The notes beneath the pieces are model-generated. The model searched no databases and was not told the DNA's origin. It saw only the letters and a list, made by a program, of their open reading frames with translations. Shown one piece after another: positions 1 through 64,000 of a stretch of 64,000 nucleotides of DNA (the stretch's first letter is position 1; every line of letters begins with the position of its first letter). The position numbers were made by a program, and so were the translations under genes. The stretch is taken from the NCBI GenBank assembly GCA_950295325.1, contig OX485805.1:46276758-46340757 (forward strand). Reading direction: 5' to 3'. Origin of the DNA: Polytrichum commune. Lineage: Eukaryota > Streptophyta > Polytrichopsida > Polytrichales > Polytrichaceae.

Positions 1-2519
1 TGCTTTCTTGTCAGCCAATTTCTTCCTTTGTTTGTCAGATATATAGTTGTCATCACCCACCTCCGATGCATCTTCTTCAATATGCACCAAATTCTCAGCC
101 TCTAATTGTTGCATCATATTGTTACAACTAGCCTTCAAGGCTCTCTCCTCTCCCGGACATCTTTTATTTTCCTTTAACTCAAGATACCAAGGACATTGAA
201 GAAGATGAGGTCTTCCAAAATATTTTTTCTGATAGTCTAAAAAAATACATTCACTACTAGAAACATCCACCCACTTGTTAAAACGTTGAGGAATGTTCTT
301 CCTATCAATGGCCCCCTTAATCACCAACTCCCTCTAGAAATATCTCAAGATAGCTCTCTTCATAGCATTCTCAGTACCTGCTTGGACAAGAAATAACTCC
401 TTCTTCGTATAAGTGCCATCATTTGAAAAAAATTCTTTGAAAGCCTTCCTCCACAAAGTAATAGAATGAGACTCAATCCAAGTTCCAATATCATCCACTG
501 GGTTGGGCAAGTCCTCGGTCTTCAATATGATAGCATCTTCCTCCATAATTTTTTCAAATCGATTTATTGCCTTTTTATCTAACTGCAACAATGTACAATT
601 ATTCAGCAAAACAAATTCAATTCAATCCATCTAATTCTCAAATTTTAGATATAACTTAAACTTCATAAAAAATACAAATATACGGTTCAAAATAACATAC
701 CCCAGCCTAGAAGGCAGCTTGATCTATCCAAATCCGAAGAACTGAATCAGAAGCGAGTGAGGGAGGAAAGTTGTATTCTTTACGACTCTCCTTACTCATA
801 TTCCACCACCTTAACCATCTCTCTTTGTGCTTCGAAGAAACCTTTGTTGTTGCAATAAGTTGTAGTTTCTCTGAAGTCATCTCAGGCTTCACTTGAAAGA
901 TATAAAAGTGACGAATAATCTACTTTCAAAAGTACAATTAGATTAGTAAAAATTTGCACTACAAAAAAACACATAATATAAAAAACATTTAATGACATAT
1001 ATACAAAATTTACGACATTAATTGTTTCTTTTATCTCTCTCAAACCCGTAATCAAGCCTACTACACAAAATAACATCACAAAAACCAGTGAAGGCCTCAT
1101 AATTTAACTAATCACTTACCTCAGCCACATAGAACTTCTTCTAAAACAAAGCACACAATAACCATGTAAAAGGCAGTAAGAGGATTATTATTTCATAAAT
1201 ATTTATTATAAACGTCCCATCTAACTTTTTTCGGATCCAAGACCATGCAAACCAAGTTGAATAAAATTATAAAAAAAAAAATCTATGATAGATGGTTGAG
1301 CACATACCTCTCTTATGAAACCCTCTCCATTTGCTGGATTGGCAATTGCGAGGTACCGAGATAGGTCTGTGGAGAGGGAGGTCTTCTTTGCCTCAACAGC
1401 CTTAGTTGCGGCGGCCTGTAGTTCAAACGGACTTCCAATTCTATCTTCGCCTGTACCGGTGACAAGACTGTCTTTGTACCACCTGATTGCCTCTTCTTGT
1501 ACTGCGGAGATTTCTCGCTACAAACAAAGATAACAAATCCATACAAGTTCTCATTTAAATTTGTAGGTGACAAATTGAAAGTAGACAAGTAATTTACCTC
1601 GTATAAACAATTGACGAATGCATCGTGAGTAAGATGATACCACTTCCGTCTCTTTCCACCGTGACGATTCCACTCAAGAATACTAGCTTGAAGGTTTTCA
1701 TCACTGACAAGTCCTTTAAGTTGATCAAAGTCTAGCAATCCCAATTGCTGGACACGCTTGACTTTGTGCGTGAAGTGTTGGGCGACGTGATCAACCTGGT
1801 TTTTCCTGGATTGCATACACCTCAACTAAGAATACAAATGATACACGATGCATTTATTAACATGAGTATTTAAATAATAAATAACAAGAAATTTGAAATT
1901 CAAATAACATATTTTGAAGAACTTACTTGTTCCAATCTGTCATCGGATGCAATAGCATGTTACAATTTTCTGAAGATACGTTGATGAAAACAGAACGTAC
2001 GGGAACATGAAAAAATGCATCATCTTTATGGAGGGCACTAATGACATCCATCCATGCAATATGACGGTGATTCCCGTCCCATACGTAGAAAAACCGATTA
2101 GAATACTTTCCTAATGCTGGATTTTTTGCCAATCGAGCTTCAAACTCCAAATCCTCCTTGCGCCACAAATCCGACCATGAAGCCCGATGAGTCTCCGTGA
2201 CGGTTGCTTCTTCCATTCTGAAACTCCTTAAGGATAGATAGAAGCAGGCTGATGCCCGCCTATACCCACGAGAGAACTCTGCCTTCAACTTCTGAATGTC
2301 AGTCTTCAAGGGCTCTCTAACATCCTTCATAGGAATCATCCTGCACAAGGGCACGTCAAGTTCACAATTTGGAGATTCAAGTGCACTTTGAATTGCATCA
2401 TGTGAATTGCCTCTCACGGCTCTCCGTAATTTCTCCTCAATCTCTGCTAAACCACCATCTTCAACCTCCATGTTGACCTTTGGGCTCTCGCTTTCACCCT
2501 CTGCAAATTCGTGAGTCAT
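1..2519 (-). pseudogene. Spliced gene of unknown function with DGNHR motif, two in-frame stops, partial at left edge
   Basis: Minus strand. Start chosen at the ATG at 2519-2517; the frame is also open further upstream but runs into repeat sequence. Exons that join in phase through GT-AG borders: 2519-1927, 1820-1598, 1517-1308, 1140-1120, about 888-700 and 582 to beyond position 1. The first exon encodes an acidic N-terminus and then VWDGNHRHIAWMDV, resembling the DGNHR motif of ParB/sulfiredoxin-like folds; that link is inference. Exon 3 holds a helical segment (EEAIRWYKDSL). Exon 6 stays open to the window edge except for a TAG at 331-333, and exon 5 contains a TAG at 707-709. About 110 codons are open beyond the 331 stop, so each stop looks like a recent point nonsense mutation rather than a gene end. 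I do not recognise the family. A transposon-associated multicopy gene is possible. Confidence 0.55.
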
Positions 2520-2529
2520 TTGCGCATAT

Positions 2530-3375
2530 GGAAAAGAGAATTGAGAAATAAAGCATTTTCGAAAAAAAAAACTACAACCAAACAATGAGGACAAGAGCAT
2601 TTTCAAAAAAAAGAAAATGAAATAGTACCCGTCCACCCTTGTCTCAAATCTGAGACAACCCATTTAATGCACAATCCTAGAGGAAAACTGACGGGTTTCT
2701 CTGATGTACATGAAACCCTGCCCGCTTAGAACCCAAGGCTATGAGAACAAGCGCATTTTCAAAATAAACAAAACAAATAGTACCCGTCCACCCTTGTTTC
2801 GGATCCGAGACAACAAATTTAACGCACAAAATTGGAGTGAGTCCCTTAACGAATTGAGACATAAAGCATTTTCGAAAAAAAAAACTACAACCAAGCAATG
2901 AGGACAAGAGCATTTTCAAAAAAAAGAAAATGAAATAGTACGTTCACCCTTGTCTCGGATCCGAGACAACCCATTTAATACACAATCCTAGAGGAAAACT
3001 GACGGGTTTCTCTGATGTACATGAAGCCCTGCCCGCTTAGAACCCAAGGCTATGAGAACAAGCGCATTTTCAAAATAAACAAAACAAATAGTACCCGTCC
3101 ACCCTTGTTTCGGATCCGAGACAACAAATTTAACGCACAAAATTGGAGTGAGTCCCTTAACGAATTGAGAAATAAAGCATTTTCGAAAAAAAACTACAAC
3201 CAAGCAATGAGGACAAGAGCATTTTCAAAAAAAAAAAATGAAATAGTACCCTTCCACCCTTGTCTCGGATCCGAGACAACCCATTTAATGCACAATCCTA
3301 GAGGAAAACTGACGGGTTTCTCTGATGTACATGAAGCCCTGCCCGCTTAGAACCCAAGGCTATGAGAACAAGCGT
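2530..3375. repeat. Tandem repeat, unit about 311 bp, about 2.5 copies
   Basis: The segment around 'gacgggtttctctgatgtac' recurs at 2689, 3000 and 3310, giving a period of 310-311 bp. Each unit carries A-rich stretches with 'gcattttc' and one or two copies of the palindrome TTGTCTCGGATCCGAGACAA or its TTGTTTC variant (2794, 2950, 3105, 3260; degenerate copy at 2639). The array abuts the 5' end of the DGNHR gene and supplies its upstream region. Confidence 0.9.
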
Positions 3376-3711
3376 ACTTTTTTATGTATGTTTTTACAGT
3401 GAATTAAGTCAACACTACCTTGAAACTAGTATTATTAAGTGTGTTTTTGTATTAAGTGTGATTCAAGTCCCCGTGAATTTGGCCCTTGAAAGACACGTCT
3501 CTTAGTGATCAGACTTCGCATCCTAAGAGCTCCATATTGCGTGCAGCAGGATTGAGCTTATCTAGACCAAAGTCTCCAGCCTCACACCACCTGTACTTAT
3601 CTACAACTTCAGAGCAACCCAAAATTCCTTTCCATCAAAGAACCTGAATCCATCCACCCATTGCAAATAAAAGGAATAACAACAGGAAGAGTAAATCACA
3701 CATTGTATTAC
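3376..3711. other. Intergenic, no feature recognised
   Basis: No open frame with splice borders and no repeat was recognised between the tandem array and the ATP synthase exons. The sequence that should hold the next ATP synthase exon (with the Walker A motif) is absent here. Confidence 0.5.
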
Positions 3712-4105
3712 CTTAATTCCTGTCTCAAGAATCTCTTGCTCTATTCCCTGCTCAATGAAAGAAGGAGCCTCACGATGAATGCCAAGGACATGCTCCCTAC
3801 CTGGACAAACATAGCACGTCCAATATATCAATCCCCAGATCTACCTCATCAGGCTTACAATAACTCAAGAACTACTAAGTTAGGCACCCTTCTTTCAGCT
3901 CCAACCTTATCAGCTTCAAAAATTGAAGAGGATTGAAATGTTGGTTAACATTAATCAAGTCTGCAACCATAGGCATATAGCATAATCAAAACTATTTCAA
4001 TAAAAATAAACTAAGGAATGATTTCTTACTGATATCACCACGTTCATCAATGGCTTCTCCAATTACATTGATAATACGCCCTAACGTTGCACGACCCACA
4101 GGAAC
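3712..4105 (-). pseudogene. Mitochondrial-type ATP synthase F1 beta subunit, two-exon fragment
   Basis: Two adjacent minus-strand exons read as F1-ATPase beta. Exon 4105-4030 begins after TGCAG and gives [20 protein letters not shown], then ERGDI, ending at a GTAAG donor. Exon 3800-3712 begins after TTTGTCCAG, joins in phase (one plus two nucleotides), and gives GIHREAPSFIEQ followed by EILETGIK, ending at GTAATA. These are strongly conserved beta-subunit blocks lying just before the Walker A exon. Neither the upstream N-terminal exons nor the downstream nucleotide-binding exon is found next to them. The introns show it derives from a nuclear gene rather than organelle DNA or a retrocopy. It cannot make a working subunit by itself, so it is probably a stray duplicated fragment. 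Confidence 0.85.
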
Positions 4106-4881
4106 CTGCACCACCAAGCCACATGCACATTAAAGTGAAGCTCATCAGAAGCAACACCACAATATTTGAGCCTAAATGGGGCAACACAGTTTAAGTCACA
4201 AAGAAAATTCCACATATTCCTGGTCCTCGTTTCTAAACTGATAAATATTTGCTCTGATAAATATTGTAATTCTTTTGCATGTGGAAGATTGAACTCATCA
4301 CGACAGCTCCCTTTAAAAGTTTGCTCTGAAATACATTGTAGAGCCGTCTCTAAACAGAGTACCATCGATTCACCAATCAACTTCTTCCTCACTTCCAACC
4401 TAGAGTAATCAGATTTATTGGTCCATCATGATAGTCATATTCCAGGTTATCAAGATTCAATTTCGAAATGTGCACAGTGATAGAACTAACTAAAACGATC
4501 GTTAATACTAACCACATTCCCACTGCAACATGCATTGCATCCAAAAGTGCACAGGAGAGTGCATGTCGAAAAGACTCAAAACTTCCATTCGGGGTAAGAC
4601 AGGTCCAGCTTGCAGGGTCCCCGTGACTATGTAATCTATGTAATTCAAACCTATCAGACCTCTCATTCATAACTTGTCTGCTTAGATCAGTATTTGTAAG
4701 TTCTTGTAATTTCTTCAAGAGCTTCGGCCATGGCTACCACTTGTTTGGCGTGACCCTCCATCGCCGCCTCACGCTTCAGGTATGGTTTGTTGGTTCGCAT
4801 TTCCTCTTGTAAGAATCTGTTTGCTATCAATTCTGTGTTCTTAAAAACAATTGATGCTCTACTAGCCAGGTTGCATCGCAG

Positions 4882-5254
4882 TTGGTCTTGTCGATTTGGG
4901 GAGTTTCTAAAGAAGGGATTGCGATTCTTGTAAGAAGTTGTTTAGTTTGTAATACTGGATCGCATCCTCTCTTCCATACAAATAACCACGTGGTTTTTTC
5001 GTACTCTGCTTTGACACCCACTCTAATTGGCATAAAAGCTGGACTTTGTTGTGGACTTTGTTGTGGTGTTCATTTTACTCCTCTGATTGTAACCAGTTCA
5101 GGGCTCGGGGCCCCCTGGCGGTTAGTTACAGATGATCCGGTAATTGGGTTTAGGAATTTACCGGTGGGAGTTGAAACTTCTGAAGAATCACCGATTATTT
5201 TAGATAATTTGGCAACATATTTGGACGAAAAATCACTTGCTTGCAACACTGTAA
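4882..5254 (+). CDS. Hypothetical exon, unrecognised
   Basis: A plus-strand frame of about 124 codons ends exactly at a good donor (CACT|GTAAGTA, about 5251). The C-terminal part (GFRNLPVGVETSEESPIILD) has normal protein-like composition, whereas the N-terminal half is Cys/Leu-rich and may be intronic. No following exon was identified. The 3' end is followed by a local duplication: the phrase 'aaaaatcacttg...tgcaacactgt' recurs at about 5330. Could be chance. Confidence 0.25.
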
Positions 5255-5259
5255 GTACA

Positions 5260-5845
5260 GGTACACTTTGAAAACCCTAAAACTTGGGATGTAATATGGC
5301 CATGCATGATTGAAATTTGGACAAAAAATCACTTGGTGACTGATTCTAGTTGCAACACTGTGAATCTATAGTCCCCCAACAGTTCATTTGTAACTACAAG
5401 CAATGAATAGATAACTCCTGCCGCGATCTTAAAATTGTGAGAGGCAAGATTAAGATCTGCCTAAATACCCACCACTCAAACAACATCGAATGACAAAAAT
5501 CAATTCATAAGAACAGAACAATACCTAACCCTAATTGGATTCACTCTGCTAGAATATGACATAAAGCAATCTAAACTTCATCAACCACAAGCTTGAAAAA
5601 AATTGGACTCACTCACAAATTGAACCTAACTGGACTCGCTCACCAAATCTGAAATGAATCAATCACAACCAGGAATCAAAAGCTTCAAACAAAAATGAAC
5701 ATATCTGCTATACACTACACTAGATTCGAGGTCTCACAAGAGCCAAGAGCAACCATGATATTGTGAGAGGCCAGAAGGCACTGGCTTAAGTACACTTTGG
5801 AAACCCTAAAACTTGGGATGAAATATGGCCATGGATGATTGAAAT
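5260..5845. repeat. Pair of 55-bp direct repeats about 530 bp apart
   Basis: The segment 'gtacacttt(g)(a/g)aaaccctaaaacttgggatg.aatatggccatg.atgattgaaattt' is present at about 5261-5316 and 5789-5845 in the same orientation. The sequence between them has no recognised gene. The second copy ends 5 bp before a TTGTCTCGGATCCGAGACAA palindrome at 5850. Confidence 0.8.
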
Positions 5846-5904
5846 TTAGTTGTCTCGGATCCGAGACAACCATTCCTGACGTGAGACTGAGCCGTGAAAA
5901 TCGA

Positions 5905-6238
5905 CGATCAGACCTCAGATCAGGAAAGACTACCCGCTGAGTTTAAGCATATCACTAAGCGGAGGAGAAGAAACTAACCAGGATTTCCCTAGTAACGGCG
6001 AGCGAACCGGAAAGTGCCCAGCTTGAAAACCGAGGGGCTTCGCCCCTCGAATTGTAGTCTGGAGAAGCGTCCTCTGCAACGGACCGGGCCCAAGTTCCCT
6101 GGAACGGGACGTCGGAGAGGGTGAGAACCCCGTCGAGTTCGGACCCTGTTGCTCCACGAGGCGCTGTCTGCGAGTCGGGCTGTTTGGGAATGCAGCCCTA
6201 AGTGGGAGGTAAATTCCTTCCAAGGCTAAATACAGGCA

Positions 6239-6273
<35 letters not shown>

Positions 6274-6645
6274 GAGGGCGCGGGGGTCGTGGAGCAGCTT
6301 TGGGCGTGAGCCCGAGTGAAACGGCCTCCGGTGCATATCTTGGTGGTAGTAGCAAATATTCAAATGAGAACTTTGAAGACTGAAGTGGAGAAAGGTTCCA
6401 TGTGAACAGCAATTGGACATGGGTTAGTTGATCCTAAGAGATGGGGCAATCCTGTGTCAATGGCGCAATGCGCCCCGTGGATCGAAAGGGGATCGGGTCA
6501 ATATTCCCGAACCGGGCCTCGGCAGCGGACGGCGACGTGGCCGAATCTAGAGACGCCGGCGAGGGCCCCGGGAAGAGTTCTCTTTTCTTTTTAACAGCCC
6601 GCCCACCCTGGAATCGGATCACCCGGAGATAGACACAGATCGTGT
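5905..6645 (+). pseudogene. 26S rRNA pseudogene with internal deletion
   Basis: From about 5905 the sequence follows the 5' end of plant 26S rRNA ('ctacccgctgagtttaagca', then 'gtagtctggagaagcgtcctc' and 'gcgctgtctgcgagtcgggc') up to 'accgcgagggaaag' at about 6268. It then jumps straight to a region normally more than 1 kb downstream ('ggagggcgcgg', 'cttggtggtagtagcaaata', 'gatcctaagagatgggg', 'taacagcccgcccaccctgg') and ends near 6645. Missing domains, many substitutions in universally conserved stretches (for example 'catatcactaagcgg' for 'catatcaataagcgg') and lack of a surrounding rDNA unit make it a dispersed nuclear rRNA relic. A rRNA-derived SINE is less likely because a second, non-contiguous domain is present. 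Confidence 0.93.
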
Positions 6646-7239
6646 TACAGGAAAGGGCAGAGCAGCTGGCTAATGAGGGAAAGGCCAAAGCATATGCCCT
6701 TTCAATGGCGGAGAAGCAAACTCCCTCTCCGGACACGGAAAGGAGAAGAGAAGAGGGTGGGGGGGGGGGTAAAAGGTTTCTGGATGGATGGATGGATGAC
6801 CGGGACTAGGTGGGGGAGAGGCTAAAACTCACCACACTGGTCTCACTCACACAACCTCGAAATCGACACTCTCCCCCTCAACTCACCACACATTTCCCAC
6901 AAATGACGCAGTTTAGGGTTTCGGGTGAAGAAGCAGACTTGTGATTTGTGAGCAAGTATGCAATGGAATGAGTCTACAAAAAAAATAATGAACAATCCGT
7001 GTAATGTAATGTAAGAATTGGATATGCGCACCTCGCTATAGCAGTTGAGATTGTGAAGATGCTTCTCTAGGATCCCACCCGACCTCGAAGCTGCACACTG
7101 AAAGTCACCCGCCCACGAAGCTGCACACTGAAACTCTCGCCAGGTTGGATGCTTCAATATCATATTCCTCGCCCGAGATTTTCAAAAGAATCAGGAAAAA
7201 ATTGCCCTTTCACCCTGGTCTCGGATCCGAGACAAGGCT
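6646..7239. other. Intergenic between rRNA relic and small gene
   Basis: Contains a purine-rich stretch with a G10 run (about 6760) and four GGAT units (about 6782-6797). A short duplication of 'cgaagctgcacactgaaa' lies at 7087 and 7117. No coding or RNA feature is supported. Confidence 0.5.
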
Positions 7240-7853
7240 TCATGTAGGTTGTTCTAGAGCCGGACCGCACACTATGAGGGATGTGTAAACCCGGCGAAGC
7301 CTCCTCTCCTCCAGAAATAATTACATAAGGCATTCAAAACTAATTACTAAAACCTACCTCTTCGGCAAGGGGAGATTGAGCCTCAATCGTTGGCTGATCT
7401 CCGGGGCATGCGTCCCCTAGGTCGCCAACTTCACAGGCAATACCCTGCGAATCATTCAACGAATGCTCAAAACCCTAATGATAAAAACCCTAGTGATCAC
7501 AGTCAGAGTCACAAAAATGCAGGTTACGCAAAAAGCTCCGAGTTTTCTCAGCCATAGTTTAAGTCTATGAATACATAGCTTGGTCAATACGCGAACCCTC
7601 AACAGACTACCCATAAACCATTGAGAATATTTACCTTGCAAATATCCCCTAATTCCTTAAAGTTCAAATGGTTTGTGTCATTTGAGCTGCTATCAACCTC
7701 AACATTTTGATTAAGAGCCATTTTTTCCCGTCGTCTCCGTTGAGCCTTTAGTTGCTTTGGCAGTGTAAAATGGCTACTTCGTCTTCTTCCTCTACCTCTA
7801 CATGATCTAAGAGCTCTTGGAACTACTGCGCTTGGAACCTCCCCCTCCTTCAT
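7240..7853 (-). CDS. Small basic protein of unknown function, three exons
   Basis: Minus strand. ATG at 7853-7851; exon 1 7853-7635 (73 codons), exon 2 7444-7358 (29 codons), exon 3 7308-7240 ending in TGA. All junctions are GT-AG and phase 0, giving about 124 aa with no internal stop. Exon 1 is strongly basic (RGRGRRR, QRRRREK), like a nuclear localisation or RNA-binding tail. Exon 2 is acidic (GIACEVGDLGDACPGDQP). No known domain was recognised. The GATC-centred palindrome at 7216-7235 starts 5 bp past the stop codon. Clean splicing supports a real gene or an undamaged gene fragment, but the short length leaves doubt. Confidence 0.5.
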
Positions 7854-8119
7854 GTGTCTGATTCACAATCACACCACAACTAGTCACTACTAGAAACGAA
7901 ATAGAAGCCAAGGATAATGTACATTGTCATTTCAATAGAATGACTCATTATTCTCTTCAAATTGCTTTAGGGTCTTCCAATCAGATACTTCACTAATGGT
8001 TCATGATTAATATTTTCAGATCATGGCTCATGATTATATTTAGATAAATATTCTCATTGTTATTATTAGAGTACTTCTACACGATGTTCTCAATACAGGT
8101 CTTCCAAAACAAACAAGTA

Positions 8120-8510
8120 TAGCAATTGATAATTATAAAGCATCTAATTAGCTCATAGGACAAAGTACGATCGTCACGCAATTTTAAGTATCTAGGATCT
8201 AACAAATTTAAGTGACTATGAATAGTGGTCTTAGCTTGCATGCCTTAAAACAAATCGATAATTAAAAAGCATCTAATTAGCTCATAGGATAAAATACAAC
8301 GGTCATGCAATTTCAAGTATCTAGGATCTAACAAATTTAAGTGACTATGAATAGTGATCTTAGCTTGCATGCCTTAAAACAAATCGATAATTAAAAAGCA
8401 TCTAAGGAGCTCATAGGATGAAGTATGATTGTCACACAATTTCAGGTATTTAATAGATTTAACAGATTAAAGTGACTATGAATGGTGGTCTTAGCTTGCA
8501 TGCCTTAGAA
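8120..8510. repeat. Tandem repeat, unit 129 bp, three copies
   Basis: 'gcatctaa..agctcatagga' begins at 8140, 8269 and 8398, a period of exactly 129 bp. The third copy is more diverged. Units also share 'gcttgcatgcctta'. The array lies upstream of the MULE reading frame and could be part of that element's 5' region (inference). Confidence 0.9.
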
Positions 8511-10199
8511 TAGAGTCATGAACTCCATTTCAGTGCTATTAAAGGACATCTATAATTTTGGCATAAATACGGCTGGATATTATTATTGTATCACCTAACA
8601 CCTTTATGCTTGGTGGTCTCAGCCGTCAATGGAGTTCTTAAGTTCAATGCTTTATAAAATATGCTTTGCCTCTTTCAACACCTACTTTATAGATCATTGT
8701 CATATACAACAAATATTCTATTGAGCTTCCACCCACTACCTATAGTGTGACCACAAGGTCTACAATCCCATCCTCAGTGAGATATATAATGAGCATATCA
8801 ATTGGAACCTTACATCTTCTTCTAAGCATTTTCTTATTCAATGCATGATTGTACGTCTTCCATCTTCTATAGCACACTTAGAATGGCTTCTCTTAGATCC
8901 CACGCTGGAGGTGTTCCATTTGTGATGTCTTTGGGCCCAGACGACAAGGTAGTTGTCCATGAACAACTTCTTAGTCTTAGGTTTGGTTTCAGATCTGGTA
9001 CAATTTATGTGGAAGAGGAAGTGTTTGATGCTAATGGAGAGTTATGTGAGTCTATATTTCAGGTCAAGGATAGTGCTGATGAGGGCTATGTCTGGAATTT
9101 AACAAGTGGTACTTACAAAGTGTACGGTTTATCAGATGTTCAAATGTCCGGGTCTACTATAATCATGACACCTCCTACTTCCACATCAACCGTTCATGTA
9201 CCTGGTTTAGCTACTGTCAAAGTCGAACCGACTGAATCAAATGTACAGATATTGAGTGATTCAGACGATGACAATGTTAATGAGATCAAGCTAAGTGACA
9301 TTTCAAGTAATCCATTTCAGTCACGTGGCTTGCTTGGATCCGCACGTCCATTTCAGCACCATAGTCGCTCAAGTGTGTCACCGTCACTCTTTTCAGGACA
9401 TCCACCTATTCATCCTAATTTTAGGAAGAGTCGTAGTATCTTATTTGCTATTAGAAAGACTGCCTCTAGAAAGGGTTCTCGTTCAGAGCTTTCACGAATA
9501 GATTTTGACAGTATTGATCACGAACAAGTCAAGTATTTATCTCCAACTTCTGATGGAGAGAAGATATTTGAGTTGCCTCCTCTTCCTGAAGGAATTCCAA
9601 CTCAATTTGGAGGTAATATGGATGGAATGAGCAAACAATACGATGGCCATACGTGGTGCAAAAACATGACAACTAATATCAAGAATGAATTTGGCCTTAC
9701 CTATCGTAGGTCCTCTTGTACTGGACACCTTGAGTGCCCAAACCAAAGTTGTGATTACATCTGCAGGAACAATGGCAAGGTAAACTGCACAGAGTGGTCT
9801 GGACTGGCTTTGATACCATTTTCAATTGGAGGGGGTCCAAGTGAGAAATCCACATTAGCGTGTAAGGTTTGTCAAACACCTCCCATTTGCTTACACTACT
9901 AGAAAATCATGACCAAATCAACAAAAAATCAACAGATCTTTGTCGATCCGGGCACTGCAATGACCGATTTCACTGATTTTTGAATTTTTGTAAAAATCAA
10001 CAGTTTACTACCTACATTTTTGTTGATTAGAATAGTACAATGACCAAATCAACAAAATTTTAGTAAATGTGAAATCTTTTTTGAATCTTTTTTGGAATAT
10101 TCTAGGATCTATTGGAATATTGTAAAATCTTTTTAATTTTTTGCAATTTATGGACTTGTAAGTGTATGGGTATGGAAATAATTACGAATTCAAAGGTGT

Positions 10200-10560
10200 T
10201 TAAATATTATAAATATTATATTAGTTGATAGTTAATTTTATATATATTAATATTAATATATTAATATATTAATATGTATATAATATATGTAACATATAAT
10301 ATATATATGTATGTATATATATAATATATGTTACATATATGTATATAATATATATAACATATATGTATATAATATATGTAACATATATGTATACAATATA
10401 TGTAACATGTATGTATATAATATATAATATATAAATATGTATACATTTACAGTATATATTTACTGTAATTATATACTGTATATATACTATATATATTTAC
10501 TGTAATTATATACTGTAATTATATACTGTATATATTTACTGTAAATATATACATCAAGTA
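10200..10560. repeat. AT-rich tandem/low-complexity tract
   Basis: Degenerate tandem units of the form 'tatatgtaacatatatgtatataa' occupy roughly 10285-10440, followed by 'ttactgtaattatatactgta' units to 10545. It lies within the CACTA element. The open frame across it (Tyr/Ile repeats) is a composition artefact. Confidence 0.85.
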
Positions 10561-10626
10561 GGTAGTAAAGAGAAATTAGTGGCCTTATTCTAGAAAGGTT
10601 TAAAACACTCTGTTTATATCATGTGT

Positions 10627-10860
10627 GATGTGATGACCTAGTGGTTAAGGCACATGTGTGGGTATCACTAGGTGCAAGGTTCGATTCCCGTGGCCAACAC
10701 CTTCGGCCTTGGCCTTGCCACCTATGTGAGTGGTAGGTAGTCTATACTTGTAGGTGAGGTATATGTTGAGGGTTACTTGGGAGGAGTTAGGAATTGCAGA
10801 TCTGACATTTATTCATTTTTTATTTTTTAATGTTATATATATATATATATATATAATAAG
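10627..10860 (+). mobile_element. tRNA-derived SINE nested in the CACTA element
   Basis: A pol III box A-like segment (gacctagtggttaaggca, about 10634) is followed about 32 bp later by a perfect box B (GGTTCGATTCC, about 10678). The body then runs to a T-rich tail (about 10808-10830) and an AT microsatellite. This is the usual layout of plant SINEs of the Au/p-SINE kind. It is not a tRNA gene, because acceptor and anticodon stems do not form. Confidence 0.8.
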
Positions 10861-13575
10861 TTTTTTTAAAAAAATATTTTTGTGACCATATCAACAGAAA
10901 AAATCAACAAAATTGTGTTACATCATGTCCAGGTCAACGCGTCCTAAGTAACAACCGCGACCAACGCCTTTCTGTTGATCCGGACGCAAAATTTTCTACT
11001 AGTGTTAGCATTATGTGATGCTAGAATCTACCATGTATCGTCCAATGACAATGATGTCACTCGTGCTGCAATCCACTTAGGATGTCACAATCATCCAGTA
11101 TCTCAAGGAACATGTCAAGATTCCATGGACATTATGTATGATTGTGTTGCCGAGGAAGTCCAGAAGACTCCTAATGCAAAGAACTCTGCTATCATCATGG
11201 CGGCAAGTAAGAACTATCTTGCGGATGCCTTGATTCGTCCAACTCCAGGCGGAAGCAATCTTCAAGGAGCATCTATGGATGTTGTTATGGACCAGTTTGA
11301 GACGCTTACTTCACCAAACTTACGCAACTTCGTATATGGAACAAAGAGATTCTTCCGTCAGGGGAGAGGAGTTACAGATAGCATTCTCGAACTCAAAGAC
11401 TACTCCAACTTTGTTTTCATCCACCAAAATCAATTTCCAGGTCAAAACAAGAGAAAGGTATTTGTTTTCAAGATGTCCGTGGACCGTCCAGGGAGTGGTG
11501 TGGACTTGGTGAAGCGCATGCAGCCCGGCGGTGACCTTCAAGATTGTTGGGTCATGTTCGACCATGTGAAGCGTGTTTCTAGTTGGACTACTATGGCATG
11601 CCATGTCTACGACAACAAGTACTGTAAGGTAATGACCATTGCCCTTTGTGATATGCAATCTGAGGATGCAGAAGCCCAAGAGTTGTTTTGGCTTCATCTG
11701 AACGAAGTTATGCGGAAAAATGGATTAGAGACTACAAACTTCAAGGGCTTCATGGCTGATAGTGCTGGAGCCAATTGGCACGCCGTTCGCAAAGTATATG
11801 GCAACGGAGATCCCAACAAATGCATGGAGAACCGGGAGCGGACATGTTTGTTTCACTGGACAAAGTGCCTTCAAAGAGCCACCTCTAAAAACATTCTACC
11901 GGGTTTTCAAGACCAACACATCGCTATGTGCAAAGTCTGGAAGGATGCTAAGTCTCAAGAAGAAGCAGAAGCGCAGTATAACGTCATTCGGGGTTGGTGG
12001 CTTTCATCTGGTGCTACAACAGAGGATGGAAGGCGTTCTCTAAATGACTGGATGGCATTCTGGCACTTTCGCTACAGACAGTGGGGCGGCTCTATGCAAC
12101 TTGTAAGTTTGTGCATCATTTCACATGTTTTAACACACTAAACCTTCACTGTAATTCATATCGTTAGGCCATTACTCATCTTTGCATGTGGTTTCTCCAG
12201 GACCTCACTCTTGACGAGAGGGCGGACATGCCTTCTTGCAATCTAGCGGAAACTGTCCACAACAGATGGCTGCAACAGTCCGGAAACACAATGACATGTT
12301 TGTACGAGCTAGGCTACGGTGGACGATCTCGTTCGTGCTTTCATGCAGATTACAAGCTACCGATTTTGGTTGAAAGGGGGGAAGGGAGGAAAGGGACCAG
12401 ACAAATCTGAACTTCGTTTACGCCATGCACAACGCTCTGAAGACCCTAAGCTAATAGCTGAGGCGGTTAACTCTTACCCTGGGGCTGCAGATCTATTGAC
12501 CAAGAAAGGAGGCCTTGAGGGCGCAGAGATTTTTGGGTCCACAAAACGAAAGTTAGATTTGCCACCAGGATCAAGTCATGATTCGCATCGGTCGGATACA
12601 GTGAATTACTCTATTCCACGTGATGGTACCAGGTCCACTAAAGCACGCATTAAGGAGGCTCTATCTAAACCTGACTCGGGCATCCAACACACTACCTCCG
12701 TTTTGGAAACCAACTGCGATCCTTCGAAGTGGCATATTGCCCGTCTTTCAAGAAAATCCGCACGGAAATGCCAGGCCATGTGTGCTCATACTAATGAGAA
12801 ATGCGATACCAGAGTAGGACGAGGTCCACATGGCACCCCTGCCCCTACGTATGTTGGCGATAAGAAGGGGTACAAAACTCATCGAACTATTTCTACAGAA
12901 TTTTGGTTTTGTGCAGATGACATTAATCGATGTGTGAAGGGGACCAAGAAATCCTTTGTGGTAGGTTGGCCATCTGTTCCTATGACCTGGCTTGTGAAGA
13001 AGGGTACAAACTTAACTATGAAGGAAATCTTGGCTCTAGAAGAGGCAGGTTTCCAACTCCAACAACGTGGTGCCTTATCTCCGCGCCGTCAATTCCATAA
13101 TGCAGCAAACATGCCACTTCCAAGATCACATTTCCCAACTCCTGTGAATCCAGACTCACATCCTACAACTCGAGACGGTTTTGCCATCAGAAGAAGCTCA
13201 GATGCACCCACTCCTGAGCATCGCAATAAGTGGAGCAGTGCAGGACTTATGAACAATTGTCATGTGACAAGCGTTACGTCCATACCATACCCTGCATATG
13301 GGTGTGTTATATCCATGGATAGTGGTAATGGAAAGGTGTATTGTATTACCATCACTGATTTACCGGGATGTACCTGCCCCAATTTCATGAAGATGACATC
13401 AGAGACCTTAGGAAAGAAGGGTTAATGGAGGTATTGCAAGCATGTGTACTACATCTTTCGCTATTTCTGCAAGATGGATTACAAAGTGGACACTTTCATG
13501 CACGCACCCAGCTTTAGCTACAATGGGGTTATGCATATTTTAGAACTTGCTAAAGTTGTTGAACCACTTGTGTAG

Positions 13576-14994
13576 TTCCTTGACTTCCTTCATGCTTCAA
13601 GGTGCTTGGTAGTGATCTTTTTAGTTCGTGAATCCCATCTTCAAATAGCGGAATTGATTTGAATTGCCTTTGATTTGTATTTGAATCTGCACATTATTAA
13701 AAGATCATATTTATGAAACCATGAATTTTCCAATCTTGGATACAAAAGGATTGCCATGAAAATGACTATTTTTCTCTATTTTTTATTCTCAATTGTGACT
13801 ATAGAATATTCTTGTCTCGGATCCGAAAGGACTTGGACAAAAAAAATTCATTTTTTTTATCTGTTTTCCTTTTTTTGAGTTTTCGTGGATAAATACTTAA
13901 AATTTTAATTTACATTCTTATCCCTTATTTTATGTTCCCTATTATTTTGGAAGTTTTTTTTCTAAATTTTTTTTTCGTTTTCTTCCGTTTCTTTTTATGG
14001 ATGGTTTTTTCAAAAGTTTATAATTTCTTCCACTCCACGGTTATAGGCACCATCCACAGTTAAACGTACCATCTACTTTTAGTCATATTTGTAAAGAAAC
14101 TATATGAAGAGTCCTACTCGGTGTAAGAATTAAGTCAAATATTCTGATTTTTTTTCAAAAATTTCAAATTTTCTGCTCACCGCTCGCCGCTCACTGCTCA
14201 CCGCTCACAAGATAGCGTCGCTGACTGTGAACCATGACTTGGAGGAGAATGTTGAAGAAGAAGATATTTCTGATCCAACCATACCATTCATGAATGTGGT
14301 TGAGAAATGCTTGGATGCAAATATTGAAGCACCAACATCATCATTTGTACATGGAGCAACAACAAAGAAGAGAAAGAATACATCTAAAAAGATTGACAAG
14401 AGAGGTAAACAGAAAACCTTAACCTAGTGAGTTTTAGGTAGACATACTTTATAAAATAGTTCATTTAGATGTACTATCAAGGTCTAAAAATGGATTGATG
14501 GACCATGGAGTTATGTAAATGTGACAAGTAATGAAACATACCTTTGGAGTTGATGTCTTTTATTCAATGTTGTCTCCTAAACTTGTGTCATGGGAAGGAA
14601 ATGACAGCAACAATCAATGATTTTCAGATAATAGTCCAGGTGGTCATTTCCATGTATAAACAGGTAAGCAAATATTTACAAATGGAAGGGTTTTTCTTTC
14701 TTTTCTTCCAAATACTGCATTTACTGAAGAAAAGAATTCAAAGTGTAAGTTATTTATTTCATTGGCAAGACTCCAGAGGTACATTAAACTTAGGGTACCT
14801 GGTCCCACCACAATTGCAAATGAAATATGTAAACAAGGTGGTAGATAAACAACTCAATCACAATTTTGAAGGATGGACAGAAGACCCACTGAAAGCAGCA
14901 GCTACATGCTAGCTTGAGCCAATTGTTGGTAGTGCTTGTTGTCCTGTCACAGTTGTAACTTCCACAAAATTGTTTGTGACTCGTGACAACATAC
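13576..14994. other. Intergenic; short open frame and a simple repeat only
   Basis: Contains a half copy of the GATC palindrome at 13812 (TTGTCTCGGATCCGA), T-rich tracts, and a degenerate 'ctcaccgctcgccg' repeat at 14175-14210. A 66-codon plus-strand frame at 14227-14427 (acidic, then KKRKNTSKK) is too short to call. Confidence 0.5.
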
Positions 14995-17169
14995 CTTCGA
15001 CTAACCAACCTTTTCCATCAAAAAGCTCAATCCTGCAAATAAATGCTAATCAACTTTAGCCTCAAATTTATACACAACCATAAATTGCGAGCCTTTCTTA
15101 CAGTCCAAATCAAAGTCCCACTGCTCTATAAAGACCCCTCAGAGAACATGTTATCCATTGCCCGAACAATTTCCATCAATCTTCTCAACGGTGGCAATTT
15201 CTCAGAAATTGTGCGATCTTGTTGATCTTTTTTTCATAAACAAGCTATGTAAGTCTTCTTTAGTCTCAACGGTCCCAATCGTGAAAATTACCCCACACTA
15301 ATAAGAAATTGAGCTTGCTACAAGAGCTAATCAAGAAAACATGACCTAAGCTAAAACACCCCTGGTCCTTTAGGGGTTAAGAATCTAACATAAGGTGCCC
15401 ATGAGCTCTAGTTTTCCCTTGCTCCTCACATTTGTGGTAAAACCTAAACATATGTATAGGTGGAATCTTTCCATTTCCCAAGGGTTAATCCAGTTACACA
15501 ATGTTGAACTCAACTTCCACAGTTGCCAAAAACTGAGGACCACCTTTTTGCAGTTCAAATATCAATATCTCTTTGTAGACTAGCAAATAATTGTAACGTA
15601 ATTCAGATGGTAGCAAAACATTTCACTAGCATCTGAAATCTCCAATTTGAATAAAACGTCTGCAACTTGCTGCCTATGTAACACTATGTAACTAAGCATT
15701 TGGGACAGACGAATAAACAAGAAGCTGCTGTCTAAGTCATCCAACATTCAACCTAATTCAAGTATGGCATTGTTATGTGATAATCACGAGAATCTGAAAT
15801 GTCCAATTTGACTAGAACTTTTGCAACACACCACATGTGTAACACAATTTAACTAAGCATTTTGAAAAGAAGAAGAAACAAGAAGCTGCCTGTCTAAGTA
15901 CCTGTCATCAACATTCAACCTAAGCACTCTTGTCATGTGCCAAAATTCATCCCCTGCCACTTGAACCACCGAACCCTACACGCCCAGAATGTCCCCACCT
16001 CTGTTGTGAGTGCTCGGTTTTTGTGTGTTAGCGGCAAGTGACCATACCATATCTGCTGACAAACTCAGACCTCCCCAAAGCTGAGGGAACACTACTTGAG
16101 AAGAAAGTTGTAGTAGCATTAATTTCTTGCAATTGGTGGGTTTACCTTCATAGTTGGTAATGCATCAATGTGGAATCGTGGGAGACCGCCTCTTGGAGTG
16201 CCTGCACTGAGTAGCGAAATCTTGTCTGCTTTCATGTTTGAGTCCTGAGGAGGGGGCAAAACATCTCCGAGTCAGAATAATTCTTCTTCAGAGCAACCCT
16301 AGAGCAGACAGTCAAGAAGTTGGTTGAAATGTTTTGCACTTTTGAAAATATTGTAAAAACCTTAGTACTTCAAATAAAAAAACACTAGATCTTGAACGAT
16401 TTGGCTAAAATCTCATCCAAGTTCTGCCTAAAGTTCTCATCCTTATGGAACTTGTTACAAGCACTTCAAGCAAAAACCCAACACTTTCATGTCGGAGTCA
16501 TGAGGAGGGGGAAGCACATCACCGAGTTAGAATTTATCCTTCTAGAGCACCTTGGAGCAGCACGGTCAAGAAGTTGATTGACATGTTTTTAACCTTTGAA
16601 AACATTCAGAGAACCCTAGAACTTGAAATTCAGAATCTTGGTATGATTTGGCTAAAACCATATCCAAGTTTCTGCCTAGTACTCTCATCCTTGTGCAACA
16701 TTCTACGCAGCAACCCAACAGTCCAGTGGATTCCAGATTGCTGCCTGCATCACTCAAAATCCTTCTAGAGTCGGATTAATCCTTCTGGAGCGACCCTAGA
16801 GCAGCACAGTCAAGAAGTGGGTTGGGATGTCTTGTACCTTTGAGAACATTTAATTTAACCCTAGACCTTCGAATGTGATTGAAAACCCTACAACCAGACA
16901 CTTCGGAACTTAATATCATTTCCCTAAAATCATATCCAAGTTTCTGCCTACAACTCTCATCCTTGTTCAACATTTGACATTCAACATCCAGCAATGAAAT
17001 TACAGCACTATGTTCTAGAATTTCTGAATATCTGAAGAAGGACCTTATATTATTACCTCCGAGGAGCAAGCTGTGGCATGAACAGATTGCCGGCTGCAAG
17101 GCGCAATTCCTCTTGAAATCGGGTTTTGTTGAATGATGAAGCTTCTAAGCCCAGGATTTGGCCGTAATG
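14995..17169 (-). CDS. Unassigned multi-exon gene, possibly plastid-targeted (incomplete)
   Basis: Minus-strand exons with good borders: 17169-17057 (LRPNPGLRSFIIQQNPISRG... SVHATACSSE, a Ser/Arg-rich segment resembling a chloroplast transit peptide with a cleavage-like VHATA), 16244-16146 (33 codons in phase, DSNMKADKISLLSAGTPRGG then LPRFHIDALPTMK) and 15032-14995 (IELFDGKGWLVEG). The first two join in phase 0. At least one exon between the second and third must be missing from my model, because the phases conflict. No first-exon ATG is secure, although a telo-box (TAGGGTTT, 17315-17322) lies upstream as in many plant housekeeping promoters. I do not recognise the protein. The intron 16245-17056 is filled by a tandem repeat. 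Confidence 0.4.
16245..16990. repeat. Intron-resident tandem repeat, unit about 250 bp, three diverged copies
   Basis: 'gag(t)..(g)gaatta/ttcttc..gagca.cc..gagcag...gtcaagaagt.g.ttg' begins near 16269, 16524 and 16768. Each copy is followed by 'acctttgaaaacatt...accctaga' and 'catatccaagttctgcct...ctcatccttgt'. Periods are about 255 and 244 bp. The copies differ at many positions, so the array is old. Confidence 0.85.
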
Positions 17170-17529
17170 CTAGAGCAGAATTAGCCCCCACATTGTTGCA
17201 TAAATGTTGTTCAAATGCATACTTGTGATGCCCAACATGAAAGTGCATACCTCCACGGTGATGTCGCCCATGGCGGTGTGGAGGACCACCTGGGGAGCCT
17301 CGAGGTCTGCCAACTAGGGTTTCAGAAGGAGGGCGCGATGACGGAGGCGGGGGCGGGAGCGGAAAGATGTGACAACGGACAGATTTCGACGAGTCCGCCA
17401 ACGATTATTTTGCTTTTCGACAGCTCGGCCTTTTAATAATAATAAAAATTCGACAATTATTTAAATAATTTAATTATCGTCGAAACTGGCCTATCACATA
17501 CGGTAGTATACAACATCGGGCAATCCGAC

Positions 17530-17710
17530 GTGAATTTGGCCCTACCTTGCTCAAGGATCCCCTTGATGCAAGGTGGGGTTTTACTGCCTACCTTGCAGTA
17601 GGCGGGCTCTTGGTTGTTTCGTCAAGTAGAGAGAAGATTTCACAGTTGGGAATCGAACCGCCAACCCCTCCGTTTGGATTTGGGCACCTCTCCACTGTCA
17701 TCCGGTAGTT
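17530..17710 (-). mobile_element. tRNA-derived SINE, copy A
   Basis: On the minus strand a box A-like stretch (cagtggagaggtgccc) is followed by a perfect box B (GGTTCGATTCCC, plus-strand 17651-17662) and a body rich in 'caaggtagg'. It was already present before the segmental duplication because an equivalent lies at 38612-38793. Confidence 0.7.
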
Positions 17711-18131
17711 TAGGGTCATCTCAAACCATATACGAATGCATTTTTTTGTAATTGGTGACCACTTTCAATGAATCCGATTACCGTGCTTACCCTTTGAATA
17801 TCCGTGGTTATTGTGACTACCCTCTGGCTATGTGTGGAAATCGGAGTGATTAACCTTTGAATATCCGTGATTATCCACCACTACCCATTGGATATCCACG
17901 GAAATTGGTTTGATTACCATTTGAATGTCCTTGGTCATTTGTAATTGCCCCTTGGATACCTATAGGAATATCTAAAGGGTGATTCAATTACCTAATCTAG
18001 CTCAACCTCCAGACTTTACAAGGATAGCCTCAACCTGACCTGCTAAGAATTCAAATAACCTTCAATACCCCTAACCTTCATTTGCAAGAACTTCTTTCTT
18101 GAAAGGATTATTCTTATCCTTCACTTGTTGG

Positions 18132-18541
18132 CACGGGTAGATCACTCCATTGTCAAGTTGAACACCACGTGCGACCAAAAAAAATCTTCTTTTGGTAAGT
18201 TGCACCACCAAAATGGGTCAAAATTATATTAATTTTTTTTCATGAGTAGATATACACAGTACCTATGACATAGTTAAAAATAGAAACTAAATTTGATGAT
18301 TTATCTTTTTCATTAAACATACCATTTCTAACTAGAATGACACGGAATTGAACTAAACAAATTACTAAAAAAAATAAAGATGACTAAAAAATTCAAAAAA
18401 ATATACAAAAGATACTATCAATGGTTATGTATATGTAGAAAAAATATCATAAATTTTAAAATTATATATGGCATGTAATATAGGGGTAGCAAACTTTGTC
18501 CGCAAGTGGTGTCAACTTGACAATGAAGTGACCTCCCCGTG
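18132..18541. mobile_element. MITE with long terminal inverted repeats, 8-bp target duplication
   Basis: Begins CACGGGTAGATCACTCCATT and its other end, read on the opposite strand, begins CACGGGGAGGTCACTTCATT. The inverted similarity runs about 50 bp, including TGTCAAGTTGA. CTTGTTGG is duplicated at 18124-18131 and 18542-18549. Copy B keeps the empty site (single CTTGTTGG at 39214-39221), proving insertion. The 8-bp duplication points to a hAT-like or possibly MULE-like source. It has no coding capacity. Confidence 0.95.
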
Positions 18542-18835
18542 CTTGTTGGCCACCTTGAAGAAGACGTTAACTCGCGTTTCCATGGGTGCTCAATATTATT
18601 AACCACTTGACATTGATATGTACATGCAAACTTGTCTATAACTAAATGTCATCAATTGTGTTAATTACCGTAATGAGTTCCTTGGGGTCCTAAACTTCAA
18701 CTATCTGCATACATAAAAGGTTGCAAGTATGCAAAAACATGTGGTTTCACTTGGTCCAATCTCTCCAGAACAACTCCAAATTTAAAATACTATACAACCT
18801 GATCTTTTATTTTTCCTTGGCAAAGAAAATCTATC

Positions 18836-21800
18836 CTACTTCAAATCGTAACCTAGAAATTGTGGCACACTCAATGTACCTAAAACTCGAAGGTTATATC
18901 CAGGATCATTGATTAAGTAGTGTCTAGGTGCTAGGAGAGCTTTCTCCGCGTCTTTGCGCGCTTCGTTTTTGTGACGTAGCTTGAAGTTCACATATGCTCG
19001 ATGCTTTAGAGCTTCATAATCATCCACCGGTTCGCCCAACTTAGAAGCACGGTTTAGATCCTCCAATGCCTCTTCATAATTGCCCATGAGCTCTTTTAGT
19101 ACACCTCGCTCTTGCCAAGCAAATTGATTATTTGGATCCGCTTCCAGTGCCCGATTAGCACTTTCAAGTGCTCCACTATAATCCCCTATCATTGTTTTGG
19201 CAAAACATACGTTCCTACACACATTTTGCAGAAGGAGGATTTCTAGTGAATATGTGAATTGAAAATTTTCTAACCAAATAATCATATGTGAGCAGTGTTC
19301 CAATTGGGGCCATTTCCTAGGTAGAGGAGGCCCTTAGTTAATTTAGAAATGCAATACCAACAATTTTTGAGAGCGAAGGGGCAATAAGAGGGGGTATGGA
19401 AGCAAAATTGGGGTTGGGACTTGCTAGCTTGTGTGCTCATTCGTTGGACAATCACGACCATTGAAACTAAATGAAGGGTTGCATTGGACAACCGAAGTTG
19501 TCAATGAGTATTTCATGTGTTAAGAAGTAGGTGCATGTTCTTTAATGTTGGTTATCTCATTGCTTCTTGCATCCCTCTACTCTTCCTCTAGAATTTTCCT
19601 TCTCTCCAATTTATAGGGTATTGGGAAGGGGGGTCCACTAATGGAACAAAAGTGGGTGAAATAAGTAGAGAAAATATTGTGCATGTAATTAACGACACAA
19701 GTGAAACCTAGCAAAGTTTAAGGTGTAAAGGTCTTACAATTTATGAATATTGTCATTATCCGGATCATCGAAGTCGGCCGACTCAAAATCTGCAAGGGCT
19801 TCCTTGTAGAGTTCGAGTTTCATGTTGACTTTCCCCCGGGCCACCTTTGCTGCGATCGAATTCAACTGGACCTTGTTATACTTCTCAGGGTCCATATAAG
19901 TCAGTATACGAATGGCTCCACATTGCATATCATCATCGACGTCGTCATGGAGGAAATTCTCCAATGTGGCCATGATCTCTGGATTTTGAGTTGAAATGAA
20001 GGCCCGGTTCATCTTGTTGGCAGCAACGAGAGTCGACAAGCAAGTGATCAACCCATCCAGTGCCAAAAACTCATCTTCCTTGCCATGATTGGCTTCCAAA
20101 TGCCGGCCAAGTACGGAAACCACGCTGGTCGAATTCATGAGTTTTAGCGAAGTCTCCTCGTCGTCTGCAATACTTGACAAGGCATAAGCCACTCTGGTTT
20201 TTAACCAAGGCTCATCTTTGGGTTGGTCCATATCAAGTGCACTCACCAATGTGTCGATAAGCCCTTCGATGCTCACGATTTTGATTCGAGCGCTTTTGGA
20301 TTTCGCCAAATCACCTAAGCACTCAATAGCGAACGAGTGAATCTTAATATCGATCTTGTCCGGTTGAAGTATGGTTTCTAGTAGTGTTTGTAGCACAAAA
20401 ACATTGTCCAAAATGGAGTCGCAATTCGCAGGATGGGCGAGGCTAGATAATGCCCAAAGCGCTATGATTTTTAGGTCATCCGGTACTTTGGGTGAGAGCA
20501 TATTGACCAACCTTTCGTGAGTGAGTCTTGTGTGTATGGTCAATTTGGGCTGCTCCTCCGTATTCCAAACCCACGACATAGCTATCAAAGCTACAGAAAC
20601 ATGAGTGAATGTTTCCTTCGCTTCGAGTAATTGTGCACAACTCTGATCATCCAACTCCATGTGAGTGATGAACCTCATAATGACCTGCAAAGCAATAGTA
20701 GTAAAATTGATCAGTCTTTATATGTATCGTGAATAATAAGAAGTCCTCATAATAGCAAGAGGAGGATTCTTATAGAGAAGTTCATATTACACTGACTATG
20801 GTAAACACTGTGGGTCATACTATTGAGCTTATTTCCACATGTGGATGCACAATGTGTACACCAAAAAGTTCGGGGATAATATTGTGGATGCACAATATTT
20901 AACATAAGAGCTTCGCGCTGTAGAGTACAATATATCTTTTGGATTGATAGTAGTGGGCAATAAAAAGACTTAAAACTTAGAGGGAGGAAGTGGGCACATC
21001 ACGGGGCAATGACAAGTGTAAATAGGGCTAAACACAAATACTTGCACGATGCTCCATATTGTGGGTCACATTACACGGTTGCCAGGGTCAGTCACACTAA
21101 AACATCCGCCCCCGATATTCAACATAATTTGTACAATCATGACAAAGATACAAATGTCAAAGTACATCAGTGACCCAATTCCAACACAAGCAGACAACTA
21201 TGTCCTTCAAAAAAATTACTGATGGCATTATGCTAAGCATCAAAAAGACAACACTATCTGGATTTTGTATTCTGGTTTTTTCGGGGCTGGGGCAGATTGT
21301 GTAACCAGTTTACATCACAAAGGAACTTGGAATTTCGTTGATCATATCAAAATCACGAAATGTTGAAATTTCATGAACTCAACATGCATTGACTCCAAGT
21401 GATGGATTTGCTACTTTTCAATAACTTCCGTGAAATGAATCAAGCACATTAAGCTTCTCAAGTGCTCAACGTGTCAATTACAGGTACTTCAGAGATTATT
21501 TGTGCTAGATCTCAATTCAAGTAAAATGGTATAAGGGGTCACGGGAGGCGTATTCACATCACCTTTGACACAAGCTGGTGACTTCGTATTTTCCGTTTGT
21601 CTCCATTTTGTGAAGGTAGTAAAATGTGGACAAAATGTTCAATGGCTTCCTTTAGGTCCTCGATCCTTTCGTGTTGCTCGAGTGGAAGATTGAGCGTCTT
21701 TGAGACCTCCATTATCGTCTTGGAAGCCTCAGTAGTGAAGATATCCTTCTTTGGGTTGGCATAGAGAACAGAAAGGGCTCTCGCGAGTTTGCTCTCTTCG

Positions 21801-24179
21801 CTTAATATGTCATGACCAGATGTCATGTTGTTGTGTACCATCATACTGCAAAGTATTTTGCTAACCTCATCCTTGAATTTTTCCAAAATCACGTATCGGA
21901 GGGGGCCCGACAACGTCCATTCGTTTTCGAATTTCATCTGAAACGGGGGTTCGGACATGGAAATCTCAACCAAGTCGACCGAAATGAAATCGCGGTCCTT
22001 GAGGCGTTTGAGGTCCGTCTTGAAAGCAACTTCAGAGCATTTTGGACGGATGTGCTTGAAGAAGATCACAAGAAGAGGTTCTGGCAGAGCTTCAGCATCA
22101 CAAAAGGCCATACAAAACAAAAGGTTTTGAGCATCAGATGACAAACCTTTTATGGCAATGACATACGCCGCAATCACATTGTCATATCTCACATGCCCAA
22201 AAGCATTATCCTCGTCATCGTCTCCGTCTCCTTCTCCATCCTCATCCTCATCATCATTTTGTTTGAATGACATATACTCATAGAAACGTTCATAGATATT
22301 AGTCCAGTTACCACTATTATCCGGGTTATGGTCAATTTGTCTTCCAATATTTACAAGAATCACAGGCAGCGAGTCTGCTTCTGATATTATTTTGTCTGCA
22401 ACATCCCGTAAAACACCAACTTTTGAAAACTGTTAAGATTGACTCGATTCACTGGATTTAGAAGTTCAAAATCTGGTTATGGTGCAATATGGTAGACTCG
22501 TGATGTATATCAACTAATTACATGACTTGAACAAGTTGTGAAATGAGTTGAAGCGTGAACTTCACGGATGTGTTCTTCCACATGTAGAACATGTCACAAT
22601 TGGAAATGCTTTAGACACAATAATACCAAAGGTGCATAAGAATCGGATACTCACTTGAACACTGCTGGGAATCTCCCCATTTGGCAAGTTCGAAACATAG
22701 TTACCGAGAATTTGACGTGCTTCCTCACGTGTAGGTTTTTCCATGTGGACTTCTGTTGCACCGGGACAAATTCCTCTGCCACCACGACCGGAGGTGATAA
22801 GATACTTCACCTTCTTTGCATCCAAAACCCTGAGATCCCTCACCAGTTTCTCATTATGCACATCATCGAGAATTATGAGAAGATTTAACTCGAGAAGCCG
22901 TCGTCGCAGTTTTCTGAGATGAGACAAATTAGTCTTGCCTTCTGGATTTGAAACCTTCCTCAAATCACCTTTACCCTCTTCATTCGACTCAGATGTCATG
23001 TCAAACCCCAAATTCTTCAGCAACTTGATACAGACAGAGCGACTGTTTGCTTTCGGACCGCATGGTAGAAATTGTACCCCATCTGTAAACAATTGCGTGG
23101 ATGGTCCTGGCTCTGGTGAAGACTGTGCAATTTGTCGGTAGTGTTGAGCTAGGGATTTGGCAAGACAAGTTTTACCTGACCCGGGGCCTCCATACAGAGT
23201 GACAACTTGATTCCCTTGCATATCCTCCAAATGTTTCTTCACCGATTCTTGGGTAGACAGTTTCACAATTTTCTTGTCCAGAGTATTTTGCGACACATCT
23301 GGAAACTCATCAGCAATCCTTCCGAACATCAAGACAGCCTCCTATTAGCTGGTTGTAATTAATAGTGAATACAACTGTCAGTTACTAGTTACTAGTAGGA
23401 ACCTACGTGTCAATCTACGTGGCACTCCACGTCAACACTTCACAGCAGCTACCTCCAAGGCCAAACAGAACACGTCATCTCGGATTCCAGAAGCTTCCCC
23501 GAGCTCATTCTTCTAGAAGTTTCGGAGCTGCTCTTTGGTGATATATACCTCGCACACAGACATCAATAAGTTAGTTCTCATAGACACAGTTACTGAGCAA
23601 TCAGATGTAGCATTCTTAGTCTACTCAGAGTTAGATTCATGCATATTGTTTACTTTGTAATTCTTACAGATGCAATAAAGATTACTATTCTGAATATTCT
23701 GAGTGAGCGTGCATGTCATAAAACAAATGGGCTAAAACCTCCTGCTTCTCTCTAATTACTGAAGGTATTCTTTCGAACGCGCGAACCACTTTGTGCATGC
23801 AATCTTTCAAAGGGATCGGAAACGCATGTGCTTTGAACATGAATGACAGGCAAGGGATTTGGAAAGCGTGGCTCGCCTTGTACATGAATGAGAGACAACC
23901 ATTGCTTTGCAATTCCTCCAATATCTTGCTCTCTTCCTGGAGGCATTTTACGGCGATCGCGAGTGGCTCCCGCACAATTTCTTCGTGTGCTAAACCATTC
24001 CTTCTTATGGCATCCACCCACCAGACTTTCTTCTCTTCCAGTTTGGCTTTCAGATCTTTGAATTCTTCCAAATCTTTTGAGGCTGCGTACCACTTATCCT
24101 CACCGTCTTGTACAATTTTTGTAGCTTCTGTTGCTAATGTTCCAAGTAATGTGGATATGTCCATATTTCGGAGCTTCAA
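18836..24179 (-). pseudogene. NB-ARC-ARM-TPR receptor-like gene, copy A, disrupted
   Basis: Minus strand, same exon plan as copy B: exon 1 24179-22655 (interrupted), exon 2 22405-21563, exon 3 20684-19738, exon 4 19214-18836. P-loop (GGPGSGKTCLAK), kinase-2 (LLIILDDVHN) and RNBS-B (KYLITSGRG) are kept, as are the armadillo-like exon 3 and TPR exon 4. Two lesions separate it from copy B. A 394-bp solo LTR sits in exon 1 about 147 codons from the start, between the N-terminal helical region and the nucleotide-binding domain. The acceptor of exon 2 reads TTTACGG instead of TTTACAG, so the AG is lost. Exon 2 also has a longer acidic tract (EDEDGEGDGDDDED) than copy B. Remaining frames are open, so inactivation is recent, or the locus now yields shorter products such as N-domain-only or NB-only proteins. 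Confidence 0.85.
23344..23737 (+). mobile_element. Solo LTR (copia-like), 394 bp, inside exon 1 of NB-ARC copy A
   Basis: Near-symmetric ends TATTAGC...GCTAAAA (one base from a TGTTAGC/GCTAACA type at each end), flanked by a 5-bp duplication CCTCC (23339-23343 and 23738-23742). The orthologous position in copy B is intact. A TATA-like 'gatatatacc' (about 23540) and a 'caataaag' poly(A) signal (about 23671) give a plus orientation, opposite to the gene. Family assignment is inference from the termini. Confidence 0.88.
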
Positions 24180-24199
24180 AACACATGATAAGTTGTAAC

Positions 24200-27100
24200 A
24201 AAGTCAGTATACTACTTACTCAGCGCAATTTAGTGTTATTTAAAAAAAATTGAGCACTACGTAAACTTTGTTGAAAAATCAACAACATGATGGACCAAGA
24301 TGAGCTTGACCATCTATTTGCAACTCCCCACCCCAGCCATACTGATCCACTTAGTGGGTTGATTGGAACCTGAACCTCTAATGATGACCTTCTTGGAACC
24401 CTGCTCTTCTAGTGAAGTTTTCCAAACCCCAACAAAGCACTTGGGGTTTAGCCTCACTCGATGATTTGTCAATCACAAAATTATTGTAAGTTCACAATAT
24501 TTAGAGGTTTGGGTGTAACGAGGAAACACCCTATGCTGACTACAAATACTAAAAAGCTCAAGAAAATATATACTCATCAAGGCAAAGGTTTCAGAAACTC
24601 AACGTAAACTCTGTAGAGTTGTATAACATTCTCTAGCACCAAGGAAGCTCAGTGCGGATTATGTTAAGAACCTCATGCAAGTAGTGAGCAGAAAGCACTT
24701 GTGTATCCAAACAATGAAACCCACCTTACCCAGAATTCTGTGGAAAATTATTTTAATTCCACAGATTCCTTAGAGCCCGTCTGATTATCTCTCCACCAAA
24801 GGGATATGGAAAACGTCACAAGTAACCCAAATATGTGCAAAAGCATCCACAGCTTCCTCTTCACTCTCAACTCACTGTCACCAGAAACTCTTGCTTGCAA
24901 ATCCTTAACCCTCAACACTGTCTTCACATTGTGCAGACAATAAAATGGCACAACACAGAATGATGGACACAAGTGGAGTGGAAGTGTAACAGACGTGCCT
25001 TGTCCTTTTCAGGGGAGACTATTAGCAGACGCTGCAACAGTGGCAACTCCGGACAAACAGGAAGGCGGAATTAAAATACAGTAGATGTGCCTTTAGATGG
25101 ATGCTTTTCTACTTCAAATTTACGCCCACTTCTCGTAGAATACTACGAATCACCCAATTAGTGCGAAATGCTAAGCCAATCCAAGTGCTCCCTGTAGCCA
25201 TTTCTCTGGAGCTCGTATGAATATCTTATGCATTATCAAAGTAAAGATTCTTGTACTCATCAAGTGGTCATATACTGGAGGTCCCATCAATCATGTTGAC
25301 TATTGAGCAAGCTAGAATGGGTAGCATCTTTTGAGAGCGTAGTCCACTCTCCTTTCAACACGTGTATTATTGGTGCCAATTCTTAGATCCACACCTAACC
25401 ACATACAACTTAAATATAGGTGTCCAGATTCGTGTTGTGTTGGATTTAGGCACGACTACATTGTGGCCAAACTTATGTTTGGTGAGTTATGCCAAAGGGT
25501 GAAAGTTCATGATATGACATAATAGTGACCTACCGGGGGAGAGGACAACTTGGGGTGAAAGTGTTGATTATCATTGTAGGAGCTTGGTGTTTGTTATTTC
25601 TAACCAAATTAACCACTAAATCAGAGTCATGAGCCATGAATTATTCTAGTGAGCTTGAGCTGGGATGAATTTGTAAGCAACCTATAAGGGGTATGCTTTT
25701 ATTATCACCTTCGGTAGGTGTTACAAAACCAAACCCCATGCATAAGCTCAATTTATGGCAGCGATAATATCATGATGGAGCAGCATTGACAAAAGGTATT
25801 GAACTTTCAATACGGAAGTGAAAAGGTTTATTATGAGAAAGATCTTGTACGTTTCTTAATTAAAGTAATGTATGGCAAATATTGATACAAATGTGCCTTG
25901 CAGTCAAACATCCACTCAATTGGTCATGGCAGTAGAAGAAATGATCTTGTCCAAATGAACCCCACATGGTAGTTCTTTTTGCTCTGAAAATTGGCCCCAG
26001 TAGTTGTTTGGTGTAAACTTGCATTTCAATTGAGATGGCCAAGTGGAACCCTGGGTAAGATAGTGGCCATGTCACTTGTTTTGGTGGCCTCTATTGTTTT
26101 GAGGTGACCACCACCCATGTCAGTTTTGTATACCATTCGCCAGACATACCAATTGAGGGTGGATAGTCTAGGTAGCACCGTGGAGCCCTCCAACCTTGGT
26201 TGTGTGATTGTTCATGATAGGGGTGCGCAAGAGGGAGGCAATGAGTTGTAACCTTACCCACATGGTGTGATTTACCTTGACGAAGAGACTTATTGATTGA
26301 ATTATAAAATAATGAAAGACTAATCATACCGAGTTGTACTTATAAGCATAATTAGCATGTGAGCATATGGTGTTTGTATCAAACAACTCCAAAAGACAAA
26401 ATGCAACAGACAACCCAAGACAGAATGTCGTACAAGGGCTAGACAACCCATGAAGGAATATTGCATGGGGGGTAGATAGCTTCCGATGGAAGATGTTTAC
26501 ATTAGAGTTACACAACTCCAACTAGGAGTTAGACACCTCCTTCTTAAAGATCTTTCTAGAAGAGTTAGACAACTCCAACTAGAAGATATAAATCGGAGTT
26601 GGATAACTTTCAACAAATGGATGTTATTCATTGGAGTTGGACAACTCAAGGCGCAAGCATGATCAAGTGGATAGTTCATGTACCTTGCATAGGTTTAAGT
26701 GAAAGTGATTCAAAACTAGACACTAACTTTGAATTTTGTGAAGGGAAAAAATCATAAGCATTTTAAAAACACATTGATCTACAAAGCCAAGAAACTTATG
26801 TTGACAAAAGTTTTTTCAAGAAAAGTGTACATATGTTAGTAGACCGTGGAAGTTGTGTACAAGTAGATGATATTCAACAAGTAATTTCCTAAATTAGTTC
26901 AAAATATGATACAACTACATAAAATTCATGTTTTTCTTCAAATTTTTGTAATGGTGCCCTCAAGTTCATAATACATTCAAGGAATATGAAAATAATAATA
27001 ATAAATAAGTCCAACTTCAAAATATTTAAGGTCATGAAATCTACGTCCAAAACCATATTTGGCCATTACCTTTTGAGCATCACTTTCAATGATGATTTTT

Positions 27101-28541
27101 TCATATTTCATCTTGATATTCTATGTTTGATTATCTAACACAACAATAGAGGTCGCATGGGAAAGAAAAAATATTCGAACAACACTTTGCTACTTCTTTT
27201 AGGCATTTAACCAAAAAAAACAATTTTAGAGTATCATAAGCATTTTTTTCATACACTTGACCGTGCTTGCTCCCCTCTCAATGATTCATAGATTGAATAG
27301 ATGAATCAAGTTGGAATTAGATAGTTTCAACTAGAAGAATAAATGAATGAATCAACATGGAAGTAGATGGTTCCAACTAGATGATTGTGATTGAGCTAGA
27401 TGATGGAAGATGATTTTAGAAGAACCAAAGATAGAAGATTTGTAATAAAACCAAAGATAGAATAATGAGAAGAATGATTTTTTGTATGACAGTTAGAATT
27501 TAAAAATAATGCCTTTGGCATATAAGCAAGCTTGGAGGAGGAGAGAGGATCTTTTGTCTCTCTCCTACGGTCGGGTGATTTAAGCTCATAGGCAATTACA
27601 ACATCGTGGCTAAGTTTTTACGCTTTTGAAAAGTACAAAGTTTGAAAGTTCACAATGTTAGTGATGCATGTGCATTCATAATTGTATTCTCTTTTTGGTG
27701 TAAAAGAGGAACTTGACACATGGTCACCAAAGGTGGGTTGGCCTAGTCATTGTTGTATCCACGTATGCCGCAATGGTTGTGGGCCAGTTACCATAGAGGT
27801 GGCATTGGTTACTCGTGAGTGGATGCAACTCATGGGAGATAGACACTTCATAATACATATAGTATGAACTAACATCATGAGTGTAAGAAGGGGTATTATT
27901 TGAGGCATTAGCATACATAGTATACATAAGTGAGAGGTATGATTTTTTCTCTAGTGTGTACATTTAAAAAGGCTATCAAGAATGTTGAAGTAAAGGTAGA
28001 TGTACAAAAAGGAGCCCTTTGGGTTTAGAGAAAAATTGACAATAAATATAATTCCATCTAATTCATGTCTTCATTCATAGTTATCATATGGTAATAACCC
28101 TCAATGGCTGCCTTGTCCATTCTTGTTGGGGATTGCATATGGGTTCTAGGTTTTACAAAATGCAAGCTTGACATGGGCTCCCTTGAGTTTTGCTCTCGGA
28201 ATTGTGGCTAATTTATTGTGCTCTTGTCTTTGCTTGCTTGATGCAATCATTGAGTTACATGCTATGGATGAGAAAACTTTCTTATTGGATAGTGAAAGTG
28301 GATTTTATATGCAATAAATGCCTATTTAATTCGAGCTTTATATTATGTATATGTAGTGGAGGCAATTATTACATTACATTGAAAAACTTAGTACAAATAC
28401 ATGCGTCCATTTTCTAGCTAGCAATTAATATGTATGCACTTGTTTCCCTCTATAAACTTCTTGAATATAGGTGATTTAATTTCATAGTGACCCACGCACA
28501 TCATTTAGGTTTCCAATATAAGGTCCAAACCCTGGGGTGCC
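24200..28541. other. Non-coding flank of NB-ARC copy A
   Basis: No gene supported. The segment 24697-24975 is conserved in copy B (44932-45210) and, diverged, at 32347-32595. The segment 26370-26660 is rich in repeated 'gttagacaactccaact' and its inverse 'ggagttgg'. The segment about 26890-27130 is a dispersed repeat found inverted at about 36870-37140. The rest is unremarkable AT-rich sequence shared with copy B. Confidence 0.6.
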
Positions 28542-28943
28542 TATGAGCCCAAAATGAGTGCTCATATTGGTTTTATGTTTAGAATTTAATTAGAATTGCA
28601 ATTGGAGTGTTATTGAAACAATTAAAAGTATGAAAAGAATGAGGCTTGGTGTGGATTTATGTTTAGGCCTTAAGCCATTTTGTGTGGTTAAGTAGAGGTT
28701 TAGTGGCATTAGGGAGTGTTTTGAATAGAGGAGTAGTGTTTGAGGAAGCAAGGGTAAGGGCCTTTGATTTAAATGTTTGAATTAGAACATGTTCTTGTTG
28801 GTTTAGGGGGTGAGGTGTTAGTGGATAGGATAAGGTCCTACTAAGTAGGAAAATGTTAAAGGGGTTGTAGTTGTGGGATGCCCTCTCTCATTCCTTCCTT
28901 CTCTCTCAAAATTTTTTTTTTTTTTTCTCTTGTGGGTGTGTGT

Positions 28944-28985
<42 letters not shown>

Positions 28986-30637
28986 TAGAGAATATAGTTG
29001 ATTAGAGGGAGCTTAGAAAATTAGCTTATTAAGGGGACTAAGGCAACAGCTCACGAAGGGTAGCCGAGACAGCAACTGGGACGAAGGGTAGCCGAGACAG
29101 CAACTTGCTAAGGGTGCTGCGACAGTAGCTTAGACGAAGGATAGCTGAACCAGCAGCTTGCTAAGGGTGCTGCGACAGTAACGGGGACTAAAGGTGCTGC
29201 GACAATAACTGGGACTAAGGGTGTTGCGACAATAACTGGGACTAAGGGTGTCGCGCACCTCTCCATGAGGAGTGCCCGAAACACCATGGGCACAAGGGGG
29301 ACCCCGGAGTGACACCCGGGACTTGTGGCGCCATTGGTTAGAGGGCCCAAGTGATCCTAGTGTGGGTGAGGGCCTCGGGCGTTGGGAACGCCTCCCACCC
29401 TCGGAGACTAGGATGCACAAGGGTAAGGCCATGAGCTATGCGTAGCTCATGGCGTGGTGATTCTAGAACGCTCAAGAACACCTCAATCGGAGGTGTGAGC
29501 TAGGAGTTATGGCCATTTGAGTGGGGCGTTGTCCCGGGACAGCGCCCTGGTCCAGCAGTGCCTAGGAGTGATTCCCGGGACTGCCAAGGTTCAAACAGGC
29601 ATTACGTCGTCAATACTTGTCTGAATGGGGCAAGTGAGGAGTCCATCGGCATCTACGTGAAGCGTAGATGAAGATGGAGTGGTTGCTTGTTGGCATTAGA
29701 CATCATACAAGGAAGTTATGATGGTCTGAAGCTGCTGGGGCTTCTAGGCTCAACGGCTAAGGGAAAATGTCTACTTGGCCCCAACTCTTGGTAGAGAGAC
29801 AAGAGGTTTCTTGACGGTGGGGTAGGGGCCCCGCGTAGAGTCCTAGAGGCTTATATGGGTGAGGTGGTGTGGCCTCACCCACCCGAGGCCGAACGGCACG
29901 ACCTCCATGGGCATTAGCCCTATGTGAGGCCATAGTTGCCTAGTATGGTTCGGGTTGTTGTAGTGTTGCTCCGGCAACGCGATGATCAACATAAGATTGG
30001 ACTTCCACGGATGGAAGTCCACATCTAAGAATTGGTTACCGATTAAGGGGTGAGTCCCAAAATCAAAGTAGGAGGGTTGGTTCCCCTCCTATGAACTATA
30101 TGGTCCGGGGTAAGAGCAGCTAACCATTAGCATGGCGGAATGGGAAGGGTTAGCGCTCGTACCTTTGCTAGAAAATGAAAATTGGCAAGATTGTCAAGGG
30201 GGCTAGCAAGGGTTGCGACAAAGGGTGTTGCGACAGTAACTGGGACTAAGGGTAGCCGAGACAATAGCTGGGACTAAGGGAAGCTGAGACAGCAGCTATA
30301 CTACGGAGCAGTTGGACTAAGGGGCAGTTAGAATGAAGGGTTAGTTAGGTCTAGTACCCTAAGTTAAGATGGATGGGTTAGCTAGGTAGTTAGCTATCCG
30401 TGTAATCGGGGGTGTAATCGTGTGGGAAGTTGATAGAGGGTGTGAAGATAGTACCAATAAAGAAAAGCGTTTATCAACGCTTGTACTCATAATATGGAAT
30501 AAATTGGTGTGACCCAAGGTATGTGTGATGTCATGGGGATGAATGACGGAGGAAGGGTAAACTAGGATGAATATGAATGTGATCATCATACCCTCACCCG
30601 GACTAGGACGCTTAAGGGTGGGCAGTTTGGCCTCACA
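28542..30637 (+). mobile_element. Solo LTR, 2096 bp, first member of a TG..CA family
   Basis: Starts TATGAGCCCAAAATGAGTGC and ends GGCCTCACA (TG..CA with a G-to-A change at the start). The termini are imperfect inverted repeats. The 5-bp duplication GTGCC is at 28537-28541 and 30638-30642. Copy B has a single GTGCC at 48777-48781, so this is an insertion after duplication. No second LTR or internal domain is present. It contains a (TG)n tract (about 28936-28984) and two clusters of a roughly 27-bp repeat of the 'actaagggtgctgcgacaataactggg' kind, abridged here, at 29040-29250 and 30205-30300. A reverse-oriented relative lies at 34499-36292. Confidence 0.9.
28936..28984. repeat. (TG)n microsatellite
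   Basis: Nearly pure TG dinucleotides with two TGGG interruptions at the start, inside the solo LTR. Confidence 0.95.
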
Positions 30638-31428
30638 GTGCCACTGAGGGTGGCCAATGGGTGAGGGTGCGTTGATATCGAGTTGGTGTGCATTAGTGTT
30701 GGATGGGTGTTGAGTGGGGGTTAGGTGGGTATTAAATGGGCGTTGAGTTCGCGTTGGATGCCAATGGGTTAGTAATGGGCGCCAATGGGTTGAAGTCAAA
30801 ATGCCAATGGGTTAGTACATGATGCCAATGGGTTGGTGTTGGGTTGGAATTGGTAGGTGTTATGGGGTTTCTTTGGCACATTACGTGCAAATCCCAATTA
30901 TTCTAAAAGCATTTAAAAAAATCATTTAACCTCCTTCGCCTTCAAAAACCCAAACCCCTCCACAAATGAAGGATTTGGGCTTTAAAATATGCATCCAAAA
31001 AATTGGACGTCAACAATCACTTCACCTCCTACACCTTCAAAAAACCAAAATCCACAAATATTAAGCACGTGGACTTCAAAATATGCATCAACATCAACAT
31101 ACATTTAACCATTAACACATCCAAAAAAAACAAAAACCCACAAAAATTAAGCACTTGGGCTTCAAAATATGCATTACAAATTGATTATTAACATACGTAT
31201 GACCTCCAATATTGAATCAAAGAACCAAGCAAAACCAAATAAGAAAGAAAGAAAAGAACTTACCTTGAAGATGGCCAATTGACTAAGAGCACCAACGTGA
31301 CCAAAAGAACCAACACTATGTGTGGCAAGCGAAAGAGGAGAGGGGGGAGAGAATAGCAACACTAGAGTTGTTATTCTCACTAGTGTAGTCGCAGTAGTGT
31401 TGAGTTCAAGATGACAATGGCATTTAAG

Positions 31429-34203
31429 ATTGAAGAATCCATATGCATCGCGCTCTATGGCAACAACTAACCTCCCACAGTAATTGTGCTAAAAAATACA
31501 ACCCAGTGGTCACCCTACGACCCCAGATATATATCCTTAACACATAAATTACTACCTAGTGGCTACAAGAGTGGTATCATATCATGTCCACGTATACCAT
31601 CGGTGCCAAAATACATATTAATCTTTATCACAATATTGAAATTATCCTAATGTCAACCTTGTTCTAGTCAAAATTGCACTCAAAATGGTTGTACCAATCA
31701 CAACGAAATGGAAATGGAATTGGTAGAGATGGCTATAGTGAACCCAAAAGCAATTGGCACCACCTGCCACAGATCATTTGCACACAATTTCAATTGCTTT
31801 GAGCTCATGTTTTGTACCTTAATTATGATAAATGTTGTGGGTATATGTATTGAAATCAAAAATTTTGAAGTCTACCTTCTATTCCACTTTACATATATGA
31901 AAGAATCCAAAAACTAAACTTTTCATTGCATTTGCAAGTTCTATATGTCTAAGATTTCAACAATGCTACATAATGAAAAATACGACCTCACCAAGGACCT
32001 CCTGAGGGTGGAAGGCGTGAGTGCGGGTGGATAGCCTTAAGAGAGGGAATAGCCAAACTCAATTTGATTTGTTTTCGGCAAGCTTGATCAGGAGGTAGAT
32101 GACTCTTGCTTTTGTAGATTACATGTAGTCATCTTTCTGATGACCTCATACCTCTATAAAAAATTCTATCTCTAAATAATTATTGGATATTGTTAAGGGA
32201 GTCCATTGTTGGAAGCAATGATAAAAAAAACAAACATTTGGCTTGTTTCATTCGGGGAGCCCTATTAAAGACTTGCAAAGTATATAAGAACTTCAGGCAA
32301 GGAAAGCACAGAGAAGAAACACAACAGCAACCAAAGACCATTTCTCACACTTGTATATCCAAACAATACAAAGCCATCTTAGAATATGTTTACACCCACA
32401 AAGTCCTCAAACCCCATCCGATTCCCTCTCCACTACAGGGTTATGAAGTACGTAAATCACAAGTAACCTAAATAAATGCAAAAGCATCCACAATTCACTG
32501 TTGACAAAATTGATTAACCTCTCACTTGGGAATTCCTAACCTCAACTTAGGTCTTTGCATTGTGCACACAAATATAGAACGATGGACACAAGGTAAGTAT
32601 GTTGTTGCTAATCACAGAGAAAAGGGGTGGGCACATGGCCTAATTGTGTTGCCCCACAACTGTTTTTAGTCATTAGAGAGGTCGGGCAATCGGGCCAGCG
32701 GCGGTACAACACAACAAGAAGTGGTTGTTGCCAAGGCAAGCCACCATAAAAGCTATGTAATGTTGAAAAATAAAGCCTGCATTTTGTCTCAATGTAATAA
32801 ACACATTGCCTATGTTCTACCCGACGGTCAATTCATGTGTTTCTATCACAATTTTTTACTATCACCTCCAATATTTATTTTTTAATTGTCGTAAGCCAGG
32901 TCCTCCAAGGGCCACCCCGGCTATGGAAGCGGAGGCCATGTGCCCAGCCCTAGAGCTTTGTCATGCAAAGTGTTGGATTTATACAACTCTTCAACGATAG
33001 CTGGGAATCTTGTAACTTTTTGTGCCAATGTGCAAATATGGTAACATGTGCGGGCCAATTTTTGGCTTCAAAAATTCATAGTAAATTCAATTTTAAGGAA
33101 TAAAATTACCAAAAAATTTGAAATCTTGCTATTTTAATGCTAAAAAGAGCTAAGACATGATTAGAATTTATTGAATTTATTTCGTCTAATGAAACCTTTC
33201 CAGTATAAATTTAATCAAATTTGTTTTATATTTTTTCAAGCTCGTCTCCTTCTCCGAATCAGTCCACAACTTTCACATATACAAGAAATGTTTTCACCAC
33301 CTTATACTCCTCCAAATCAAGAACATAAATTGTGCCTTGACAACTGTAGTTAGAATTCATATTTGTACTTCTTTGATTTTTAGGTAAGAAATTTACAAGC
33401 AATTGACATGGTGTTAAAACATTTAGTCTTGTGATCATGAACAATACCTCACTTCCAAAGGATTCACTGTGATGGGGTTGACTTTCGAACCTTGTGTTCT
33501 AGGGTGGTGATCAAAGTGTTGCATTTGATATGCTTTTTCATCAACTGCATGGCTTTTCCCTTCACAGGCTAGTACTCATAAATTTTGTGTGTTTCATCAT
33601 AACTATGTCAATCGTAATATTTGTAACACATCAATGTTAGGGAAAGAAACATAACCTAGGGTGATGTTCTCATTGTTCTTAAATGATAATTGCTGATGTG
33701 TGGAATTATAGTTTCCAACATAAATTTATAAGTTATGCATAAGTTGGTAGTCTGAATATGGTGAATGCACAAAAGAACTCTAGAAACTACATGAGGTAGA
33801 CGTGCCTAATTTAGTTAAGTAATCTCAATTTGACACCTCTATTTGAGTGGTGTGTGGCTCCCACAACACCAACATCAAGAAGGCGTGTATTCAAAGACAT
33901 TGGACTACATGCTCAAAATATGTTATTTAGTCTAGGCTCAATAGTCAACATAAAGGAGGAGGGGGACCAATATGACTGTTCAATGAGCATAAGATCCTTC
34001 ACTTTTAATAATGAATAAGATGTTCATAGGAGCCCCAAAATTTATTAGGAAAGTGGATGTGGAGTTGATTTGGATTTGCTAACCATCTCGTATCCATCAC
34101 GTGTTTCACATCCTAGAAGAAGTAGGCTAGCCAAAAAAAGTTACCATTTAGAACTCTTTGCAACTATGTCACTCCACTGTAATGTAATACAAGTGTAAAG
34201 AGG
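31429..34203. other. Spacer between duplication copies, no gene
   Basis: AT-rich with no supported coding sequence. It contains the diverged third copy of the NB-ARC upstream module at about 32347-32595 (shared words: 'cttgtatatccaaacaat', 'atgcaaaagcatccacaat', 'cattgtgca.acaa', 'gatggacacaag'). Confidence 0.6.
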
Positions 34204-34205
34204 TA

Positions 34206-34428
34206 CTACACTAAATATTGTATTTAGTGTCACTTACTATATGGAGTTACAAAATGCTATATATTTCCACTATTGATTTTTGCAACCAAGTAAAGATGCT
34301 AATGTTCTATAATGCCCAAACAACCAATTTGAACTTTGTTAAGAAAAAAAAATGGGATATACAATAAATTGTTATAGCATTGCATAATTCCAAATAGTAA
34401 GTGACACTAAATACAATGTTTAGCGTAG
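34206..34428. mobile_element. MITE, Tc1/mariner-like (TA target)
   Basis: Inverted ends begin CTACACTAAATATTGTATTT and CTACGCTAAACATTGTATTT. The shared inverted region is about 56 bp, including TTAGTGTCACTTACTAT. TA is duplicated on each side (34204-34205, 34429-34430). Total about 223 bp, no coding capacity. Confidence 0.9.
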
Positions 34429-34498
34429 TATGTCTTCGGGCACTCCTATGGTAACCGCGCCTTGTACAAAACATTAACCCCTAAATCCCCAAGCCTTC

Positions 34499-36292
34499 TG
34501 TGAGGCCTAAACCTCCACCCTTGCTTGCGTCATAGTCCAGGTGGGGATTTAGAGCTCCCATATCATTTCCTTCTTCCTCCAATGTCGAGGCCCATTTAAT
34601 CTTCATTACTCAATTCATCAAGAAGACTCCACTCTTTATTATGGAACACAAGGCTATCAGTAATTAAGAATACTCCGCGCCTTGTGTCCAATTCCCACAC
34701 ACAACCAGCTAAGCAATTCAGTAACACGTCTAACTAGGCCAAGTGTACAGTTTTACACTTAGGTTGCAACTCCAACCCCCCTCTCCTAACGTAGACCATT
34801 ACCCTCCTATCCTAATCTACTTCCACTTCTAAGCCCTAAGCTTCCCCTCCCCTAACCACTGCACCCTCAATCCACACTAACTAACACCTAAATGTTGGCA
34901 TTCACCTAATCCCCCTAATTATCCATTCACTTGCAGCCTAATCCTAATTCCCACTCCTAATGTCCTCCCTTAGGATGAGCTGCCCGGCCTTCAGTCTCAA
35001 CCGTTCAGAGTTAAATCCACGATGTTTGAAGGTTCATGGAACCCGTCACCACCCGTCAACCTGAACCGGTTGGCCACTGCTCTTCGGCCCTCTCAGCTTA
35101 CCGCTCCCAGTTCAACTTTTGCAGATCCCACCTTAAACCTTGGACACCAGGCCCCTCCCGTTAGGCACCCTCCTTCCAGAGAGCAGCTGACAGCCTCGAT
35201 CACAGCTCGAAATGAGCGAATCCCTTGGACTCTCTGCAATGAGCCTCGCACACCTGCATTCGGTGACCCTGAATGCTCGAAGATGTGATTCAGTTGATGC
35301 CCATGTCCGGCATTCACCCACCCAGGTGCCCAGCTGCATTCCGATTGAGCTCCAGCAATCACCCAGTTGCAGCTGTTGGGTTGCTTTGCAACTCTTACCC
35401 TCTTAGCAATGCAGTCGCGATTCCCAGGGTGTGGATTTGTGATAGGTTTCGCCCCACTATCGATCCGAATTTGATCCCTCACTCTTCCCCTGTTCCTCCT
35501 CAACCAACATTGAGTAGATCTTCGACCCGTCCGCACTCAGTGACCTCTAGAATCTCCCCAATTTTACCAGCATTGATCCTTAAGCTGGAACCCAGGTTTC
35601 CTCACGCTGCTGTTCCCTTCGGCAACCCAATTGTCACGGCTGAACCTCCGAATGGCCAGCTTCCTCCTTGCGGCCGTGACCTGAATTCTTGGGCCTCTGT
35701 GTGAATGTACCTCAGTTGGTTTCCACCTTTTACTCTCGCCCTACCGGATCCCCCCTTTTGGCAGCTCCAACCTCCTGCCGGCTCAATGTGTTTCCTTCTG
35801 GATTTCGCCGGAGCTCCGCCCTGGCTCCGGCTGCTACTAGAGAGAGTGAGAGAGAGACAGTCTGGGACTCTCCCGAATCCTAACTGTCTCCGCCCCTTGG
35901 GATCCGAAATTAACTAGGGCACCGTGACCCCTAGCCTAAAACAAACATCAACCAACCTCCTTAAGGGCAATAAAAACCCGGAACCAAGCCCAACAACTAA
36001 CTTCAACAATTCACTTCATCAAAATACCATTAACTCCCCCCCCCCCTCACAAATCTGTAACGAACTAACACACTAACCTACGGTTCAATCCCACAACTCT
36101 AGCACTAGCTTCTAATTTACTTCCATCCTTTGTCAAGCTCTAAATACTAATACACCCTTCTAGACTTAAAAGCAATCACCATTAAATGAATCACTCTTTT
36201 TATGTTTTGAATACTTGATCAGAGCATCAAATCCTAAGTTCTGATGACCTTTAAGACTAAGTACACATGTGAGCACCCAATTTGGGCTCACA
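34499..36292 (-). mobile_element. Solo LTR, 1794 bp, second member of the TG..CA family
   Basis: On the minus strand it starts TGTGAGCCCAAATTGGGTGC (relative of the start at 28542) and ends GGCCTCACA. On the plus strand the flanks carry a 5-bp duplication CCTTC (34494-34498 and 36293-36297). The element is strongly C-rich on the plus strand, which produces several proline/serine-rich open frames between 35022 and 35917 that I do not regard as genes. No internal retroelement domains are adjacent. Confidence 0.9.
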
Positions 36293-36297
36293 CCTTC

Positions 36298-38585
36298 ACG
36301 TTTGATTTTCAGGTAAGCGCAGTTTTGATACTTCAAATTTCCATTATGTAGCCAAAAAAACCCTATTTTTCTTAAATTTACTTGTATGGATGTGAACTAG
36401 ACTACCATTTATTCATGCTAAGAATATCTAAAACCAATCAGATCACATTTGCTAGGTCCGATTGACATGTGAACAAGGCCTTTGTTAAGAGGCAGCTAGA
36501 GAGAACTTTATTTTTTTTTGTTTCATGGCCATTCAGGTCAGGCCACAAGTTTTTGATAGATGGAAACTTTGCCATAATATATTATGTGGTTGACAATTGA
36601 GCTACTACCAGAAAATTGGGTTTTTTTTAAAGAAAATTAATCCATCACCCTCAAAGTTGAAGGGTCGCATAAGGAAATTTGGGGGTATTCACTCTTTGAT
36701 TGGGAGTAAGCAACATGTGGGTGCAAGCATAGGAAAGTGGACCCAAAAAGTGCTCCATTATATGAAATCCATAATTTTTTGGGGGTCAAAGGCGTAAAAG
36801 TAGTAGCATGGTGTTGTTTAAATTGGACTTTTTAATAATTTTCATTATGACCTCTAATGTTGTGTTAAATACTCAAATGTAGAATATCAAGATGACATCT
36901 TCAAAACTAATCTTTAAAGGTGATGCTCAAAAGCACATGGTTAAATTTGGTTTTGAACGTACATTTCATGACCTTAAATATTTTGAAGTTGGAATTTCTT
37001 TTCATATTCCTTGAGTTCATTATACACTTGAGGGCATCATCACAAAGCTTTGTAGAAAACCATCAATTTAATGTAATTTTTTCGTATTTTAAACAAATTT
37101 TAGACAATTACTTGTTCAATATCACCTATTTGCACACCCACGGGTAGGTCACTCTAAGGCATTTTTGTGCACCACGTGCGGCTGGGGGTTTTTTGTTTTG
37201 GGGCTATTTACCTTCAAGGGCTGAATTAAAGCCTCCCTATAATTACTTAAATTTCAAAAATGGCCCATTTGTTTGCACCCTTCCATTACTTATATTGTCC
37301 AAGTCACTGCAATTTTTTGTACTCTATATTCCTTTTAAGTAATAAAAGCTAATCTACTTCCTAACGCATTGACAAAACCATGGAAACAAAGAAGGGTGCA
37401 AACAGTAATATCATTGCAAACAAAGTTATGAAGAAAACACATAGGAGACCATAGCAAACATACTAAACATACCTTCTAGGATCCTTATCTTCAGCCCCTA
37501 TATTAATTTTACAAAAAAATAATGGCCCACATTTTATGTCCACTAACTTACTTATAATGGGATTGTCTACATTTAATGGCCCCTTCATTATTTGGAATTC
37601 CTTTATAATTTTTATTTCAAATGATTTTAATCCTCTCTATATTATGCCGCATGTCGTTTTTAAAATGCACTAAGTGACCTACCCGTGTGCACACCACTTG
37701 CACCGTCTTCTAAAATATGTAGACCACTTTTGGAATTGTTTTGGTCATTATAAATTGCTTGGCATTATATCAATATGTCTTTTTTATATGTCTATTAATA
37801 TTTGCTTTACAAAATTCAAAGTTAGTGTATAGTTTTGCATCACTTTCACTTAAGCCTAGGCATGGATTAGGAGCTATCCACTTTACTGTGCTTGCACCCA
37901 TATGCACTAGAAAGACTCCAAATCCATTCGGTCAAGTTGTGCACAATCATCACCTGGTCCTAAGGGGAAAAAATTCCCATCCAAACTCGGCACCTTATGT
38001 GAAAGATATTGGCTCCTAAATTTTGGTAGCTCATGGACTGACTCCCCAAAACAAGCAATTTCAAATTAATGAAAAAAAACCCTACATGCTTGGAGTTTAA
38101 GGTTTTCATATGTTATTTTGGCCCACTTGGTAGGGGCACCACCCTACACAAGTAGATACCTTCCATCCACGTAGATTGCCACCTAGTGGGTCGCAAACCC
38201 CACTAGAATATTCGGTGGCAACCTATTTTGGTTTGCATGAGCATTTAAAGGTTTAGTAGCAATTCTAGTGGGGCACCCTTTGGGTACCCGCAATATTATC
38301 TTGACATGAAGAGAAAAGCTTGCACAACAAGGGTGAATGAATGGGAGACTAATAATAATAATAATAATAATAACAATAATAAAAGTAGTGTTCAAAAGGG
38401 TTCAAGAAGGTTTCCAATGCAGATTTCGGAGGTCTTTTTCAAAAAACACAACCATCTTTTGGGCCCCACCAACTTTTTGGCATGTGTTGAGAAGAACAAT
38501 AACCTTACTCTTGGCCTTAATATAGGAAAAGAAAGAGAACCAAAAAAAAAAAAAAAACTATCAGTTATTCTATTATACCTATGCA
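36298..38585. other. Spacer, no gene; dispersed repeat and (TAA)n
   Basis: About 36870-37140 is the inverted counterpart of 26890-27130 (common words include 'tttcatgaccttaaatattt' and 'catattccttga'), a dispersed repeat of unknown class. A (TAA)n tract lies at 38350-38383. No coding sequence is supported. Confidence 0.6.
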
Positions 38586-38611
38586 TAGTATACAACATCA
38601 GGCATTCCAAC

Positions 38612-38793
38612 GTGAATTTGGCCCTACCTTGCTCAAGGATCCCCTTGATGCAGGGTGGGGTTTTACTGCCTACCTTGCAGTGGGCGGGCTCTTGGTTGTT
38701 TCGTCAAGTAGAGAGAAGATTTCACAATTGGGAATCGAACCGCCAACCCATCCGTTTGGATTTGGGCACCTCTCCACTGTCATCCGGTAGTTA
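38612..38793 (-). mobile_element. tRNA-derived SINE, copy B
   Basis: Duplicate of the SINE at 17530-17710. Box B reads GGTTCGATTCCC on the minus strand and the box A-like stretch lies about 35 bp before it. Confidence 0.7.
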
Positions 38794-39510
38794 ATTTAGG
38801 GTCATCTCAAACCATATACGTATGCATTTTTTTGTAATTGGTGACCACTTTCAATTATTCTGAATACCGTGCTTACCCTTTGAATATCCATATATGGTTA
38901 TTGTGACTACCCGCTGGCTATGTGTGGAAATCGAAGTGATTAACCTTTGAATATCCGTGATTATCCACGACTACCCATTGGATATCCACGGAAGTTGGTT
39001 TGATTACCATTTGAATGTCCTTGGTCATTTGTAATTGCCCCTTGGATACCTATAGGAATATCTAAAGAGTGATTCAATTACCTAATCTAGCTCGACCTCC
39101 AGACTTTACAAGGATAGCCTCAACCTGACCTGCTAAGAATTCAAATAACCTTCAATACCCATAACCTTCATTTGCAAGAACTTCTTTCTTGAAAGGATTA
39201 TCCTTATCCTTCACTTGTTGGCCACCTTGAAGAAGACGCTAACTCGCGTTTCCATGGGTGCTCAATACTATTAACCACTTGACATTGATATGTACAGGCA
39301 AACTTGTTCATAACTAAATGTCATCAATTGTGTTAATTACCGTAATGAGTTCCTTGAGGTCCTAAACTTCAACTATTTGCATAAATGAAAGGTTGCAAGT
39401 ATGCAAAAACATGTGGCTTCACTTGGTCCAATCTCTCTAGAACAACTCCAAATTTAAAATACTGTATTGTAACCTGATCTTTTATTTTTCCTTCGCAAAG
39501 AAAATGTATC

Positions 39511-42500
39511 CTACTTCAAATCGTAACCTAGAAATTGTGGCACACTCAATGTACCTAAAACTCGAAGGTTATATCCAGGATCATTGATTAAGTAGTGTCC
39601 GGGTGCTAGGAGAGCTTTCTCCGCGTCTTTGTGGGCTTCGTCTTCGTGACCAAGCTTGAAGTTCACATATGCTCGATGCTTTAGAACTTCGTAATCATCC
39701 ACCGGTTCGGCCAACTTAGAAGCACGGTTTAGATCCTCCAATGCCTCTTCATAATTGCCCATGAGCTCTTTTAGTACACCTCGCTCTTGCCAAGCGAATG
39801 AATTAGTTGGATCCGCTTCCAATGCCCGATTAGCACTTTCAAGTGCTCCACTATAATCCCCTATCATTGTTTTGGCAAAACATTCGTTCCTACACACATT
39901 TTGCATAAGGAGGATTTCTAGTGAATATGTGAATTGAAAATTTTCTAACCAAATAATCATATGTGAGCAGTGTTCCAATTGGGGCCATTTCCTAGGTAGA
40001 CGAAGCCCTTAGTTAATTTAGAAATGCAATACCAACAATTTTTGAGAGCGAAGGGGCAATAAGAGGGGGTATGGAAGCAAAATTGGGGTTGGGACTTGCT
40101 AGCTTGTGTGCTCATTCGTTGGACAATCACGACCATTGAAACTAAATGAAGGGTTGCATTGGACAACCGAAGTTGTCAATGAATATTTTCATGTGTTAAG
40201 AAGTAGGTGCATGTTCTTTAATGTTGGTTATCTCATTGCTTCTTGCATGCCTCTACTCTTCCTCTAGAATTTTCCTTCTCTCCAATTTACAGGATATTGG
40301 GAAGGGGGGTCCACTAACAGAACAAAAGTGGGTGAAATAAGCAGAGAAAATATTGTGCATGTAATTAACGACACAAGTAAAACCTAGCAAAGTTTAAGGT
40401 GAAAAGGTCTTACGATTTATGAATATTGTCATTCTCCGGATCATCGAAGTCGGCCGACTCAAAATCTGCAAGGGCTTCCTTGTAGAGTTTGAGTTCCATG
40501 TTGACTTGCCCCCGGGCCACCTTTGCTGCGATCGCATTCAACTGGACCTTGTTATACTTCTCAGGGTCCATATAAGTCAGTATACGAATGGCTCCACATT
40601 GCATATCATCATCGACGTCGTCATGGAGGAAATTCTCCAATGTGGCCATGATCTCTGGATTTTGAGTTGAAATGAAGGCCCGGTTCATCTTGTTGGCAGC
40701 AACGAGAGTCGACAAGCAAGTGATCAACCACATCGGTGTCAAAAGGATGTCTTCCTTGTCATGCGTGGCTTCCAAAAGCCGGCCAAGCACGGAAACCAAG
40801 CTGGTCGAATTCATGAGTTTTAGCGAAGTCTCCTCGTCGTCTGCAATACGTGACAAGGCAAAAGCCACTCTGGTTTTTAGCCAAGGCTCGTCTTCGGGTT
40901 GGTCCACATCAAGCGCACTCACCAATGTGTCGACAAGCCCTTCAATGCTCGCGATTTTAATTCGAGCGCTTTTGGATATCGCCAAATCACCTAAGCACTC
41001 AATAGCGAACGAGTGAATCTTAATATCGCTCTTGTCCGGTTGAAGTATGGCTTCTAGTAGTGTTTGCAGCACAGAAACATTGTCCAAAATGGAGTCGCAA
41101 TTCGCAGGATGGGCGAGGCTAGATAATGCCCAAAGCGCTTTGATTTTTAGGTCAGCCGGTACTTTGGGTGAGAGCATATTAACCAACCTTTCGTGAGTGA
41201 GTCTTGTGTGTATGGTCAATATGGGCTCCACTGAATCCCAAACCCACGACATAGCTATCAAAGCTCCACACACCTTAGTGAATGTTTCCTTCTCTTCGAG
41301 TAATTTTGCGCAACTTTGATCGTCCAACTCCATGTGAGTGATGAACCTCATAATGACCTGCAAGGCAATAGTAAAAAAAATTGATCAGTCTTTATGTTGT
41401 TGTGAATAGTAGGAAGTCCTCAAGATAGCAAGAGGAGGATTCTTAGAGAGAAGTTCTTATTACACTGACTATGGTAAACACTGTGGGTCATACTATTGAG
41501 CTTATTTCCACATGTGGATGCACAATGTGTACACCAAAAAGTTTGGGGATAATATTGTGGATGCACAATATTTAACATAAGAGCTTCGCGCTGTAGAGTA
41601 CAATATATCTTTTGGATTGATAGTACTGGGCATTAAAAGACTTAAAACTTAGAGGGAGGAAGTGGGCACATCACGGGGCAATGACAAGTGTAAATAGGGC
41701 TAAACACAAATACTTGCACGATGCTCCATATTGTGGGTCACATTACATGGTTGCCAGGGTCAGTCACACTAAAACATCCGCCCCCGATATTTAACATAAT
41801 TTGTACAATCATGACAAAGCTACAAATGTCAAAGTACATCAGTGACCCAATTCCAACACAAGCAGACAACTATGTCCTTCAAAAAAATTACTGATGGCAT
41901 TATGCTAAGCATCAAAAAGACAACACTATCTGGATTTTGTATTCTGATTTTTTCAGGGCTGGGGCAGACTGTGTAACCAGTTTACATCACAAAGGAACTT
42001 GGTATTTCGTAGACCATATCAAAATCACGAAATGTTGAAATTTCACGAACTCAACATTGACTCCAAGTGACGGATTTGCTACTTTTCAATAACTTCCGTG
42101 AAATGAATCAAGCACATTAAGCTTCTCAAGTGCTCAACGTGTCAATTACAGGTACTTCAAAGATTATTTGTGCTAGATTTCAATTCAAGTAAAATGGTAT
42201 AAGGGGTCACGGGAGGCGTATTCACATCACCTTTGACACAAGCTGGTGACTTTGCATTTTCTGTTTGTCTGCATTTTGTGAAGGTAGTAAAATGTGGACA
42301 AAATGTCGAATGGCTTTCTTTAGGTCCTCGATCCTTTCGTGTTGCTCGAGTGGAAGATTGAGTGTCTTTGAGACCTCCATTATCGTCTTGGAAGCCTCAG
42401 TAGTGAAGATATCCTTCTTTGGGTTGGCATAGAGAACAGAAAGGGCTCTCGCGAGTTCGCTCTCTTCGCTTAATATGTCATGACCAGATGTCATGTTGTT

Positions 42501-44420
42501 GTGTACCATCATACTGCAAAGTATTTTGCTAACCTCATCCTTGAATTCTTTCAAAATCACGTCCAGGAGGAGGCCCGACAACGTCCATTCGTTTTCGAAT
42601 TTGATATGAAACGGGGGTTCGGACATGGAAATCTCAACCAAGTCGACTGAAATGAAATCGTGGTCCTTGAGGTGTTTGAGGGACGTCTTGAAAGCAACTC
42701 CAGAACATTTTGGACGGATGTGCTTGAAGAAGATCACAAGAAGAGGTTCTGGCAGAGCTTCAGCATCACAAAAGGCCATACAAAACAAAAGGTTTTGATC
42801 ATCAGATGGCAAACCTTTTATGGCCATGACATACGCCACAATCACATTGTCATATCTCACATGCCCAAAAACATTATCCTCGTCATCGTCATCATTTTGT
42901 TGGATTGACACACGGTCATAGTAATCATCATAGACCTCAGTCCAGGAGCTACTATCATCCGGGTTATGGTCAATTTGTCTTCCAATAGTTGCAAGAACCA
43001 CAGGCAGCGAGTCTGCTTTTGATATTATGTTGTCTGCAACATCCTGTAAAACACCAACTTTTGAAAACTGTTAAGATTGACTCGATTCACTGGATTTAGA
43101 AGTTCAAAATCTGGATATGGTGCAATATGGTAGACTCGTGATGTATGTCAACTAATTATATGACTTCAACAAGTTGTCAAATGATTTGAAGCGTGAACTT
43201 CACGGATGTGTTTTTTCACATGTAGAACGTGTCACAATTGGAAATGCTTTAGACACAAAAATAACAAAGGTGCATAAGAATCGGATACTCACTTGAAAAC
43301 TGCTGGGAATCTCCCCATTCGGCAAGTTCGAAACACAATTACCAAGAATTTGACGTGCTTCCTCGAGTGTAGGTTTCTGCATGTGGACTTCTCTTGCACC
43401 GGAACAAATTCCTCTGCCACCACGATCAGAGGTGATAAGATACTTCACCTTCTTTGCATCCAAAACCCTGAGATCCCTCACCAGTTTCGCATCATGCACA
43501 TCATCGAGAATTATGAGAAGATTTAACTCGAGAAGCCGTCGTTGCAGTTTTTTGAGATGAGACAAATCAGTCTTGCCTTCTGGATTTGAATCCTTCCTCA
43601 AATCACCTTTACCCTCTTCATTCGACTCAGATGTAATGTCAAACCCCAAATTCTTCAGCAACTTGATACAGACAGAGCGACTGTTTGCTTTCGGACCACA
43701 TGGTAGAAATTGTACCCCATCTGTAAACAATTGTGTGGATGGTCCTGACTCTGGTGAAGATGTTGCAATTTGTCGGTAGTGTTGAGCTAGGGATTTGGCA
43801 AGACAAGTTTTACCTGACCCGGGGCCTCCATACAGAGTGACAACTTGATCCCCTTGCATATCCTCCAAATGTTTCTTCACCGATTCCTCGGTCCCAGACA
43901 GTTTCACAATTTTCTTGTCCAGAGTATTTTGCAACACATCTGGAAGCTCATCAGCAATCCTTTCAAACATCAAGTCAGCCTCCTGCTTCTCTCTAATTCG
44001 TGAAGGTATTCTTTCGAACGCGCGAACCACTTTGTCCATGCAATCTTTCAAAGGGATCGGAAACGCACGTGCTTTGAACATGAATGACAGGCAAGGGATT
44101 TGGAAAGCGTGGCTCGCCTTGTACATGAATGAGAGACAACCATTGCTTTGCAATTCCTCCAATTTCTTGCTCTCTTCCTGGAGGAGTTTTACGGCGATCG
44201 CGAGTGGCTCCCGCACAATTTCTTCTTGTGCTAAACCATTCCTTCTTATGGCTTCCACCCACCAGACTTTCCTCTCTTCCATTTTGGCTTTCAGGTCTTT
44301 GAAATCTTCCAAATCCTTTGAGGCTGCGTACCACTCATCCTCACCGTCTTGTACAATTTTTGTAGCTTCTATTGCTAATGTTCCAAGTAATGTGGATATG
44401 TCCATATTTCGGAGCTTCAA
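39511..44420 (-). CDS. NB-ARC-ARM-TPR immune-receptor-like protein, copy B (intact)
   Basis: Minus strand, four exons joined in phase: 44420-43293 (376 codons), 43043-42231 (271), 41357-40414 (314 plus 2 nt) and 39889-39511 with its stop, giving about 1087 aa. Residues 1-180 form a helical N-terminal domain with a tandem near-duplicate (CLSFMYKASHAFQIP / CLSFMFKARAFPIP, 95-123). NB-ARC follows: P-loop GGPGSGKT 198-205, kinase-2 LLIILDD 301-307, RNBS-B KYLITSDRG 326-334, and a GLPL-like LPVVLATIGR early in exon 2 followed by a winged-helix-like region. Exon 3 is an armadillo-like helical repeat array (LWALSSLAHPANCDSIL..., LVDTLVSALD...). Its end and exon 4 hold about four TPRs (GDYSGALESANRALEADPTN, GNYEEALEDLNRA). 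No LRR is present. By family it is likely a nucleotide-switched cytoplasmic sensor. The alternative start MDISTLL lies five codons in. Confidence 0.87.
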
Positions 44421-47400
44421 AACACATGATAAGTTGTAACAAAGTCAGTATACTACTTACTCAGCGCAATGTAGTGTTATTAAAAAAAATTGAGCACTAC
44501 GTAAACTTTGTTGAAAAATTAGCAACATGATGGACCTTGAGCTTGACCGACTATTTGCAACTCCCCACCCCAGCCATACTGATCCACTTAGTGGGTTGAT
44601 TGGAACCTGAACCTCTAATGATGGCCTTCTTGGAACTCTGCTCTTCTAGTGCAGTTTTGAAAACCCTAACAAAGCATTCGAGGTTTAACGCCACTCGATC
44701 ATTTGTCAATCACAAAATTATCGTAAGTTCACAATATTTAGAAGTTTGGGTGTACCGAGGAAACCCCTATTTTGACTACAAATACTAAAAAGCTCAAGAA
44801 AATATATACTCATCAAGGCAAAGGTTTCAGAAACTCAACGTAAACTCTGTAGAGTTGTATAACATTCTCTAGCACCAAGGAAGCTCAGTGCGGATTATGT
44901 TAAGAACCTCATGCAAGTAGTGAGCAGAAAGCACTTGTGTATCCAAACAATGAAACCCACCTTAACCAGAACTCTGTGGAAAATTATTTTAATTCCACAA
45001 ATTCCTTAAAGCCCATCTGATTCTCCCTCCACCAAAGGGATATGGAAAACGTCACAAGTAACCCAAATATGTGCAAAAGCATCCACAGCTTCCTCTTCAC
45101 TCTCAACTCACTGTCACCAGAAACTCTTGCTTGCAAATCCTTAACGCTCAACACTGTCTTCACATTGTGCAGACAATAAAATGCCACAACACAGAATGAT
45201 GGACACAAGTGGAGTGGAAGTGTAACAGACGTGCATTCTCCTTTTCAAGGGAGACAATTAGCAGACGCTGCAACAGTGGCAACTCCGGACAAACAGGAAG
45301 GCGCACTTAAAATACAGCAGATGTGCCTTTAGATGGATACTTTTCTACTTCAAATTTACGCCCACTTCTCGTAGAATACTACGAATCACGCAATTAGTGC
45401 GAAATGCTAAGCCAATCCAAGTGCTCCCTGTAGCCATTTCTCTGGAGCTCGTATGAATATCTTATGCATTATCAAAGTAAAGATTCTTGTACTCATCAAG
45501 TGGTCATATACTGGAGGTCCCATCAATCATGTTGACTATTGAGCAAGCTAGAATGGGTAGCATCTTTTGAGAGCGTAGTCCACTCTCCTTTCAACACGTG
45601 TATTATTGGTGCCAATTCTTAGATCCACACCTAACCACATACAACTTAAATATAGGTGTCCAGATTCGTGTTGTGTTGGATTTAGGCACGACTACGTTGT
45701 GGCCAAACTTATGTTTGGTGAGTTATGCCAAAGGGTGAAAGTTCATGATATGACATAATAGTGACCTACCAGGGGAGAGGACAACTTGGGGTGAAAGTGT
45801 TGATTATCATTGTAGGAGCTCGGTGTTTGTTATTTCTAACCAAATTAACCACTAAATCAGAGTCATGAGCCATGAATTATTCTAGTGAGCTTGAGCTAGG
45901 ATGAATTTGTAAGCAACCTATAGGGGGTATGCTTTTATTATCACCTTCGGTAGGTGTTACAAAACCAAACCCCATGCATAAGCTCAATTTATGGCAGCGA
46001 TAATATCATGATGGAGCAGCATTGACAAAAGGTATTGAACTTTCAATACGGAAGTGAAAAAGGCTTATTCTGAGAAAGATCTTGTACGTTTCTTAATTAT
46101 AGTAATGTATGGCAAATATTGATACAAATGTGCCTTGCAGTCAAACATCCACTCAATTGGTCATGGCACTAGAAGAAATGATCTTGTCCAAATGAACCCC
46201 ACATGGTAGTTCTTTTTGCTTTGAAAATTGGCCCCAGTAGTTGTTTGGTGTAAACTTGCATTTCAATTGAGATGGCCAAGTGGAACCCTGGGTAAGATAG
46301 TGGCCATGTCACTTGTTTTGGTGGCCTCTATTGTTTTGAGGTGACCACCACCCATGTCGGTCTTGTATACCATTCGCCAGACATACCAATTGAGGGTGGA
46401 TAGTCTGGGTAGCACCGTGGAGCCCTCCAACCTTGGCTGTGTGATTGTTCATGGTAGGGGTGCGCAAGAGGGAGGCAATGAGTTGTAACCTTACCCACAT
46501 GGTGTGATATACCTTGACGAAGAGACTTATTGATTGAATTATGCAAGAATGAAAGACTAATCACACCGAGTTGTACTTATGAGCATAATTAGCATGTGAG
46601 CATATGGTGTTTGTATTCAAACAACTCCAAAAGACAAAATGCAACAGACAACCCAAGACAGAATGTCGTACAAGGGCTAGACAACCCATGAAGGAATATT
46701 GCATGGGGGGTAGATAGCTTCCGATGGAAGATGTTTACATTAGAGTTACACAACTCCAACTAGGAGTTAGACACCTCCTTCTTAAAGATCTTTCTAGAAG
46801 AGTTAGACAACTCTAACTAGAAGATATAAATTGGAGTTAGATAACTTTCAACAAATGGATGTTATTCATTGGAGTTGGACAACTCAAGGCGCAAGCATGA
46901 TCAAGTGGATAGTTCATGTACCTTGCATAGGTTAAATAAAGTGAAAGTGATTCAAAACTAGACACTAACTTTGAATTTTGTGAAGGGAAAAAATCATAAG
47001 CATTTTAAAAACACATTGATCTACAAAGCCAAGAAACTTATGTTGACAAAAGTTTTTTCAAGAAAAGTGTACATATGTTAGTAGACCGTGGAAGTTGTGT
47101 ACAAGTAGATGATATTCAACAAGTAGTTTTCCTAAATTAGTTCAAAATATGATACAACTACATAAAATTCATGTTTTTCTTCAAATTTTTGTAATAATGC
47201 CCTCAAGTTCATAATACATTCAAGGAATATGAAAATAATAATAATATATAAGTCCAACTTCAAAAGATTTAAGGTCATGAAATCTACGTCCAAAACCATA
47301 TTTGGCCATTATCTTTTGAGCATCACTTTCAATGATGATTTTTTCATATTTCATCTTGATATTCTATGTTTGATTATCTAACACAACAATAGAGGTCGCA

Positions 47401-48780
47401 TGGGAAAAAAAATTTATTCGAACAACACTTTGCTACTTCTTTTAGGCATTTAACCAAAAAAACGATTTTAGAGTATCATAAGCATTTTTTTCATACACTT
47501 GACCGTGCTTGCTCCCCTCCCAATGATTCACAGATTGAATAGATGAATCAAGTTGGAATTAGATAGTTTCAACTAGAAGAATAGATGAATGAATCAACTT
47601 GGAAGTAGATGGTTCCAACTAGATGATTGTGATTGAGCTAGATGATGGAAGATGATTTTAGAAGAACCAAATATAGAAGATTTGTAATAAACCAAAGATA
47701 GAATAATGAGAAGAATCATTTTTTGTATGATAGTTAGAATTTAAAAATAATGCCTTTGGCATATAAGCAAGCTTGGAGGAGGAGAGAGGATCTTTTGTCT
47801 CTCTCCTACGGTCAGGTGATTTAAGCTCATAGGCAATTACAACATTGTGGCTAAGTTTTTACGCTTTTGAAAAGTACAAAGTTTGAAAGTTCACAATGTT
47901 AGTAATGCATGTGCATTCATAATTGTATTCTTTTTTTGGTGTAAAAGAGGAACTTGACACATGGTCACCAAAGGTGGGTTGGCCTAGTCATTGTTGTATC
48001 CACGTATGCCGCAATGGTTGTGGGCCAGTTACCATAGAGGTGGCATTGGTTACTCGTGAGTGGATGCCACTCCTGGGAGATAGACACTTCATAATACATA
48101 TTGTATGACCTAACATCATGAGTGTAAGAAGGGGTATTATTTGAGGCATTAGCATACATAGTATACATAAGTGAGAGGTATGATTTTTTCTCTAGTGTGT
48201 ACATTTAAAAAGGCTATCAAGAATGTTGAAGTAAAGGTAGATGTACAAAAAGGAGCCCTTTGGGTTTAGAGAAAAATTGACAATAAATATAATTCCATCT
48301 AATTCATGTCTTCATTCATAGTTATCATATGGTAATAACCCTCAATGGCTGCCTTGTCCATTCTTGTTGGGGATTGCATATGGGTTCTAGGTTTTATAAA
48401 ATGCAAGCTTGGCATGGGCTCCCTTGAGTTTTGCTCTCTGGATTGTGGCTAATTTATTGTGCTCTTGTCTTTGTTTGCTTGATGCAATCATTGAGTTACA
48501 TGCTATGGATGAGAAAACTTTCTTATTGGATAGTGAAAGTGGATTTATATGCAATAAATGCCTATTTAATTCGAGCTTTATATTATGTATATGTAGTGGA
48601 GGCAATTATTACATTACATTGAAGAACTTAGTATAAATACATGCGTCCATTTTCTAGCTAGCAATTAATATGTATGCACTTGTTTCCCTCTATAAACTTC
48701 TTGAATATAGGTGATCTAATTTCATAGTGACCCACGCACATCATTTAGGTTTCCAATATAAGGTCCAAACCCTGGGGTGC
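44421..48780. other. Non-coding flank of NB-ARC copy B
   Basis: Collinear with 24180-28541 of copy A. It includes the conserved upstream module 44932-45210, the 'gttagacaactc' repeat-rich stretch (46620-46890) and the dispersed repeat at about 47110-47370. No gene is supported. Confidence 0.6.
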
Positions 48781-49566
48781 CACTGAGGGTGGCCAATGGG
48801 TGAGGGTACGTTGATATCGAGTTGGTGTGCATTAGTGTTGGATGGGTGTTGAGTGGGGGTTAGGTGGGTATTAAATGGGCGTTGAGTTCGCGTTGGATGC
48901 CAATGGGTTAGTAATGGGTGCCAATGGGTTGAAGTCAAAATGCCAATGGGTTAGTACATGATGCCAATGGGTTGGTGTTGGGTTGGAATTGGTAGGTGTT
49001 ATGGGGTTTCTTTGGCACATTACGTGCAAATCCCAATTATTCTAAAAGCATTTAAAAAAAGCATTTAACCTCCTTGGCCTTCAAAAACCCAAACCCCTCC
49101 ACAAATAAAGGATTTGGGCTTTAAAATATGCATCCAAAAAATTGGACGTCAACAATCACTTCACCTCCTACACCTTCAAAAAACCAAAATCCACAAATAT
49201 TAAGCACGTGGACTTCAAAATATGCATCAACATCAACATACATTTAAGCATTAACACATCCAAAAAAAAACAAAACCCACAAAAATTAAGGACTTGGGCT
49301 TCAAAATATGCATTACAAATTGATCATTAACATACGTATGACCTCCAATATTGAATCAAAGAACCAAGCAAAACCAAATAAGAAAGAAAGAGAAGAACTT
49401 ACCTTGAAGATGGCCAATTGACTAAGATCACCAACGTGACCAAAAGAACCAACACCATGTGTGGCAAGTGAAAGAGGAGAGGGGGAGAGAATAGCAACAC
49501 TAGAGTTCTTATTCTCACTAGTGTAGTCGCAGTAGTGTTGAGTTCAAGATGACAATGGCATTTAAG

Positions 49567-49930
49567 GGCCGGTTTACACTACGGTGGAGAAGTCCACCGG
49601 TCATGAAAAAAAGGGCGTTTCTCAATTGTGATTGGTCGAAAATGCAACTCTTGACCGGTGGGTGTTTACACTAGGTGAAGAAAACAATGGTGGTGAACTT
49701 TTCTCATGGATGATAAAATGACATGGCCGCCTACATGGCGGCACTTTTTGGAGTTGGGCTTCTCCGGAGGAGGAGTTTCTTGTATGGCCTCAAGAGGCCG
49801 GAGAAGCCCAACTCAATAAAAATAATTTATTGCCTTTAATTCTTCTCCGGCACATTCACCATTTGCCTCATAACACTATATTAAACATTTCGGGACTTTC
49901 GGGAGTCCCAAAGTGAAGATTTTTTTACAT
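49567..49930. mobile_element. Possible transposon terminus with internal hairpin
   Basis: At the point where copy B homology stops, the sequence reads GGGCCGGTTTACACTA after TTAA, similar in style to PIF/Harbinger ends with TAA-type targets. A related internal stretch (GTTTACACTA) recurs at about 49667. CCACCGGTCA/TGACCGGTGG form an inverted pair. GAGTTGGGCTTCTCCGG (about 49754) is mirrored by CCGGAGAAGCCCAACTC (about 49799), a 17-bp hairpin stem. The opposite terminus was not found in the window, so element status is uncertain. Confidence 0.4.
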
Positions 49931-49939
49931 TTTGGGGAC

Positions 49940-50215
49940 ATGGGAACATATTTATTGCTCCCAGGAACATGCAACTAGCTTGTGGGAACGTGGGAACAAT
50001 GAATTTAGACCATGTGAATGCCAGATGCGCACGTGGGAACCTATGTATGGGAACGTTAAAGCGAACGCATAAACGCTCTATGGGAACATGGGAACGATAT
50101 ATGGGAACGTTGGGAACGTTCTATGGGAACGCGGGAACGCTCTATGGGAACGTATGTGCGCACTGTGGAACGGGGGAACAAGAAGACATTTTGTGGCTAC
50201 ATGGGAACGGTGTGT
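49940..50215. repeat. GGGAAC-rich degenerate array
   Basis: Fourteen exact GGGAAC hexamers lie in about 270 bp on the plus strand, mostly as TATGGGAACG or GTGGGAACG with irregular spacing. It sits downstream of the DUF7869-like gene. Microsatellite decay is possible; so is a protein-binding array. Confidence 0.85.
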
Positions 50216-50669
50216 GGTCGCGGCAGGGTAGTGTGGTTTGCAAACGTGATAGAAGGGGTGTTTGTGGTGTGCACAGTGACAGACCGAGGGCTCATTAATA
50301 CAAGTAAACCCAAACCCACATCCAAATACAAAGGATAGACCTTGCATTACATACTTCAAAGTTCAAATTACAACACTTCACATTAGATAAATGAACCCAC
50401 CCTCTATAATGCTGGTGGTTTCCATTAAGAGTTGCACGGGTACACCGTGCCCACAATGGGGTTCCATTTAGCTGCATAGTGTTGAAATCAACAAAAATTG
50501 CACCCACATGTCCGAGAGGAGCCATGATGGTCTCCCATCGAGGAACCACCCCAAAAAAATTAGTACCAATCATTGGAGTATTTGATGTGGTGTCTCACAT
50601 TGTCAAGGAAATCACATCTAATCATGAATCATTGTGTGACGACTACGATGTGGGTTTTCCAGTCTCGCA

Positions 50670-53600
50670 TTACGAGGAAGGGTTGCCCCGAGCTCCCCGT
50701 CTACCAGTTGCACGGCCACGACCTCGAGTTCCATGTCCACCCCCTACATTTCCACGTCCACGACCTACTCGTCGCGCACTCGGCACATCAACGTCCTCCT
50801 CAACCGCCATCCCTCCGCGCTCTTGCGCAGAACAACGGCGAAGGTTGTCTTTGGCAAATTCAATCTGCTCTGGTGGAATAGTAATCTTAAGGGGCTCAAC
50901 ATCTTCATGTGCAGGTAGAGGCCATGCTGCCAAGATGCAGTCAATTGGTTGCCAGTCGGGGATGGAATATTTCGAATCGGCTTTCCACTTGAAGTTCGTG
51001 TTGGAGTCCCAACCATGGTATTTCTTTGTTATGTCTCTAGCAGTTGAAGTGGGAGTGAACCATTGTACCAGAATCTGACGGGGATGGTCCCCAGTGACGT
51101 TCAAGTTTGGTGGACACAAAGCTCGGCACACCCAAATGGGTCTATCAATATCTTGATCTTGGGGTCGAAGAATGAGGAAATGCCCCTCATGCACGTTGTC
51201 GGCAATGCGGAAAGCCGGTGCAGGTCGAAGGTTAGAGGGGCCCACATAATGGTCATCTGGTTGGTGTTCCTCACGAAGTTCACCAGTACTCATGAAAGGA
51301 TGTGCGTCCCTTTCGATTCGGGAGGATGGCCAGAATCCCTCCTGGAGTGCCAATCCCGCAGTGTACACATTTGTGAGGGGTGCCCGTAATGCCTCCAGTA
51401 CCCCAGTCCAGTATTGTAAAAGATGTGTTTGTGAGCCCCTATATGCTCCGGTCATGTCATGGTCACATATAGATTGCCAGTAGTCAACAAACCCTTGCAA
51501 CCCAACAAGAACATCGTCCAGTTTTGCCATTTCTCGAGGTTTAGCAGGGTAAGGTTCCCCAGGTGGGAAAACTGGCTCCCCCTTTATGTTGGATTTCCAC
51601 ATCAATATGCCATCCTTGGGCAACCATTCATCATGCGTACTAAGCACCTTGTAATGCATGACGGGCCAACCATCATCCCGTACAACAAATTTGAATTGTT
51701 GGGCTTTCGTATGGCCAATGAGTTTGTCTTGGCCATCAGGAATGTACTCACTAACAAAAGCCCTCCAATCTGGAAGCTCCTCTATCATATGTGGGATGAT
51801 AGGGACCTTCTCCATGTCCATGTATGATTTCATGAGCAAGGGGATAGTGGGGTAATCATGTTCACGCAAGTCCATACTCCATCTACCAAATGAAGCGTCA
51901 ATGTCGTCATGTGTATGACCAACTAAAAGGTAAGACACGTGGACCTCTGTGAATATACCTTTGGCCGTGAGCATGGACCAAAATGCCTTCACATATCTAC
52001 ACTTGTTGTCCTTCCAACAATTATCGAGTTGAACATGCAAAACGGGTGGAAGCGAGACAGCTGGAATAGGCTCACTAGGTGGAGGTCATAATCCTGACAA
52101 ACATACATCACTCCCATGAAGAACAGCACGATAAAGCGGTGACCGACCCGCACCATGGAATAGCATGCGAGATGATGAAGCCGGGGGCTGTTCCAAATCG
52201 CGAAGAAGCCTCGCAAATGAGCCCACAGTATGGTTGCAATCACCAGGATACAAATCCAATGCATAATGAGCATATCTCTCATCTCCATGGCCATGAGCCA
52301 TCATGCCTGTCACGGAAAGTGGTAGTTTCGTGAACATATCAGTGTCTTTGTTCTTGTTAGCAAAGCATGGAGATGCAGTTTTGCCATGGTCCATTTTGTC
52401 GTGAATGATGGTCAAAACCTTGCGCGGATGCTCAATGGACAACGCTCTCATACAACGGTAAGCATTACGAGCGGATTCTTGCTGTGCCTGGTGCTTCTCC
52501 AACTGCTTGGAAAACCCGATGTGTGCGGCAGAACCTTTAACATGTTGAAGAATAATAGCCATAAGTGAATCGCATTTCCCACAGCGAGCAAAATTGTCCC
52601 CTGCTCTTTTTGTCACGTAGTGCTTAAAATAATTCTGTCTTATTTGGCTCAAAGTCGAAAGAGAGATTGGTTGCAACCCACATTTGTCATTCACCTGAAT
52701 ATCATACCACATACAACATTTAGACAGCCACAGAAATGAGAACACCTGGATTGAGGCAATCACTAACAACACATTGAAAATGGACTAAGTGGAACATCGG
52801 GAGCCTACTAACCTGGTTGATTGTAACTAAAAATTTCTTCCATTTTGTGCCGCGAGGCAAGACCATCTCCACTACTCGAGTACCATTAGGCAAAGTGCGG
52901 GATTTATGAGGCATCATGTCCGCTTTGTCCTCTAAGAGGTTGGAAAGAGTGGCAGTGGCTTGCTGAGTGGACACACGATACCGTTTGGTGTTCAAGTTCC
53001 CATGGTCTCGTGGTCGCACCCCACAATTGAACTCTTGTCGATTTCTGTAGAACGCGGTTTTTGAAATCACAAATATGTGCCTCCATGCGATTAGGCAAAT
53101 ATCACGTCCACTAAGTGTTACCACATTCGTATGCCCCCCCGGAAGTGGATGTACTTGTCCGTGGACCTCAAGACGTTTTGCATGCCTCATCCTTGTGGAG
53201 CAATCATAAAATTCAGTTCGAAGAGCGAGAGCCTCATCTCTAGGAAAGAATCTAAGGCACTCGCGATCACAACACAAAACTGCAGATAGTTGTTGTATGC
53301 TTGCATTGGTTAGTATTTGGGATTTTTTCGTTGGCTTACGACGCTCTGGTATCCTGGATGTTTCATACGCTCTCTTCCCGTCCTTCCTTCGCTTCTCCAG
53401 CGACTTGGTTTGTGCCCGTAATCTGTGGCCACTAACAAGGAGATGATGTGCCAGAGTGCAACCACCGTGGAAAACACGAGAGATTGGCCACGCCCTCAAA
53501 GCAAACATGGCCCCCATGTCCATCATGCCATGAATAGGCTCCATTATTAGTACACCAACGTGATCAGGTCCCAAACATTTGTCTTCCACGCAGTCAATTG

Positions 53601-53863
53601 GGTTTACATTACGGCAAATTCCTTTTGCCATATTGTGTCCATGTTCATTCACAAGCATAACAGGCTTGTTCACCCAATCATCCCTACGAAGTCCACTGCA
53701 ATTCGGGTCAATATCTTCAACCGGAACAGTTTCATCTTCCGAGAATATTGCGTCGGAAAGGGATGACCCCTGCACAAACACTTCATTAGTAAAACATATT
53801 CCAACAAACAATGTGAAACATCTTAGTTTAGAAAACCACCTCTGTGGTAGATTCCGCATCCAT
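50670..53863 (-). pseudogene. DUF7869-like gene with one in-frame stop (putative transposon-derived)
   Basis: Minus strand. Exon 1 53863-53840 begins with ATG (MDAESTTE), exon 2 53769-52813 starts after TTTGTGCAG, and exon 3 52694-50670 starts after GATATTCAG. All junctions are phase 0. Exon 2 is Cys/His-containing and basic. Exon 3 holds a Cys pair (CGKC) and then, after a TGA at 52088-52086, the signature HVQLDNCWKDNK... LLVGHTHDDIDASFGRW typical of DUF7869 proteins, ending in an Arg/Gly-rich tail (RRVGRGRGN). About 200 codons before and 470 after the TGA lie in the same frame with no other damage. The family is multicopy in many eukaryotes and I infer a transposon origin; its biochemical function is unknown to me. 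A single late nonsense mutation, or a sequencing error, would explain the break. Confidence 0.8.
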
Positions 53864-54085
53864 GTGCTCGGCCAATCTGCACAAGAACACTTGCGCGGTC
53901 AGTGTTACAACTTAGGCCTGATATAGCTTCACGTACCATTCGCTATTGAATCATATTAGTGCTTGTACTCGCAATCACCAAACGTTTAAACTAAAAACAC
54001 AACTGTAGATATCCTAAAGAACGAAAACTTCATCCTGTATTATCTGCCTTGTGACCTCACTAGATATCACCTATATCACCTGTTA

Positions 54086-54179
54086 CAATATGTCGTGTAT
54101 GTGGCGCGGGCATGCATCCCACTTTCACTCGATCGAGTGAAAGTGGGATGCATGCCCGCGCCACATACACGACATATTG
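54086..54179. repeat. 94-bp perfect palindrome, family 2 core at centre
   Basis: Arms of 47 bp match without mismatch or spacer, centre between 54132 and 54133. The central 26 bp (54120-54145) are the recurring core around TTTCACTCGATCGAGTGAAA. The outer arms (caatatgtcgtgtatgtgg...) are specific to this site. The palindrome lies about 220 bp upstream of the DUF7869-like start codon. Confidence 0.98.
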
Positions 54180-54299
54180 GGCCCTTCATGCCTTTTCTTT
54201 TCTCAGAAAATCCGGTCATAAATAGATGTTACCCAATCTATCCCACCCGATTAACACCTACCTCCCTCTATACATATTATTTGTGTCGATAATAAAAAC

Positions 54300-54380
54300 G
54301 TCGATCACCAAACAATCACATCCTCTCCCCAGAAACTAATCACATCCTCATCCCCAAACAATCACATGTTCATCCCCATG
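54300..54380. repeat. Short tandem repeat, unit about 27 bp, three copies
   Basis: 'caatcacat..tcatcccca' type units directly precede the three-core palindrome cluster. Confidence 0.7.
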
Positions 54381-54527
54381 CAATCGACTCGCCAGCCCAC
54401 TTTCACTCGATCGAGTGAAAGTGGTGGGCCTGCCAGCGCCGCGCCACAAAACTTTCACTCGATCGAGTGAAAGTGGGCTGGCGAGTCGATTGCAGGCCCA
54501 CCACTTTCACTCGATCGAGTGAAAGTG
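54379..54527. repeat. Three family 2 palindrome cores with inverted flanking units
   Basis: Cores at 54398-54423, 54451-54474 and 54502-54527, 52 bp apart. The left flank of core 1 (TGCAATCGACTCGCCAGCC) reappears inverted to the right of core 2, and the right flank of core 1 (GGTGGGCCTGC) reappears inverted to the left of core 3. The unit between cores 2 and 3 is therefore the inverse of what a direct tandem array would carry. Confidence 0.95.
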
Positions 54528-55583
54528 TTGGGCCTCCCAGCGCCGGTTGTTCGGGCCGTACTGTACGGACTGCAGGGATGGGTACAGGGCCCCGCAAATA
54601 TGGTGCCGCTGCAATGCTCCATGCATATGGAACGGCACATTGAACAGCGCCTCTTCGATCAGGTGTTTCTTGTTGTGTAGGACCGAACCTTGTGTGAAAT
54701 TGATCCCTGGAAGGGATAGAAAGAAGAATGTTGTGGTGTTGTGCTCCCTGGCACAAAGGGCGACAAAAGAGGGTTCGAGTGTGCTCCTTCCAGGCTTATA
54801 TAGTCGGGTGTAGCAGAATTGGTGGGAGAATAGTGCCCTAATCCAATTTTGAAGGTTCCCTCCCTTTCGTTTTAGGCCGTCACAGATCCGTATGCGGACG
54901 GCTTTTGATGCCTTTGGGTGGGTTTTTACATGCACCTTGATACAATTGTGTTAGTGGGATTGTTTTGCATTATTTTCGGCATGATGTGTTTAAGCCAATC
55001 CGGTCCACCCCCAATCCTGTAATGATAGTTAGCACATCGCCCACTCTTGGGCATCACTACTATGAGCGCGTACTACCCGCTGGTACACCTTTGGATCCAA
55101 GTTTGATTGATGAGATGAAAACACGCCAGAATGTGGTCCTATCAACAGGTACCCTCAGCCCACCACTTCCATCGCACTTGTGGCATCACACCCTGCTATT
55201 GAGGCGCGTACAACGTTGAGGTACTCACAAGCGCTCATTGTCGTTGCAACCTACATTTGTGCACCGGCTTCAAGGTTGAAGATATTTGCACCCCTAGACC
55301 TTGAATCTCTTGAAAAGAAATGGATGTCCCCAACATGTCATAACAATTACAATTAAATCATCGGCCCTCATCCCAACGTATCTATGTATGCTTGTAGTAT
55401 TGCAGATAAATTGCCATGCTCCCAATGCTATCGGAGTGGTTTATGGCACCCCGATGAGTTCTCCTTCCGAAATTCATATTAACTATTTCAATATTAATCC
55501 AAAATTAATTATTATGTGGGTGGGTCCAATTTCCAATTACAATGTGCTTTGCACATCTCTCAACATTGACATAATGTCTTAAT
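54528..55583. other. No gene recognised
   Basis: Open frames on both strands around 54500-54935 arise from the GC-rich palindrome cluster and share no recognisable domain. The rest is unremarkable. Confidence 0.5.
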
Positions 55584-55876
55584 AACTTCCCAATAGAGGT
55601 TAGTAACTTCCCAACTTCCCAATAGAGGTTACTAGTAACTTCCCAATAGAGATTAATAACTTCCCAATAGAGGTTAGTAACTTCCCAATAGAGATTAGTA
55701 ACTTCCCAATAGAGGTTAGTAACTTCCCAATAGAGATTAGTAACTTCCCAACTTCCCAATAGAGGTTACTAGTAACTTCTCAATAGAGATTAGTAACTTC
55801 CCAATAGAGGTTAGTAACTTCCCAATAGAGATTAGTAACTTCCCAACAGAGGTTAGTAACTTCCCAATAGAAGCAA
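55584..55876. repeat. 21-bp minisatellite with higher-order structure
   Basis: About 13 copies of TAACTTCCCAATAGAGGTTAG alternate with a variant ending GAGATTAG. A longer variant with a doubled AACTTCCC occurs at 55604 and 55741, giving a 137-bp higher-order period. Confidence 0.95.
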
Positions 55877-56128
55877 ATTAGGAAGGGGCTTATTAACCCC
55901 ATTATAGTAACCCCATTGGGCTTATGGGGTTCAACAATTCATAAATTAAATTGGAAGAATTTGAAATTTGCGCCTCCAACTTCATCTGAGGATGCCGTCT
56001 CGAATTGACCCTAGACCCTTCTACCCTATTTAACAATTAGTCCAATACCCTAAATGAAAGGTGAAAAGTGCATGTGTGGGTTAATATTAGTGAAGATTGA
56101 GTAGCCTCTGGAGGCCCATCAGCCTACT

Positions 56129-56164
56129 TAAACCCTAAACCCTAAACCCTAAACCCTAAACCCT
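56129..56164 (-). repeat. Interstitial telomeric repeat (CCCTAAA on plus strand)
   Basis: Five uninterrupted units of the plant telomere heptamer, read as TAAACCC on the plus strand, in otherwise ordinary sequence. Confidence 0.95.
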
Positions 56165-57414
56165 ATACTCGAAGTACCACTTTGGTTTGCATTTGAAGCA
56201 AATAATGAATGGGCTACCATGATACAAAACCAATCCCAAATATATTTGATATTCATATTAAGTGCTATGTCTGAATCGGTTGCTTCCACCATTGGTCACA
56301 CTTTTTACATTATTTTGTTAGGTCCAATAGCTAAGTCATAGTCTAAGAACTCTAAAATGATTTGAATCAGCTGATCAAACTAGTCAATTTAAAGCGTTGT
56401 CTACATTTGAGCACGTCGTAAGTTAATCTCATCCTAACACGTGTTCATTTAGTGTTCCCTCATAACTGCACGTATTACAAGCATACAACTCTTGGACAAT
56501 TGATCTGCGTTAGTGACAAATATAGGTGTTTAATTAAGAAGCGCGAACATAAGGCCCTCAAACCTTAATCACCATGTGTCCAAGTGTCTTCGTGGCAATA
56601 ATGCATCCAAATAAATGCATGGCTTGGACCCTGTAGGAAGCAGTTACAACACTGGCCATTCCCGCAAATTCCTGTGAGCATGCCACGTGTCACATATCTT
56701 CACATCATGTCTTCAAAAGTTCACGCCCAAGCAGTTGCTCTTGCAATGGTCGGAGTCAATTGTTGAAAGTGCCTATATTGTTCGTAATTGGGAGTTCACC
56801 CATTGGATCTCCCCTTTATGACCTCTCCACTTTCCTTCCATCCACACTCATAACCTTAGTACGTGTAATTAGGTTGCCTTCGCAAATGGGTAAAGTTGTG
56901 TTGCCTCTTACATCGCCTCTTTACGCAAGCAACTTTCCATAGGTCAAACTCGGATCAAAAACCTTATATTAAGTTTTTTGGTTCATTCCTATCACAATTA
57001 AAGTCCATACAAAATTTGTGTATTTTGTTGTACTGGTAATAAATAATCAAGTAATGTGACATGCCAATAGATTAGTGCAAGACTACCTAATTGCCAATAT
57101 TGGTGTAGGTAGATTCATTGGCATTTATTTGAGCTACTAGTCTAAGAGACAAATTGAATCCAAACTTAAGTTAGAGTTAGAGCAAACCAAGAGCTACCTC
57201 AATTGATGGAAACAGGGATTTGAGTATATTTGGATTATGCATTAATTTTGGACAACACAACTGCCTAGTAGTATATGGCGTGCACTAGATTGGAAAACTA
57301 CATGAAATTAATATAATGGTGGTTGGCAAATATGGCATACATTGTCAAACATTTGAAGTTGTCACTGATTGTTGTGTTGTCACTCCCACTCCAGTGCGCA
57401 ATAATTGTGAACTT
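56165..57414. other. Segment between opposed telomeric blocks, no gene
   Basis: No coding frame with splice support and no repeat recognised. Confidence 0.5.
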
Positions 57415-57441
57415 TTTAGGGTTTAGGGTTTAGGGTTTGGG
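57415..57441 (+). repeat. Interstitial telomeric repeat (TTTAGGG on plus strand)
   Basis: Three exact TTTAGGG units followed by degenerate TTTGGGG and TTTATGGG, opposite in orientation to the block at 56129. Confidence 0.9.
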
Positions 57442-58210
57442 GTTTATGGGTTAAGTTATTTAGTGGGCTCCAATCTGCCTTTGAAATCCAATGAGCTCAG
57501 TTATGTGCAAAATGCAAGGGTGGCCATTACGAATGGAACGGTCATTTGAAGCTCCAATGTGGTGTTTTGAAAAATGGGGTAACGTTATGGTCACTAACCT
57601 TTCACCATTTAAACTAGTGATCAATCTTGGGTCAAGTAACATAGTGACATTTCAAACATATTGGCATAAATATGCTTACAATTCAACCTACAAGCCTCAA
57701 CCCTCCATCCTAAACATGCACTCTAAAAACTAAAACTCTATGCCTGAACCCCAAGTTCTAAACGTTACCCCTAGACAATGAGTTTAATATCTAGCCGACG
57801 TTGAATGAATCATATCATCGTGACGAAGGCCACAAACCTATGCATTGGGGAGTCAAGTGTTCCACATGTTGATGGATGAGAGTAAACTTGTCAAAGCATA
57901 ATTATTATACCCATAAGAAGTTTACACATTTGGTATGACACTAGTCTTATAACTAGTGTTAGACATAAACGCGCCACCACCCTCCCTACGACCATGCACC
58001 TTCTCTTATCTTTGTTAAGAAATTTTCACATCCTTACTAACACTAAATTTGGGCATGTGACTTACCATAGTCCAAGTTTAGTGTTTGAGTTCACAATGAA
58101 TGTTACTTACTTTCATCTAGGGTTACTAATATTTAGTGTATGCGTTCGTATTTTGTGTATCTAACACTAAATATCACTAGAGTGGGTTGGGACATATATG
58201 CACCACTATA
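57442..58210. other. No gene recognised
   Basis: AT-rich. Isolated short frames only (for example 57491-57733), without splice support. Confidence 0.5.
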
Positions 58211-60235
58211 GTTAACTAATCATTAATAGGTCAATGATCATGCACAAATAATATCATCGTGAACTAAACCTTAAAGGTCAGCAATCATGCACCACTATAG
58301 TTAACTAATCATTAATAGGTTAGTGATCAAGCACCACTATAGTTAACTAGGTTCTGAGAGGATTGTTTATTGCGCACCACTATTCACCACTTAGTGTAGT
58401 TAGTGGCGTTGTAGTTGCCACTATTATTTAGTGGTAGAAGGTCTCGAATACTTGCCAGCAGATTGCCTACTAGTAGGCTTATGAAAGTGCACAATATTAA
58501 TATCGGATGGAGGGCTAACCCTTGCGACACCCACTTTCACCATATGTTATAATCAACACAACAATAACATAACATCTGTTATGTTATTATAACCAACAGA
58601 CAACCTTAAAGTTTACCACCTTGCAATAAAGAAGTTCAACCCAAGTTAACTTATGCGTAGTACAATGAACACACGACATCCTTACACCGTCGCGTAGGCC
58701 TAAGGTATAGACACCCATAACCGATAACGCACCCATCACCGACAAGTAGACCTATGCATGAACGCGCATGGCTTAAATTAGCAGAAGTCGATGTTTTTAT
58801 ATTATAAACGTGAGGACCATATGACTTCGTGGAGGGGAAGTTGTCGAAATAGTTGTTGTCGGTCATGGGTGAAGCTATATGTTGGTTATGGACTCTAACC
58901 AACTTTCATGTTTGCAAAATTTGTAGTAATTCTAACTTTACTTAATCAATTTTGAAAAAAAGCTCGACATTCATCATGGACATTATTTTCCTACGCAGAA
59001 AAATTAACTCCTTCTTGATAACCGAAGATATGCTATGCTGAAATTCTTAAGTTATCGGTTATAGGTATAATATGTACCTTAACTTAAATTTAGGGGAAAT
59101 CTAGATATATTTAAAGATCCTACTACAGGCCACCGGTCCCTCTATAAATGTCCGTGAAGGATAGAAGATTTCAAGAGTGATTTAGATTGTGAATTTCTTA
59201 CATCTTTCTGCTACTGCTTTCTTGTTGTCCTCGAGATTATCATTGATACATTCTATTAACCTTGATAATGTCACCCTTGGTAATAGAACACCTTAAAGTT
59301 TGAAACCGATTTTCTTAGTGTAAAACTCCCTTGTTATTATCCCTATCATCCTAGACAATGCCACTATCCAAAATCCAAAATACATCCAAAATACTCCAAA
59401 ATACTCCAAAATCCGTAGTGTGAACGTTATAATATCAATTATGGATGGATTGTATGTGATGGTTGGATGGACAGATTGTAATAGCCAAAAGGGTCATGAG
59501 CCGCCCCCTGTGATAATGCAATGCTATTCACATGGTCATGAGCCGCCCATGTGCACCAACTTTGAACGGTGTTGTCTATACACGGCACTCAAAGGTGTTG
59601 TATGGGACGGCACTGTCAAGACTTCAGACCTTAAACAACTGCCAAAATAACTAGAGTTAACTAGAGTTTTTTCAAGACATTAGAAAACAACTATAGTTAA
59701 CTAGGAAATTTTCAAACCAATTTGAAGAACAACTATAGTTAACTAGAAATATTTAAGACCATATTAAAAAACAACTATAGTTAACTAGAAAAAAATTCAA
59801 CCAACTACAACTTGAGAGTTCCAAAAAATGTAAGGAGTCAACCAACAAGTTATTTCATTTTTGAATTAACGTATATTACATAACTTCTATAATAGACCTT
59901 ATGTTTGTCACCCATGAAGGCCCATCCCAAGAAGGACTAGAACCCATTATACTCTAAGTAACTTAGACATAATGAAGTCATCATCATGATGCTCATTGGG
60001 TGTTGATTGAGTGCGGATCACAACTGGAATCAAGTCCCAAATTTAAATTTTGAATAAAAGAGAAGGAAAATATATAGATGCTATGATCTGTCATGGTACT
60101 ACACTACAGGTTGTGCCCAACTTTAGTTAACTAGATATAACTATAGTTAACTAGATTTTTTGGCATACCAAAATCAAAACAACTATAGTTAACTACATTT
60201 TTTGGCAGGTCAAATCACAAACAACTATAGTTACG
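58210..60235. repeat. Dispersed AACTATAGTTAACTAG motif, about ten copies
   Basis: Copies or near-copies at about 58216, 58296, 58338, 59650, 59688, 59730, 59771, 60121, 60137, 60179 and 60219, all in the same orientation. In the first three it is part of a longer repeat ('caccactatagttaactaatc...aataggt'). The motif nests two small palindromes, AACTATAGTT and TAGTTAACTA. Confidence 0.9.
58563..58588. repeat. Perfect hairpin, 12-bp stem, 2-nt loop
   Basis: AATAACATAACA, TC, then its exact complement TGTTATGTTATT. AT-rich; function unknown. Confidence 0.9.
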
Positions 60236-60537
60236 AAAGGCAACTAGTTAACTGATAGTTGAATTAGTTGGTTAGTTGTCCAAGGTCTGCAAGACTTCTC
60301 GGCCTCTAATATGCATCCCACCTTCCGTCACATGTGTTCACCTAATATGTGTCTATGAGGGTTTCGGCTTGTGTGAAGTAATTTGGGATGTTAGTTAAGT
60401 TCTACGGTTAGGTGAGCTGGTCTAGGTACAGAGTAAGTGTCGACTTAAGCTAAATTAGTTCAATTGGTTTGCAGTGCAGGTGTTATTCGTTGTGTTGTTG
60501 TTTTTGTTGTTGTTGCTACATTGGAAGCTAGTGATTC

Positions 60538-60831
60538 CATGGAAGAAGACCCATTGATTGTTGATAGCAGTCACTGTGATGACGAGTCTAAAGTAGTATA
60601 GCTAAGCGATCATGCACAAAAATATGCTAAAGATGTTTTGAATTTTATGGTTAGCCAAGGTTTTCAGATTTTCAACACCCAGGAGTTGTTAGGAATGGAA
60701 AAAATCCATAACAAACTCATTAGAATTGGTGTTGGACAATAAACATCACTAAAACAATGTGACATTAGAAGCTCCTTTGTCTCTAGTGAGAGGTCTTTAC
60801 CTGGTCTCAATGACAGATTATGATGTGCTCT
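60538..60831 (+). pseudogene. Decayed open frame, unrecognised
   Basis: One frame from ATG 60538 (MEEDPLIVDSSHCDDESKVV) continues past a TAG at about 60598 (LSDHAQKYAKDVLNFMVSQG, then FQIFNTQELL) and a TAA at about 60739 to a TGA near 60820. Composition between the stops is protein-like, suggesting remnant coding sequence. No family was recognised. Confidence 0.4.
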
Positions 60832-60939
60832 TGCTGTTATTCACAATTTTGAATTAGAGTTTACATGTAAAAACATTGAAGTCTTGTATTTGTTATTTTC
60901 TTTTTTTACATTGAAATTTTATTTTGATTGTCTACCTAT

Positions 60940-62125
60940 TTTTTTTGATAATATCACATTATGCACAAATCTTCAGAATGTGACATTATCAAATATGACA
61001 CCTTCAATGCTTATATCACACTTTATGGTGAAACGGATGCTGTGATATTATCAAGGTTAGACTGTACCAATATGTTGAAATGTCAGTACCGTTTCAATAT
61101 ACTCAAACATCAATGTTTCATTATTGAAATTATTATTCTATCTTTTCACCATGTGTGTTCTTTAAGTTTGGTCTCACTTATATTATAATAGTATTGAACA
61201 TCGCTTAAATGATAAACATGATAATGTGCACTTTGAACAAAAATTTCAATACATACATGAAGGGCAATTTTTGAGCTAACCCTTCATTTTGAAAGGGAAA
61301 ATTTTAAGTTACCCTTCCTTATGAAATACAAGCAACCCTTCAAATTTATTCCCTGACACTAAACACCATAAACAATGTAACAATACTTATTGAATGCAGG
61401 GCCTAGTAAACAAATTAAACTTTTTAGGTTTGATCACCCCACCTTATTTTTCACTCGGAAATTAAACTCAAGGTTTTGATGATGATTTCAAGACAAAATT
61501 GCTCAGAAAAGAAATATTTGGACTACAAGGGAGCGCTAAATTGTCGTCCAAAGTATTCCAATGTGCTACTCTCACTGTCATAATGTAGATTTTTCAATTA
61601 ATATTTTTGCTTAAACATGTTACTTATGTTGATGAATTGTATCATATGGGCAATTAGTAGGCTAGCCTTGACACTTTGAGACCCCGCCAGCATCTAGTTT
61701 AGGCCCTTCGCAAATTGTGCACTTGACACTAAACATCATAAACGGTGTAGTACCTTCTTACATGTGGTGAAATATATATGTATATGAATATGTATGTGTA
61801 TATGTATAATTTTTGAGCTGCATATATATAGGTCCATTCAACTGAATCGTTTTTGAGAGTAGAGATTATCAACGTTTCAATACATAGTACACTCTTTTAA
61901 ACGTGTCTTCTTGATGTTTGCTCTTTGATCCTCACTGAACCCCATACCATTCAAATATAGGGGTTTCGGTTTATATACCAGCCAAGCGGTGGCGGTGGCC
62001 GTATCATATCTAAATTGAACCATTGTGATGGAATCAAGCCATTTGGACGAAAGCTCATTTGGTAAGTTAAGTGAATCATAAGTGAAAGCACCAACTAACA
62101 TCATACAGTTTGCAATCAATACCCT
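60940..62125. other. No gene recognised; AT-rich
   Basis: Contains the inverted pair TGATAATATCACA (60947) and TGTGATATTATCA (about 61040), and a 'tatatgtatatg' tract at 61770-61810. Confidence 0.5.
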
Positions 62126-62129
62126 CTAC

Positions 62130-62157
62130 AGTTAGTAGGAAGTACCCTTCCTACTAA
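62130..62157. repeat. Perfect hairpin, 12-bp stem, 4-nt loop
   Basis: GTTAGTAGGAAG, loop TACC, then CTTCCTACTAAC. No U-rich tail suggestive of a terminator. Confidence 0.9.
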
Positions 62158-62459
62158 CCCACACCCTCCTTAATGAGAACGGGTGAAACTACACCCTAGC
62201 CTACTCGTCCGCCCATCATGGTCCGGCGTCTAGGATCTGGGCCGTCCATTATTGATGGCACAATCCTGACCATCGGCACTTGGGCGAAGGGACGTGGCCG
62301 TTCCCAATCTTGGGTCCAGAATGACCTCCCCCGCTCAACACTTTCATTGTGTTTTCTCCTCTTCGATCCTAGTGTTTTCTCCTCTTGGTTCTTCCGTTGC
62401 AACATTGTGCACCCTCTCCCTCTCCGCACCCGGCTCCAAGTGTATTATGCATTTGCCTT

Positions 62460-62640
62460 CGTCTATGCTCCTTGCTTCATTGAAATTGCTGATCTAGTAT
62501 GCACCTTGCACCTTGCTTCACTGCCATCCGGTTGATCTCTTCTAGTATGCACCTTGTTTCATTGAAATCTGGTTGATATCTTGTAGTATGCACCTGGTTC
62601 ACTCCAATGTGGTTGAGCTCTGCCTCTAGTATGCACATTG
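62460..62640. repeat. Degenerate tandem repeat, unit about 41-48 bp, four copies
   Basis: 'tagtatgcacc' starts at 62495, 62543, 62584 and 62627, each followed by 'tt.ttca.tg..at..ggttga'. A stray copy lies near 62915. Confidence 0.85.
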
Positions 62641-63474
62641 CTCAACAATCTGCATCTTCCTTTTTTCAATTCACAATCTGCATCATATCTCCCTTTTCGC
62701 ACATTCCTCCACCCTCCTGAAGTGCCATCCACACCTGGGATCCACTCAGTATATCACAAAGAGCATCCTGGTTATGTTTATTTCATTGAATGCATTTTGC
62801 TTGACGTTTTTCTATACATTAGGCACCCTGAATTCTTATTAAGAAATCTTCTTTTGTTTGTTCCATCTCCATGGATTCGGGATGTTCACCCTGATACTCT
62901 TGATTTCTAAAGAGTATGCACCTGGAGCCTCCAAGTGTATTAAGTCAATTTTCGTGTTCCACATTGTTTGTTTGCTATGCTTCATTGAAATCTTCACCCC
63001 CAGCATCCTAAATTTGTTCAGTGCAATCGGCATCTTGAATTTTCCTTCGATATGCTCACTTTTTGAGGTATTTACAACTGGAACCTAATCACATTCTGGT
63101 TTTTCTTTTTCAATCCAGGCCCCTGAATCCTTGCAGCATAAGCATTCAGATTAGCCATATTCCTGTACACAATATTAAATAACCTCCATCTTGATCCATG
63201 TAGCAAGACATGGTATTGGTTTCTACAGTAATCAGAACTTATGTAAAATCCCCACTCCTGCTCTTATTGTTGATTCCAAGTGAAGGTCGTGCAAGCAGAG
63301 ACTGAGTAGCAAATATACATCCATACTCTTCACACATCAGGTACACTTCCCGGCTTGCATTGAATGTCAAAGACATAGAAATAAGAAGTTTACAGTCGAA
63401 GTATATTTCAAGATATAGTGGTGGGAAATATCCCCGTTCACACCTGACTGTACGGACACTCTTCAGGGTTGGAG
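62641..63474. other. No gene recognised
   Basis: Short frames on both strands without splice or domain support. Confidence 0.5.
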
Positions 63475-63959
63475 GCGCTGGGCCACTTTCACTCGATCGA
63501 GTGAAAGTGGCCCAGCGCTGGCGTGCTGGCTGCCTGAGAGCCATGGCTGGCCACTGGCCACTTTCACTCGATCGAGTGAAAGTGGCCCAGCGCTGGCGTG
63601 CTGGCTGCCTGAGAGCCATGGCTGGCCACTGGCCACTTTCACTCGATCGAGTGAAAGTGGCCCAGCGCTGGCGTGCTGGCTGCCTGAGAGCCATGGCTGG
63701 CCACTGGCCACTTTCACTCGATCGAGTGAAAGTGGCCCAGCGCTGGCGTGCTGGCTGCCTGAGAGCCATGGCTGGCCACTGGTCACTTTCACTCGATCGA
63801 GTGAAAGTGGCCCAGCGCTGGCGTGCTGGCTGCCTGAGAGCCATGGCTGGCCACTGGCCACTTTCACTCGATCGAGTGAAAGTGGCCCAGCGCTCGCGTG
63901 CTGACTGCCTGCTTGTGCCATGGACAACCATGGCTCACTTTCACTCGATCGAGTGAAAG
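63475..63959. repeat. 75-bp palindrome-cored satellite, seven cores
   Basis: The family 2 core starts at 63484, 63559, 63634, 63709, 63784, 63859 and 63936. Spacing is exactly 75 bp, except 77 bp for the last. Between cores an invariant spacer (cccagcgctggcgtgctgg..., ...ccatggctggccactggcc) is always in the same orientation and nearly identical. The first core is centred in a 44-bp perfect palindrome (63475-63518). Because 75 is a multiple of three, several frames on both strands stay open (25-residue peptide repeats such as LSLDRVKVAQRW); I do not treat these as coding. Confidence 0.97.
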
Positions 63960-64000
63960 CATTAATGTTGAGTTGAGTGATGCATTAATGTGGTTTGAAG

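What the first reader, a model, noticed from the sequence alone, without database searches (positions are those of the whole stretch)
54086..54179. 94-bp perfect palindrome grown around a recurring 26-bp core
The core around TTTCACTCGATCGAGTGAAA occurs eleven times in the last 10 kb, but only here is it flanked by 34 bp of locus-specific sequence perfectly mirrored on both sides. A core that is constant with arms that differ per locus is what one expects if the core promotes inverted duplication of its neighbourhood (snap-back synthesis, hairpin-ended break repair, or an enzyme cutting at the palindrome). A spacer-free 94-bp palindrome should be unstable, so perfection implies recent formation or selection. 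The palindrome is seen; the mechanism is inference.
Basis: partly seen in the sequence, partly recalled or inferred. Interest (0 to 1): 0.85.

Follow-up and report, generated by a model that had tools for sequence, protein, structure and literature searches.

The report
Self-mirroring palindromes inside a jumping gene
The perfect 94-base mirror sequence is real, but it is one part of a 22,000-base mobile element with many copies in a plant-like genome; relatives of the element carry different mirror sequences whose two halves tend to change together, as if one half were copied from the other.

Summary
The 94-bp perfect palindrome (54086-54179) is confirmed. It is not unique and not a fold-back artefact: the same 94 bp, arms included, lies at 13 loci of the 408-Mb genome, in copies of a ~22.4-kb DNA transposon. 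The transposon has AACACTATATT... ends, exact 4-bp target duplications in 7 of 7 copies read at both ends, a DUF7869 gene and a NIF phosphatase.

Paralogous elements carry symmetric cores at homologous places, with different letters. Other long perfect palindromes occur (116, 108, 68 bp). In 17 homologous intron palindromes, outer arms diverge more than nearby intron (0.108 vs 0.040; 13 of the loci). Yet arms of one copy match each other best (0 of 20,000 permutations). Mirrored changes number 22, against a mean of 7.4 and a maximum of 15 in 1,000 column shuffles.

Best explanation: control sites of the transposon whose symmetry is extended and restored by hairpin-templated copying (template switching). 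No binding protein is identified, and selection for symmetry is not excluded.

The parts
54086..54179 (.). 94-bp perfect palindrome: 26-bp core with 34-bp mirrored arms
   Evidence: 13 of 14 genomic copies of the segment hold it perfect
54120..54145 (.). 26-bp core CACTTTCACTCGATCGAGTGAAAGTG
   Evidence: 183 exact copies in the genome
54397..54527 (.). second array of three cores (54397-54424, 54451-54474, 54502-54527), with 44-nt arms mirrored around the first two cores (54379-54494)
54556..54570 (.). CCGTACTGTACGGAC motif, 47 bp from the nearest core centre; same motif at similar spacing in several related elements
50673..53898 (-). DUF7869 (PF25273) gene, probable transposase; ORFs 50673-52085, 52089-52784, 52723-53898. 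The window copy is interrupted once by a stop; three other copies read are open there
49872..49896 (+). left terminal inverted repeat AACACTATATTAAACATTTCGGGAC of the element
   Evidence: right end lies at window-coordinate ~72290, outside the window
49868..49871 (.). left 4-bp target site duplication TCAT (repeated directly after the right end)
49872..64000 (.). portion of the ~22.4-kb transposon that lies in the window
63443..63457 (.). CCTGACTGTACGGAC, second copy of the motif (2 mismatches), 48 bp from the first core of the third array
63475..63959 (.). array of seven cores, period ~75 bp, the first in a 44-bp palindrome; lies just upstream of the second gene (ORF from 64006)

Best explanation
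The palindrome is one of a set of dyad-symmetric cis-sites carried by a large DNA transposon. The window element places a short motif (CCGTAYTGTACGG-like) and, 47-48 bp away, an array of palindromic cores beside each of its two main genes, and a third array between the second gene's two ORFs, where paralogues have an intron. Shown: the element, its ends and target duplications, the recurrence of the 94 bp with it, cores at homologous places in relatives, and the concerted change of the two halves. Inferred: (a) the cores are binding sites of an element-encoded dimeric protein; (b) because each core can fold back, a polymerase sometimes switches onto its own nascent strand there, copies the neighbouring arm or array linker in inverted orientation and returns. 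That lengthens arms, turns imperfect arms perfect, and can write a new mutation into both halves. Transposition then multiplies whichever palindrome the source copy carried, so the copies here share one pair of arms.
For: Inside an element: 14 copies of the segment, 13 with a perfect 94/94 palindrome; 4-bp target duplications in 7 of 7 copies with both ends read. The 50 core places that were listed, of 183, all lie in copies of this family or its nearest subfamily. Placement: 13 of 17 paralogous loci have perfect GATC- or GGCC-centred cores, 5 at both of two homologous positions, 1 upstream only, 7 in the intron only. Motif-to-core spacing is 47-52 bp in 6 of 9 non-redundant cases. Symmetric divergence: 10 distinct fully symmetric 26-mers; two or more paired types at 10 of 13 pair positions, one of these resting on a single case. 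Concerted arms: same-locus arm difference 0.062 against 0.094 between loci, 0 of 20,000 permutations (17 loci); 0.056 against 0.073, 127 of 20,000 (11 loci). Mirrored changes: 22 against mean 7.4, maximum 15 in 1,000 column shuffles; 4 against mean 0.9, maximum 3. Outer arms diverge more (0.108) than the intron flank (0.040; 13 loci). Inverted duplication: L034 linker 39/39 identical to the inverted sequence across the core. Array collapse beside a perfect palindrome: L043 against L041, L042, L045. Template switching is known to homogenise inverted-repeat arms (PMC8604942, abstract and introduction read).
Against: No protein-DNA binding evidence exists, and no search identified a DNA-binding protein. 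One-sided mismatches outnumber mirrored changes (60 against 22 in the 17-locus set, 21 against 4 in the other), so restoration would be occasional. Loci entered the arm tests because their arms were long, which favours same-locus similarity somewhat. For the window's own palindrome no pre-duplication relative was found, and its arm resembles the neighbouring array linker only weakly (z 2.3). The flank in the rate comparison contains a core and a splice acceptor and may be constrained. Motif spacing differs in 3 of 9 cases (33, 67, 75 bp). Four of 17 loci have no perfect core of 14 bp or more. Selection for symmetry could also give concerted change.
Confidence: 0.55

Rival explanations
1. Selection alone: the cores are operators for a homodimeric protein, and symmetry in core and arms is kept by selection for two-fold symmetric binding, with binding specificity drifting between lineages.
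For: Homologous placement and a second motif at similar spacing in 6 of 9 cases; at core pairs 2, 5 and 7 only one paired type is seen.
Against: Does not readily explain mirrored arms of 34-58 bp whose outer part varies more than the flank, nor neighbouring cores in one intron that differ from each other by mirrored changes (CCTCTCGG and CCTCGCGG halves in L057, L066, L073).
Confidence: 0.22
2. RNA hairpins: the palindromes lie in transcribed leader and intron sequence and are kept as hairpins (splicing, silencing or stability), so paired changes are compensatory.
For: In paralogues one array lies just upstream of a TGCAG splice acceptor; paired changes in arms.
Against: No loop, many units per array, and higher divergence of outer arms than of the flank; no expression data here.
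Confidence: 0.12
3. An enzyme (element transposase, hairpin nuclease or recombinase) cuts or recombines at the core, and hairpin-capped break repair makes the inverted duplications.
For: Arrays gain, lose or invert core-bounded units cleanly: L012 against window, L039 against L040, L035, L105 against L034.
Against: Identical cores make slippage and template switching sufficient; beyond DUF7869 and NIF no family passed its cut-off in the element ORFs scanned (ORFs unspliced).
Confidence: 0.09
4. Assembly fold-back artefact at this locus.
For: A spacer-free long palindrome is a typical artefact form (general knowledge).
Against: Same 94 bp at 13 loci on six contigs, and different flanks with matching target duplications in the 7 copies read at both ends.
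Confidence: 0.01

Closest known systems
Quasi-palindrome correction / template switching between inverted-repeat arms (PMC8604942, abstract and introduction read)
   Same: Arms become identical, several bases change at once, and imperfect repeats become perfect.
   Different: There scattered short repeats in yeast genes; here repeated core arrays at homologous places in a multicopy transposon, with arms diverging between lineages.
Coding palindromes in Nematomorpha mitochondrial genes (PMC6649704, start of abstract in listing and discussion passages seen)
   Same: Many long perfect inverted repeats whose arms are kept identical; the authors consider repeat conversion and template switching.
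   Different: Mitochondrial and coding there; transposon-borne, apparently non-coding and centred on a recurring core here.
Subterminal motif arrays of CACTA/EnSpm transposons, e.g. Tgmt of soybean, 20.5 kb (PMC2613891, passages seen)
   Same: A large element with arrays of motifs able to form stem-loops, diverging between subfamilies and thought to bind an element protein.
   Different: Here these arrays are internal (4.2 kb or more from the ends), many units are perfect palindromes, target duplications are 4 bp, and no CACTA transposase domain was seen.

Membership tests
DNA transposon with terminal inverted repeats | inverted terminal repeats flanked by target duplications at dispersed sites | tested here: met
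   AACACTATATTAAACATTTCGG-type ends; exact 4-bp duplications TCAT, TATG, GTAT, TTAT, CAAA, GTTG, TAAA in 7 of 7 copies with both ends read
DNA transposon with terminal inverted repeats | recognisable DDE transposase | tested here: inconclusive
   only DUF7869 (E 6e-31) found; single-sequence AlphaFold model poor, mean pLDDT 32.3
CACTA / EnSpm | termini begin with CACTA | tested here: not met
   duplications abut AACACTA, not CACTA
CACTA / EnSpm | 3-bp target duplication (Tgmt: three bases, PMC2613891) | tested here: not met
   4 bp in 7 of 7
CACTA / EnSpm | Tnp2-type transposase domain | tested here: inconclusive
   no such Pfam hit in the element ORFs scanned, but the ORFs were not spliced
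CACTA / EnSpm | motif arrays close to the element ends | tested here: inconclusive
   the core arrays are not subterminal (nearest 4.2 kb from the left end); other subterminal repeats were not searched for
Palindrome evolving by template switching | two arms of one copy more alike than arms of different copies | tested here: met
   (0 of 20,000 and 127 of 20,000 permutations); loci had been chosen for long arms
Palindrome evolving by template switching | mirrored changes in excess of chance | tested here: met
   22 against mean 7.4, maximum 15; 4 against mean 0.9, maximum 3 in 1,000 column shuffles; 0.91 and 0.18 under plain independence
Palindrome evolving by template switching | observed before/after event in a pedigree | not testable with these tools
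   only one assembly is held

The most novel reading that the evidence does not exclude
An undescribed superfamily of giant DNA transposons (DUF7869 protein, a second two-ORF gene without known relatives, a NIF phosphatase, 4-bp target duplications) uses 'self-symmetrising' control sites. A protein of the element opens or extrudes its palindromic sites, which makes them hotspots of hairpin-templated copying. The sites can then change sequence quickly, lineage by lineage, while staying two-fold symmetric: a built-in way to change operator sequence without losing dimer symmetry.
Probability: 0.15. Interest if true: 0.8.

Novelty: new variant of a known kind. Interest (0 to 1): 0.6.

Why it matters
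Long spacer-free palindromes are generally held to be unstable (general knowledge). Here a family of elements keeps, lengthens and re-mirrors them at homologous places, with dozens of relatives in one genome showing different states. It offers a natural data set for how palindromes arise and stay perfect, and for how a dyad-symmetric site can change its sequence on both halves.

Tried and rejected
Assembly artefact: rejected by identical copies at 13 loci.

Dam-type methylation of the GATC centre, suggested by the first core types: weakened, because two lineages have GGCC centres (CTCGGCCGAG).

The 461-aa protein as a ParB/methyltransferase relative, read by eye: not supported by Pfam, PHROGs, NCBIfam or by PDB sequence searches with the single sequence (only chance-level kinase hits) or an 11-row profile (no hit); dropped as a claim. 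The 499-aa ORF likewise had no family hit and only a chance-level PDB hit.

DUF7869 fold: single-sequence model at mean pLDDT 32.3, not used for a fold search. No relatives confirmed in viral contigs. No paper in the library holds the word DUF7869.

Homology of the 34-bp arm to the neighbouring array linker: z 2.3, 12 of 500 shuffles as good; treated as unproven.

Literature. Nothing describing such palindromes in transposons was seen, but searches listed only 15 of 45, 10 of 25, 10 of 37 and 10 of 508 papers, and most subscription papers are not held.

Rows dropped: of 45 paralogous loci (17; 28, L049-L076), the 28 with an intron arm of 30 bp or more entered the arm tests (17 + 11); the other 17 had shorter or no such arms. 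This choice favours well-matched arms. For the flank comparison 16 of the 17 loci were entered (not L039) and 3 dropped for lack of a recognised acceptor. In the core table 111 of 163 distinct left/right combinations were used, chosen for near-symmetry, so only the variety of paired types is informative there, not the fraction paired. In one search two TGTACGGAC sites (L035, L044 at 979) fell outside the motif mismatch limit, and repeat copies L007, L009, L011, L012, L013 were not counted as separate cases; one of these, L011 at 3198, is a rearranged copy with a core 126 bp away.

Full report
Observation. The 94 bp at 54086-54179 equal their own reverse complement. Eleven exact copies of the 22-bp inner core lie in the last 10 kb, 0 expected. 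The genome searched has 407.8 Mb in 64 contigs, with the window at C3:46276758-46340757. It looks plant-like: TTTAGGG-type repeats near 56131-56165 and NB-ARC genes.

The palindrome belongs to a transposon. A 601-bp query around it has 14 full or nearly full matches on contigs C1-C6. Nine, the window included, share the top score; 13 of the 14 match themselves on the opposite strand over the palindrome at 94/94. Of the 14 copies, 12 share the whole 7 kb tested to the right, and 12, window included, share the left side as far as a sharp end at window 49872; the other two matches stop short of it. The ends read AACACTATATTAAACATTTCGG..., inverted at the other end. The window copy ends at window-coordinate ~72290, giving ~22.4 kb; a C6 copy gives ~22.5 kb. 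Left and right flanks repeat exactly 4 bp in 7 of 7 copies read at both ends. The element carries DUF7869 on the minus strand (E 6e-31), two large plus-strand ORFs of 499 and 461 aa with no family hit and a NIF-type phosphatase (E 4e-10). The 26-bp core occurs 183 times in the genome; the 50 places that were listed fall in copies of this family or its nearest subfamily, the other 133 were not seen.

Where the cores sit. In the window copy the arrays lie on the 5' side of the DUF7869 gene (54086-54527), just upstream of the second gene (63475-63959), and between the 499- and 461-aa ORFs (window-coordinates ~65511-65734). In paralogues that last place ends in a TGCAG acceptor and is probably an intron. 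A motif CCGTAYTGTACGGAC occurs exactly 23 times in the genome. In the loci I hold it, or a form with up to 4 mismatches, lies 47-52 bp from the nearest core centre in 6 of 9 non-redundant cases; the others are 33, 67 and 75 bp. Two such motifs adjoin the two gene-side arrays of the window element (54556-54570, and a 2-mismatch form at 63443-63457).

Relatives have other cores, equally symmetric. The 461-aa protein has 95 matches in the genome, 54 of them at 55-64% identity. Of 17 such loci read over about 6 kb (one 3.3 kb), 13 hold perfect palindromes centred on GATC or GGCC in one or both of two homologous positions: 5 at both, 1 upstream only, 7 in the intron only. L044, L046, L047 and L048 have none of 14 bp or more outside simple AT repeats, though L044 and L047 hold cores with one mismatch. 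Ten distinct fully symmetric 26-mers were counted, among them, as left halves, CACTTTCACTCGA, GGGTTTCACTCGA, CACTTCCACTCGA, GGGATCCACTCGA, AACTTCCTCTCGG, AGGTTCCTCTCGG and AGGTTCCTCGCGG. Two or more paired types are present at 10 of 13 pair positions (position 9 through one case only); unpaired cells exist at every position (2 to 37 of 111).

Long palindromes occur in several lineages. L034 has a 108-bp perfect palindrome, shared by two sister copies L105 and L106. L063 has 116 bp (arms 58, no mismatch), L043 68 bp, L040 60 bp and L035 52 bp. By inspection their arms are unrelated to those of the window palindrome. In L034 the 39-bp linker right of the core is the exact inverted copy of the 39 bp left of it, and resembles another linker of the array better in inverted than in direct orientation (scores 25.0 and 11.5; the direct score also exceeds shuffles). 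L035 shows the same reversal of unit orientation at the core (24.8 against 6.0). So in these two cases a long palindrome is an array linker in opposite orientation on the two sides of a palindromic core. For the window palindrome the corresponding test was weak (z 2.3).

Concerted arms. In 17 homologous intron palindromes (58-bp arms) the two arms of one locus differ by 0.062 on average, arms of different loci by 0.094; none of 20,000 re-pairings was as good. In a second set of 11 (34-bp arms): 0.056 against 0.073, 127 of 20,000. Mirrored minor changes number 22 against mean 7.4 and maximum 15 in 1,000 column shuffles; in the second set 4 against mean 0.9 and maximum 3. A plain independence estimate gives 0.91 and 0.18, but the column shuffles are the stricter control. 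Cells changed on one side only are commoner: 60 and 21. Five mirrored changes in the first set and one in the second are private to a single locus, against 13 and 12 one-sided private ones. Loci had been chosen for long arms, which favours same-locus similarity. The outer arms diverge by 0.108 between loci, the half-core by 0.041, the last 90 bp of the intron by 0.040 (13 loci); that flank includes a core and the acceptor and may be constrained. Fast yet mirrored change is what arm-to-arm copying predicts. Selection for structure with rapid compensation is not excluded.

Rearrangement around cores. L041, L042 and L045 have arms around core-spacer-core; L043 has such outer arms directly on one core, perfect (GTAGTTCTCAA mirrored), whereas in L042 the arms that would be brought together differ at two positions. 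The one deviant copy of the window element, L012, has the same 94-bp arms separated by core-spacer-core; that stretch resembles the neighbouring array's core-linker-core in the same orientation (93% over 90 bp). Which state is older is not decided in either case.

Interpretation. The transposon membership is shown. That the arrays are control sites is inferred from placement and spacing. That symmetry is made by template switching is inferred from the concerted arms and the inverted duplications, and rests on a known process (PMC8604942: abstract; introduction). The closest reported phenomenon that I saw is the perfect inverted repeats of nematomorph mitochondria, where repeat conversion is discussed (PMC6649704, passages). 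CACTA elements such as Tgmt have stem-loop-forming arrays near their ends (PMC2613891, passages), but this element fails two defining CACTA features (termini, target duplication) and two more are unresolved. No description of such palindromes in transposons was seen in searches, several of which showed only part of their hits.

Noticed in passing
window 2641-7237: A second recurring palindromic core, TTGTCTCGGATCCGAGACAA, with ~155-bp spaced and dispersed copies; 79 exact copies in the genome, and the ~50 places listed cluster in groups of 2 to 7 within about 5 kb, suggesting another repeat family of similar design.
   Followed up: partly
window 58180-60250: Many copies of an ACTATAGTTAACTAG-type AT-rich near-palindromic motif, seen by eye in the middle of the same transposon.
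   Followed up: no
window 55580-55880: Tandem array of AACTTCCCAATAGAGGTTAGT-type units inside the element, seen by eye.
   Followed up: no
window 56126-56165 and 57417-57456: Short telomere-type repeats (CCCTAAA)n and (TTTAGGG)n in opposite orientation inside the element, 1.25 kb apart.
   Followed up: no
L011 3192-3210 (C4:11856191): The C4 11.84-Mb copy departs from the other copies exactly at a CCGTACTGTACGGAC motif, as if two motif copies had recombined.
   Followed up: no
window 22562-23332 and 43200-44420: Two NB-ARC ORFs, the second near a weak HEAT/ARM-like ORF at 40410-41363; the surrounding ORF order looks duplicated.
   Followed up: no
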